This document shows positions 1 through 64,000 of a DNA stretch of 64,000 nucleotides, piece by piece. Both the position numbers and the translations under genes were made by a program. The stretch is from Xiphophorus maculatus. Its lineage: Eukaryota > Chordata > Actinopteri > Cyprinodontiformes > Poeciliidae. Each line of letters begins with the position of its first letter. Positions within the stretch are counted from its first letter, which is position 1. The notes under the pieces were generated by a model. That model made no database searches. It saw only the letters and a program-made list of their open reading frames with translations, and was not told the DNA's origin. The stretch spans positions 24,906,501 to 24,970,500 of the forward strand of contig NC_036447.1 in NCBI RefSeq assembly GCF_002775205.1. The letters run 5' to 3'.

Positions 1-107
1 ACCGATTCACCATTCTTTGGACATATAAATAAACATAGTTTTTGTTTTTACTGAATTAGTTAGTTAGATTGTTTATTTTTTTGGGAGAAAAATCTAACTC
101 ATGAAAT
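1..107. repeat. Left part of ART upstream-flank repeat (third copy)
   Basis: These bases match 17235 onward, and with 898-975 they match 17561-17680 and 23580-23700. Those copies lie upstream of the minus-strand ART genes B and C. A third copy at the window edge implies that another ART module lies just left of base 1. The copy is split by the hAT element that follows. Confidence 0.75.
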
Positions 108-897
108 CAGTGGTTCTTAACCTTTACTTTAAGGTTCTATCGAACCCCAGGGGTTCGATGAGTCGGTCTCAGGGGTTCGGCGGAGCCTCTGCCGCGGAGG
201 TAAAGACACTTGTGTAAAGTCGTGATGACACGCCCCGCTTGGCCATCGCTTGCTGCAGGGGACCATGTTATATTGCTCGGCCAATCGGTGCTGCGGGGAA
301 TTTAGTGTGCGCAGTAGTCAACGGCTGTTGTAGTTGTATGTCATGTGGCTTCTTTCCATACTAAATATGTCGAGCAAAAAAAGAAGAAAAGGTACAGACT
401 TTGCTGTGAAGATGACATGAGAGTAGCACTTACCAAGGTGCTACTCTCACGCATATCTGAACAGGTCTCCTAAAAACAACAGCAGAAGTCACATTGATTT
501 GCAGGTATGTAGCTTGGGCAATGCTTTATTCTGGCCCCAAAAAAGTATTTTGTGGATTCAAAACGACAAAAAACAGTAAAACACAAAAAAAATTAAGTTA
601 TTAAAAAATATTAAAATATTTTTGGGGGCTGAAATTCTTTAATGGGGCCGAAATATTTTTGGGGGGCCAGAATAAAGTAATACTGTAGTTTGTTGTGAGT
701 TCATGCACTGTTGGTTTTGTTCTTTGAGCAAGGTGACATTCATTCACTGCTCATTTTGTGCACCAGTGAAAAATACATATACCTATGTCTTGAATTTGGA
801 AAAAAAATCATATTTTATTTATCTCTAAATAAGGGTTCAGTGAATGCTCATATGAAACTGGTGGGTTCAGTACATCCAAAAAGGTTAAGAACCACTG
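108..897 (+). mobile_element. Non-autonomous hAT element with 8-bp target duplication
   Basis: The ends are inverted: CAGTGGTTCTTAACCTT at 108-124 and its reverse complement at 881-897. The 8-bp direct repeat CATGAAAT flanks the element at 100-107 and 898-905, the hAT hallmark. Inside, 367-420 encodes a 17-residue start (MSSKKRRKGTDFAVKMT then stop) like the N-terminus of ZBED/SCAND3-type hAT transposases. The rest of the transposase is gone, so mobility would need a transposase supplied in trans. The paralogous flanks at about 17600 and 23620 are uninterrupted at this point and act as empty sites. Confidence 0.9.
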
Positions 898-959
898 CAT
901 GAAATAGATCAGGAACCAAAGAAATTAAAGTGAAAAGAGCAAAATACAAAAACACTGAG

Positions 960-2741
960 CAAGTAAAATTTTGTTAAAAGAATTCAGTGTTTCAGCTGTT
1001 TTACAGTTTTCTGGAAGTTTGTTCCAAATTTGTGGTGCATAGATGCTGAAAGCTGCTTCTCCTCATTTGGTTCTGGTTCTGGGGATGCAAAGCAGACCAG
1101 AACCGGAAGACCTGAGAGGTCTGGAAGGTTGATACAACAACAGCAGATCTTTAATGTATTGTGGTGCTAAGCTGTTCAGTGATTTATAAACTAACAACAG
1201 TATTTTAAAGTCTTAGGTCCGCTGTATTTTATGTTTCTGTTTCTTGTAAATTTTCTTGTAGTGATCCGGACAGGTAATGTCCTGTTCTGCAGTGCCGATG
1301 GGCCAGACACATTCTGGAGCAAGAAGGGTGTAAAGATAAAGTCTGGACCCCGGCCTCAGACCTCAGAAACGCAGAGTGATGGATCCTCTGGGAAGTTAGA
1401 GGCAGGTGGCTTAAATGAAGTGAGGTCTGCTACGTGAGGGCTAAGGAGAGACGTCCCAAGTACAACCTGTTGATTCATTCCATCTGTAAATTTAAGAAAC
1501 TCCGGTCCAGAAGACATTTCTTCATGTGTATCTTGTGAATCCTGTGAATGAGTGAGTGAGCAGAGAAGGAGCGGAGAAGGAGGAAGGGAACCAGTCGCTC
1601 CGTCTCCAGTCGATGTTGTATCAGCTTGTTTTTGTTCCTGATAAGGTTTCTTCCTAGTCAGAAATCCTTGAGCCTGTTCTTCTGAAGCGATGATCACGTT
1701 GCTGTCCTTGTTGATAAAATGAAAAAGGTTTGCAGTGAGCAGCTTTATCCCATGTTTATTAAGATTGCGTCCACCTCTTCCAAAAAGGTGAAAGCGCTGC
1801 CAATAGATCCAGAGGTTATTGATGAAGGTCACTGAGCTGGCAGAGCAGCTTTCAATCAGCCATTTGTTTATCATGTCCAGCCTGGAGTGTTTTTCGTCTC
1901 CCCATTGAGGTGATGGAATTGGACCACTGAGAAATAACTTCATTTTTAACTTTCCCATAGTGTTCAGTAGAATATTAAAGTCCTTTTTCAGAATCTCGGA
2001 TTTCTGCTTTGCCACATCGTTGGCTCCAACATGCACAACTAAGGACTCAATATCTGGCTGATCAGTGGTTAGCGAAAGAACTTTACGAGTTAAATCAGAG
2101 ACAGTGTCACCAGGAAAAGAAATCACTCTCGTTTTCTTGGGATTGCAAACATGACTGATTCCATTTACTGCCTCATCTCCAACAATAAGCACTTTTGGCA
2201 TACCTTTCGTTTTCCTGGTAGCCGCTTTGTCCTTTAGGGCTTTGGGGGGTGGATGTGTTGGACTTGCCTCATTGTTGATGTTTGAAAGCGAGGTTTCACT
2301 CAGAGGCTCAGGCTGGAGTACACAAAATCTGTTTTTCAGTGGGATTCCCACAGAGTCAGAATGTTTTGAGGATTGGGCTGGTCGCTCTGTTCTTGGGAGT
2401 GGGGTCGGTGGAACCGTTTTGGTTGCAGCTGCTTGTTTGTTTTTCTTTGGTGGAGCAGGTGTTGAGGTTGAAGGTGGGTTTCGGCTCAGAGCCGGCCACG
2501 CTGATTCGTCCAGGTGAGGGGTTCTCCCTGTCAGCCGCCTCATCGGATTTGCGGTGTGAGACTTTTGCTTCAGCTTGGCACCCAGAGCGTTCCAGGATGA
2601 GCTGCTTGATGCGAGGCGTACAACCGCTCCGTTGAGTTGAGGAAGAGTTGTCTGATTTCCACAGTTAGCATTGATTTCAAAGTTCACCTCCAGCTGTTTA
2701 ATCTTCATTTCTATAGACTGAAGTCGTTGTATATAATACAT
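960..2741 (-). mobile_element. Internally deleted CR1/jockey-type LINE (ORF1 plus ORF2 C-terminus)
   Basis: Read on the minus strand, an esterase-type ORF1 (2741-1356) is followed within about 140 bp by a degenerate stretch (about 1216-960). That stretch translates as a typical fish LINE reverse-transcriptase tail, with motifs such as YKSLNSLAPQYIKDLL and [16 protein letters not shown]. The endonuclease and RT core between them is missing. A second copy of the same tail lies at 37655-37850. Assignment to the CR1/jockey clade is from remembered family features. Confidence 0.7.
1356..2741 (-). CDS. LINE ORF1-like protein with SGNH/GDSL esterase fold, 461 aa
   Basis: A single uninterrupted 461-codon frame. 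Residues 1-180 are low-complexity and Pro/Ser/Lys-rich, with a short predicted helix at the start. Residues 181-345 resemble the SGNH-hydrolase domain found in ORF1 of several fish LINEs. Block III is visible as GAND at 239-242. Block I reads VGDEAVNG at 187-194, where the family has GDS, so the nucleophilic serine is replaced by glutamate. The late His block reads RNLNKHG at 325-331 where a DGxHLN-type motif is usual, so the catalytic histidine also seems lost. The domain is probably not hydrolytic. It is transposon-derived, and its role in retrotransposition (possible RNP or membrane association) is not settled. Start at the first ATG of the frame; no host-gene context. Confidence 0.7.
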   Translation of the reverse strand: MYYIQRLQSIEMKIKQLEVNFEINANCGNQTTLPQLNGAVVRLASSSSSWNALGAKLKQKSHTANPMRRLTGRTPHLDESAWPALSRNPPSTSTPAPPKKNKQAAATKTVPPTPLPRTERPAQSSKHSDSVGIPLKNRFCVLQPEPLSETSLSNINNEASPTHPPPKALKDKAATRKTKGMPKVLIVGDEAVNGISHVCNPKKTRVISFPGDTVSDLTRKVLSLTTDQPDIESLVVHVGANDVAKQKSEILKKDFNILLNTMGKLKMKLFLSGPIPSPQWGDEKHSRLDMINKWLIESCSASSVTFINNLWIYWQRFHLFGRGGRNLNKHGIKLLTANLFHFINKDSNVIIASEEQAQGFLTRKKPYQEQKQADTTSTGDGATGSLPPSPLLLCSLTHSQDSQDTHEEMSSGPEFLKFTDGMNQQVVLGTSLLSPHVADLTSFKPPASNFPEDPSLCVSEV

Positions 2742-3301
2742 GTGAACAGTTAATAATAACAGACAGTTTTCCAGAAGTTATCATCCCAAACAGAGTAATA
2801 GATAAATCACTTATTAAACTAGACATGTCAAAACAGTCTATACTCAGTAAATTGCGGCACAATAATGATCTTTAAATATTGTCAGCACGGAACATGATAG
2901 CCTGTCATATTTAGAAGGTCATCAGGGGTCAAGATATAATAGGTTCACATTCAGCAAACAATGAAGTGATTAAAAACTAACATTATACTGACCTGGTGTA
3001 TATAACAGAAGCACAGTGTCCCCACAAACCATGTTAAAGTCCTTGCAAACCTTTTGCCAGTCTACACAACAAACTCACACACATTTAAACTAGTTTGATT
3101 CAGTCCCTGTTCTTAAAGACTGCTATCCTGCATGTCACATTTCCCTGTTCAACACCCAGTTGATACAGTGGTAGATCTACCTGCTCACTATTTTATCAAG
3201 TTTTGTAAAACCCTTTAATCATCTAATCATTAAAATAACATGTTGGGCCACACATACACATAAAACATGCAGGATGGTGTCCCTAAAGCATCAGGATTAG
3301 C
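2742..3301. other. Non-coding, no recognised feature
   Basis: AT-rich sequence between the LINE and the piggyBac element. I see no coding potential, terminal repeats or RNA gene here. It may include 5' UTR of the minus-strand LINE. Confidence 0.5.
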
Positions 3302-3305
3302 TTAA

Positions 3306-5490
3306 CCCTTTAACAACCACACCAAGAAAAAAACCTGTGAAAATTTTTTTCTTTGCATTTCTTTTACCCTAGGGTGACTCATATACACAATCAAAAAATT
3401 TTTTTCCAACAGACCCTGTGGTTTTTCAAATATTGATCTCTACCAAACAGTTGAGATGTCACTTGATGGTTTAAGTATATGACGTAATAAAAATACCAAG
3501 TACAGTAGATAAATTAAAATAAAATGCTAATTTATAAAGAAATAACCAACAAAAAATGTCTGGGGCATTGGATACAGTTTATTTCTGTCAAAATGCCACA
3601 AAACACTGGTTTTAATTTCAACCAAGGAAAATATTGCGTCGAACAAGGGAATATTGCATTTTTAATCTTCCCATCTTGACTGTATCTGTATTAAAGTGCA
3701 ACAGCACAAAATTCTCACATTCAATCCACTTCTGATTATAGGTAACAGTGCAAAACATTCATTTTTACATTCAAAAAGGAAAAGAAAATACTGCAGAACA
3801 ATAGAAACATTTGTTGCTTTTATATCTCAGCACACCTTTTCTGTTTTGGTGCAACAGCATGTATTTTGGGACACAAGTGTCACGTATCTGGAGGATTGAC
3901 TGAACTAGTGTTACTTGTTTTCATTTAAACTTTGAAAAAACATGGCAAACACAGAAAAAACATTACCAAACATATTAAAACATCACATTTCCAACCTTAT
4001 CTATGTGTTTGCAAAACAGCATTCTTTTTGTGCATTAGATGCACTTTACCTCTGGTGATATAACTTAAAGCATTCCTGGTTTGCATTCAAACACAGGAAG
4101 ACATTACATTTCTCACATTTCCACCTGGACACTCCTTTTGGACACAGACTGCATCTCCCTCATAAATGAATGTATCGCCGTAACAGCTGGAATCTCCTCC
4201 TTGACATGATGTCAGTGATCAGGTCGAAGCGTGATTCACGGTGCCAGTGGTCCTCCAGTGATGGGAAATTGAAAACACCCATAAAAAGAAGGATCACTAG
4301 GAAATGCTCTATCTTTTCAGGACTAGTCTTGATTGGATCCCCCAACTCTTGAGCAGAGTACAAATTGGTGTGATGTGCGATATATTCAATCATCTCATCA
4401 GTGTTTTGAAATACTGGAAGGGTGAGGGCACAGCTTCAAGGGGTTCAAATCTTGAATTAAGAACCTGGAACTCATCAATGTCTTCCTGCTTCCAGATTCT
4501 TCTTGTGCTTTTGTTGGGGCCTGGGGTGTAACTTGGGTCGGTGTTGTCATTTGGCTGCTCCAAGGGAACAGTTTTTAGTGTGTGTTTCCCTTTCCTGCTC
4601 CTTTTACGAGGTGGCTGTGTAGAAGATCTGCTTTTTGAGGGAGCCTCCTCTTCATCCAGGGATTCAGAAGAGCTGTCTCCAGTATCATCTGCTTGTGTGG
4701 GCTGATAATCAGGATCGTCTACTTGGTCATCATCACTTAGATCACAATCAGATTCTTAAGGATTTTCTGGTACAAGGGCGAGAAGAGTGCGTGGCTTTGC
4801 ACCATAGAAGGATTTAGTGTCCCTCTAGTGGTGGTTGAAAAGTTAAAATTAGTTAGTAGTTGTGAAAATTATGATTTCCCCACATTTATTCTAAAATTTT
4901 ACCATATTTGCTAATATCAACTCAGAAAATCACAAAAATTATTTTGTAAGATAATGATGTTATAATTATTCTTAGTGTATAACACTGTAATAACACATTG
5001 TTTCATATTTACACCAATAGATGAAAATTACTTTTGATTTTATAGCAAAAAAATTAAATGTTAACTACATTAGCTTAATTTGCAACATTTACCATAAAGT
5101 GACAAATCAACCGTTTGGTCAGGCATATTTTAAAAAAATTATTAGACCTTTAATTTAGCTTTTTAGGTGGTATCAAGTAACATAATTCTGTTTAGTAAGG
5201 TCTATAACACTATTATATGCCAGAAACCTATTTCTACCTTTCAAAGTTTTACCACAACCAGTCGATATTTGTGACAGATTTTTGTGTTTCTGACTTCCTG
5301 GTTGGAGAGGGGAAGAAGAAGAATACTATTTAAAGAAACAGTGCCCTCCAGTGGATTTCTTTAGCATATCGTACCTCAACCAAGCGGCAGAGATGGCTCA
5401 ATCAGGTTAAGCTAAGTTAGGCACTCCTCATATTGAGATATAGAGACTCAAAATGTGCTAAATCATATGGTCGAGTGGGCAGTTAAAGGG
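3306..5490 (-). mobile_element. piggyBac element with TTAA target duplications
   Basis: TTAA at 3302-3305 and 5491-5494 flanks the element. The ends are inverted: CCCTTTAAC at 3306 and GTTAAAGGG ending at 5490. This is the piggyBac family signature. The 2185-bp interior carries a minus-strand, deleted transposase gene; about 740 bp on the left and about 670 bp on the right are non-coding AT-rich sequence. Confidence 0.88.
4046..4815 (-). pseudogene. Deleted piggyBac (PGBD-like) transposase
   Basis: On the minus strand an acidic N-terminal region (DLSDDDQVDDPDYQP near 4750) and a basic segment (RKRSRKGKH near 4590) lead into the start of the DDE_Tnp_1_7 domain (MIEYIAHHTNLYS, 4393-4160). After RRYIHL a TGA follows, and the same frame then reads a cysteine-rich end (CSLCPKGVSRWKCEKCNV then CLNANQECFKLYHQR, stop at 4046). 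That matches the C-terminal zinc-binding module of PGBD proteins. The whole catalytic core, with its aspartates, is deleted at the TGA junction near 4155. There is also an in-frame stop near 4755 and a frame change near 4410-4430. It cannot encode an active transposase. Confidence 0.85.
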
Positions 5491-5494
5491 TTAA

Positions 5495-5860
5495 CCTAGT
5501 CACTCTGTAACAGTTAGATGTTAAAATGACCGCAAAAAAAAGTATACATATCTCTTTAGTTGTGGTGACAGTTACAGGAACAGTGGACTGGCAGTATGAT
5601 GAAGCAAATGGCTGAAGCAGATGCAGAAAAGGACTGGAGAAATGAAAGTATGACCAGGCTTTAAACAGATAACGTTTTTTGCATTTGCATATAATTTCCA
5701 AAACTTTGCAAGCTAGTTTTAGATTTGCTCTTTTTTCAATGAGTGCTAAAGGTTCATGTCAACGCAGCAAACAGTGTAACCTTTTAGCGCCAGATAACAC
5801 CAAGCTGTTAAAAACTTCTGGAAATGGCACGTCATCTTTCTAGTTAGTCATAATTTTATA
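5495..5860. other. Non-coding, no recognised feature
   Basis: Short unique-looking AT-rich stretch between the piggyBac right end and the next MITE. I see nothing supportable in it. Confidence 0.4.
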
Positions 5861-6257
5861 TACAGTACAGACCAAAAGTTTGGACACACCTTTTAATTAA
5901 AATAGGTTTTCTTTATTTTCATGACTATTTATAAGGTAATAAATCCCACTTATTAACCTGACAGGGCAGGTTGACCTATGAAGTGAAAACCATTTCAGGT
6001 GACGACCTCTTGAAGCTCATCAAGAAAATGCAGAGTGTGTGCAAAGCAGTAATCACAGCAAAAGGTTGCTACTTTGAAGAAACTAGAATATAAGGGGTAT
6101 TTTCAGTTGTTTTACACTTTTTTGTTTAGTGCATATTTCCACATGTGTTGTTCATAGTTTTGATGCCTTCAGTGTGAATCTACAATGTCAATAGTCATGA
6201 AAATAAAGGAAACTCATTGAATTAAAAGGTGTGTTCAAACTTTTGGTCTGTACTGTA
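5861..6257. mobile_element. Tc1/mariner-type MITE with about 35-bp inverted ends
   Basis: The left end TACAGTACAGACCAAAAG at 5861 and the right end CTTTTGGTCTGTACTGTA ending at 6257 are inverted repeats that extend to about 37 bp with few mismatches. The outermost TA on each side fits a TA target duplication. The interior keeps a transposase-tail-like piece (VCKAVITAKGCYFEETRI then stop near 6040-6094). This end sequence is a common fish repeat family. Confidence 0.75.
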
Positions 6258-8328
6258 CATACAGTATGTATACACATATCCTTTCCACTTAGTTTCTAAC
6301 TTGCAGCACAAGAACGTTGGTCCAACTACAACCGCGCCACCTAGCGGTCACAGCCATTACAGCAAGTACTGCTTTTCATCACAATGTACAGCACAGTTTA
6401 CACCTGTAGATCTGATCACTGAGGGGAGAGCTGCTGCTCGGCTGAGCTTCACATTCTGTTTCACATTCAGAAACTAGCAAGAAACTTTGCAGAGTTTTCT
6501 TTCAAACAAGCTAGTTAGCAAGAATTTTAATGCTGTTGTTACCTATTTTACATTCATTGCTAGTCAGTTAATGCCAGGAATAAACCCAGTCCTCTTTCAT
6601 TTCTGGTCAGAAGTTGGACTCACTGTTGTTTTCCACATTTTTGAAATGAATCTTTATTGTCACAACAGAAAGAGCAAAGAATCAGGGAGGAGACATTAGA
6701 GGAGAGGCCAGCAGCAGGACGATGAGGCAATGTCTTCTCAGGTAACAAGGGATTATATTTGATAAGGAGAAGGAAAGGGAAGTCTGAGTTATGGCAAAAA
6801 AAAAAACCTTAAAAAATTAGCAAGTTGACAACAAAGTTTGAAAAAGACTCGGCAAAATCAGTTATTTTAGTGGACAACAGTCACAGAAAAACATCACAGC
6901 TTGTCTCCATTACTATTTGAATAGTAAATATATTAACTGTTCACATGAACTACTGCTGCTGATCAGTGGGGACTGCTCTGTATATGAGACAATAAAAGTG
7001 GAAAAACTTGTGCAGATGATATTTTGGTTAAAATTTATGACTGATTAGTAAGATATGTTATTTTGCTGCGTTGACGTAAACGAGGCTTTTATGTCCCATC
7101 CTGACAATACTTTAAGATCATCATTGTGTTGTCATTTATGAGATTCATGTTGGACCCAAACTTCACCATCTCACCCTAAACTCAGCACCAAGCAGCCATC
7201 AGTGCACAAGTACAGAGTGGGCAGGAAATCATTAAATGAATACTACTTTTCTTTTTTTTTTGGCAAAGTTTCGACTAGATTGAACTATTTAACCTTTAAC
7301 CCTCCCGCAGTTTTAGCGCGACGCTCAGGAAGAGCACAACCGATGTTGTGGTCGGTCAATAGGGTGACGCATCAGTCCGTCAGTTCACAAAACCACAAAA
7401 AGGACCTATTAGTTTACACCTGTTTGGTATGAAGTGACAATTCAAACACTGAAGAAATTACTTTTGCTATTAAGTCACCAGCAGTATTTGTTTTTCTTCT
7501 TTTTTTAGAGCTACCTATATAAACACCCTGCTGCTCCCTAATATTAACAATCAAGCCTTTAGTGACACCCCTAACTTTATTCCAAATGCATAATTGGACA
7601 TGCAGATACCATTTTTGGATTTGTAAACCAACCAGTTGGTTTCCTAAGGCCTGTATCATGTTATTATTTTTATGCTACTTTTATGCTGTTTACAGAAACG
7701 TCTGCAAGGTAATAGCTTAACATGACAAGAGTACATCAACACAGAGAGGAAGTGAAGCAGTTTCTCACGCTTAGTCGTTTATCTTATTTGGTGGTGTACT
7801 TCCCACATCTTCTTCTGTGAAAACCTCTAAAGAGCGATTGACAAAGAGGGGAGGGAAATGTTACCAAATCAACCAGATCAAGTTGAGACTTTTTGAACAT
7901 GTAAGATACATTAGTTTAAAAGATTGCAGTTTAACTATATGTTTTCAGAAGACATCCATCATAATATTTCATAAACACCCTTTATCTCAAATTCATAAAC
8001 GGTCATGAACCAACAACTTGTTCCCATTATTCCACTGATGATTTGGAAAAAGCGAAACATGAGCCTGGTAATTAAAGGCTACATTCAGGATCTTCTAAAT
8101 TACACCTTTTCAAATTGACCTATCGGATGACTTCATCAAATGTGGCACATTAGTGGATATGAGCATCACTTGGAGGAAGAAGAAAACAACAGAATGTCCT
8201 TCTGAGACAGCGCTCTGCAAAAAGGAGAACATGAAAGTCTCAACACAGAAGTGTGTTGACTCAAAGTTGCATTTGACCTAACCCTAACCTCTAACCCACC
8301 AACAAGAACAAATTATCTTGCACAGCTC
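6258..8328. other. Gene-free region; 7430-7900 is paralogous to 12340-12960
   Basis: No coding sequence recognised. Between about 7430 and 7900, blocks such as ATTACTTTTGCTAT, CATAATTGGACATG, AGAGGAAGTGAAG and CATCTTCTTCTGTG recur in the same order at about 12335-12960. This suggests an old duplication of the ART neighbourhood. The 12-kb copy was later interrupted by a Rex3 insertion. Confidence 0.5.
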
Positions 8329-8660
8329 ATGCAGAATAAAACACAATTTATATGTACATGGTTCATACAGCATATTGTTGATAGTACTCACACAAATTTC
8401 TCTTCAAAATTCTCTTCGAACTCATACATTTATTCACACCGATATCCTTTCTCCATGACTGGCCTCACACATAGTTGCTTTTTATATGTTAACCATGAAT
8501 CTGCAGATCAGCAGAAGAGCTTTTAGTCAACATACCACTTCCTGCTTCTCATAAGACCCCTGCAGACCACTTCCTAAGGAGTTCAGACATGCAGAACCAC
8601 AAATTAGTACATTAAAACTGAGTATAGATTCTGTGCAAAGAGACATTTCAAGGACCAATT
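8329..8660 (-). repeat. ART 3'-flank repeat, inverted relative to 56715-56950
   Basis: The stretch with CCACTTCCTGCTTCTCATAA, GACCCCTGCAGACCACTTCC and GATTCTGTGCAAAGA is the reverse complement of sequence at about 56710-56950. Each copy lies some 350-700 bp downstream of an ART stop codon in gene orientation (A on minus, E on plus). The copies are clearly diverged, so the shared ancestry is old. Confidence 0.7.
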
Positions 8661-8676
8661 ATTATTAAACTGAAAG

Positions 8677-8810
8677 CAACCCCAAAGTTTAGATATATTT
8701 GATCTTTAAAGTAGAAATATCATGCTTTAAATCCTTCACTTTTATTCAATTCAGGTCAATATAAAGAGGAACAGCAATACTTTGGTCTGACTTTGTAACG
8801 TAAAGTTACA
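8677..8810. repeat. Local dispersed repeat (also at 13575 and 19215)
   Basis: The block with CAACCCCAAA, ATATTTGATCTTTAAAGTAG and AGAGGAACAGCAATACTTTG recurs at about 13575-13680 and 19210-19340. It belongs to the non-coding part of the duplicated ART modules. Confidence 0.65.
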
Positions 8811-9043
8811 AGCTGAAACTTGAATCAAAATATAGTTGCCGTTTAGGAAAGCATGGACCTTTTTATTTAAAGTCACAGGCCAAACTTAAACTACTCAGAA
8901 ATATTCAGTTATATTAATTAATTCATCTATTATTATGCAAACAATACACATATAATCTTTCTACTAAAATATTGTATAATTTAATACGTACACAATGCTG
9001 ACATTCATTAAAGAAACATAACACATGTTTACATATTAATGTA

Positions 9044-9049
9044 TTTATT
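9044..9049 (-). terminator. Poly(A) signal of ART A
   Basis: AATAAA on the minus strand, about 310 bp beyond the ART A stop codon and the first canonical signal in that direction. Confidence 0.5.
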
Positions 9050-9360
9050 GAAGTTGCACAGAATAAAGAAAAAGAACAGCATTTTCTTCCAGCAGAAATA
9101 CTTTCACATTAGCAAAACAATGGTTTAAAAACCCCTGTCCTCTAAGCAAACCCAAAGCTTCAGCTTGCAGCAGTTAAACGGTTCTAAGTAGCACAGAGAA
9201 GCTCGCCATTAGCTTTTACGCTACAGCCTAAATTTCTGCATGTTTATTCAAATGAGGAAGTTGATTGAGATCAATCTGAACTTTCTCTTTAAAGATCAGC
9301 CAGGTGTAAATTTAGAACAAGATGAAACTGTTCTAAATTAATGTGTGTGAAGAAAGAAAA

Positions 9361-10485
9361 TCACAAAATTATTTGGTTTGCAACATGGCAGTCAAGATTG
9401 CTTTCAACACCATTATCTTTCAGAACATAGACAGTCTTACAGTCATTAAGTTCTTGAGGTTTAGCTTTGCTGACTATCTTGAACGTCTCATAAGGTGGAA
9501 TGAGCACCTCCTGCTCATGATCTTTGAGCTTTGGGTATTTTTTCAGATAAGCTCCATGACAGGTTGTAATGTTAAAGCATGTTGTATTACCAAAGCTTGT
9601 CAGAGTTGTTAATTTGGAGGAGGAGGCAAAATTACCAAATCGAATTTCTTGGTTGACTTCACCAGTTAATGTGGATTTCATTCTACGGAAAGTTGTGTAA
9701 CATTCATTATAATTGGGTTTGAGGATCTGTATCGCTCTGGTCAGCCAGAAATGCAAAGAGTGGAATGGAAAGGATGAACTATATTGTTGTCTGTTGGTCT
9801 TGACTGCGTCATTGAATGCCTTATAGAAATCTGCTTGCCCTCCAGCTGTGTAAACACAAATTGCTTGCATGTGATCTTTTGTTAGAGCCTCATCTGCTGC
9901 TTCTTTTTGTTTCATATTTCTATCTGCACAACTTTCTGCTCCCTTCCATGCCTTGCTGAATACACTATTTTCCATTTCCTTTTCAAAATACGTCTTTTTG
10001 ACCTTTGCCTCCATCTGTGTAGCACAGGTAGAGTACCTGTCATCAACAGAGTTCACAGCCATGTCCAGCGGATCACCAATCTAAAAGCAATGAGAAAAAA
10101 TAGATATACATAGGACAAAGAGAAAAGCAGGATGTAGATGAGGTTACATTCACTCCACTTACTTAGTTGGAAATAACAGGAAATACATCCTTCAATGTAG
10201 GAAATTTAAAAAAATAGCATTGCGAACTTAAAATCTAAATGACCTTTTATGAATTTTGCAAGTAGAATTGTTTTGATGTAAGATTTTCACCAAAAATAAA
10301 AATGCCCATGCTGTTGCAGTAAGTATAATTTTCTTACTTTGAAAGAAAAAGAAAGTCTAATATAAAGTATATTAAATTTGCACTATGACACCAACAGAAA
10401 GAAAACTTGCCTTCTTTGGTTGAACACGAAGCAGGCAGCAAAGAGACAACCACAGAGAACCAATCAGGAACATTTTGGCCTTCAT
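9361..10485 (-). CDS. ART A: secreted NAD(P)(+)-arginine ADP-ribosyltransferase
   Basis: Two coding exons: 10485-10411 (25 codons) and 10080-9361. The 330-bp intron begins GC and ends AG (AAGAAG|GCAAGT), phase 0, giving about 264 aa. Exon 1 encodes a signal peptide (MKAKMFLIGSLWLSLCCLL). Exon 2 is a full ART domain: the SVDD motif near the start, the conserved arginine in TTFRRMK, the RFGNFASSS segment (R-S part of the R-S-E signature), and EQEVLIPPYE with an intact ExE catalytic motif. These enzymes transfer ADP-ribose from NAD+ to protein arginines. There is no C-terminal hydrophobic tail, so a secreted rather than GPI-anchored protein is likely. A 5' UTR exon probably ends at 10641 (GAAAAAC|GTAAGA) and joins an acceptor at 10496. 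B and C are paralogues but more distant than B and C are from each other. Confidence 0.9.
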
Positions 10486-10640
10486 CCTCGCAGTCCTGCA
10501 ACAAATTAACAGTTAAACAGAAAGACAGGAAAACAATATTTATCAATGTGATGACTATATGTAAGGAATATTAAAATTTAATCTCACAGGAGCTCCAGCA
10601 AACACTATACTTGTATTTTAAAACCGAAATGAAATCTTAC

Positions 10641-10738
10641 GTTTTTCCAAAAACAACGTCGTTCTGGAATATATTATCAAGTGATGAAGGGTTGGCCAGC
10701 AGGATTAGGATTTCTACAATGACTGCTCCTTAAATACG
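10641..10738 (-). promoter_or_regulatory. Putative ART A promoter and 5' UTR exon
   Basis: On the minus strand a TATA-like TATTTAAG (about 10729-10738) lies some 90 bp before a consensus splice donor (AAC|GTAAGA at 10640). A pyrimidine-rich acceptor at 10496 precedes the coding exon. The initiation site itself is not visible from sequence. Confidence 0.45.
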
Positions 10739-10739
10739 C

Positions 10740-11432
10740 TGCTGTTTAGAAAAGACCCACCCACAGACACACATGTGGAAATACTTCAAAAACTTGTGGT
10801 CAACTTAACAAAGTAGGGTAAATCATGTGTGTCAGTGTGTTGCTGCTCTAGATTTTTAACTATAATTTTATAGTGTATTGTCATAAAAAATAAACAGCCA
10901 ACCACTCAAACTGCTTCATTCAGAGCTAAAATTTTACTTTTTTGCATACTATATATTGCTAATCCAGCCATGCAAATTTTCTTTTCAAATTATCTGGTTT
11001 CATCTGTAGTTAAGGAACCTGTAATTTAAGCTGGACAACATACAAATACACATTGCTTCTTTATTTATCTTCAGTATGTTGGTATACGTTGGTGGAACTT
11101 TCCTTATTCGTTCTTTGATACTGAGATTAAATGACTATTTTTTTTTAGAAAAAGAGAATGATGTTGTATAGAAAAGCAGCATAACTACAATAAGACTTGT
11201 AAAACATGACGCGCGTTTGTTCTCAACCGCTATTGTGAACTGTAAAATAACTTCATCTCTATTATGCGTGCAAAACATAAGTTGTCATGTTTTCTGTTCT
11301 TAATCATTGAGAAGCATTGCAGTTTATGATGTATGGTTTGGATGCAGCTGGTCACCATGGAAACCCAGTCCATGAAGCTCTGTGGATTGTTCTTGAGCTA
11401 ATCTGAAGCTTGAAGGTGTGTAGTGATTGAGT
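10740..11432. other. Gene-free upstream region of ART A
   Basis: AT-rich sequence. The only thing of note is an X-box-like GTCACCATGGAAAC at about 11354, one base off the RFX consensus. No coding or repeat assignment. Confidence 0.4.
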
Positions 11433-11810
11433 CTACAGAAAGTTGCACTTTCCTCTTCGCACTATGTGCTTCACCATCCACTGACCTCGCTCTGTCAGTT
11501 TCCTTGGCATGACCACTTTATGGCTGACTTGCTGCCATTTCCAAACACTTCCATTTTCTTCTAATTCAATATTTAGCAGCGAGAAAATGTCACAACTGGG
11601 TTTGTTGCACAGGTGGCATCCAATCACAGTTCCACACTGAAATTCACTGAGCTCTTTAGAGCGAGCCATTCTTTCACAGATGTTTGTAAAAACAGTCAAC
11701 ATGCCTACGTGCCTAATTTTATGCACCTGTGGCCTTGAAAAACATGGGAACACCTGATTCTGATCATTTGGATGGGTGAGCAAATAGTCTTGGCAATATA
11801 GTTTAGCACT
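11433..11810 (-). pseudogene. Tc1-like transposase 5' fragment
   Basis: The minus strand reads MARSKELSEFQCGTVIGCHL, then LTERGQWMVKHIVRRG. This is the start of the paired-like DNA-binding domain of fish Tc1 transposases. The region in front (ICERMARSKE) and an end motif near 11790-11810 (complement of CTTGGCAATATAGT) fit the 5' part of such an element. The DDE core is absent and the frame ends about 40 codons after the conserved part. A dead relic. Confidence 0.75.
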
Positions 11811-12087
11811 GAATGGACATGAATCTTTGTAAAACTAAACCACAGTAAATGGTAATAGAAGTTGTAGAGTGTACCTTTTGTTTTGGTAAGGCAGTAAAGG
11901 TCCATGACCCCAAGCAAGTTCAAAGTCAGTGTGCTGGTTAATCATGACTGACATACTTTTATATGATGATGTCAAACTCATTGTCTAAAAGATAAGAAGG
12001 GACTTGTCATTCTTGCTGGTTGTTTTTCCACAAACTTCTGCTTCAACAAAACCCAACAGTCTTCTTCTTAAAAAGGTCAGACAAGGG
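11811..12087. other. Non-coding, no recognised feature
   Basis: Sequence between the Tc1 relic and the SINE; nothing supportable seen. Confidence 0.35.
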
Positions 12088-12278
12088 CATGCCGTGGTGG
12101 CGTAGTGGTTAGCGCAACCCGTATTTGGAGGCCTTGAGTCCTCGACGCGGCCGTCGCGGGTTCGACTCCCGGACCCGACGATATTTGCCGCATGTCTTCC
12201 CCGTTTCCTGTCAGCCTACTATCATATAAGGGTCACTAGAGCCCACAAAAGACCCCCTGGAGGGGTAAAAAAAACGTT
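12088..12278 (+). mobile_element. tRNA-derived SINE
   Basis: The head carries a pol III A box (TGGCGTAGTGG, 12098-12108) and B box (GGTTCGACTCC, about 12159-12169) at tRNA-like spacing. A non-tRNA body and a short A-run after GGAGGGGT at about 12270 follow. The tRNA-like part does not fold as an intact cloverleaf on inspection, so this is a SINE and not a tRNA gene. Confidence 0.8.
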
Positions 12279-12517
12279 TAAACTTTATTTGCTTTCAGGA
12301 AAAAAAAAAGATTCAGAGTGATACAATTACTTTTGCTATATAGTCACCAGAACAAGTAAAATAAAACAAAAACAGAATACAACAGAGTTTAAAACTACAT
12401 AGCTGTAGTAGTACTGATGTACAGAGTCATCAGAATTAAACTTGTTAATTTTTCAAATACATAATTGGACCTGTAAACCAGCCAGTCTGTTAAGTAGCAT
12501 GCGTCATTATTATTCAC

Positions 12518-12757
12518 CGGGAGGAGGCCCCGGGGAAGACCCAGGACACGCTGGAGGGATTATGTCTCTCGGCTGGCCTGGGAACGCCTCGGGATTCCCC
12601 CGGAAGAGCTGGAAGAAGTAGCCGGGGAGAGGGAAGTCTGGGCCTCCCTTCTGAAGCTGCTACCCCCGCGACCTGACCTCGGATAAGTGGAAGAAGATGG
12701 ATGGATGGATGGATGGATGGATGGATGGATGGATGGATGGATGGATGGATGGATGGC
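12518..12757 (+). mobile_element. 5'-truncated Rex3 (RTE) LINE 3' end with GATG tail
   Basis: The plus strand translates as RPRGRPRTRWRDYVSRLAWE, then GIPPEELEEVAGEREVWASL and [12 protein letters not shown], then stop. This is the C-terminus of the Rex3 reverse transcriptase ORF. It is followed after about 12 bp by tandem GATG/ATGG units to 12757, the known Rex3 3' tail. Only about 180 bp of coding sequence remain. Confidence 0.88.
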
Positions 12758-13570
12758 TTCTGTGGCGTGTACACAAACTTGTCCAGGACATTGACAAAGC
12801 ATGACAAACGTACAGAAGCACAAAGAGGAAGTGAAAACTTCTCTCACCCTCAGTCATCTATCTAATCTGCTACTTCATGTTGCTTTTGGCAATTTACCAT
12901 CAGCATCTTCTTCTGTGGAAACCTCTGAGGACTTATCGCCAAAGGTGAGGGATACATCACCAGGCAGATAAAGTTGAGACTCTGTGAACTCTCTGACCTT
13001 CTGCGCCTGTTTTATCCTGTTTGGGGGCAACAGAAAGGCTGGAAGGCCTGGTTCCACCTCAGTGTCTCCTGGAGTGGAACCAGGGTCTCCTGACCCTGAA
13101 GTGGAACCAAAATACTCAATGCAACCTATGGGGGAATTTGACTGCCAGAAGTTGCGAGCTTACGTTTTACAATCTGAAATATTGCGGCTCAAGGAGTACC
13201 GTCGCCTAACAACCGTTCCATCCAATAGAAGGACAGTTTTCCACCCTGTGCAATTAATAAAACACATCTCCTCTTCTGTTGATGGGTAGAAAACAACTCC
13301 AACTTTCTGCTCCTTCCTCCATGTCATGACATGTTTACAAAAGAATAATCAGTTGTTTTTGTCAAGCTAATGGTTTCCCAACTGAATAAAACTTACAACA
13401 AAGATTATGGCCACTTCACCTGTGATCGTTTGTCATGTAAGCGCAAAACTGATAGTACATGTATGTTCTTTAAAATCAACACCAGCTTAACCAGTCTTAA
13501 ACATCTGTTCAGATCCTGATCTGTGACCTATAGGTCAATAGGTCATCTTGACCTATTGAATGACTTCATT
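12758..13570. other. Gene-free; partly paralogous to 7690-7900
   Basis: Continues the old duplication described at 6258-8328 (AGAGGAAGTGAA, CATCTTCTTCTGTG). No ORF here has recognisable protein similarity. Confidence 0.4.
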
Positions 13571-13574
13571 TAGA

Positions 13575-15023
13575 TTTAAGTATATTTGATCTTTAAAGTG
13601 GACATATCATGCTTTAAATTCTTCTTCAGTTCAGGTCAATATAAAGAGGAACAGCAATACTTTGGTCTGACTTTGTAACTTAAAGCCTTGAAATTGGGCG
13701 TCTGTCTCTTTGAGGAACTCTTCAGGAAGTCATCACCACATCACTCCTTTCCTAGCTGAAGCTGAAGCTGTGCACTGACTCTTGATCGTTCTTCTTTAGG
13801 TCCGAAAGATTAACGATCAGACGGTGTCCAGTCATGGCACTTGGTTGATCACGTACGCTGTCCATTGGGCCGCGTCCACTTTAATTATGGTGTAAATAGT
13901 GTTGAAAATCAGGACATGTTGTAACGACTTTGACCACTAGGTGGCGGGGTTGTTTCTTGATTTCTGTGCTTGTGCTGCAAGTTAGAAACTAAGTGAAAGC
14001 TGCTGGACGTGAACTGCATCATCTCACCCCCAACTTAGTCAGAAGAAAGACGGAGCCATCGGTCCACAATCCAGGAATTTATTGAGTGAATAATATTAGA
14101 ATTAAAATAATGAGTAAAACTGCTTTTTGTGAACAGTTACCTGAGATGCTATGATTTATCTCATAACAACTGATCTGAATTCATCAGAGGATTTGTTTTG
14201 TAAACATGGCAGATTTCTGATGAGACATGACCATTTTTAAATGTACACAGATATTAAATAAAGGGAACCCAACGTGGAACCTTGGGGTTCTCCATGTGTG
14301 AGTTTTGTCAGCTCTGATGGATAGTTACCTATTGACATCTACTGACGTTGAGAAGTCTCTGTTCTTTAGGTAAGACTAGAACCAGTCAAGTTCTGTAGAA
14401 AGTCTGACCCAGATCTCCAGTTGTTAAAAAAAAAACCCAGTGGAGTTTCGGTACCGTGGTGAACACGGAAACTTTTGGACATTTGATATGCAAAGCAACA
14501 TGTTTTTATTATTATTATTATTATTTTATTTCACAATCCAAACATTCATACTGTAGATCAGTTTTGTGCTTGATCTGTTTTGAGAGTATTTCAAGAATAT
14601 TTTCTGAACAACATTATTTTATCTGAACACAGACGCAGCAAGGCTCAGGTGTTCCAATATAATGTTTATTAAAACAGAAAAAAATCAATCAGGAAATATA
14701 GCAGATGAACAAAATAAATGATCACAACCATCAAACATTTAACTATTTTAAAGACACTTAAAAGTTATTTTAAATAGCAACAATTCACAACAGATATCGT
14801 CTCACATAAGACAAAAGGGTCAAATTCATGTCCAATCACACAGAATATATTCTGGTTCAAATCAAAATCTTATCAATCTAAAACAGTCCAATCATACAGA
14901 TTCAAATCCAGCTTCATATGCGTATGCAGTTCACAATTCAAATTTTAATAAATTTTAATGCAGATGATCTTTTCATTGTAGCCTCATAAAAATATTACAA
15001 TCTAAAGCAGCCCAGCTAATTAT
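13575..15023. repeat. Module repeat, about 1.45 kb, near-identical to 19215-20694
   Basis: Long collinear match to 19215-20694 with only scattered differences, for example in a TTA-repeat at 14508-14525 and in the A-run after CCAGTTGTT. It is the non-coding downstream half (in ART orientation) of a duplicated unit. It includes AGGTGGCGGGGTTG and ends in CAGCCCAGC. I see no conserved ORF. Confidence 0.85.
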
Positions 15024-15807
15024 TATGAGTTTTTGACTTTGCAGCAAATGAACATCTTGATCAAGCATGTGGCGACAGTAAGAAGGAATGACTCACTTTA
15101 AACACACTCTCTGTAAATTAATGAGTTTCAAAGTGACAAAACATAGTAAAAGCGATGGATTGTTTTTTTTTTTTTGCCTCTGTCTTCTGAATTGTTTAGT
15201 TTCCTTACTCATATAAACTATAAAATAGTTTACAGTTACTATGACTTGTCAAAAAGATATCTGATTGGTTTACAATGATAATATTCTTGCCATTTGAATT
15301 TGATGAGCGAGGCTGTCAGGAAAAATACATTGATTTGATTTGGCCTGCAACCAAAACATTATGAAATATCGACTTAAATGCACTATATTTTGTTGGTATA
15401 TGAAAACATAACCTTCACCAACCTCCCAACTGCATGTGAAGAGTAAATATTTGTAGATCATCATCATTTAAGTATTATATATTTAAAAAGCCATGTCTGA
15501 TTCTGTGTACAGTCATCACCAAGCTCAGTTTGAGAAGCAAAGAGAGGAGAAAGTTAATGGTTGTAGTTCAAATTAATGTGCACTTATGTGAATTAACATT
15601 TCAATGTTGCCCGTCATTTAATTTCAGCTTTACAATTTAGACAATTTTTTCATACTTTTTTTTACACAGTAGTGCTTGTAGGTGTACACACTCACTGTTG
15701 TATATTTGTTATCATATCTAATTGTTAAACAGAACTGAGTAGCCAATTTTCTTTAAAAAAATCTCAAATCATGTCCAGATTTGCAGTTACTTTTATTTCT
15801 AGACTGT

Positions 15808-16744
15808 TCAGTTAAAACCATGAGGACGTTTCTTCTCGATCAGATCACAGTTTAAATTGGACAGAGGTTTGTTTGTGCTCTGAAGTTTGTAGACAACCTC
15901 ACAAGGAAGTTTGTTGTGCTTTGAGCTTTCCTTTATTTCTGTTACTCTAAAAACTTCGTACGGAGGGATCAGGACTTCGTTTTCTGATTTAGTGCTAGAG
16001 TATTTTGAGATGTCTGCTCCAAAACAGGTGGAGATCTCAAAGCATGACTGGGTACCAAACTCTTCATTAGCATAGTTACCCATCGAACTGGAGGAAAAAG
16101 CGCCAAGACGAATCTCTTTGTTGAGAACATTTTTGCTGAATTTGCATTTTGTTCTCCGGAAAACGGTGACACAGTTTCCTGCTTTGGGTTTGATGGTGCG
16201 CAGGGCCATGGTGAGGTAGAAGTGCAGAGTGTGATACAGGAATTTGGTTTTGTACACAGATTTTTGTGTTCGGGTTGCGTTGTTGAAATCATAGTATAGC
16301 GGTGGGACGTTCAGGGTGTACGCGTACAGAGCCATGATTTGTTCCTTCTTCAGCGGCAGGTTATTCGTCCATTTACTGTAATATTTCTCAGCTTTATTCC
16401 AGGCCTGTTTGAAGTTCTTATTTTTGTTTATCTCATTTTGTAAAAATGTCTTTATTTTTTTCTCTTGGTCATTTTCACATTTGTCGTACATGTCATCCAC
16501 AGACTCTGGAGCCATATCCAGTTGGATTGGGCAATCCGGCAAAGTTTTACATTTCTGCCAAAATTAAGCAAAAACAAAAAGAAACACATTACTGATTACT
16601 AGTGTTTATGTTCAGCATGTGTGAATCTACAACATTTAAATAAACAAGTAAATTTTTCTTCACCTTCTTCAACTTCGCTTGTGGAGCCCCAAGACAAGGT
16701 CCAAATAACATAAACACAGCCACAAAAATGATCAACTTTGACAT
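15808..16744 (-). CDS. ART B: secreted NAD(P)(+)-arginine ADP-ribosyltransferase
   Basis: Exon 1 is 16744-16664 (27 codons, signal peptide MSKLIIFVAVFMLFGPCLGA). It ends AAGAAG|GTGAAG and joins in phase 0, after a 109-bp intron, to exon 2 at 16554-15808, giving 275 aa. The ART domain shows SVDDMYDKC, the arginine in TVFRRTK, the EIRLGAFSSSS segment and ENEVLIPPYE with ExE intact, so arginine-specific transferase activity is plausible. The C-terminus (RPHGFN) is short and polar, with no GPI or membrane signal. A pyrimidine-rich acceptor at about 16764 in front of the ATG suggests a non-coding first exon. AATAAA lies just past the stop (about 15790). Closest relative in the window is ART C. Confidence 0.92.
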
Positions 16745-17234
16745 TGTGACTCAGCAGGCAACTCTGAAAACAAGCAAGAAAAAAATGTTTGGTCCGCGTA
16801 ACTTTAATGTGCCAATGTAGTTTTTCCCTTAAACTAGGTGCTGCCACCAACAAAGCTGTGGTACCTCAGCTTTTAAAGCAGATCTATGAATAATTAAGCT
16901 GAGCGCTGGTTGAAGTTTATGGGTTATATTAATGTTCAGACAGATATCAGGGCTGAAATAAGATCAGGACACAAAAGAACACAGTTTGAACTCAATCCTG
17001 AACTAGGCAGGAAGTCAGTATAGAGAGGCCAGCATAGATGTAATGTGATCAAAAACACTAATTTGTAGAAAATTACATGCAGATGCATTTCCCCCCCCTT
17101 GCAGATGTTGAACTGAAGACTTAAAATATCAGTATACAGAGTTACACAATTCTAAGCATGATCCAATAGAAGAATAAATTAAGTGATGGTGGAGTAGGAG
17201 GAAGTGGGGTAACATGAACATATTTGATCAGAAC

Positions 17235-17680
17235 CGATTCACCATTCTTTGGACATATACATAAACATAGTTTTTGTTTTTACTGAATTAACCGTTGAAT
17301 TGCAGTATTACATTGACAATAGTTTTACCAAGGGTAACTTAGGGTGTCTATTGTTTATTATTATTCTTGTTTAAGAATACATCTTCTCTCATCAAAGGCT
17401 TATTCCATCAGTTTCAACATCATATTTCCCAAAATTCTGCCTTAAGGAAGTTTAATTATTCTGGAAAATTAGAGAGTAAAAAATGAGTCATACCTGAAGT
17501 TATATGAAGAGCTTCTGGAAGGATGATTATCAAAATATTAAAAATGGTTTCTGTGTTTTAGTTAGATTGTTTATTTTCTTTTGGCAGAAAAATCCAAATC
17601 ATGAAATAGATCAGGATCCAAAGAAATTAAAGTGAAAAGAGCAAAATACAAAAACACTGAGTAAGTAAAATGAATAAGGC
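17235..17680. repeat. ART upstream-flank repeat (copy 2)
   Basis: Matches window bases 1-107 plus 898-975, and 23395-23700. It contains the uninterrupted CATGAAATAGATCAGG site used by the hAT insertion at 108. Lies upstream of ART B. Confidence 0.8.
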
Positions 17681-18560
17681 TTCTGCCCACCAGCCCTGGT
17701 CTACGCTGCTTTATACAAAAGGCAGAAGCAGAAGTTCATAAGCTAAACTTATCTGCAGAAGAACACATTTTTTTATTATTGCAAATGTAAACCTCAAAGC
17801 TCATAAGTCACAGTTTTTTTCTGTTAATTGTGAGCTGCAACTTCCTTTTACTTGCTAACATTCATCTGTTGCACGGCCTTCTATGTCTTCAGCTGCAGTG
17901 TGCATGAGGTCTTCGTCTGACCTTGAGCTGTTCACACCTTTTTCTTGGTGTCTCACTTCTCTTTAAGTTGATTCGCCTCCAATTATTCTTAGATTGTTTC
18001 TTTTCTACAGCCCTAAAATGCAAAACTTTAAAATGTCTTGGATTTTAAAGACACAAAAATCAACAGGTTTTGAGATACACCAACACACTCACATCCCTCC
18101 TCCTTCATTACAGAATAAAATTGAATAACCATTTATGAATGTCTTTTTCTTTTGGTTTGGATCCAGAGGCAGATTGTTGTCTGTTGTCGATCAGTTGATT
18201 GGTTTAGGCCCGGTTTGAAATCCCACTAACAACAGAGCATTTGCCAATTGCACATTACCTCACTGAAAATACAAAGCTCCTATTGCTGTTCTGGAAAAGG
18301 ACAAACTTTAATTGTTCTGTGAAGAAAAATGATTAACATGTTTGCAAAAAACACTTGAAATGGATTTTCAGTTTTGACAGGAGTTTATCCAACACCGTAA
18401 AAGTAAGAACATTTTATTCAGCTCTATGTGACACTAACTGACTAAATACCTTAAAAACCATAAAATGATGCTTAGAGACGATGATCAGGGAGTTCAGGAG
18501 AATCTCAGCAGATATTTAGATGATCCAATTCAGATATTCTGTTATTAATTTAAGACCAAA
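17671..18560. repeat. Local repeat R, copy 1
   Basis: Starts TGAATAAGGCTTCTGCCCAC and recurs at 20698 (about 470 bp) and 23691 (about 900 bp), with further fragments at 18715-19210 and 24690-25140. Copies start about 3.0 kb apart. No coding capacity is shared between copies. Confidence 0.75.
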
Positions 18561-19214
18561 TCCACTGATAAAACAGCTCCATCAATGTTGCCACATCAGC
18601 AACAAAGTCCTGGAAAAGGACAAGCTGGGATTGGGTTATGAAGAAAATGTGGACAGAAGTTCATAAGCTAACCTATCAACAGATAAAAAAAACATCTACA
18701 CTTATCTGCAGAAGAACACATTTCTTTATTATTGCAAATGTAAACATCAAATCTCATGAGTCAGTCTTTTTCTGTTAATTGTGAGCTGCAGCTTCCTTTT
18801 ACTTGTGTTCATGTCTTATCTTATCTGCTTCTGTGCTTGAGCTGTTCACACCTTATTCTTGGTGTCTCACTTCTCTTTAAGTTGATTTGCCTCCACTATT
18901 CTTTGTTTTTAATAGTTTTTTTCCCTTTAGCCCTAATATGCAAAACTTTAAAAGACACAGACGACACACAAAACCAACTGAATTTGAGATACAAAATCAC
19001 CAACATATAAACACTAAACTTTTTTTTTTTTTTTTAAAACCCACTTGAAATGGATTTTCAATTTTCACAGGGGCAATTTGAATCCCATAGAAATAACCAA
19101 GTTTTTATTCAGCTCTATGCGACACTAACTGACTAAATACCTCAAAAACCATCAAATGATGCTGAGAGACGATGAGCAGGGAGTTCAGGAGAATCTCAGC
19201 AGATATTTAGCAAC
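18561..19214. repeat. Rearranged fragments of repeat R
   Basis: Contains diverged pieces of the same repeat (GAACACATTTCTTTATTATT, TTCTTGGTGTCTCACTTCTC, GAGTTCAGGAGAATCTCAGC), apparently a degraded extra copy. Confidence 0.55.
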
Positions 19215-20694
19215 CCCAAAATTTAGATATATTTGATCTTTAAAGTAGACATATCATGCTTTAAATCCTTCACTTTTATTCAGTTCAGGTCAATATAAAG
19301 AGGAACAGCAATACTTTGGTCTGACTTTGTAACTTAAAGCCTTGAAATTGGGCGTCTGTCTCTTTGAGGAACTCTTCAGGAAGTCATCACCACATCACTC
19401 CTTTCCTAGCTGAAGCTGAAGCTGTGCACTGACTCTTGATCGTTCTTCTTTAGGTCCGAAAGATTAACGATCAGGCGGTGTCCAGTCATGGCACTTGGTT
19501 GATCACGTACGTTGTCTATTGGGCCGCGTCCACTTTAATTATGGTGTAAATAGTGTTGAAAATCAGGACATGTTGTAACGACTTTGACCACTAGGTGGCG
19601 GGGTTGTTTCTTGATTTCTGTGCTTGTGCTGCAAGTTAGAAACTAAGTGAAAGCTGCTGGACGTGAACTGCATCATCTCACCCCCAACTTAGTCAGAAGA
19701 AAGACGGAGCCATCGGTCCACAATCCAGGAATTTATTGAATGAATAATATTAGAATTAAAATAATGAGTAAAACTGCTTTTTGTGAACAGTTACCTGAGA
19801 TGCTATGATTTATCTCATAACAACTGATCTGAATTCATCAGAAGATTTATTTTGTAAACATGGCAGATTTCTGATGAGAGTTATGACCATTTTTAAATGT
19901 ACACAGATATTAAATAAAGGGAAACCCAACCTGGAACCTTGGGGTTCTCCATGTGTGAGTTTTGCCAGCTCTGATGGATAGTTACCTATTGACATCTACT
20001 GACGTTGAGAAGTCTCTGTTCTTTAGGTAAGACTCAAACCAGTCAAGTTCTGTAGAAAGTCTGACCCAGATCTCCAGTTGTTAAAAAAAACCCAGTGGAG
20101 TCTAGGTACCGTGGTGAACACGGAAACTTTTGGACATTTGATATGCAAGGCAACATGTTTTTATTATTATTATTAATATTATTATTATTTTATTTCACAA
20201 TCCAAACATTCATACTGTAGATCAGTTTTGTGCTTGATCTGTTTTGAGAGTATTTCAAGAATATTTTCTGAACAACATTATTTTATCTGAACACAGACGC
20301 AGCAAGGCTCAGGTGTTCCAATATAATGTTTATTAAAACAGAAAAAATCAATCAGGAAATATAGCAGATGAACAAAATAAATGATCACAACCATCAAACA
20401 TTTAACTATTTTAAAGACACTTAAAAGTTATTTTAAATAGCAATTATTCACAACAGATATCGTCTCACATAAGACAAAAGGGTCAAATTCATGTCCAATC
20501 ACACAGAATATATTCTGGTTCAAATCAAAATCTTATCAATCTAAAACAGTCCAATCATACAGATTCAAATCCAGCTTCATATGCGTATGCAGTTCACAAT
20601 TCAAATTTTGATACATTTTAATAAATTTAAATGCAGATGATCGTTTCATTGTAGCCACATAAAAAAATTACAATCTAAAGCAGCCCAGCAAATT
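19215..20694. repeat. Module repeat, second copy of 13575-15023
   Basis: See 13575-15023. This copy runs directly into repeat R at 20698 instead of into an ART gene. The order of parts therefore differs between the two modules and a later rearrangement or deletion is implied. Confidence 0.85.
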
Positions 20695-20697
20695 ATA

Positions 20698-21170
20698 TGA
20701 ATAAGGCTTCTGCCCACCAGCCCTGGTCTACGCTGCTTTATACATAAAGCAGAAGCAGAAGTTCATAAGCTAAACTTATCTGCAGAAGAACACATTTCTT
20801 TATTATTGCAAATGTAAACCTCAAAGCTCATAAGTCACAGTCTTTTTCTGTTAATTGTGAGCTGCAACTTCCTTTTACTTGCTAACATTCATCTGTTGCA
20901 CGGCCTTCTATGTCTTCAGCTGCAGTGTGCATGAGGTCTTCGTCTGACCTTGAGCTGTTCACACCTTTTTCTTGGTGTCTCACTTCTCTTTAAGTTGATT
21001 CGCCTCCAATTATTCTTAGATTGTTTCTTTTCTACAGTCCTAAAATGCAAAACTTTAAAATGTCTTGGATTTTAAAGACACAAAAATCAGCAGATCTTGA
21101 GATACACCGTCACACTCATCCCCCTTCCTTCATTAAAGAATAAAATTGAATAACTGTTTATGAATGGGTT
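20698..21170. repeat. Local repeat R, copy 2 (short)
   Basis: Near-identical to the first 470 bp of the copies at 17671 and 23691, then broken by a T-rich stretch at about 21165-21180. Confidence 0.75.
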
Positions 21171-21183
21171 TTTTTTGTTTGTT

Positions 21184-21560
21184 AGATAGATGATCACAAA
21201 CATTTAACTATTTTAAAGACACTTTTAAAATCTAAAGTTTTTAAAGTTATTTTAAATAGCAACAATTCACAACAGATATCATCTCACATAAGACAAAAGG
21301 GTCAAATTCATGTCCAATCACACAGAATATATTCTGGTTCAAATCAACATCTTATCAATCTAAAACAGTCCAATCATACAGATTCAAATCCAGCTTCATA
21401 TGCGTATGCAGTTCACAATTCAAATTTTGATACATTTTAATAAATTTAAATGCAGATGATCGTTTCACTGAAGTCACATAAAAATATTACAATCTAAAGC
21501 AGCCCAGCTAATTATTATGAGTTCTTGACTTTGCAGCAAATGAACATCTTGATCAAGCAT
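21184..21560. repeat. Partial third copy of module repeat
   Basis: Matches 14717-15070 and the end of 20341-20694 (TCAAATTCATGTCCAATCAC, GCTTCATATGCGTATGCAGT). It continues into the downstream flank of ART C just as the 14.7-kb copy continues into that of ART B. Confidence 0.8.
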
Positions 21561-22220
21561 GTGGCGACAGTAAGAAGGAATGACTCACTTTAAACATTGT
21601 ATGCAGATTAATGGGTTACAAAGTGCCACAATGTAATAAAAACATTGGGGTTTTTTTCTGTTTTCTGAATTATTTTACAGTTTCCTTACTCACATGAGCA
21701 ATAAAATATTTTAAACACTTACTGTAGCTTGTCAAAAAGATATCTGAATCCGCATACAGACATCATCACAAAGCTCAGTTTGAGAAGCCATCTGATCTAA
21801 CAAGCTGGCTTGTTAGATCAGAAAACAAAGAGCAGAGTAGAACTGGTTTGGGATTACTTTTTATGGGAAAGAAAACATTAAAAAAAGGAAAGTTAATGGT
21901 TGTAGTTAAAACTCATGTGCACAATAAATGTGAATTAACGATTAAATGTTACTTGTCATTTAATTTCAGCTTCACAATTTAGACAGTTTTCTCTCTTAAA
22001 ATTTTACACAGTAAAGATTATGCATGTTCACATTCACTGTTGGATATTTGTTATCATAACTCGGTCGGCCCTCAACACACCATGTGAAACTCAGGATTGG
22101 ATTTGAGTGAACGAGATGAAATTTGAGTTACGTTTTGTTAAAATAGAACTGATTTTCTTGAAAAAGAAATCTCAAATTATGTCCAGATCTGCGCACCACC
22201 GCCTTTATTTCTAGGACGTT

Positions 22221-23166
22221 TCAGTTAAAACCACGCAGACGTTTTCTCCTGACTAGAGTACAGTTTAAATTGGAATGAGGTTTGTTTGTGCTCTGCAGCT
22301 TGTAGACGACCTCACAAGGAAGTTTGTTGTTGTCAGCGGCTTTCTTTATTTCTGTTACTTTAAAAACTTCGTAGGGAGGGATCAGGACTTCTTTTTCTGA
22401 TTTAATGCTAGAGTACTCTGAGATGTTTGCTCCAAAACAGGTGGAGATCTCAAAGCATGACTGGCTACCAAATATTTTCTCGCAAGGATAGTTACCCATC
22501 GAACTGGAGGAAAAAGCGCCAAGACGAATCTCTTTGTTGAGAACATCTTTGCTGAATTTGCAGTTTGTTCTCCGGAAAACAGTGACACAGTTTCCTGCTT
22601 TGGGTTTGATGGCGCGCAGGGCCATGGTGAGGTAGAAGTGCAGAGTGTGAAACGGGAATTTGATTTCGTACACAGATTTTTGTTTTCGTACTGCGTTGTT
22701 GAATTCGCGGTACAGCGGTGGGACGTTCAGGGTGTATGCATAAAGAGCCATGATTTGTTCCTTCTTCAGCGGCGGGTTATCCGCCCAATTCTTGTTGTAG
22801 TATTTCTCTGCACTATCCCAGGCCTGTTTGAAGTCCTTATTTTTGTTTTTCTCATTTTGTAAAAATGTCTCCGCTATTATTCTCTCCATGTCATTTTCGC
22901 ATTTGTCGTACATGTCATCCACAGAGTTTGGAGCCATATTCAGTTGGATTGGACGATGAATCCAGCTTTTTAATTTTTGCCAAAGCTAAACAGAAACACG
23001 AAAGAAACATGTTATTGAATATTACGTCCGTGTTGAGCATGTGTGGATGTAAAGCAAATAAGCAATAAAATAAAACATTCCTCACCGTCTTCAAATTCTC
23101 CACTGGCGTCCCAACACAGGATGCAAATAGCACGAAGACAGCCACCCAGATTACCAACCGTGCCAT
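22221..23166 (-). CDS. ART C: secreted NAD(P)(+)-arginine ADP-ribosyltransferase
   Basis: Exon 1 is 23166-23086 (27 codons, signal peptide MARLVIWVAVFVLFASCVG), donor AAGACG|GTGAGG. Exon 2 is 22985-22221 after acceptor TGTTTAG. The join is phase 0 and the protein is 281 aa. The ART domain shows SVDDMYDKC, the arginine in TVFRRTN, EIRLGAFSSSS and EKEVLIPPYE with ExE intact. The C-terminus RRKRLRGFN has no membrane or GPI signal. An acceptor (GTTGTCAG) about 20 bp before the ATG suggests a non-coding first exon. AATAAA is 11 bp past the stop. The coding exons and both flanks are paralogous to ART B, so the pair arose by tandem duplication of a module of several kilobases. Confidence 0.92.
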
Positions 23167-23394
23167 CTTGACTCAGAAGACAAGTCTGACAACACATTTT
23201 AAACAAAGCGCATCAGTGAACAACTGCGCTGGGCATTAGTTGAGGTTTATGGGTGTATATTGATGTTCAGACAGATATCGGGGCGAACTAACAAAAAAAA
23301 AACAAGTTTGAATCCTGAAATAAGCAGGAAGACTTATTATATTGATAATCTTAGTTTTATCAAGGGTAATTTAAAGTGTTTATCATTATTATTA

Positions 23395-23700
23395 AGAATA
23401 CATCTTCTCTCATCAAAGGCTTATTCCATCAGTTTCAACATCATATTTCCCAAAATTCTGCCTTAAGGAAGTTTAATTATTCTGGAAAATTAGAGAGTTA
23501 AAAAGAGTCATACCTGAAGTTATATGAAGGTCTTCTGGAAGGATGAATATCAAAATATCAAAAATGGTTTCTGTGTTTTAGTTAGATTGTTTATTTTCTT
23601 TTGGCAGAAAAATCTAAATCATGAAATAGATCAGGATCCAAAGAAATTAAAATGAAAAGAGCAAAATACAAAAACACTGAGTAAGTAAAATGAATAAGGC
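23395..23700. repeat. ART upstream-flank repeat (copy 3)
   Basis: Same sequence as 17380-17680 and, minus the hAT insertion, as the window start. Uninterrupted at the hAT target site (about 23617). Confidence 0.8.
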
Positions 23701-24605
23701 TTCTGCCCACCAGCCGTGGTCTACGCTGCTTTATACAAAAGGCAGAAGCAGAAGTTCATAAGCTAAACTTATCTGCAGAAGAACACATTTCTTTGTTATT
23801 GCAAATGTAAACCTCAAAGCTCATAAGTCACAGTCTTTTTCTGTTAATTGTGAGCTGCAACTTCCTTTTACTTGCTAACATTCATCTGTTGCACGGCCTT
23901 CTATGTCTTCAGCTGCAGTGTGCATGAGGTCTGCGTCTGACCTTGAGCTGTTCACACCTTTTTCTTGGTGTCTCACTTCTCTTTAAGTTGATTCGCCTCC
24001 AATTATTCTTAGATTGTTTCTTTTCTACAGCCCTAAAATGCAAAACTTTAAAATATCTTGGATTTTAAAGACACAAAAATCAGCAGATCTTGAGATACAC
24101 CAACACACTCACATCCCTCCTTCATCACAGAATAAAATTGAATAACCATTTATGAATGTCTTTTTCTTTTGGTTTGGATCCAGAGGCAGATTGTTGTCTG
24201 TTGTCGATCAGTTGATTGGTTTAGGCCCAGTTTGAAATCCCACTAACAACAGAGCATTTGCCAATTGCACATTACCTCTCTGAAAATACAAAGCTCCTAT
24301 TGCTGTTCTGGAAAAGGACAAACTTTAATTGTTCTGTGAAGAAAAACGATTAACATGTTTGCAAAAAACACTTGAAATGGATTTTCAGTTTTGATAGGAA
24401 TCTTTCCAACACCGTAAAAGTAAGAACATTTTATTCAGCTCTATGTGACACTAACTGACTAAATACCTCAAAAACCATCAAATGATGCTTAGAGACGATG
24501 AGCAGGGAGTTCAGGAGAATCTCAGCAGATATTTAGATGATCCAATTCAGATATTCTGTTATTAATTTAAGACCAAATCCACTGATAAAACAGCTCCATC
24601 AATGT
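23691..24605. repeat. Local repeat R, copy 3
   Basis: Near-identical to 17671-18560. A partial repeat of its parts follows at 24690-25140, where the segment starting GATGCTTAGAGACGATGAGC appears again directly after TTTCTACAGCCCTAAAAT. This is an internal duplication. Confidence 0.75.
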
Positions 24606-24689
24606 AAGTCCTGGAAAAGGACAAGCTGTGATTGGGTTATGAAGAAAATGTGGACAGAAGTTCATAAGGTAACCTTTCAACAGATTAAA

Positions 24690-25140
24690 AAAAACATCTA
24701 AACTTATCTGCAGAAGAACACATTTCTTTATTATTGCAAATGTAAACCTCAAAGCTCATAAGTCACAGTCTTTTTCTGTTAATTGTGAGCTGCAACTTCC
24801 TTTTACTTGCTAACATTCATCTGTTGCACGGCCTTCTATGTCTTCAGCTGCAGTGTGCATGAGGTCTGCGTCTGACCTTGAGCTGTTCACACCTCATTCT
24901 TGGTGTCTCACTTCTCTTTAAGTTGATTCGCCTCCAATTATTCTTAGATTGTTTCTTTTCTACAGCCCTAAAATGATGCTTAGAGACGATGAGCAGGGAG
25001 TTCAGGAGAATCTCAGCAGATATTTAGACGATCCAATTCAGATATTCTGTTATTAATTTAAGACCAAATCCACTGATAAAACAGCTTCATCAATGTTGCC
25101 ACATCAGAACCAAAGTCCTGGAAAAGGACAAGCTGTGATT
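24690..25140. repeat. Partial copy of repeat R
   Basis: Carries the middle and end of repeat R joined with a deletion at about 24973. No gene. Confidence 0.65.
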
Positions 25141-25499
25141 GGGTTATGAAGAAAATGTAGACAAATGAAACAAATATTAGGATATTAATATGACGGCTAA
25201 ATATTTTACATCCAAACATTCTGTTACACTTACAAGTAATAAAATTGGCTTTTTTTTTACCACCAGTGCAGTAATTAGCAAACCCCCACATCATCACTTT
25301 TGGTACCAAGTACATTCCTTATACAATAGCACACATTTATCCGTTATTATTGAGAAAAGTTATTTTTTTCTTTTGTAAATTATTTTGTGGAAAACACCAG
25401 TGTGTAGTTGTGCTGAATTCCTGTGTTTAAAAAGTAGTGGCTCAGCAATCATGACTACTCTACCAAAGAGCCACAGTCGCCCCTTGTGTGACACATTTT

Positions 25500-25616
25500 A
25501 CCAGAAACTTGAATCAAGTCATATTAATTCATTCATCCTTTATTATACAAACACCACACATATAATCCTAATACTAAAATAAAGTATAATTTAATACGTG
25601 CACAATGCTGACATGC
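25500..25616 (-). repeat. Relic of ART 3' flank
   Basis: About 90 bp (ATAATTTAATACG, GCACAATGCTGACAT and preceding bases) match 8925-9005, the sequence just past the ART A poly(A) site. The match stops exactly where the element at 25617 begins. An ART copy may once have lain beside this point. Confidence 0.5.
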
Positions 25617-27608
25617 AGGGCTGTGCAGAGACCTTTGGAGGGGCAGGGGCTCAAAGTTAAAAAAGGGCACATTGAACAAGATCTTAAAAACATCGTACAA
25701 CAACACAGCAACGACCCATATTAATTAAGAATCTAATTGGATCCTACTATATCATTGCCATCATGCGGGGAAATGCAAAGAAAATATAGTCTATATTTTC
25801 CCCAACAGGTATAAAGTATCTGTTTCTGCTGCTGACAGTCCTGGAGGGCTGAGCTGATCGGAGACTGTAGCTGTTAAACAGATCAGAGGAGAGAAGGTCA
25901 AAGGTTATGAAGTTATGAAATAAGCAAATTTGCTGCCATTTTACTCATGAAGCCCTAATAATATCTATTTAACCTCTAGAACAACCTGGCTGCAGACTGA
26001 TTTATAGATCCAAAAAGCTCAAAGGGGTTAAATCTATATAATAGTTTGATGTTAAACCTCTAGATCTAGAATTATAAGACTGAGATATCAAGGCAAAGAA
26101 AACTCATTAGCTGCTGGTAGGGGCCATTCAGGGGCCTCCAGACACTCAGGGGCCCCTAGAAATTGTTTAATTATAACACAGACCATAGATCTAAACCTGT
26201 GGCATCATTTATAGAGAATAACAATGTTATTACATTTTATTTAATGCATTCAGCTGAGAAAAATAAATATTTACATTTAGGATTTAATTAGTAAATTTAC
26301 TTTGTAAAAGTTTAAAGAATCATCTTGATAGTTTGATTGTTGTGTTACCATGGCTACAATATGGTGTAATCTTTGTGTTTGAATTGGGTTTGTTCACAAA
26401 TACATCACAGCCAATAACCAATAATCAGTGATTGATTTTAAACTCTGCCAATAAACCTGGTCTCCCTCTCACAGATTCACCTTATCAATATTTAAACATG
26501 TTAGTGATGCTGAGGTTCTTAGTAGGACGGGTTCCGGAGGGAGGGAGGTTCTGTCTAAGGCCCCATATTACCTTGGGCCGGCCCTGGAGGAACAGCTGCT
26601 GCGATGTGCATCTCTGGAATCTACCTGGAATCACCTGGAATCTACCTGGAATCTACCTGGAATCCCCCGGTGGCTCCTATCAGTCCCCCGATGCTTTGGA
26701 GACATTTTGCTTCATTTCATTGTGGCATGTTTGGCTTTTTGCTGCGGTTCTAATTATTGCTACAATATTTTCTCTGATGTTTATTTTGTGACTCTAAATG
26801 GGCCAAATCTTCCTTTAACACTTGAGGTTCTGCAGTAACTTCTATTTACAGCCCAGAACCTCCAGCCCAGATCCTGTCAGCAGCGGCTTTAAACCGCCTG
26901 GTAGAAAAGAGAAGCAGAGCAAACAGTCAGCAGGTGGTACCAGGTGGTACCAGGTGGTACCAGGTGGTACCGGGGCTTTGAGCTGCGTCGCGGCTCGTGG
27001 TGACAGTCGCAGTACCGTGTTTTATATCAGGATGTCTGAAATAAAAACAGATATTTTTTATATCTGTCGGCGGAACCGACTCAGACTGCCTGGAGCGAAC
27101 CGGGCTTTTAGCAGAACGATTGAGTTAAAGTCAGAAGTTTTCTCTCTGCAGTTGAAGCATTTCTGTGTTTAGAGGCGAGGCGGGTTTTGTTCCACTATTG
27201 CAAAGACAATTATGAAAATATAAATAGAAACAGTTTTTCCTAACTTCAACATCAGACCTACGTTTTTATTCACAAACCAGTGTGTGAAAAAATATTCTTG
27301 CCCATAATTTGATAGTTAGAGGACACAGATCCGCCTCCTCCTCACCATGGACCCGGAGTCTGAACAACATGGAGGCTCTGAGAGTCATTATTAGACTGAG
27401 GGCAGCCAGACTAGCTTATTTAGCTAAATTATTATATTTAGCTAAATATTATTGCGGAGGGGCAAAGCAGGCCTTCTGACATACAGATTAAAAATAAAAA
27501 ATTTTAAAAGAAGTTTTTTTTTTTTTTTTTTTTTAAACTCAAAAAGGAGCATCAAGGAAAAGAGACAGGGGCTCATGCCCCCTTTGCTCCCCCTCTGCAC
27601 GTGCCTGT
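25617..27608. mobile_element. Probable non-autonomous hAT-like element, about 2 kb
   Basis: The left end CAGGGCTGTGCAGAG and the right end, read inverted (CAGGCACGTGCAGAG), are imperfect inverted repeats followed by similar GGGGC-rich subterminal sequence. Homology of the left flank to 8925-9005 ends exactly at 25616. No transposase ORF is recognisable inside and I could not confirm a target duplication. It contains a terminal fragment of another family (CTTGGGCCGGCCCTG at about 26574), the same end as the element at 41296-42212. Confidence 0.5.
26613..26970. repeat. Two short tandem arrays (11-bp and 10-bp units)
   Basis: About 26613-26664 repeats CTGGAATCTAC-like units. 26931-26970 is four perfect copies of CAGGTGGTAC. 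Both are minisatellite-like and lie inside the element above. Confidence 0.85.
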
Positions 27609-28366
27609 TAAAATGTGTCTCTAATCACAGTGAAACTAGGCCATAACTGGCATGGTCTGAATGACACTCTGAGGAAAAGTCAAAGTAAAGCCTTTACTTT
27701 TACTGCAGGCAAAGCAAAGGCAGTGAAGCCACATCAAGTAATAAAGGAAACATTCATTCAAAGTCAAATGCAGGTTGCATCAAAATAAACAATCCAGAGT
27801 TACTAAAGCAAAACTTCCTGATAGCACGGCGAGCTGATTAATGCTGGTTCTGATTGGTTCTTTCTGACCGAGCTGAGTAATTCTGCAGAACACAGGGAGG
27901 AGGCAGAGGAGATCCATTATTTTCCCCAGAGATTATCTTATGTTAGGACAGCGAAAGTTTTAATGTATATCTAACATCGTTTTGTTTAAGATATGCTGCA
28001 GCTGTTCACTGCTTGGTTGAGGTTGAGCCGCGGCGCTCCGTCTGTGAAATATTACTACCAGTAGCGAATAGCGGCGGTCCAACAGCGAGAGCAGAACCAG
28101 CGTCTTTCACCGCTACCTCGAAAACGTTAATTATTTGTCGGTTTATTTGTTTAGCTTTTTGACCGTGATGCTAATCCAGGTGAGTGTTGGTAGTTGTGTC
28201 CTGCTTTACCTGCTGTCTAGCCGCTCCGGATGTCCTTTAGTTCCTGCTCTGAGCCTCGATGTAGCCAAACTCCGTCAAGTGTTTGTTTTTTAAATGCCAC
28301 ATTAGATTCATTGTTTTGATGCATTTTGACGAGGTAATTTTCCGCCGCAACACGCAAACGTCCCCA
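27609..28366 (+). repeat. Long inverted repeat, left arm (758 bp)
   Basis: The reverse complement of 57542-58301 with only a few differences. It is GC-richer than its surroundings and contains TGCTAATCCAG|GTGAGTG, a consensus splice donor in this orientation. It may be a duplicated promoter and first exon, or part of a mobile element. No protein frame is evident. Confidence 0.85.
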
Positions 28367-28571
28367 TTCACTCTCAGAGCGATAATATTTCACACAACAG
28401 GATTTGTTGCCGCGCGCTTGCGCAGTGAGAAGGAAAGAGGAGATCAGCAGGCTGCGAAGGGAGATAAATGTGATCGAGTTTTGTGATTGGCAACAAGAGA
28501 CAGTGATCGTCGATCACCGAACATACATTTTTCACCGAAATCGGCCGATTATAATCTTCGATCGATCAGCA

Positions 28572-28573
<2 letters not shown>

Positions 28574-28666
<93 letters not shown>

Positions 28667-28690
28667 TGTATATATACTGTATATATATGG
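28574..28690. repeat. (CT)n(AT)n microsatellite
   Basis: About 46 bp of CT followed by about 45 bp of AT. The ORFs that run through it are composition artefacts. Confidence 0.95.
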
Positions 28691-29383
28691 CCATTTCTCT
28701 CCTGCCATTTGCAGGAGAGAAACCTGCAAATGTCTTTTCTATATTTTATTTATGAAATGTAATTACAAAATGTATTTCTGACATTTTGTAATTAAATGTC
28801 AGAAATACATTTAATTATTTCTGAGCCTTTATTCTGAAATAAAGGCTCTAGTGGCCTTTATTTAATAGTAGTAGACAGGAAAGTGGGTTATGAGAGAGGG
28901 GATTCAAACCCAGGACTTTGTTGCTGCAAGGCAACAGTGCTCCCAACTGAGCCACTGTCCAACCGTTTTATTCACAAAATGAATGTTTTACTCACATCTA
29001 AGGAGAATTTAGAGGCCAATTAACCAAACAGTCATGATTTTAGACTGTGGCAGGAAGCCGGAGCGCCCAGAGAGAAACCTGCAAACAGGAAACCTGTCTA
29101 ATCTTTTTACCCTTTGATCCCAGAAGATTTTGTGTCTCTTGTCATGAATGTTTTAGTAACTGAACTCATCAACACATGTTGTGTCCCAGTTACTGAAACT
29201 TCTCCAGCCTCAAAATGCTCTGTTATTTTCTCATCAGGGATATTTTCCTCAACCAAACTAGAAATTTCTAGCTCCTCTCGGAAAATACCTTAATCGCTTT
29301 CGAGAGGAGGGGCTGGAGGAACCGTCGCATTGGATCCGTTTACCCGGTCTTTGTCTTCTTCCTTTCCTTCTCATAAAGGTAAA
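28690..29383. repeat. Dispersed direct repeat, copy 1 (about 700 bp, hairpin-rich)
   Basis: Matches 49957-50665 in the same orientation, and each copy follows an AT microsatellite. It contains at least three small perfect hairpins (TTTCTCTCCTGC/GCAGGAGAGAAA; around AAATGTATTTCTGACA; GAGCCTTTAT/ATAAAGGCTC). A B-box-like GGGATTCAAACCC lies at about 28898. The minus strand of its end (29383-29258) keeps a basic reading frame present in both copies. Confidence 0.8.
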
Positions 29384-32300
29384 TGGTCTAACTGGTGGTG
29401 GTGGATGAAGGTTCGTCTTTTTAAAAACAGCCTGGAGGCTGCAGAGCTGACAGGCATCTGCTGTCAGGTTTAATCTGTACAATCAACTATTCTCCCTGCA
29501 CTGAACCAGATCCCAGTCACATACAGTGAGCATTTAGTCTGCATTAAATGTTGAGGCAATGATTTTCTCCCATAAATAATAATTTATTACCAATTGTTTG
29601 ACGGGACCCAATAGTAGAGAACTGACTAGTTTAGGTCTTATTTTCCAGCTATATATCACTGTGCTGACCATCAACTCCTGTGTCAACACAGGAGTTGATG
29701 GTCACTGAACCTCGACCCAAATTGAGGCATGCTAGCAACGAGGAAACATTCTTGCAGAGCAGAGACAGAAACTCATAGACATCTTCCAGTAAATGTCTAC
29801 AGTGATTAAAACCTGTTTATAACTCAGCAGGTTTTTAACTATTTTGTTGGAAACGTTTGAGACAAACCAGTTTTACAACTTGAACCCTCCAGGCTAAAAG
29901 AGGCCAAACCTTAAACAACATTATGCTCAGGAATGAATGAGGGAGGATCATGTGAGAATCATCATGGAAAGTTTCCTTCATATCCACATTAAACAACAAG
30001 ATAACATAAATTCATAAAATCTGTGTTTGATCAAATATGAACATATCAGATGGTTGTGTCTACATGTGGAGAAACGTCAACATTTCAAGGTTCTTGGTTC
30101 TGTTGGCTCAGATTAGAACAAGCAGCAACTATTATTAGTTTTATTGCTCTTGTGTTTCTGTGCAGAAAATTGTGTAGATTGTTGAATTTCTTTATAGAAG
30201 CTGAAAATCTCCATTAATTTAATAAAATATTGATTAAGAAAATACTAAATATATTTAAAACATAAAAAACCTTTAACCTAAAATGTGAATTTGTTTTTTT
30301 TTATTATTTTTTACCATTTATTTTTTGGTAGCGATGATCAGACAGGATTCTTGTCATTTCAACAGATGAACACACCTGTGCTGTGAGAGGGGGCAGAGCC
30401 TCAGGTGGGCCCGGTTCGAGTTCTGGAGAATCAGGTCCAGTTCGCTCCGACTCGGTTGGTGTGAACAGAAGGAGAAGTAAAGATTTGATCAGGTGAGTTT
30501 TAACTCCACTGGGTTTTCTCTCTTTGAGCTGCTGGACAGAATCAGAACCAGAACTGGGCCTGGTTCTGGTTCTGGTTCTGTTTATGATGCAGAGCTGCAG
30601 CACCTGGTTTCAGTCAGGAACTCTGATTTTCTCTGAGTTTTCATCTGTAACCCAGACAGCAAGCTGAGTTTGCTCCCAGTTTCATAGTGGAGTCAAACTG
30701 GTACCAGTAGGTTCTGAGTGTTTGTGGCCTGGCTGAGATATCTGGGTTCCTGGTTGGTGGATGGAAAATATTTCAATATGAAGTAAATAATTTATTGATC
30801 AGAGAGGATTTCTCTTTGCTTTTATCAGTAGAAAATCCAGATTGAATCAGTCTGTGGTGACAGAGGACAGCTGATCACATTTCAATCAATTATTTATCAA
30901 TAATAAGTGATTATGGTGAAAAAACAACACAGTGCCCCCTAGAGTATTTAAAAACACCTGCCCCACCCACTGCTGTTATTTAAATCTGTGTAACTGAGTT
31001 AAAACATCAAACCATCAGAACTGATAAAAATGACTATTGGACCCGATTTACACACCCAGCAGGAAGTCGGCCATTTTGGATCTTTTTTTTTAGTTGTTTT
31101 TTTTTACACTTTGACTTTAGAAGGAAAACCTAATTTAAAAAACTAATAAAAATGTCAGATTTGTCCTGGAGATTTCAGATATTTAAGTTGAACTCCCTGA
31201 ATAAATCCTTCCTCCTCTCTGACCGTCGCTCTGTTTCTGAGTGTTTCTGGTTTTTAAATGTTTTAGGAAATCACAAATATCTGTGAATTTATAGGTTGAA
31301 ATTCAGTGATAATTTCCATAACTGTTTACAAACTCTCACTAGTAAACCTGTTTTGTTTTCTATATTTTAATCACTGAATTGTTTCGCTACCTGATACTTT
31401 CAGCCTTCATTTTCTCCTTTAGTCTGAACTAAAATCAAAGTACCTGGTGAATTAAAAAAATATGCTTGTTGTTTCCACAGTCTGGTTATCTGTGAATATT
31501 TAGATGTTTTGTTTTGTTCAGTGTTAAATGTTTGGGTTTGTTCATGTAATATAAATGAACTGAGAGTCTCTTTAGAATCACTGCAGCTTTTCCTCTCTGG
31601 TTTGGTGGCAGGATGTTGACCTTTGACCCTTGTGGTTCGATTCCTTCCTGCAGTGAGTCTTTTCCCTTTTCCAAAACTAGCAAATGTGTTTGACTGAAAT
31701 CGCCAAAATAACTAAACAGCGCCAACTAGTGTAGAATTACTGGAACATGAACTGAAGCGACATCTACAGTTAGTGAGAAGGGGCGGAGCCTCAGGTGAGT
31801 CAGGTGTGATGAGATCAGGAAAAACAGGTCATTCACTTCACTGGTTTTTTATTAGTAAAATATTAAAGTTTATTTGATGTAATAAGTGGCATGATTGGAA
31901 AATATATCTAAACTTTTAAAACAGAAACTGGGTTTAACTGGGTCTGACTTTAAATCCAAAGCCGTACAAAAGTATTTACACCTTATAAACATCATATTTG
32001 ATCAGGTTCCAGAGACCAAAACAAAGTAATATATTAATTTATATTATTAGTATTATGTGAGCTGTTGCATAATTATGAAGTGGAAGGAACCTGATGAACA
32101 GTTTTCAGATTTTCAACCAAATTATCGATCGACCTTCATGTCAGTCCTAAGGAGGACCAAAACTGACATAAGAAATAAAAGCGTAAATATATATTTAGTT
32201 TTTCCTTGTCCTTACACATTTGCTGTCATCAAGAAATGTATATGTTTTGTTTTTTCTTTCCTTTATACATGTGCTGTCATCAAAAAATATACATTTTACT

Positions 32301-32539
32301 TTTCCTTCATGTGTGATTTTGTCAAGAAATGTATATATTTTCTTTTTCATTTCCCTTAAATGTGTTTTTCAAGAAAAGTAGATATTTTGCTTTTTCTTTT
32401 CCTAATACAAGCCCTCCTTCTTTAGTCATTGCCTCCTCTCCTTTTTCTACTTCTCCTTGTCCATCTTTATGTTAACGAGGAGAGCTCCCTTCTATGACCT
32501 CTACCTCTACTATTGGCCAATAAAGCTTTGCGTAAGACA
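29384..32539. other. Gene-free region upstream of Ig-NLR locus
   Basis: No protein-coding exon recognised. 29666-29703 is a perfect palindrome (18-bp arms, 2-bp loop). At about 30491 and 31794, CAG|GTGAGT contexts could be donors of non-coding 5' exons for the downstream gene, but no evidence chooses between them. 32200-32400 is a T-rich degenerate tandem repeat (CATCAAGAAATGTATAT units). Confidence 0.45.
29666..29703. repeat. Perfect hairpin, 18-bp arms
   Basis: GACCATCAACTCCTGTGT, a 2-base loop (CA), then its exact reverse complement. Confidence 0.95.
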
Positions 32540-33186
32540 TTGTGGGGCGTTTCTGTCTCGCGCGGTCGCTCGGTGCCATCTTTCCAGGCCACAGACCAAA
32601 ACAAACTTTATCCCGGTGTTTTTATTGTGTTACTGACTGCAGTGAAGTTTGTTTAAAGTTGAATGAGTTAAAATGGAATAAAAATGCGTGTGCCTCATAT
32701 AAATAGTTTAATAGAACAATTTCACATGGACTTTTAGTCAATGGGGCACACGATATGGAAGTTATTGAAGAAAACATTATATTATTTAATATTAAAATTG
32801 TTTAAACTACTGAATATGACTTAAAATTTTAGTAGATGTAAAAGCATGAATTACCACATTTTTGTATCAGTTTTGTCACAGGGTAAGGCATTTATTAACA
32901 TTGACAGGAGTGTTTGGTTCGGAAATTTGCTGACGGTCCCTAAGTGAACTTCTGAGAGCTTGAGGAGGGAGCTTGAGAACGTCTGGCCAAAATTAGTGTT
33001 TATAAATCAGATCAACCTTGAGCTAAACACCGCTTGCTCTACGGATATTGGAATGTCCAATATCCAACTTGAAACAAACTTCACTGCAGTCAGTAACACA
33101 ATAAAAACACCGGGATAAAGTTTGTTTTGGTCTGTGGCCTGGAAAGATGGCACCGAGCGACCGCGCGAGACAGAAACGCCCCACAA
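32540..33186. repeat. Foldback structure: perfect 115-bp inverted repeat
   Basis: 32540-32654 and 33072-33186 are exact reverse complements over 115 bp, separated by 417 bp of AT-rich sequence. No target duplication is visible. On the minus strand the right arm lies inside a signal-peptide-like reading frame that starts at 33222. Confidence 0.9.
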
Positions 33187-33222
33187 CAGAAAAAGGACAA
33201 GCAGGAAAAGAACTTGTTTCAT
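33085..33222 (-). other. Possible orphan signal-peptide exon
   Basis: From the ATG at 33222 the minus strand reads MKQVLFLLVLFLLWGVSVSR followed by a polar stretch and a second hydrophobic segment (PGVFIVLLTA). A GCA|GTGAAG donor-like site closes it in phase 0. The composition is that of a secretory first exon. I find no matching downstream exon on the minus strand and do not recognise the protein. It may be an exon relic or chance. Confidence 0.3.
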
Positions 33223-33341
33223 CCATGAGGTTTGCTAAATGTTTCCCAGGCTGGACGGTGAATGTAACTCTGGATCTGATTCATTTGGATGACATGTATC
33301 ACTTGTAACACTTGATCATTTTCAGCATTAAAGTCTGTTTT

Positions 33342-33349
33342 TATAAATA
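33342..33349 (+). promoter_or_regulatory. Candidate TATA box for Ig-NLR gene
   Basis: TATAAATA some 325 bp before the signal-peptide ATG at 33671. An ISRE-like GGAAACTGAAGC (33472-33483) lies between them. Both are weak, single-sequence evidence. Confidence 0.25.
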
Positions 33350-33670
33350 ACCAAATCTCATTATTTCTCAAGGTGATTTACACTCAGGGGTTCTGGTCGG
33401 GTCCTGAAACTGGTAAACGGACATGGTGGAGCACAGAGAGAGAAATGATTGAACTCCATCAAAACTATGAGGAAACTGAAGCTCCCCGCCTTTCCTCAGA
33501 ACTGATCTGGATCAGAACCAGTTCAGCAGCATCTGAATCAGCCAATCAGCAGTGGAGTTTCCTCCCCCTCTGTGTGTCTCTGCCGATTCCAGTAGAAACG
33601 GTGATCTGGTGTCAGAGGTGATCCACCGTTGGGATCTGATGGAAGCCTCTCTGTGTGTTCTGAGAGGAAG

Positions 33671-33710
33671 ATGATGATGAAGATGATGATGATGATGATC
33701 CTCCTGCTCG
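33671..33710 (+). other. Signal-peptide exon made of an ATG repeat
   Basis: [13 protein letters not shown] followed by G|GTAAGA. The leader is encoded mainly by a trinucleotide ATG array. Joined to 35217 it reads ...[12 protein letters not shown], a plausible cleavable signal. Translation could begin at any of several Met codons. Confidence 0.7.
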
Positions 33711-36700
33711 GTAAGATCACCTTCCTCTCTCTGCTCCTCATCCTCTCCAGTCTCTCTGCAAGCTGCTGATCAGCCTCAGAGCTTCTTGGTTCTGGTCCAT
33801 TCTTCTCTCTAACTGACCCCTGGTGACCTCACCTGGTTGTTGGTTCTGGATCAGAACCTCAGGTTCTGGTTCCAGGGACTCGTCTCTCACCAGTCTTCCC
33901 AGTAGATCTCACTGGTTTACCCTTCCATCCAACCAGTGGCTCCACTTTCCTGTTTCCTGTCTGGATTTAATTTCTCTGGTTCGGGTTCAGCAGCTGATCT
34001 GGTTCTGATGTTTTCTATCAGTTTCTATCAGGTTGTAGTTCTGTCAGCATCAGAACCACCGAGACCCATACAGACCAGTAATCTGGACATTAGCTCCCAG
34101 AAACATTAACCTCAGAAACCAGTGATGAATGTTTGCAGATGTTGAAGGTTCTGGTTTTCCTTCCTGTCTTCAGTTTTCCACATAAATGTTCATTTGAATC
34201 CAAGATGGCCGCCTGGGTGGTTGTAGTTTGTAGTTTATTTCTCCTGAATTCACCTCAGTCTCACAGGTTGGTGGTCATAATGTTCTGCTGATGATGCATG
34301 ATGGTGGTCTGACCATAAATGGAGAATCAGGTTCTGGTGGGTCCGGTTCTTCCCTGGTTTACTGGTTTTATAAAAAACAAACCTAATCCATGGATGATAT
34401 TCAGAATGTGATTATGAGTTTTTTGTATCACAAACAGCAATTCTTTAATCATTAGGAAAATTGCAACATATTTAGGCCAACATGTTCAACTAATCCTTGA
34501 TCCTTTAACAAATATCTGGAATGTATTTATGACTGGCCAGAATTACATTTTTAGGTATCTGGTTTAAGGCTGTGTAATTGTGTATAAGCTCCTTTTGAGA
34601 TGACCGCTCACAATGAGGTTCTATTGAAGTAATAAAAAAATATGTAGAATATACAAAAATTTCCAAATTGTTGTTTGATCAACAAAGACGCATCAGTTTC
34701 ACAGCAGAAACTGACTGAAAGTTACTGGAAGGTTTAAATTCTGTAACTATAGAGAATCAGGACCAGAAATCCCAGAAAAATAAGTTTAGAAGAATTTTAG
34801 TTTTCTAAAAAAATCTCTGCCCCAACAATCACCGCACTCCCAAGATACTAAAACAAATATCTTTATCATCAAATCAGTCCATGAGATAAAACACAACCTG
34901 AAAACTGACAGCAGGATTTCTGCAAATAACCACAAACAGCAGCAACTCTAAAAAAAAAAAAACACATTCATGATTTTTGACTTTCATCTGTTTCAATCTT
35001 TCAGTTTTTAAATTTTAACAGTTATTTTAATGCACTTTTATCAGTTTTATGACATATTGCTTAATGTGAGTTACATATTACATGAACAGAGATCATTGCT
35101 GCCCAAAAAAGAGTTCAGTATCACTGAGCTGTTTAGCAGACAGGCTGAAATCTTTTATCACTAGTGAATAACTGATCATTATTTCTACACACTAAACCCT
35201 CGTCTTGTTTCCTCAGTTTCCCAGCATGCTCTGGGTGGAGTGGTGGAGGTGAATGAGGGGGCGGAGCCTGTCCTGCTGCCCTGCATTTACTCTGATAATC
35301 CACTTAAAGATCCGTTACTCACCTGGACTCGCAGTGATCTCAGTCCTAACTCGGTCCACCTACGGAGAGAATTTGGTGACGATCTTAAAAACCAGAACCA
35401 GCGTTTCAGAAACCGGACCTCCATGAATCCTGACGCTCTGGACACTGGAAACTTCAGCCTGACTCTGAGGAAACCTCAGCAGTCTGATGGAGGAAACTAC
35501 ACCTGCAGCATCTCTAATGGAAGACAAGAACTGAACCTGAAACAGGTTCACCTGAAGGTCAAAGGTCAGATAAAGATAAAGCAGCACACCCTATTTTAAA
35601 GTTCTATTCTGTGAATGAATTTGTTGAAATAAGAAAATTAATAATTGTTCATAGTTCCTGTAACCATGGAGACAGTGACGTGTGGTGAAGTACATAGTTG
35701 GTGAGGCACTGACTTAATCCGATTTATATAGACATCATGTATGTTACTGTTTACATAAGGAAATTCTGCGCATGCATACAGTGCAGTAGTCAGCTGGAAG
35801 TCTCCATAACTAAACTCAGTCACTATTTTAGTCTTTCATTAACAGTAAAGCAGTCGGCTCTTTAATGACAGCAGCTTTATTGAAACACATTCATGTAAAT
35901 ATCAGATAAAAATAAAACATAAAATGAATTAGATAAATATTCAGCATCATTTTACGACTTCTTCAAAAGACTTTATATTAAGATTATAAAACATCATTTA
36001 TCATAACCTTTTTCACTTTTTACGCTATTATTTATTTTCTGATGATCATTGGCCAGCTGTCTAAACTGAACATTTACAGGATGAATCTCCAGGAATAATT
36101 TGTGTTTCTCATCTTCAGCCTCCACAGAACAAACAGGTTTTGTAGATCTGCTGTGTATAGATCAAACCCCTCTGATGCATCAGAGGGGTTTGATCTATAC
36201 ACAGCAAAACGTTTCTGATTTTATGTTGATCATTAAAGAAATGATTTTTCTCCCTGCAGACAGAAACTGAATGATGACATCAAACCAGAAAATGATCCAA
36301 ACTGTTTCTGCTCATTTTGTTCTTTATTTCCTCTCAGTCGATCAGCAGGAGGTCGAGATCACTGAGGGGTCAGATTCTGTCGTCCTGCCCTGCAGTACAT
36401 CATCCCGCCTTCCGGAGGACACATCAGTGGAGTGGACCCGGTCAGAACCGGAATTTATGATGGTTCACTCAAGCAGCAGCCAAAGAAAGCAGGACGGTTT
36501 TTACCGCGACCGAACAGAGATGAACAAAGACTTCCTGAGGACCGGAGACGTCAGCCTGACCCTGAGGAATCCCAGAGACAGAGACGATGGACGCTACGTC
36601 TGCACCGTCTACAGAGACCAGGACGTCCTGAGACACACTGTCGTTCTGAAATATGTAAACAAAGGTCAGAGCATCAGGTCAGAGCTGCTGATGAAGGTCA

Positions 36701-39700
36701 AAGGTCACAGTGAAGTCAATCTTTCTCTGTTTTTCCACAGAACCCTTTCCATCCTGGGCCACAGCTGTGCTGGTTCTGCTGGTTCTGGTTCTCATCATCT
36801 CTGCAGGCTGTTTATATCATTTTAAAGATTATTTCCTGCCAGGTGAGTCTGAATGTTTCTGGCCCAGAATGCCGTTAGACATCATGTGACCTGTTCTGGG
36901 GGTCAGACGTTGACGGTTCATCTTGTCATCAGTTCAGATCTTTCTGTTCATTCATGTTCAGATCAAATGCAGCGTAGTTAGAAACATCATGAACAGAGCC
37001 AGAACCAGCAGCTGTCTCTCTGCTCTCTGGATCTTTACTGATCTGTGGTTCTTGGTGACTGTTGGACTCCAGACGACTGAACTACAATCTGAAAGCTGGA
37101 CGTCCAGGAACCAGGAAGGAGGATCCACATGAGAGCAGATAGATCACCATGACAATCTGACCTCTAAACCTGCTCTGGAGCAGCGTTAGCTCTTATCAAA
37201 TCACATGTTAATCCTCAGAATATTCAGCGACAGGTTTTATTTCTACATTGACCAGATTCAGTTTTGATGAAGAAAATATTTTTATTAACACTCAGAAAGT
37301 TTCATCAAACAGAAAATCGTAGCTTCTCTGCTGGTTAAATCTCATGGAAATAAATATTAGGTTGGAGTTTCCAATAAAATATCTCATTACTATCAGAACC
37401 AAGCAGCGCCACCAGCAGGATGGAAACACCAACAACTCCTGACTGAATTCATGTAGCTGCTCTAGTCCAGGTTATTAGAACAGAACATTTCAGCAGCGAG
37501 GCAGTTCAAAGGTCATAATAAAAACATCATACAGTCACCAGTTTTGAAACAAACATTTGGTCAAATCAAAATCGTCATTAAAGATGTTGATCAATGTTTC
37601 ATTTATTGTTAATCAAAGCAATTCTGACCAGCTGGGTTTATAGATTTAAATACACTCAGTGTTTCAGCGGTTTCCAGTTTTCTGGAAGTTTGTTCCAGAT
37701 TTATGGTGCATAGAAGCTGAATGCTGCTTCTCTGTGATTGGTTCTGGTTCTGGATGTAGAGCAGAACCAGAACCAGCAAGTTGATCCAACAGCTGCAGAT
37801 CTTTAATCTGTTCAGTGATTTATAAACTACCAGCAGGATTTAATGCCTATTCCTCTCAGTGAAGGACTGTAGAACCGGGCGGTGCAGCAGTGGGTGGCGT
37901 AGAAGTGAGTGGTGTAGAACCGGGAGGTGTCTCTATCCTCCTGGTTTTAGTCAGAACTCCGGCAGCAGCGTTCTGGACCGTTGGTTTGTCAGTCAGACCT
38001 GTGAAGACAATGCTGAAGGAATCAAAGCCACTAAAAAGATACGCCTGGATGAGTTTTTCTGATCTGAGACTTTAGTCCTCTGGTCCTGGAAATGTTCTGC
38101 AGCTGGTAGAAGGCCCACTTTGGAACTGAAGAGTCAGGTCAGAGGTCAGTCTGATCTTTGGTTTCTAGCTGGATGAACTGAAGCTCTGGGTTCACTCTAG
38201 ATCTATGACTCCAGATTATTCTTTATGGCCATTGTGAGATCCAATGTTTGGATGTTTTATTAGTTACTAATAAAATTAAATAAAGTAGAAGAGGGCAACT
38301 AAGCATAATAGAATTCACCAATTTAAAGCAAAACTCAGCTTCTTCTGGGCAAAATGAGCAAACAGAAAATGTCTGAAGTAATAAAATACACATATTATTC
38401 TTCTTAAACACAAATAGACTGTATCTTACCAGTCTGATGGTCATAAATACCACATAAACTAGCTACAAACACAACTTCAACCGATCTGCACTGATTCCTG
38501 AACATTATTTCACATCTGAACAAAACATTACTCACAAAGTGGCTTTGCCCCCTAGTGGCGAAGCTAGAAACTACAATTCAGTCCTGCCTTCAGAACAGGT
38601 ACATCCCCCCAAACTGCCTTGGGGATGTAACACTGCTGTAGGATTTTTCTCTCTGACTTGAATGTCTCAGTTAGAAGGAAACATTTCCACCAGAAACACC
38701 TTCATGGTCTCTGACCTGATGAGTACACCCCGGTCCAGGAGGAACTCTGTTCGTCCGTCCGTTCGTCTGTCAGTCTCATTTTGTCCTCTGTTGTCTCTCA
38801 GCTGCACTGGAGGTGAATTCAGGGGTTAAGTCTGTCCTGCTGCCCTGCAAAACCAAAGTCTACCTACCTAGAGGCGCTAGAGTGGAGTGGAGGGACGGAG
38901 AGAACAAGATGGTCCATGTGTATCCGAACGGTTGTGATGATCCTGAAGAACAGAACCTGACCAGCAGCAACAGAACCAGGATGAATGACGACCTACTGAA
39001 GACTAAAGACCTCAGTCTGACTCTGGAACGTCCCTCAGTTGCAGACAGCGGGATCTACACCTGCAGAGTCAGGAAACGAGTCATCCTGATGATGAAACGG
39101 GTTCATCTCCAGGTCAAAGGTCAGTGGTATAAATGTTGGATTTATATGCATCAGTCGCTGTTGTGGATCAGCTGCAGATGAAGGGAACCATCAGTCTGTT
39201 ATCAACAGCTGTTGATGTTCAGTTTCACCTCAAACAGCTGACTGTCTAGTGAGGTTACTACAGGTTCAGCTCATCAAGCTGCACTTTACCAAGATCTCTG
39301 CATGCTGCAGCACAGCATCATCCCTGGCCTCCATAGAGCGGATCTCTGCTGAATAAAGACCTCCAGACTCTGAGACGCCCTCCAGAAGCCCAGCAGTACT
39401 CTGGGACTCTCACCTCATGATGGAAACAACCCATAAACTTTAACCTTTTCACACACTATGAAGTTTCATGTATCAGCTTCCACTTCAACCATCTATATGG
39501 CCACAGTTCTAAACCAGTCTGTGACTGGAAATCTAGGTCAACCGCAACAAATAAGAAAAATGTTAAATCATCTCACTGTAATCAATAAAAGCAAAATAAT
39601 TCCCATTATAATGAACCAAATGAGTAAATGAATATATAGTAAGAAAAGTTTCACTAAACACCAGATAAACAAAGATAATAATACAATAAGTATATTTAAT

Positions 39701-42700
39701 ATTAATTAAGACAGCATTAATATCACTCAAATTGTTAAAAGATGTGTAAAAGGCATATTCTAAAATGCAGTCCTGAAATAAAAAGATATAAAACCACAAC
39801 AGGTAACAGTGTGTTTTTAGCACATACCTATAATCTACAGCAGTGTGGGACACACTCAGCCAGCGGGCATGACGTAGGCAGATCCTGTACACTGTCCTAG
39901 AAAGACGTTTTGGAGGGAAAATCTCAGAGAAACTTCATAAAAGCAAAAACATTTGACTCTAACCAAACCCAAACTCTTTAAATCAACTTAGTAACAGTTG
40001 ACGTTACATTTTTATGCAACACAAAAGCAGTAAAAAGTATTTATATGTTATAAACATTACTGAGGGGGAGATAGCATTAGCACACATTTTACCAGCAGCT
40101 TCTGTTGGGCTGCTGCAGCTACGTCACTGAAACATGCCTTGTGCAACATCAGTGAAGGAGCTTTCCTTCTCGCCTCATAGCCACACATCACGCTGGTTTT
40201 ATTTTATCATATTATTTTTCCGGTTACATGATCCATCAAACCATGTCAAATGCTTTGATTACTTAATCGGAGTTATTTCCCGCAGCTGTGTGGAGATCTG
40301 AAAAACTCGTTCCATAAAGCTCGGAAACCAAAACTGTTTTTGTGGCGGTCATTAAAAACGCATCAGATTGTTGCTATGGTAACCAAACAATCTAACTATG
40401 AAGATTGTTTGTTGAACTTTTTCAAAGTAAACATGCCAGCTTCTTAAAATCTTACATTTAAATGTTAAATAATTTAAAATCTTTGAATTTATGTATGCTG
40501 AAACCATTAAATCAAATTGAGGAGCATTGATAATCTCAATAAACAAATATTACATTTCTATATCTATGGTCTGTGTTAAATTTTTTAAATGTTACCATTT
40601 ATGGGGCCCCTGAATGCCTGGGGGGTCTTATGGACTCAATTTGGATTTAACAGAAGTGCAAATAATTGATATTCATTTTAATAAATTTTTTTTCATTTGT
40701 TGTTTTTAAGACTCGATAGCTGTGGTTTTAAATAGCATTTCACTGGCGATGTTTTCCTGTAACATATAATTATTCAGTAATATTTTTACATTTCCTGTCA
40801 ACTTAACATCTTTTAATATAAAAACACAGTGGAGCGCCTCGGCGCCCCAACCGCTGGGCTGAGCAAGATTTCTGGGGGAAACTCTGGAAATAAAATGACC
40901 TCAGCTACATACTCCCTGCTAAACTTCTCAAAACAGTAACAGGTCAGAAGTGACATACAAGGCAACATTAGTTAAACTCAGCTATGTTTTCCTAACAATC
41001 ACTGTGCAACTAAGGGTTTCTATGTTTCAATAGAAAGTGACATTAAGGAGTTGGCCAGACTTTTAATGTTTTGTCTACACGTTCTCAAATTGATTGCCAA
41101 ATAACTGTTACCTGAACACAAAAATCACTCTGCTCTTTGGTCAAAGCATCATGTACTGCTGATACTGCAGATACTTCACAGTCAGATAGAGACTGAGTCT
41201 CTAGTTCACTCAATGGGGCTGCATCCTGAAGGTTTTGGTGGTTGACAAAAGAAGATTACAGACTATACTACAGACTACAGACTTTGTAGGCTGACCAGGG
41301 CCGGCCCAAGCCTCAATGGGGCCCTAAGCGAAATTTGGTTTTGGGGCCCTTTGTTCCTGCTAACAATGTGGACAGGCTGCAATCAACAGTTAGAATATTA
41401 AATCATTCGCACACCTGCTATAAACTTATTGCATCTCTGATGGTGCTGTTTACATTATATCCTATGCATGTATAATATAAGATACATTTATCGGCCAGTT
41501 GATTTCTGAGTGCCAATTTCCTTAATTTTGGGGGATCGGTGATCGGCCGATACGTACTAGTGGAACCCATTTTATCCCCTGATCTTATTTTCGTCAGCAA
41601 AGGCTTAAAAATCAGCCTCTGTCCTCGTCTGCTCTACAGTCAGAGGTTTGACTGACAGACCGGCCCACCAGGTCAGGTCTGAATGTTTACAGTTAACAAT
41701 ATTCACCCCACTGTTGCCAAATCACTGACTTTCTTAATTCTTAATTTTCTATTAGCAGCTTCACAAATCTCTTTTATAAATATTACATTAAAACAAACCT
41801 TTATCTTGGCTTTTTTCTATTATTCCTCTTTTCTTTCTCCCTGAAGGATAAGTCCTTTTTTGAGACATTGTTTTGCCAACTTATCTTCTGACCGAAGCTT
41901 TGGACGTCTGGATGCTCTCTGCACATTGCACGGCAGCTCATGTTACCGACAAAGCGTGCGGTACCTACCGCGACCACCACGAGTCCCCAAGAGCATTTTT
42001 TTTTTCGTTTTGTCCATAAAATAATGATTTCTACATACATTGTCAAATATATTGTAAAAACAAATCACTTCATGATGAAATTGTGTGTTTTTGTTATTGT
42101 GATGACATAGAAATCGTTATTAAAAAAGAAATCAGCTCCACTGTGGGGGCCCCTTGGTGGCCCTGGGGCCTTTAGCGGCTGCTTAGTTTGCTTATGCCTT
42201 GGGCCGGCCCTGAGACTGATGTTGGAATAACTTTTATTGAATTTTCTCTAATTGTTGAATTATCTTTCCTTCATAGAAGTTTATGAAGAAGAACCAAACT
42301 GGCCACTTTATTAGTCCAGTTACGTGTTAGAATATTGCAAATTGTTTTTATTTTGTTTGTTTTTCTTTCTTTTTTCAGATATTGTTGGTCAGTATCAGCC
42401 TGACCTTAAAGAGTCTCTGAAGATGAAGTTCCAGAATCTCTCTGAAGGCGTCGCTGAACCTGGAAATCAAACCGTTCTGAACCAGATCTACACAGAGCTC
42501 CACATCACAGAGGGATTAACTAGAGAGGTCAACCAGGAACATGAGGTCAGACAAATTGAAACAGCATCCAGGAAACAAGAAACAATCAGACGAGAAGACA
42601 TCTTTAAAGTCCCACCTGGAAGAGACCAACCAATCAGAACAGTGATGACCATGGGAGTGGCTGGCATTGGGAAAACACTGTTAACACAGAAGTTCACTCT

Positions 42701-45700
42701 GGACTGGGCTGAAGGCAAAACCAACCAGAACATTGATTTTATATTTCCATTCACTTTCAGAGAGCTGAATATGTTGAAAGAAGAAAAGTTCAGCTTATTA
42801 GGACTGATTCATAAATTCTTCACTAAAACCAAAGAAATCAGCAGCTTTGAAACTTTACAGGTTCTGTTCATCTTTGATGGTCTGGATGAGAGTCGACTTT
42901 GTCTGAATTTCAAGAACAATCTGATCCTGAATGATGTTACAGAGTCCAGCTCATTGGATGTTCTGCTGACAAACCTCATCAGGGGGACACTACTTCCCTC
43001 TGCTCTCCTGTGGATAACTACACGACCTTCAGCAGCCAATCAGATCCCTGCTGAGTTCACCGACATGGTAACAGAGGTCATAGGGTTCACCGACCCCCAG
43101 AAGGAGGAGTACTTCAGGAAGAGATTCATAAATGATGAAGAGAAGGCCAACAGGATCATCTCTCACATCCAGAAATCAAAAAGTCTCCACGTCATGTGTC
43201 ACATCCCAGTTTTCTGCTGGATCACTGCTAATGTTATGGAGGATGTGATGAAGACCAGAGAGGGAGGAGAGCTGCCCAAGACCCTGACTGAGATGTACAT
43301 AGACTTCCTGGAGGTTCACCTCAAAATCAAGGAGGACAAATATTTTGGAAAAGCTGAAGAAGATCCAGAGAACAGGAGGCTGATTGAGTCTCTAGGAAGA
43401 CTGGCTTTTGATCAGCTTCTGAAGGGAAACCTGATCTTCTATGACAAAGAGCTTGAAAAGTGTGGCGTTGACATCAAAGATGCTGCGTTGTTCTCAGGAG
43501 TGTTCACTGAGATGTTTAAAAGAGAGAAAGGGACGTGTGACATCTCAGTCTACTCCTTTATTCATCTGAGCATCCAGGAGTTTCTGGCTGCAGTCTACAT
43601 GCTCCACTGTTTCACCAGCAGGAAGTCAGAGGTGATCAAGACGTTCCTGGGAGAAGAATACAATGAAACATCTCTAGATGAGTTCATGAAGAAAGTCATG
43701 GAGAAATCCCTCAGCAGTAAAAATGGCCACCTGGACCTGTTTGTCTGCTTCCTTCATGGTCTCACTGTGGAGTCCAACCAGAGCCTCTTAGGAAGCCCGC
43801 TGGGTCAGACAGAGAACAGTCCAGAAACCATCCAGAGAATCATCACCAACCTGAAGGAGATGAACACTAATAGAATCTCTCCTGACCAGTATATAATGTC
43901 AACTGATAGAATGTCTCCTGAAAGAAGCATCAACATCTTCTACTGTCTGGTGGAGATGAAAGACGTCTCATTTTATCAGGAGATCCAACGGCTGCTGGAT
44001 TCAGGGAAGAAGCTCTCAGTGACTGACTGTTCAGCTCTGGCTTTCATGCTGCAGATGTCAGAGGTTCTGGATGAGTTGGACCTGGAGAAGTACAACACAT
44101 CAGAAGCAGGACGACGGAGACTGCTTCCAGCTGTGAGGAACTGCAGAAAGGCTCAGTGAGTCCAGATGTTTTCATTGTGTGAATGCTGATTCAGAACTAT
44201 TGTCCTCCTGTTTCTTCTTCTTCTTTTCTCATTCTGCTGGCATTCATTTTACTATGTGTCAGGCTGTGTGCAGCCACTCAGCTGGAAACGGATCATATAA
44301 AGTCTTTAGAGCAGATGTTTACCACTGGTTTCCTTGGAGGTAGATGTTTTTGGTAACTACCTCATATATATCAACCCCTCTTCCAGTGTTGGCCCATTGT
44401 AATATCATCTGTATTAAAAGCAAATATGCACGACCTCATGTTGTGTTTAGTCTGAAAGAATAAGTGTGAAATTGAGCTTTAAGAGTTTGGACCTAAACCA
44501 GTCAAAGAAAAGGACTGCTGTAATGTTTTTTAATTTAATTGGATTAATATGTTGAGAAGTTTCATCCAGTATACCAGAACCTGGACTTTAATCAGGAACT
44601 GCACAGATTCTCTGTGGGGTCAAACTCAGTAAATTGAAGATCAGATGATGACATCACTGTTATCATACAGTATTTAGTCCAGATTGATTTCATTAGAACT
44701 GACTTTATTTCTTCTCTAATCACAGACTTGGTGAATTTTCACTCCAAAACGATGATGTTAAAGTTGTGGCCTCAGCTCTGAAGTCCAACCCAGATCTGAC
44801 TGAACTGGAAATAAGTCAGATCTACATACTGGGAGATGAAACCTTTGGAGACTCTGATATGAAACCTCTGATTAAGATCCTGGAGACTTCAGTCAGTAAA
44901 GTGAAGAATCTGGGGTTTGTTTTCTCTATTTATTCAATAAAATCATTCATTGATTCTTCAATCATTAGCTTAATTAATAAGTTAATTTAATATATTTTCT
45001 TTTTTTAAAATCTGTTTAAATGTCAGAATAAAATCTCAAAAACATTTGACCTTATAAAGGAATTATTTTCTTATTTCTGACTTTGAAATTATTTAACTTT
45101 GTTTTTCAGTTTTTCTGATTTTAAAATGTTTTTGACTGATGAACAAAAATGAGTAAAATAATTCAAATGATGTAAATTAATGATGGAGATGTTTCAGTTT
45201 GGTTTGGTAAAGATTCAGATTGTTTTATTTCTTATTTCTGATTCTCATCTTTACATCCAGAATGAAATGTTTTTCCTCCAGAGTCGAGCCACAAACACTG
45301 ACAGGTTCAAATCATCATTAATGACCAAATCTAAGAAATGACTGATTGTAGAAAAGCAAATCTAGATGAAATGAATGAACATCAGGTTTGCAGCAGCAGC
45401 AGGTTCCTCAGCCTTGTCCTGAAGCTGTGGTTCTGTTGGGCCGGGTCAGAGAGGAACCGTCCTCTTCAGTCTGACAGCTGTCGGTCGGTTGGAGCCTTGT
45501 CTGTGATGATGCTTCATCAGGTCACGTCTCCTTAGGAAATAATGGCCTCCATTGGCTTTCAGCAGCTTTAATAAGAGCCCAAGGCCATTAATGAAGAAAC
45601 TGAGTGGTTCTGATCCAGTTACCAAGTCGGGTCTCCAGCTGGTTATCAGGAACGAGCAGAAATAGCTCAACTCATCCAGGCTGCCGCTCATAGAAAACTT

Positions 45701-48700
45701 TGAGTTTCTTTTTTTGATCAAATGTTCTGGTTCTGCTGGTTTGGTCTCTTTAAACCAGTTTGACTGGATCAGATGTTAGAATCAGTTCATCATGTTTCTT
45801 TTACATTCAGGGAAATTAATATTCTACATTATTATTATTATTTATTTGTTCATCTTTCGGTTTTAACCTGCATCCTGTTGGCTTCAGCTCACATCTTTTA
45901 TTCTTTATTCAGATTGAGGGACTGCAGTTTGTCAAAGATCAGCTGGACTTCTCTGTACTCAGCTCTGAAGTCCAACCCGACTCATCTGACAGAACTGGAG
46001 CTGAGCAAAACCAACCTGGAAGGTTCTGGAATGAAGGAGCTCTGTGGTTTTCTACAGACTGAAGGCTGCAGACTGAAGACATTGGCGTATGTAATTATAT
46101 AATTGTTGATATTTCTGTGAATAATTAGATATAATTGATCATAAATGAAAGTTTAAATCTTCTGTTCTAATAAATATTTTCTGAGTTTGTTCTTGGACTT
46201 GAATCCAGAGTTTAATTTAGTCCCTCTGTGTAACTGAGTTGGACCTGCTGATCTGAGGTCAGAACAGGACAGCATTCGGACCCCCAGTGTGTAGAAATCC
46301 CCCTCATGTATAGCAGGTCAAAGGTCAAGATGCAAAAAGAGAGAGAATGAAATCTCCCTTTATTGAAGTTGCACAAATCCCACACTTAGTTTTAAATATT
46401 CTGCTATTTGTTCATAATCATCCAGTCCAGGTTTAAAGAGTCTAGGTGTTTTCATTTTAACTAGAGTAGATTAAAGATGCTGATAGTAATGAAACATTGG
46501 GTGGAATCGCCCTTTATCCATTTCCTGAATCAGAAGCTGCAATCAGAAACCAACTTCAGCTTTGTCTGAAAAATTCCAGATAACTGAGTTTTTCTCTGAG
46601 CTCAACAGGCTGCAGGTTCTTCAGGACATGAGTATTCTGCTCCCAGACATCAGAACCAGCAAACACTGCAGCACATGAATCTGAAGCAGGTGTGCTAGGA
46701 GAGGTTCTCCACATGCTCAGACTAAAGGTTCACAGTCTGACAGAGATGGACAGAGAAAGTAGACTAACTCTGGATGAAATGGTTCCTAGAAACAGGGAAG
46801 CTTTCTGGGGACTTGGCTGCCTGCTCATATGGAGCTGCAGCACATGAAGGAGTTTTATGCTGGCAAAACAAAATGGAAGCAAGTGATGAGTTTCCATTTT
46901 AGTGTCAATTCCACTAATGGAGCAAACTCCAAGTCAGTCATCCTCCAAACCACTGAGAGCAGCTTCCAGAGGAAAATCTGAGTTTGTTCTGACAGTCAGA
47001 CTCTATCAGGTTGACCACAGTCTTCTGGCAGAGTTCCAGGACATTAAGGAGACATAAATAATATAAAGATAATTAATTAACAGTCCTGCGGTAAATACTG
47101 ACTTTGTGAAGGTTATGGTGTTAAAGTCATTTTGTTCAAACATCTTGATTCAGCTCTTATTTTGTAGGACAGGAAATGAGATCTTACCTTTGTAATGCTT
47201 TGTATGCAACAGGGTTCAGCGGTTCACTGAAATCATTCTCGTGTGGTTTACCTGGAAAATAGATATAAAAATGACTCATCTGCACCTTCCTGTTTTTCCT
47301 TTATGATAATGTTCCCATTTATGCAGCCGTCTCTGCTGAAGGATTCAGAACTTGAACTAAATGACCCACATCAATCTCACACAGAAAAGGCTAAATATTT
47401 TCTAGTTGATAGTTCGGTAACTGAATCAGCACAAAATGAGAAAATGATCAACTTTCAGAATGTGAGCTGTAATGGATATTGTAAAACGCTGAATTAGACA
47501 GATTGAAATAAACCTGTTTACATCTGTCATACATAGCAATGAGCTGCAGTTAAAATACAACCAGCAAGAAAACCTAATTAATAGATTAATTAACAAAAAC
47601 TGGAGACATAAAATATCTCTGTTGATAAATGATGGTACAGAGCAGTCAGCCTGTAAGGAAACATGGAGAGAGAAAAAAAAACATCCGACTGAGTTTAAGA
47701 TCCTGAGAAACTTTTAGAAAAACTTTGAGTTTCTTTTTTGATCAAATGTTCTGATTCTGCTGGTTTGGTCTCTTTAAACCAGTTTGACTGGATCAGATGT
47801 TAGAATCAGTTCATCATGTTTCTTTTACATTCAGGGAAATTAATATTCTACATTTTTATTATTTATTTGTTTATATTTCAGTTTTAACCTGCATCCTGTT
47901 GGCTTCAGCTCACATCTTTCATTCTTTATTCAGATTGGATGACTGCAGTTTGTCAGAGACCAGCTGGACTTCTCTGTTCTCAGCTCTGAAGTCCAACCCG
48001 ACTCATCTGACAGAACTGGACCTGTACAGAACCAACCTGGAAGGTTCTGGAATGAAGGAGCTCTGTGGTTTTCTACAGACTGAAGGCTGCAAACTGGAGA
48101 CATTGATGTATGTAATTATATAATTGTTGATATTTCTGTGAATAATTAGATATAACTGATCATAAATGAAAGTTTAAATCTTCTGTTCTAATAAATATTT
48201 TCTGAGTTTGTTCTTGGACTTGAATCCAGAGTTTAATTTAGTCCCTCTGTGTAACTGAGTTGGACCTGCTGATCTGAGGTCAGAACAGGACAGCATTCGG
48301 ACCCCCAGTGTGTAGAAATCCCCCTCATGTGAAGCAGGTCAAAGGTCATTCAACCCAGTCTAGAAAAGTGAATTCCAGCTCCTGGAATCCAACAGGAACA
48401 AATCTATAATCAATGATTGATGCTTCAACACTTTGATCAGAACCTGAAATGATTTTACTGACTAAAATCCTCCAACACAACATGACCCAGTATCAGGTTC
48501 TGGTTCTGAAGTCAGCAGGTCTTTATTGAAGCAGCAGCTTGTTGGCATTAATATTCATGAGAATCTTTAACTGGTTCTGTTGGACTGGTTAACCTGCGTC
48601 CTGTTGGCTTCAGCTCACATCTTTTATTCTTTATTCAGATTGAACTGGTGCAGGTTGTCAAAGATCAGCTGTGATTATTTGGCCTCAGCTCTGAAGTCCA

Positions 48701-49257
48701 ACAGCCTCCAGCTGACAGAACTGAACCTGAGAGGAAACAACCTGAAGGAGTCAGATGTTCAACAGCTGAAAGAGCTTGTAAAGACTGTATGGTAAGTAAA
48801 TGTTTGTAAAGAGTCCAGCTGCTGTCAGCATATTGAACTAAACCCAGTTAGCCTCACAGCAACGCTCCAGTGTTCCCAGTAAAGCTGCAGCTTCTCAGTG
48901 GGAGGAGAATGGTTCAGGCTTCCTGGTTGGACACAGAGACAGCAATCAGCCAATCAGAGGAGCAGCAGCTTGCTGTGTTCCCGTGTTGGTGTGAAGATGA
49001 GTGTTGTTGCTGTGTCCATGTCTCCAGGAAGTCCAGCTGGACTCCAGCGTCCAGCCATCCAACATGTTTAGAGACAGTGGTCCTCATTCAACAGGAAACA
49101 ACCGATCAGGTTCATCTTGATCACAGCTCTGAGATCAGTCTGACTGCAGCCTGGAAACCATCTACTGGATGTGCTGCGTCACTGACTGCTGCTGGAGAGA
49201 GGCTGGAAACACTCACTGATCTGCTCTCTCCTTCCTTCTCTCTGCAGGTGGGACTGA
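33671..49257 (+). CDS. Putative Ig(V)-Ig(V)-TM-Ig(V)-FISNA-NACHT-LRR receptor (NLRC3-like fusion)
   Basis: Exons: 33671-33710, 35217-35564, 36338-36664, 36741-36842, 38802-39119, 42379-44155, 44726-44914, 45913-46086, 47934-48107, 48639-48791, 49248-49257. They sum to 3612 nt, with no stop before the final TGA (1203 aa). Junctions up to the NACHT exon are all phase 1 and those after it are all phase 2. Order: signal peptide, two V-set Ig domains, TM helix, third V-set domain, FISNA, NACHT, about four LRR blocks, end. In the NLR-C family the NACHT-LRR part is a cytosolic sensor. Here a secretory leader and Ig domains would make it a membrane receptor. Phase compatibility does not prove one transcript; an Ig receptor gene followed by a separate NLR gene is the main alternative. 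No B30.2 exon follows. Poly(A) signal at 49440. Confidence 0.55.
35217..35564 (+). other. Ig V-set exon 1
   Basis: 116 codons, phase 1-1. The B-strand cysteine is in EPVLLPC and the F-strand cysteine in SDGGNYTC, with tryptophan in LLTWTRSD and the [16 protein letters not shown] core. This is a butyrophilin/B7-like V-set pattern. N-glycosylation sequons occur at NRT and NYT. Confidence 0.85.
35669..36010. other. Possible hAT-like fragment in the intron after Ig exon 1
   Basis: CAGTGACGTGTGG followed by GGTGAGGCACTGAC resembles the end of a common fish hAT family. The opposite end was not found. Confidence 0.25.
36149..36206. repeat. 58-bp perfect palindrome
   Basis: 29-bp arms meet with no spacer at 36177/36178 (around CTGATG|CATCAG). 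Lies in the intron before Ig exon 2. Confidence 0.97.
36338..36664 (+). other. Ig V-set exon 2
   Basis: 109 codons, phase 1-1. Core: [36 protein letters not shown]. Closely related to the exon at 35217. Confidence 0.87.
36741..36842 (+). other. Transmembrane exon
   Basis: 34 codons, phase 1-1: a short lead (EPFPSWAT), a hydrophobic run [17 protein letters not shown], then YHFKDYFLP with a positive cytosolic side. Its symmetric phase means it can be skipped without breaking the frame. Confidence 0.8.
37655..37850 (-). mobile_element. LINE ORF2 C-terminal fragment
   Basis: Same family as 960-1216: TTCTGGAAGTTTGTTCCAGA, GGTGCATAGAAGCTGAATGC and TTCAGTGATTTATAAACTA appear in the same order. Lies in the intron between the TM exon and Ig exon 3. 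Confidence 0.7.
38802..39119 (+). other. Ig V-set exon 3
   Basis: 106 codons, phase 1-1. Core: [35 protein letters not shown]. Lies after the TM exon, which is odd for an Ig domain unless the TM exon and this exon are alternatives. Confidence 0.85.
39120..41295. other. Intron sequence between Ig exon 3 and NACHT exon (left part)
   Basis: No further Ig, TM or N-terminal NLR exon recognised. 40580-40630 holds a GGGGCCCCTGAATGCC fragment that matches 26115-26185 in inverted orientation. An X-box-like GTTGCTATGGTAAC lies at about 40371. Confidence 0.5.
41296..42212. mobile_element. hAT-like non-autonomous element
   Basis: Exact 15-bp inverted ends CAGGGCCGGCCCAAG (41296-41310) and CTTGGGCCGGCCCTG (42198-42212). 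Flanking octamers AGGCTGAC and AGACTGAT agree at 6 of 8 positions, which fits an aged 8-bp hAT target duplication. No transposase inside. It sits 167 bp before the NACHT exon. Confidence 0.75.
42379..44155 (+). CDS. FISNA-NACHT exon of NLRC3-like gene
   Basis: Large exon (1777 nt) with acceptor TTTTTTCAG and donor GCTCA|GTGAGT. It begins [20 protein letters not shown] (FISNA-type linker; FISNA is fish-specific NACHT-associated). Walker A GVAGIGKT is at about 42654-42677, Walker [10 protein letters not shown] at about 42865-42890 and the sensor region [10 protein letters not shown] at about 43010. The winged-helix and helical domains run to RNCRKAQ. The length and motif set match complete teleost NLR-C NACHT exons, and no stop or frameshift is present, so nucleotide binding looks intact. 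If the NLR is a gene separate from the Ig exons, its start exon was not found. Confidence 0.93.
45693..46318 (+). repeat. Duplicated LRR-exon segment, copy 1
   Basis: Matches 47719-48346 over about 625 bp, covering intron, LRR exon and intron, with few differences. Confidence 0.9.
46319..47718. other. Intron between duplicated LRR exons
   Basis: No exon recognised. It lies between the two copies and was not duplicated with them. Confidence 0.4.
47719..48346 (+). repeat. Duplicated LRR-exon segment, copy 2
   Basis: See 45693-46318. The copies are offset by about 2.03 kb and non-coding and coding parts are about equally similar, so the event is recent. Confidence 0.9.
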
Positions 49258-49439
49258 TCTCTGTAAAGTAGAGAATGGTCTCTGTGTCCTGCTGATCCTC
49301 AGAGGTTGAAGCTGCAGCAGTTTGAGTCTAAAGAGACTGACTGGATCATGATGATGACCTCTGACCTCTGCAGACTTTCCTCCTGTTTATTTTCTCATGT
49401 CTGTCATTTAGTGTCTGAAATTGTTTGTCTCTTTGGATC

Positions 49440-49445
49440 AATAAA
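49440..49445 (+). terminator. Poly(A) signal of the NLR gene
   Basis: AATAAA about 180 bp beyond the TGA that ends the last short exon. Confidence 0.7.
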
Positions 49446-49896
49446 GATCCAATTCCAACTGGACTCCATTTAGAGGCTTCATTGAGTTTTGATCTGAACT
49501 GGATTCAACTGGAAAGTTGATCTTTTTTCTCTCCGATTCATTTTCATCCTGGAACCAGAAATGGTCTGAGAATGGAAACATGGGAATCATTTTCAGTTCA
49601 GGTTTGAAGCCATGAAAGACACTTCAAACCTATTTTCTCTGCTGCTTCTTCCTTCTGTTGACGTGAAAATGTTCCTCAAAGCACAAAATGACCTGAGCTT
49701 TTTAAACTTCTTAAGGCAGAAGTTTATTTTGGGTCAGGGGTCAGATTTAGGACTAAGGTGTGAATTGAGTTTTGGTTAGGGTTAGGTATGTAATGGTTAG
49801 GATAAGGGTAAGGTTTAAGCTGTAGAAATGAATGGATGTCAAAGGAAAGTCCCCGCAAAGATAGCTGCGCAAACAGGCGTGTGTGTCTGTGTGTGT

Positions 49897-49898
<2 letters not shown>

Positions 49899-49957
<59 letters not shown>
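49899..49957. repeat. (AT)n microsatellite
   Basis: About 58 bp of AT, preceded by a GT-rich stretch. Confidence 0.95.
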
Positions 49958-49959
<2 letters not shown>

Positions 49960-50665
49960 CATTATTTTAGACTGTAGCAGGAAGCCGGAGCCCCCGGAAA
50001 AAAACCTGCAAATGTCTTTTCTATATTTTATTTATGAAATGTAATTACAAAATGTATTTCTGACATTTTGTAATTAAATGTCAGAAATACATTTAATTAT
50101 TTCTGAGCCTTTATTCTGAAATAAAGGCTCTAGTGGCCTTTATTTAATAGTAGTAGACAGGAAAGTGGGTTATGAGAGAGGGGATTCAAACCCAGGACTT
50201 TGTTGCTGCAAGGCAACAGTGCTCCCAACTGAGCCACTGTCCAACCGTTTTATTCACAAAATGAATGTTTTACTCACATCTAAGGAGAATTTAGAGGCCA
50301 ATTAACCAAACAGTCATGATTTTAGACTGTGGCAGGAAGCCGGAGCGCCCGGAGAGAAACCTGCAAACAGGAAACCTGTCTAATCTTTTTACCCTTTGAT
50401 CCCAGAAGATTTTGTGTCTCTTGTCATGAATGTTTTAGTAACTGAACTCATCAACACATGTTGTGTCCCAGTTACTGAAACTTCTCCAGCCTCAAAATGA
50501 TCGGTTATTTTTTCATCAGGGATATTTTTCTCAACCAAATTAGAAATTTCTAGCTCCTCTCCAAAAATACCTTAATCGCTTTCGAGAGGAGGGGCTGGAG
50601 GAACCGTCGCATTGGATCCGTTTGCCCGGTCTTTGTCTTCTTCCTTTCCTTCTCATACAGGTAAA
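49957..50665. repeat. Dispersed direct repeat, copy 2
   Basis: Same as 28690-29383 apart from the first about 60 bp. There this copy keeps an AGACTGTAGCAGGAAGCCGG unit while copy 1 has a hairpin. Confidence 0.8.
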
Positions 50666-50677
50666 TGAAGCCCCTTC

Positions 50678-50724
50678 TGAACATGTCTTCACTGCAGCGG
50701 CTGTCTGCAGTGAAGACATGTTCA
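50678..50724. repeat. Perfect hairpin, 20-bp arms, 7-bp loop
   Basis: TGAACATGTCTTCACTGCAG and its exact complement enclose a 7-base loop. It begins 13 bp after the repeat above ends. Confidence 0.95.
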
Positions 50725-51764
50725 ACAGCCTTCAGTATTTGCTGTTAGAGAAAGACTGATCTAAAGCAAGTAATGGTCAACCTCACATTACTTATTGGGC
50801 CTGTTCTAGTTATTACTTCTAATGAAGGCTGCATATTTTACACGGTTTGTACCATTTTAATCTCTACTAGAGCCTATGTATTAAATATTTCTACATAATA
50901 TAGTCACAATATGTTGTAAGCAATATTTCTACACTTGAATTACTCGTCTGCTCTTTAGTTTGTTTGACACAGTGCAGTGTTAAAGTGAACAACACGGCTG
51001 AAAATGTAAAAGATTTTGCAATTTTGGCTCTAAATCGAATCCAGCTATAACACTTTTCCCACTATGTGTGCTGTAAAGTGTTTTGTTGTTGACTTACAAT
51101 TTAGAAACCACTAGCTGCGTTCTTGTTAGCTGTGCAGGAGGCTCCACTTACTATGCTTTTGGGTCTGATTTAGGGTCGAAGATGTACGGTTGTCTAACTG
51201 CGCACCTGGTGGCAGCCATTTTGGCGCGAGTGTTAACGTTGAGTTGGGGGCGTGGCCAGCAGCAGCTTATTTGGATTTAAAGTGACAGAGACCCTAAAAC
51301 AGGCCAATTTTGTGCTTAAAATGTGATGAACATATTTTGTATGCTTATATTCTCATTTAACAGGAGTTGGTATTGATTCAGATTAATTTTTAAATTAGAG
51401 AAAAAAGTGTGACCAATACAGAGTATTAGCGTCATACTAAGAAAAAAATAAGCCATATTATCAGAAAAAAGTCATATTATGACTTTATTCTTATACTACT
51501 TTATTCTTTATTATTTCAACTTCTTGTGTGACTTTATTGTCATAATTTTATTTTTTTTAGTGTCGTAGATCAGAAATCTTTAACACTGTACAAAAAGTTT
51601 GAATAAATCAACCCAGAACTAAAAATATGAGGCTTTACTTCTTCCTCAGAGTGTGAGGAAAATCCTCTAAATGTTTTCTATGTAATGAAACCAAGTTAAA
51701 GTTGTGTGTAATCAATAAAAGTTTATTATAGTAAATAAAGGTTTTTCTGCTGCATTTATTTCAG
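50725..51764. other. Gene-free; nothing recognised
   Basis: AT-rich, with short runs that look like degraded repeats. No coding or RNA feature supported. Confidence 0.4.
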
Positions 51765-51919
51765 CTGCTGGGAGACATCGTGTTGGAGATCAAAGGTCAC
51801 GGTGAAAAACCCCTGAGGAGATCTACAAGGCGGTCAGGAGCAGCGACGCCATCAACATGGTGGTGCAGAGAGGAAACGAGTTCTTTGAACTCCAAGTGAC
51901 ACCTGAATGCATCGAGTGA
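51765..51919 (+). pseudogene. HTRA2-like serine protease last-exon relic (PDZ C-terminus)
   Basis: After an acceptor (TTTATTTCAG) the sequence reads LLGDIVLEIKGHG. After a one-base frame change in the A-run near 51806 it reads TPEEIYKAVRSSDAINMVVQ, RGNEFFELQVTPECIE and stop at 51919. This follows the end of the PDZ domain and C-terminus of HtrA2/Omi, a mitochondrial-type serine protease whose family is expanded in some teleosts. No protease-domain exon lies upstream. The frame break and isolation make it a pseudogene fragment. Confidence 0.72.
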
Positions 51920-52267
51920 CGATGCACACTGGTAGCCAAACATTTGCCAGGGAGGAAACTGTGAAACTTGATGTATTAATTAATGTGAATACTTTTGTTC
52001 ATATAGAGTGAAAGTTGAAGTGTGGACATATTTTAGCAGCTTTACTGTTAATTTCCCAAACAGATGTCAAATTTTAAAAATGGGCCACGTTCCACGTAGG
52101 AACAGAAATAACTCCCAAAATGATCAGGGTGCATTTAGATTGGTTAATAAAATTAATGACATGGCAGTTAAACTGTGAGCTGGGGGTGACGGTAAGGGAA
52201 ATGCTGCATCACTTGACTTACAAAAAGAAATAATAACATGAGGTAAACATTGTTTCTAGTTTCTCTT
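51920..52267. other. Intergenic; nothing recognised
   Basis: Short spacer between the HTRA2-like relic and the 3' end of ART D. Confidence 0.4.
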
Positions 52268-52273
52268 TTTATT
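52268..52273 (-). terminator. Poly(A) signal of ART D
   Basis: AATAAA on the minus strand about 30 bp beyond the stop codon. Confidence 0.45.
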
Positions 52274-52303
52274 TATATGTAACGGTATTGTGTACTAGCA
52301 ACA

Positions 52304-53488
52304 TTACAGGCTGTAATGGGATTGGATAGTGCTGTGCGAATTTGAAACTCTGCCAGCTGATCTGATTCTACGATAAAGCTTCACAATAACACAGAGCAGT
52401 AAAAGCGACAGAAGGACAAAATAAATTATGGTGAAAATGAGCCAAAATCCCTCCACAGGTAATGCAGATATGGACTGCAACTGGTTGCGCTCTTTGTCAT
52501 AAACACAGTTCAAATTACTTGTGAGTTTATAAGTGATTTCACATGAACTGGTTTGTTTCTGGATGTCAGTGACTGTAAAAACTTCATACGGAGGAATCAC
52601 CACTTGATTATTCCCTTTAAGGACGGAGTATTTAGTTATGTTTGCTCCAAAGCAAGAGTATATCTCAAAACATGAAACATTTCCATTAAAATCCCACTCA
52701 TCAGAGCCTAAAATGAAGGTGCTGAACCGAACCTGGCCAGTGGAGATGTTGAGCTCCAAAACGGTTTCGGTTCTGTAGTTTGTACTCAAACACATCACCT
52801 GATTTTGTTTTAAAATTAGAATCGCCTCACTTAGAGAGGAATAAAGGGAGATGGGTTCGAAAGCGGCCCTTTGCTTCGGAGTTCTTTCTGCAGGTTCAGA
52901 GTTCTTGTTCCCCTGTTTCAGCACCACATCAGTGAACATGTATAAAGCCAGAGAATGGCTTTTCTCCATGTACTTTTCTGCTGGTTCTTTCAGGTTTTGC
53001 TCTGCTTTGCTCCAGGCTTTGCTGAAATTTGCACTGCAGGTGTGCCATTTCTGTTCCATGGCCTCATCATTCAGAACCTCGACTTCGGTTCTGCAGCCAG
53101 CAAACTTGTCGTCATCGAGGTCAGAGGTCAGATGTCGAGAACTCTTAAAAAGCACAGGAGAAAAATGCTTCGAGAGTGCTCACACATGTGGAGAACTGTT
53201 GCACATTTTCATTTTAAAAATGGTCAAAAACAATCAGACAAAGGCTTGTGTGATAGCTTAAAAACACACGTCAGGCTCTTGAATTTTAAATTCCACGTCG
53301 GTCATTTGATATTTATGATAATTTGCAGTTTAAAGTATGATTGGGTAACTGTGACTTACCTCTCCAACAGTGTCCCTCCAACTGAGACACATATATATGA
53401 CAAAAGCTACAAGCAGTCCTTCTAAAAACAACAAAGAAGCAGTCACACATGCAGACACCTTCTGTTGCCTTTTCAGAGATGGCATCAT
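52304..53488 (-). CDS. ART D: membrane ADP-ribosyltransferase-like pseudoenzyme
   Basis: Exon 1 is 53488-53360 (43 codons, GGAGAG|GTAAGT). Exon 2 is 53143-52304 after acceptor TTTTTAAG. Phase 0, 322 aa. Exon 1 encodes MMPSLKRQQK then a hydrophobic run (VTASLLFLEGLLVAFVIYM) that looks like a signal anchor. The ART fold is clear (LDDDKFAGC, NYRTET, CFEIYSCFGANITKYS, PPYEVFTV). The serine segment is altered (RFSTFILGS), and the ExE position reads NNQ in NNQVVIPPYE, so both catalytic acids are gone. A C-terminal helix (LIFTIIYFVLLSLLLLCVI) with basic KLYRR after it gives a second membrane anchor. Likely a catalytically dead ART, as mammalian ART3/ART4 are thought to be. It lies head-to-head with ART E. 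Confidence 0.85.
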
Positions 53489-54461
53489 TCATCTGGGGGA
53501 AGAAAGAAAACACACCATGTAACTCAACATAATCAGAGTAAGTTGAGACGGCACCCCGAAATCTAAAATCTTTTGGCATAACTTGACCTACTTCCAAGTA
53601 ATGTACATGATTTAAGAAAATCTGGTAAAATGGGGAATTAGTGACCTATTTTGCAAAGCTCCAACCCTGCCATGGATTTCATGAATCTATCAAAGATTTT
53701 TCCAAATATTCAAACTAACCACAGGCAGCTCACATACAGAGGAGGGTGAAATAAATGGGAAAATAAGTTTGATAACTTACCACATGCTGTTCACCGCTGT
53801 GATGAAGGCTACATGTAAATGTTGCGTGTTTCTGTGTTTTCTGAGCTTGAATGACTCACCTTTGTTTGCGTTAGCCAGAGCTGGTAGCTAAACCGGATTC
53901 GCCAGTTTTACCACCTGGAGGATCTTCCTCTAGCCGTGCAAACACAGGCAGAAAGTGGAGTGTATATTACATATAAATGCATACAAATGATGATTATAAA
54001 AAAAAAAATCTACATGGCGCAGCATAGCAAACTGCAAACTAAAGCCAGAAGTTTCAAAAAATGAGTAAGATGAAAGGTGAACTTGATCAGTTGTTTCTTA
54101 TCTAGCAATAACTTCTGTGCAAACACAGCATGCAAACTCTTGGTTATTTTGCGCACCGGTTTAATGAAGGTGTGGGCTGAGTAGTTGCACCTGTAAATCC
54201 TGTCCTGCAGCAATGTCTAGGTGGAGATAAAAAACCATTTCCTGTCCTAGCCTCTGTCTTTTTTTGTGCTCCATGGATTATGAAGCCAGTTGCAGTAAAA
54301 AGGTAAGCCTAAATGTTTTCATTTTGTTGCTAAAGGTGGATTACAAGATTTTAAAAAGCCCTGTGTTTTCCCTTGACAACAGTAAATTGCCGATCTTCAA
54401 AAACATTCAAGTTTTTTTTAAAAAGTCAACAACATTCCTTGGTCATTTCTTTAAACCAGAT
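53489..54461. promoter_or_regulatory. Shared intergenic/5' region of ART D and ART E
   Basis: Separates two divergent genes by less than 1 kb and probably holds both promoters. For ART E, a donor at AAAAAG|GTAAGC (about 54301) and an acceptor TTGACAACAG (about 54381) outline a non-coding exon. GATAAAAAA at about 54215 could act as its TATA element. TATAAATG at about 53972 is another candidate. Initiation sites are not determined. Confidence 0.4.
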
Positions 54462-56379
54462 ATGACATTTTGGTGGGAATCAACGCGTGGGATTAAACTC
54501 TTGAGAAACCTGGTTTCTCTTTGCGGACTGTTGCTGCTCCTGGTCCTGGTCCTGTTGTATAATGGCCCGTTTCTAATCCTGTGGTGGCACCAGAGGTCTG
54601 CCGAGGTGAGATTATTTTGTTTTCCTTAAATAAACCAAAAGCTAAGAAGCAGTTTACTACAGTTCCTTGCAAAAGTATTTAGACACATCAAACCTTTTCA
54701 CATTTTATCATGTCACAATTACAAATTTCCTTATATTTTATTTGGGTTTTAATGTGCCAAGACAAAGAAAGCATCATTAATTGGATGAAATTAGAGTAAA
54801 ACTTTTCGGGCGGGGGAGCAGCATTACATTATGGATATGTTTTTTTATTATAAAATATGGTGACTAAACTCAGTGAGATTGGAAGGATACCAGCTATGAG
54901 TTGTGGATGTTTAATGTTGGTGTCCTGACTCAAGTCTTTCGCAGCCTGCAACAGGTTTTCTTCCACTACTGTCTGTTCTGCCCCATGCAAGTTACACTAA
55001 CAGTTTAGAGCTCCCTCTGGTGGTTGTGTTTTTTTTTTTTACATATTTGTTTAAACTCTCCATGTTGTGACTAGTTGGCTCATGTATTCTAGTGGCGGAG
55101 AAACAACTTCCTGTTACCTCCGTCTTTGGTGGTCATGCTAACTAGCTTTAGCATTCATGGTGACCTCTGTTGTGGTGTAGCAAATATTATTTCACATATT
55201 ATCTGATACCACACTGTCACGACATAGTGATAGTTTTAACAGATATGTAAAAACATATTTTTTTTTGCCATGTCACCCCTGAAGAAAAGAATTATGATAC
55301 AAGCAGTATGATGCTAGCAGTATGATGCTAGTAGTACTTGTTATGACTCTGTTCTTGTAATTTGATTTTTTATTGTCTTAGTGTTGCCTTAATACTCATA
55401 TTTTCCACAGTAGAAAAATTCCAGGCAATTGAAGAATACAATTATTTTTAATTATTTCCTGAAAGTGTTTCACATGATCAACCATCTCTCATTCCAGAAT
55501 GCTGCAGTCTTACCCCTGGATATGGCTCCAGATTCCATTGACGACATGTATGATGGCTGTCGTTCTAAATCCATGTCTCTCATCAACCTGTATGGTGTGT
55601 TTGAGTGGCAAGTCAACATGAACTTTAGCTACGCCTGGGCTGTAGTCGAGAGAAATGCCAAGAAACCTCTGCACAAGCACCTGCAAGACGATCACGCCAC
55701 GTCCTTGTACATTTTCACAAAACTGGCCAACATCCGAAAGGATTTCAACACGGCCGTGAAAACGGGAAAACACAAGTACAGCACGGACGGCTTCATGTTT
55801 CATTTTCTGTATTTCTACTTGACCGATGCCATTCAAGCCCTGAATCCGAACCACTCAGAGTGCCGAACCGTTTACCTCAGAACTTGGAAACGGTTCGAGC
55901 GGGATATCGTCAACACAAACGTCCGCTTTGGGGGATTCACCTGGGCAATCTCAAGCAAGCAGTCATCTAAGGTCAAAGGCAACGTCTCCTGTTTTGAGAT
56001 CCAAACGTGTTTCGGTGCTGACATCACGCATTACTCCAGCGTAAACCAGAGGGGACAGGTGCTCATTCCAACCTATGAGGTTTTCCGGGTCACGGACGTT
56101 GTTACGGGCGACCCGTGGTGCGGCGTGGTCTACAAGCTTCAGAGCACCAAGAAACCAAAAGCAGACCAAAACTGCAAACTGAGTCAGGAGCTGACAAAAT
56201 CCCTTTTGGGTGGAGGATTTTTAAACTGGGGTGGAGGCAACACTGTGACCATGTCAGCATGCGCTGCGCTGCTAATGATAAACTCTTTCATTCTCGTGAA
56301 ACGCAAACAGAAAAGCTACGTGGCTGTTGTGTTGGGTGCTGTGATCGTCCTGATGGTTTTCATGTTATTGCTTATTTAA
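54462..56379 (+). CDS. ART E: multi-pass or hairpin-anchored ADP-ribosyltransferase-like pseudoenzyme
   Basis: Exon 1 is 54462-54605 (48 codons, GCCGAG|GTGAGA). Exon 2 is 55498-56379 after acceptor CATTCCAG. Phase 0, 341 aa. Exon 1 encodes MTFWWESTRGIKLLRN followed by a long hydrophobic run ([20 protein letters not shown]), a signal anchor. The ART domain is clear (DMAPDSIDDMYDGC, VYLRTW, CFEIQTCFGADITHYSS). The serine region reads GFTWAISSK, and the ExE site reads RGQ in QRGQVLIPTYE, so the catalytic glutamates are lost. The C-terminus has two hydrophobic stretches (MSACAALLMINSFILV and VAVVLGAVIVLMVFMLLLI) split by KRKQK. A GPI-signal role for the last one is possible. An upstream in-frame ATG at 54264 lies across a probable 5' UTR intron and is less likely. 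Confidence 0.85.
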
Positions 56380-56552
56380 CTGCAGTCTTAATTTATATTA
56401 TAAACACTTGTAGGACATTCAAATATTCCAAAAGACATTTTCTTTAAAAGTATTTTCCAAAATAATTAACTACAAAATGGTGATTATTTGTCCTAAATGA
56501 ATATCTTTGTTCTGCATCTGTACATTGGTAATTTTGTGAATTCACCTGACCA

Positions 56553-56558
56553 AATAAA
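56553..56558 (+). terminator. Poly(A) signal of ART E
   Basis: AATAAAATAAAG about 175 bp past the stop, with two overlapping AATAAA signals. Confidence 0.6.
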
Positions 56559-56714
56559 ATAAAGCAAAGTCCTAGTTGTACTAAGTTTGTAAGCCAAATT
56601 AAAAGAGCCATAACACAGATGAAAAATGGTAACTTCAAGTCCAAAATGTCTTTAAATGATTAATTTTTGTTTAATTCTAGGGTTGATTTTAACTTCTAGT
56701 TGGTGGTTGAGCTG

Positions 56715-56950
56715 TTTCTTTGCACAGAATCTTTATTAAGTTTTAGTTTATCAATTTGTGGTTTTGAATGTCTGAGCTCCACAGGAAGTGGTCTGCAGGG
56801 GTCTTATGAGAAGCAGGAAGTGGGATGTTGACTACAAACTCTTGTTGCTCTGCAGAAATACTGTTAACACACAGAAATAATCTATTTATGTGTGTGAGGC
56901 CATTCATGACAATAGAATAATAGTGGTGTGAATAAATGCATGGTCTTGAA
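56715..56950 (+). repeat. ART 3'-flank repeat, partner of 8329-8660
   Basis: Inverted match to the downstream flank of ART A (GGAAGTGGTCTGCAGGGGTC, TTATGAGAAGCAGGAAGTGG). Supports common descent of A and E including flanks. Confidence 0.7.
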
Positions 56951-57049
56951 TATAGTGTCATGTATGTATTGTCATGTCATATATCGTATTGCCACAGCAA
57001 AGGTAAACAAAGGTAAAATAACCCGAACAGATGATCATCTCAAAACCAC

Positions 57050-57541
57050 TCCTACCTTTTTACACTCTCTCTCTCTCTTTGTAGTTTAAGCACACCTGTT
57101 ACCGTGGCAACCGCCTGCGCTCCTAAAGACGAGCAAAGATTACGTTAAAAACATAACATTCAGTCCGTTACGATATCAAGTTTCCAGGCTTCATATTTAT
57201 TTCTCGATTATTAATCAGCGCTTCCCTGAACACAGCGATGGTTGATTGACTAGCTGTACTTGGTGCTAACGTGGCTAACACGAGTAACAGTTTAGTCCAA
57301 AGCCTTTTCTGCTAAAATAAAATCTTTAGTGTTTGTCAGATACAGACACATTGCAAATTGATCTGTTTAGCTAACGTAAGACTGTGTAGCAGACAGGCTT
57401 CAAGGTGTAGAAGTTGTATCAGTTCCGCCATTTTGCTGTAGTTAGCTAACGGGAAGCTAACGGTGTTTGTGAGACGGCCTCACACGTGACCACGTAGAAT
57501 GGGCATCAGCCAATGAGAAGCGGCCCCTGCGGTAAGGTCCG
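57050..57541. promoter_or_regulatory. Promoter-like region with RFX X-box
   Basis: GTTACCGTGGCAAC at 57098-57111 is a full RFX X-box. Further on are CCGCCATTTTG (YY1-like, about 57425), CACGTGAC (E-box, about 57484) and AGCCAATGAG (CCAAT box, about 57510). Together with the higher CpG content this resembles a TATA-less vertebrate promoter. No gene body could be assigned to it in either direction. Confidence 0.45.
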
Positions 57542-58301
57542 TGGGGACGTTTGCGTGTTGCGGCGGAAAATTACCTCGTCAAAATGCATCAAAACAATGA
57601 ATCTAATATGGCATTTAAAAAACAAACACTTGACGGAGTTTGGCTACATCGAGGCTCAGAGGAGGAACTAAAGGACATCCGGAGCGGCTAGACAGCAGGT
57701 AAAGCAGGACACAACTACCAACACTCACCTGGATTAGCATCACGGTCAGAAAGCTAAACAAATAAACCGACAAAATAATTTAAGTTTTCGAGGTAGCGGT
57801 GAAAGACGCTGGTTCTGCTCTCGCTGTTGGACCGCCGCTATTCGCTACTGGTAGTAATATTTCACAGACGGAGCGCCGCGGCTCAACCTCAACCAAGCAG
57901 TGAACAGCTGCAGCATATCTTAAACAAAACGATGTTAGATATACATTAAAACTTTCGCTGTCCTAACATAAGATAATCTCTGGGGAAAATAATGGATCTC
58001 CTCTGCCTCCTCCCTGTGTTCTGCAGAATTACTCAGCTCGGTCAGAAAGAACCAATCAGAACCAGCATTAATCAGCTCGCCGTGCTATCAGGAAGTTTTG
58101 CTTTAGTAACTCTGGATTGTTTATTTTGATGCAACCTGCATTTGACTTTGAATGAATGTTTCCTTTATTACTTGATGTGGCTTCGCTGCCTTTGCTTTGC
58201 CTGCAGTAAAAGTAAAGGCTTTACTTTGACTTTTCCTCAGAGTGTCATTCAGACCATGCCAGTTATGGCCTAGTTTCACTGTGATTAGAGACACATTTTA
58301 A
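57542..58301 (-). repeat. Long inverted repeat, right arm (760 bp)
   Basis: Reverse complement of 27609-28366 with few differences, so the duplication is recent. The arms enclose about 29.2 kb. Confidence 0.85.
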
Positions 58302-58785
58302 TAACTTCAGCCAACATTTTTACAAGGCCTTTTGCTTTTAATCTGTGGTGTCTGCAGACATTTTGCACCAAAACAAATTCCTTTCCTGACAACTGGTCTG
58401 ATTTCATTTCAATCGAGTTTTTCTTTCTTGGTTTCTCTCTCAACTTTTCTAAAGATCATAAAGTTGATCTATGGTGCCTGTGGGCACTCAGTATTTGTTT
58501 ATTGTCCAAATGATTTAAGTTGCATGTACATTTTTTGTTGCCTGTAAATACAAATCTTCTGGGCATAATATCTTTAGCACAATGCTGAAAGGTTTTTTTT
58601 TTAACACTGGTAGAGGATGGCTATATAGTGAAAGCTATGTGGTTAAATTTTGAATATAAGACGTTTGTCTTCCAATTCTGACTGCAGATGTGTACTTCAA
58701 ATATAAAAATGCTTCCATAGTGTTATGTAAGGGATGCATGACAAATAAAGTCAACAATAACACAGTGACAATAGCTAATAAAGTT
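58302..58785. other. Intergenic; nothing recognised
   Basis: T-rich sequence between the inverted-repeat arm and the 3' end of the minus-strand gene. Confidence 0.4.
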
Positions 58786-59479
58786 TATTCATCCGTTTTA
58801 AGAAAACTGTTAAACAATAATTACAACAAAGAACCAAATAAACCTCAAAGGGCAGTAAAAATATACCAAGTACAACACAATATTCCAAGTGGAAGAACAA
58901 AGAGCAACTTTCAGCAGGTAAACAGGAATGGCACTCCTGGGGTCTGTTTCACGAAGCTGGATCGACTCGAAGTGCGCCTGAATATTCAAGCAGACTCTGA
59001 GATGAGCTTCTCGTCAGATGAGTTCGAAGTTCATGAGACAGATCCCAGAGAGCAGAAGACAGCAAAACGGCTTGTCTGAGCGCAAACCGCATCGGGAGGT
59101 GAAGAGGAATGAAATGGGTTACAGCAATCACTAAAATCAAATAACAGCAAAGTTTACTATTTAAAAGGAAAAAGGAGACATTATCTGCCTGGAGATTAAC
59201 AAGGCGGGTAAACGTCAAAGCAGCCACGCCACTAAAATGCAAAGCATCCATTTGCTTTACAACTTAGGAAATAATACGCCCCCTTGTGGGGGGTTTATTA
59301 GAAGCAACTGGACAGCAAAAAAAAAAAAAAAGTGCAGCACTACAAAGAATCTCGATATTTAAATGAAAAGAATTAAACTGAACTAAGATCAGAATAGCAA
59401 CTTCATTGATAAAAACACATTAAGCCCGACTCAAATCAAAGCATTTAAATCACGTCTGTGAAAGCTTCCCAAACCCTCA

Positions 59480-59503
59480 TCACACACACACACACACACA
59501 CAC
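59480..59503. repeat. (CA)n microsatellite
   Basis: Twelve CA units. Confidence 0.95.
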
Positions 59504-60139
59504 CAAGATTTACCTTGTCCATTTTCAGTCCATCAGCACATTCATGGCACATCAGTAATGAAACCCAGAGCAGGCTCCACATAAGAAATCTACAATATTA
59601 ATCAACAGCTGTATTTACAAGAGCTATTGGGTTACTCTTTTAAACAGAGCAGAGATTAACGTTCCACATACACTTTGCATTATTTTAATAGCCCATGGTG
59701 GATCAAACATGTCCCTGGATCGATGTTTTCCTGACGAGAGGTGGTCGATACCAGACTAGTAAGCATCTATCATCTATACAAAATAGATCTAAACAGACGG
59801 CCAATGACTGGTATGTAGATTTGTTTATCCTTAAAAGGCAACAACAAAAGCTACGGTTACAAATAAATAGCTACAGTTTTATCTATTTTTTTCTCTCTTT
59901 CCATCTAAATGAAAATCTATACAAATTATCGACGAAATACTATGGTAAGACCGCTGAATATCTTCTCTTCAAGGCTGTCTCTTCAAAGTTACTGTGCCGT
60001 ATGAGCGGATTTTTGGTCCACCGAACCCACAACACCGGTAATAAACACATTCCTTCATTGTCAATTGAGGTGTCAAAGACTGGAAAGTGCAGGATGCATC
60101 TGAGTAATGTCAGCAATCGAATCCTACGTGCTTAAGCAG

Positions 60140-60331
60140 AACTGGACTTCTCTCGTTTCGTGAAGACGTTTCGTCGCTCATTCAGAGGGGCTTCTTCAAT
60201 TCTGAACATGGTTGGAGTTGTTTACGGATCATGGAACCACACTAACCGGACAATTGAAGGTTAAGACACGTGTTTTGGTCACATGTCCCATGGTGTGAAC
60301 TGGGACAAGAAGCGACGGAAGAAGTCCAGTT
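60140..60331 (-). mobile_element. Penelope-like element end relic with hammerhead-like core
   Basis: An 11-bp inverted pair (AACTGGACTTC at 60140, GAAGTCCAGTT at 60321) bounds the segment. The minus strand reads GAAGAAGCCCCTCTGAATGA, GCGACGAAACGTCTTC and AGAAGTCCAGTT, close to a widespread fish and amphibian repeat. CTGAATGAGCGACGAAAC resembles the hammerhead core CTGATGAG-N-CGAAAC with one extra A. The Penelope assignment rests on memory of such motifs in that class. Confidence 0.4.
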
Positions 60332-63206
60332 GCCTTCTACTCAAGCACTAAGGATCGTCCTGACCTGGATGACTGAGAAATCTACGCCAGCGTCAGCGAT
60401 TGAATGAAAAACACAGCAAGTTAGCCCTGTCGCTTGAGAATCTGGTGGTATAGTTTGATATGTCCGAGTTCTGCATCTTCCTGCAGTGGCAATACTAGAA
60501 GTTTGTTGGAACGGTCTTACTTAAAATCTCAGAAGAAAACTGAAGGAGGGTCTATTGGAAAAAAAGAAAAAGGATTGTAAAAAAAACAACAAAAAAAGAC
60601 CTTAAAAAATAATTTGTAATATAAGGTTGAACTGCAAATGATTACCAGACTACAGTGTAGGGAATGCAATGCAAAAACTCTGGTGACTTCAGACAGACTC
60701 CTCATACACATGAATGTCTTTACAATTCAGGACTTGTTCTTGTTTACCCAAAACTTTTTACCTCGTTGAAATTAGGACACAAGGAACGACTTCAGTGATT
60801 TTTAAAAACAAGGATGGCCCAACTGTGGATTTATAAAGCTAAAATATAGACATACAGCCATGCTGATATGCAACCATTGATAGAATGGGGATAACTTCTC
60901 CGCTGTCTGATATCGTAGGAAAATTATTGTTGCCTAAAAACTTTTCAAAGTGTTTAAACATTTTTGCAGGTGACAAACTCATACGTCAATGTAAAGGTGA
61001 AACGAGAGCAAACTCAAAAGGTAAACCTTTGTAAGAAAAACTGAAGATGGTAGAAGTGACAAACCAAAACCCAAGTGATCTCGTAGGGAAAGTTTTCAGT
61101 CTGAACAGCAAAAAATCAAATCTGATAAGCAAGTTTTAATATTCTTGAATGTTGGATAATGTAGACAATAATGCCAAATTTCTGGTCTTATAATCAAGGT
61201 TTATAGACCCAGTTGAGACCTGTCCTTTTACTTGCTGGTGAAATGTGCCAACGCTGCATTTTTGAGCATGACGTAATGGTACTTTCCACTTCAAACAATG
61301 GGATTCTAACCATGTACTTAAGAAAAATTAAATCCATGGTTAGAGCCTCATAATGAAAGGCATCCATGCCCACAAAGTGTCTTTGTAAGTCATCAGAGTT
61401 GTACATGTAATAAAAAGTCATGAAATTTTGGATTTCTGTAGCTGAACTCATAATAAAATTTGGATGTACACGCAGGTAGGCGATGATAAAATTGTAGCAT
61501 GCAGAGGCACTGAGTTCAAAGAGTTCATAGGCCTACAGTAAATACTCTGAACATGCTTACATTTCAGTCGAAATCTGATTTTCTACTGTACAAAATTACT
61601 TCAGACTTCCAATGGAAGCATTTTTTTTTTCATCATGAGTTACATTACTTATACTGTAACAATCCATTCATACACAGTATAATCACACATCATATATTTT
61701 GTATACAAGTTGTGAACACATTCCATGCAGCATTATAAAAACCCCTTCGTTGAATAATATTGTTTGGAAAACAAAAAGAGTATATTGATCGGTGTACTAA
61801 AATCTACTGGTTCTTTGACAGACGACCATCAATACACAAATAAAATAAATGACTGGTGTCTGCAAAGGATGTTTTCGTTTCGCCTAAAAGCTCTGCTTTT
61901 CTTTCACCAATCTGGGCTGGCAAGTTCAATCTTCACACACTGTGCGCCTAATGAAGCACATACACAAGTCAGCTTGACACATGTGCCCGTCTTTTCAAAT
62001 TTAGCACCGACTTTTCATCACCTTCACTGTGCGCGAGGGTCAGTCGGTGACTAACAGCTGTCCTAAAAAGGCGTTTTGTTCCCCCAACATGTGACGAAAG
62101 TGATTTGACTGATTTGATTTTCCTGAATCACATTTATGTCACACAAGCTATCCGTCGTTAGTTTCAGGCAACATCTGACTTTGAAAATGCAATCAACGTA
62201 CTCCTGCTGATACCGACCTCTTAATCGTCTTCAGATACAGAGGATGAACAAATAAAATTTTGCAAGCGTTAAACCACCTACTTCAAACTGCAACTGCAGA
62301 CATAGTGACGGTTTCATTTAAAAGGTCTAAGATGTGTAAACATTCCCAGGTTTAAGTAGGCTGTTTTTTTTGTGGGTTTTTTTTTTTTACATATATTTTT
62401 GTGTTATAACATCTCTGGAAGTATAAAATGGTTTGGCAAATAAGCGGGCAGAGTTACGTATAACAGCGTCCCTGCCTTTGGAGTGCGAACCAGGTAGAGT
62501 TTGGGGAGACCTGAGGTGCATTCTCTTCATGATTGTACAGATTTTGCATTCTTTTTGAGTTAAGAGAGGAAACGACGAGTACAGCGCGATCCACATGCCA
62601 GGCCGACTGGCTACAGAAACACTTCAACGGATCTACAGTCAATGTACTTGATTGCCTCTCCGGCGTTCTGTTCTACTTCTACTGTGCTGTTCCAGTTTGA
62701 GTCATCAAGTCGATCATCATCATGCTATCAACTATGCAGATTAGTAACGGGTAAGATTACTCTGAACACTATCGAAGCTGAATCTCCACTGGCTCTGTGG
62801 TGTCAAGGCAACTACTTCAAAATGCAATAATTCGTGGCCAGATAGTCTGATTGAAGAAAACGTAACTACGGAAACAATGAAAAGGATTTATTTACAAAAA
62901 GAACTGCCACTCAACAAAAATAATCTTTGCTTTCGATAAACATTAAATGCATTAATTAGAAAAGATCTGACATCTGGCTCGCTTGACTTTACGCTCGGCC
63001 ACACCAAAGTGACCGGGCCTACAGCTGCCTGGATGGCATCAATGACGCTAATGAAGACCTATAGAGGGATTGGTATAACGATTATGTTTTATCGTTGGAT
63101 ATGGCTAAACAAGTTGAAAGTCAGGGCACTGGTGCTTGGAGGCAAGGGTACCCTCATTGGGCTCATAAGACAACGGGTAAAGAAGAAGTATACAATGGAG
63201 GCTGTT

Positions 63207-63562
63207 CTACTGCTCGCCCATTTCAGCAGGGTCGCAGTCGGAAGGAGATGTGGATGACTGGAGATGGTTGGAAACGGGTAACTGGTTCAGGGTAGAGCCC
63301 TCTGCGGCTTCGCTGGGGACGGGCTCAGGTAGGGTCAGTGTTTCAGGGGCGGACTTTTTACGGGGCCGGTCTTTGGGGACAGAGAGAGATTCGGGTGCAT
63401 CCGTGCACATCGGTGTTGACGGGGCACTGGCAGGGCCGGTTAGGGCGCAGGAGGACAAGGGGGTCTCGCTTATGGAGATTGATGGGGGAAACACCCCAAT
63501 CTTCTGGTTGGTGGCCTCCTGGATGGTACGCTCAAACTCTCTCACCTCATCCATTGTCATGT
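63207..63562 (-). CDS. Last coding exon of an unidentified conserved gene
   Basis: Acceptor TCTCTTTCCAG precedes 63562. The frame reads MTMDEVREFERTIQEATNQK, IGVFPPSISISETPLSSCAL, then a Pro/Ser/Thr-rich, disordered tail with a basic patch (KDRPRKKSAPETL) and ends SDCDPAEMGEQ at a stop. The first about 30 residues look conserved and helical; the rest looks like a regulatory tail. About 118 residues plus a split first codon. I do not recognise the protein. Upstream exons would lie beyond 64000. Its codon use and clean splice site differ from the surrounding repeats and argue for a real host gene. Confidence 0.65.
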
Positions 63563-64000
63563 CTGGAAAGAGATTTTACAAGAGACAATACACAGGTTAG
63601 TGTTTTCATGTGTTCATGTGTTGACATTGTCTTGGCATGTGGATCTTACTACAAATGATCTATTTTGTTCATGTTTTGGAAGGAGCTGCTGATTATATTG
63701 CTCTTTTGCATGTATGGCCTTTTTGTACCCAGAAAAGGCGCGGCCAGCCGTGGGATCAGGAGTCAAATCCATCTCGCCTTACAGACGACTCAAACCTACT
63801 TAAAATTATTTCTATCATCCACTTGTGACCTAAATATATGGACATATGACTATAATAAATGATATACATCAGTAGAAAGCTATTCAGAGCCATTTTGGTT
63901 TAATAAGCCAAAAGAGGGATTCAGAAGAGTGATTTAATCAACGCAATGTTTTTTTATATATAATTTTTTAATTACAATTTGTCAGCTGGTGATGACCTCA
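63563..64000 (-). other. Intron of the same gene
   Basis: No further exon recognised up to the window end. Confidence 0.45.

Follow-up and report, generated by a model that had tools for sequence, protein, structure and literature searches.

A probable fused gene of immunoglobulin V-set and NLR exons, with eight copies of its Ig exons in the genome of Xiphophorus maculatus

Exon structure of the locus

We have analysed a stretch of 64,000 nucleotides from Xiphophorus maculatus, which we call the window. It contains eleven exons on the forward strand, separated in all cases by GT...AG introns; this model was recomputed from the letters and agrees with an earlier note on the same DNA. Once spliced, the exons give 3612 nt, which translate into 1203 amino acids and a single terminal stop, with no internal stops. 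The introns have phase 1 after each of exons 1–5 and phase 2 after each of exons 6–10, also as previously described.

Exon 1 (33671–33710) contains the start codon and a probable signal peptide: hydropathy in this region has a peak of 1.86 at residues 5–23. It is preceded on the same strand by a flank which is probably the 5′ UTR (33460–33670) and matches the C6 and C24 copies discussed below. Exons 2 (35217–35564) and 3 (36338–36664) each code for an Ig V-set domain, Ig1 and Ig2 respectively. Exon 4 (36741–36842) codes for a transmembrane segment (TM), whose hydropathy of 2.87 is the maximum of the protein. On its 3′ side exon 5 (38802–39119) has a third V-set domain, Ig3 (E 2.9e-8). A transposon-like insertion with 15-nt perfect terminal inverted repeats, to which no strand is assigned, is found in the next intron (41296–42212). 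The large exon 6 (42379–44155) codes for FISNA, NACHT, winged helix and HD2, with a Walker A motif (GVAGIGKT) and a Walker B motif. It is followed by an LRR region in exon 7 (44726–44914) and by LRRs in exons 8 (45913–46086), 9 (47934–48107) and 10 (48639–48791); exon 9 with its flanks is a 96% near-copy of exon 8. The coding sequence ends with the stop in exon 11 (49248–49257), and a poly(A) signal AATAAA is present 183 nt past it (49440–49445, forward strand). Exons 7, 8 and 9 have donors with low scores in a simple weight matrix.

In the eleven-exon product Pfam finds V-set in three stretches (2.3e-30), FISNA (1.8e-24), NACHT (1.1e-30), NOD2_WH (1.1e-12), NLRC4_HD2 (1.2e-29) and LRR_6 (1.4e-7), and no B30.2. 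The second half has the features of fish NLR-C genes: FISNA lies immediately before NACHT on a single large exon, both Walker motifs are present and the C-terminal exons code for LRRs. Rfam and tRNA scans of the whole window gave zero matches.

Eight copies in the genome

The comparison was run across the genome assembly to which the window belongs (704 Mb), where fusion and adjacency can be tested against each other. Exon 1, Ig1, Ig2, TM and Ig3 have eight close copies each, one in the window, which is on C5, and seven on C24; in all these searches a clear gap separates the eight from the next match. The eight Ig sets have identical order and orientation and each of them is upstream of a FISNA-NACHT exon, which rules out a chance adjacency of Ig and NLR exons.

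The exon 1 region is found in the eight units as a DNA match, its letters having been read in the window copy only; positions 33560–33780 match the seven C24 units at 90–94%, one unit in two pieces. The copies of Ig1 have at least 87% identity and those of Ig2 at least 77%, all of them stop-free, with splice sites intact in the two and five copies read, respectively. For the TM exon the copies are at least 91% identical and the splice sites are intact in all seven copies read. An apparent loss of the Ig2 donor in unit U6 was an alignment-edge effect: by eye the phase-1 donor GTCAG is present. Ig3 is bordered by AG and GT in all eight copies; its length varies in the range 315–324 and is always a multiple of three despite indels. 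The acceptor of exon 6 has phase 1 in every unit. As judged by protein matches, Ig1, Ig2, TM, Ig3 and the NACHT exon are without stop or frame break in 8/8 copies. Divergence between copies is 0.061 in Ig3 versus 0.141 in the intron upstream of it.

A tree of NACHT exons gives no support to a monophyletic origin of those linked to Ig: three exons without Ig fall in a clade with units U1 and U4, with support 100, which counts against a single gene. Among the matches listed there is no retrocopy of a fused transcript, and no Ig3 match adjoins a NACHT match. Relatives of NACHT and of Ig1 were also searched for in viral contigs and none was found.

Missing exons in each half

We scored 74 NACHT exons out of 213 first-look candidates. 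Eight have an Ig set and 26 have a CARD match no more than 25 kb upstream, none of them both. Among 54 near-family exons P for this exclusion is 0.003, or 0.09 when the 13 loci whose CARD match carries a stop are disregarded, values to be read bearing in mind that related copies are not independent draws. In the upstream stretches examined, CARD or peptide-repeat exons are present in 11 of 12 loci without Ig versus none of the eight Ig-linked loci; the queries derive from a locus among these 11, and for two Ig-linked loci the stretch covers a part of the interval. In the window the best match in this search has E 0.044, which we judged to be noise.

The unfused V-set family discussed in the next section has a tail exon, for which there are four matches, one on C6, one on C13 and two on C14 (E 1.5e-12, 1.1e-5, 0.0086 and 0.17); a further match was seen in a separate stretch of C14 (L044). 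None is found on C24 or C5, and nothing above noise appeared in the Ig3-NACHT interval or in the rest of the window. Sequence common to the window and all six other intervals compared amounts to 87 nt near the NACHT acceptor, with another 20 nt or so after the Ig3 donor, which leaves scant room for a conserved exon that would end one gene or begin another. Two intervals, L013 and L018, have less than 200 nt in common with that of the window, yet both flanking splice sites are kept. The copies do not have an ATG in common where FISNA begins: three of the eight have Met15. Each half looks incomplete alone, and the halves meet at a phase-1 junction. On the other side, the Ig3-NACHT interval contains six AATAAA and five ATTAAA, which counts against a single gene.

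Unfused V-set relatives

The nearest sequence relatives of exons 1–5 are a V-set family found on C14 (about 20.814–20.828 Mb), C13 (about 14.897–14.907 Mb), C17 (about 14.683–14.690 Mb) and C6, the last as an intronless copy (26.811–26.814 Mb). The order V-set, TM, further V-set is found on C14, C17 and C6; for C13 there is no TM match among the matches listed. The C14 cousin has signal peptide, two Ig, TM and Ig in the same order as the locus, without NACHT. The C6 copy has in one frame a signal peptide, an Ig domain, TM, five Ig domains and a tail. Its start is homologous to that of exon 1, and a 48-nt block of the window (33462–33509) is 90% identical to its 5′ flank. A simple search found no target-site duplication around it; one A10 run is found 832 nt past its stop. 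The family shares with our locus the order of signal peptide, V-set, TM and V-set on phase-1 exons, but it differs by the presence of several V-sets after TM and by a short tail exon (C6, C13, C14) in place of FISNA-NACHT-LRR.

Membrane topology

If exons 1–4 are joined, hydropathy suggests that the product has a signal peptide and a TM. The earlier note had proposed extracellular Ig and intracellular NLR: this agrees with the two V-sets before TM, but not with the third one, which comes after it and in the eleven-exon product is predicted to lie across the membrane, in the cytosol. Ig3 has a cysteine pair, plus an NLT sequon in the eight copies; they make its position after TM odd, which counts against the single-gene reading. 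An AlphaFold model of Ig3 is mostly strands, with low to middling confidence (pLDDT 64, pTM 0.60). The order Ig-TM-Ig recurs in the V-set family and in its intronless C6 copy. Exons 2–5 are all symmetric (phase 1-1), so that isoforms without Ig3 or without TM would remain in frame.

One gene or two

The locus is probably a single fused Ig-NLR gene, a reading to which we give a probability of about 0.78 on the sequence evidence. That the Ig and NLR exons make up one gene, as the earlier note proposed, is well supported by the eight ordered copies, the complementary missing exons (the exclusion of CARD and Ig, the absent tail exon) and the compatible phases. The kept frame of Ig3, the lack of a common ATG where FISNA starts and the Ig-TM-Ig order at the 5′ end of the C14 cousin and of the C6 copy also point to it. 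We propose that the 5′ part of a V-set receptor (signal peptide, Ig1, Ig2, TM, Ig3) was placed before a fish NLR-C body, where it would replace the CARD or peptide-repeat exons of the NLR-C gene; as both partners use phase-1 introns, they would join in frame.

The V-set receptor and the NLR might instead be two neighbouring genes duplicated as a block, with an accidental phase match since both sides have phase 1. Co-duplicated adjacent genes would equally keep order and orientation, which counts against a single gene, and the parts of introns and intervals that units have in common are about 85–93% alike, as expected from a recent duplication of a block. Ig exons usually have phase 1, and by eye the CARD exon of the relatives without Ig also seems to start in this phase. 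However such a receptor would be without a tail exon on both C24 and C5, and the NLR would have neither a common start codon early in exon 6 nor, in the intervals examined, an exon for CARD or repeats; the persistence of both flanking splice sites while the interval varies (L013, L018) is also against it. We consider this explanation improbable. Even less credit is due to the idea that the units are shuffled fragments in decay, which give no working product. NLR clusters contain many fragments, and dN/dS is about 0.9 in Ig3, Ig2 and NACHT: by this measure constraint is weak, which counts against the single-gene reading and, for Ig3 and NACHT, in favour of decay. Against decay stand Ig1, Ig2, TM, Ig3 and the NACHT exon, free of stops and frame breaks in all copies as judged by protein matches, and the Ig3 length differences, which are only multiples of three.

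A further alternative overlaps with the single gene, so that the likelihoods given to both are not exclusive: the symmetric exons may yield several products, the main one either skipping Ig3 (signal peptide-Ig1-Ig2-TM-NACHT-LRR) or ending before the NLR part, with the eleven-exon form as a minor one. Each of exons 2–5 can be skipped in frame, and skipping Ig3 would abolish the topological oddity. We find this rather unlikely, though the likeliest of the three alternatives: Ig3 is open with its splice sites in 8/8 copies, and the intronless C6 copy retains Ig domains after TM.

Possible function

The fused Ig-NLR gene would most likely encode a type I membrane protein, with Ig1 and Ig2 outside, one TM, and Ig3-FISNA-NACHT-LRR inside. 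Ig1-Ig2 would be the putative ligand-binding part, and ligand binding or clustering might lead to NACHT oligomerisation at the membrane. We found no CARD or PYD, so signalling would need other partners. We tentatively suggest, as a possibility with somewhat less than an even chance, a family of vertebrate surface NLRs with a V-set pair outside, TM, an inner V-set and FISNA-NACHT-LRR, in which recognition outside the cell triggers assembly without a cytosolic ligand, CARD or PYD.

Vertebrate NLRs are regarded as cytosolic sensors. If our reading is true, a family of eight copies with an NLR body behind signal peptide, V-sets and TM breaks this rule; it would also parallel a receptor described in a sea cucumber, and would be an example of how fish NLR clusters gain new N-terminal modules by exchange of phase-1 exons.

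Comparison with known systems

The Ig part has CD276 (4.2e-15), VTCN1 and BTN1A1, of the B7/butyrophilin type, among its best sequence matches to solved structures. The likeness is at the domain level: proteins of this type are not known to have an Ig after TM or a NACHT.

In zebrafish NLR-C (NLR-B30.2) genes, as described, FISNA, NACHT, winged helix and helical domain are on one large exon, LRRs are on single exons, and the N-terminal modules, death-fold domains and peptide repeats, are shuffled as exons (PMC4852459). Our locus differs by V-set, TM and V-set exons in place of these modules and has no B30.2 in the eleven-exon model.

The earlier note did not know this architecture as described. 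This holds for vertebrates in the literature searched, but not overall: in the sea cucumber Apostichopus japonicus, AjNLRC4 has two extracellular Ig-type domains, TM and an intracellular NACHT; it is reported to be located in the coelomocyte membrane and to bind microbes by its Ig part (PMC8699970). In both cases Ig domains are N-terminal to TM and NACHT comes after it, here in the eleven-exon model. According to the same source, the echinoderm protein has no LRR, no CARD and no Ig after the first TM, and it has a second TM after NACHT, whereas LRR exons are present in our locus.

Structure of the gene and its surroundings

When the eleven exons found in positions 33671–49257 are spliced, they give 3612 nt of coding sequence, equivalent to 1203 amino acids, and the only stop is the last codon. 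All introns start with GT and end with AG; the phase is 1 after each of exons 1–5 and 2 after each of exons 6–10. The open frame described in the earlier note has thus been rebuilt in full. Pfam detects in the product three V-set domains, FISNA, NACHT, the NOD2 winged helix, NLRC4 HD2 and LRR_6; it detects no CARD or PYD. The highest hydropathy peak corresponds to exon 4 (2.87), the transmembrane (TM) exon, and the second one to the N-terminus (1.86). A point absent from the earlier note is that the third V-set exon (Ig3, exon 5) stands 3' of the TM exon. An LRR exon with its flanking intron is present twice (45691–46327 and 47715–48348, 96% identity), which is a fresh LRR expansion. Between the Ig1 and Ig2 exons (2 and 3) there is a perfect palindrome of 58 nt (36149–36206).

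On both flanks lie open frames that belong to the ecto-ADP-ribosyltransferase family (Pfam ART, from 4.3e-19 to 2.4e-52). There are five of them: 9364–10080, 15811–16563, 22224–22985 and 52307–53179 on the minus strand and 55414–56376 on the plus strand. Two are found inside a repeated block (about 13.6–16.8 kb and 19.2–23.2 kb), with pieces 83–96% alike. Open frames in 4163–4755 (minus strand) resemble by eye a piggyBac-type transposase; Pfam gave no match for the frame 4393–4755 (minus strand).

Copies in the genome

The genome (704,300,149 bases, 101 contigs), in which the window occupies C5:24906501–24970500, was searched exon by exon for the 5' part of the gene. The first exon with its flanks is found in eight places with at least 90% identity (next best 74%, C14), in one of them, U7, as two pieces. 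Eight places are also found for Ig1 (at least 87%; next 67%, C13; best 150 of 224 candidates scored), Ig2 (at least 77%; next 64%, C17; best 150 of 245), TM (at least 91%; next by score 57%, C7) and Ig3 (at least 82%; next 60%, C14; best 150 of 212). All these matches coincide at one set of eight places, the window on C5 and seven on C24, with identical order and strand. A FISNA-NACHT exon follows in all eight, 2.6 to 22 kb past Ig3, always with a phase 1 acceptor. Their protein matches have no stop. Splice sites are intact in all eight copies of Ig3 (315, 318, 321 or 324 nt), and in all copies read of TM (seven; 99 or 102 nt), Ig2 (five) and Ig1 (two); in the seven units outside the window the first exon was placed by DNA match.

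The NACHT exon has at least 79 matches, a lower bound because scoring covered 74 of the 213 first-look candidates. Merging of pieces leaves at least 74 NACHT exons, 50 of them on C24, where the best matches outside the window among scored candidates also lie (up to 89% identity).

One gene or two

A single fused Ig-NLR gene is the best reading of the sequence, with a probability of about 0.78. We favour it over two genes because the NLR half appears to have no start of its own and the Ig half no end of its own, and because little of the Ig3-NACHT interval is common to all those compared and the join has phase 1 on both sides.

Concerning the start, non-Ig relatives have upstream CARD (Pfam 4.9e-16) or peptide-repeat exons. 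With queries drawn from one such locus (L010) they were found in 11 of 12 non-Ig stretches of 10 kb, versus none of the eight Ig-linked ones, window included; two of these eight cover part of their interval, L009 less than half and L020 nearly all of it. Among 74 NACHT exons, 26 have a CARD match within 25 kb upstream, eight have the Ig set (first exon to Ig3) and none has both; this tally used 29 of 46 CARD matches, the other 17 being near none of the 74. For the 54 near-family exons the probability of zero overlap is 0.003; it becomes 0.09 when the 13 loci with a stop in the CARD match are left out. Neither is a clean probability, because the copies are related. An early ATG common to the copies of exon 6 was not found; Met15 is present in three of eight.

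In two cases on C24, L011 with L004 (about 11.71 Mb) and L023 (about 7.02 Mb), the NACHT exon matches that of the window from residue 1, as in Ig-linked units, and the adjoining intron is also common, but the 10 kb upstream contain no Ig exon. In L011 repeat-type exons take their place. These loci resemble recombinants of the two N-terminal types.

As for the end, unfused V-set receptor cousins have a short terminal exon, the tail. Its matches are found on C6 (1.5e-12), C13 (1.1e-5, one TGA) and C14 (0.0086 and 0.17); the genome search gave none on C24 or C5. The Ig3-NACHT interval of the window has 3259 nt, of which 87 nt near the NACHT acceptor are common to all six others compared (L012, L013, L016, L018, L019, L020), and about 20 nt past the Ig3 donor are also common. 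The sequence in common with the window is below 200 nt for L013, for L018 and for L009, which is partial, and between about 1.5 and 2.7 kb for L012, L016, L019 and L020.

Ig domains after the TM

The Ig domain after the TM is not an artefact of adjacency, because relatives on C14, C17 and C6 show the order Ig-TM-Ig. One strand of C14 carries in succession matches to the first exon (20814175), to Ig1 (20815958) and to Ig2 (20816383); next come a TM exon whose splice sites are in phase 1, more V-set matches and finally a match to the tail, which is weak (20828213, E 0.17). The order is also found on C17 (TM E 0.0099) and, more weakly, elsewhere on C14 (TM E 0.098). In C6:26811265–26813502 there is an intact intronless frame of 746 codons. 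It runs from a signal peptide through one V-set and the TM to five Ig3-like domains and a tail, so that Ig stands both before and after the only TM. The simplest explanation is that it was copied from a spliced transcript, as a probable retrogene; a target-site duplication was not found at this copy. Its 5' flank has a block of 48 nt which matches window 33462–33509 at 90%. By comparison with these relatives, FISNA-NACHT-LRR would occupy, in the fused genes, the place of the additional V-set exons and of the tail.

Evolution of the units

In a tree of 12 NACHT 5' parts the eight units are not monophyletic: the non-Ig L003, L004 and L007 group with U1 and U4 (support 100), and the non-Ig L008 is placed next to U7 (support 39). 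For this reason NLR bodies seem to move between N-terminal types, an exchange which has been described for zebrafish NLRs (PMC4852459). Mean dN and dS (Nei-Gojobori) are 0.067 and 0.074 in Ig3 (28 pairs), 0.084 and 0.095 in Ig2 (10 pairs), 0.052 and 0.057 in the NACHT part (28 pairs). Ratios near 0.9 fit either weak constraint or a mixture with diversifying change. Divergence is lower in Ig3 (0.061) than in the intron 5' of it (0.141), but that part of the intron which is closest to Ig3 is equally low.

Predicted product and known systems

The product is most probably a membrane protein of type I, in which the outer V-set pair would bind a ligand and the inner FISNA-NACHT-LRR would oligomerise. 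The earlier note had proposed a receptor with extracellular Ig and intracellular NLR; the fused gene is retained as the best reading, but the third V-set lies past the TM. By this position Ig3 should be cytosolic, in tension with its cysteines and NLT sequon, kept in all eight copies.

The earlier note also knew of no description of such an architecture. This holds for fish and other vertebrates in the literature searched, which was largely open access: no Ig-NLR fusion was found, nor is there any in the parts consulted of the zebrafish NLR paper (PMC4852459), of the article on the round goby genome (PMC6988351) or of a fish NLR review from 2025 (PMC12436146). In a sea cucumber, though, a membrane receptor with Ig, TM and NACHT has been described: AjNLRC4 (PMC8699970) has two Ig-type domains outside, a TM and NACHT inside. 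Unlike the fish product it has no LRR and has a second TM, so the resemblance is one of design rather than of demonstrated kinship. AjNLRC4, which is reported there to bind microbes and to mediate phagocytosis, is the best analogue of the fish Ig-NLR product.
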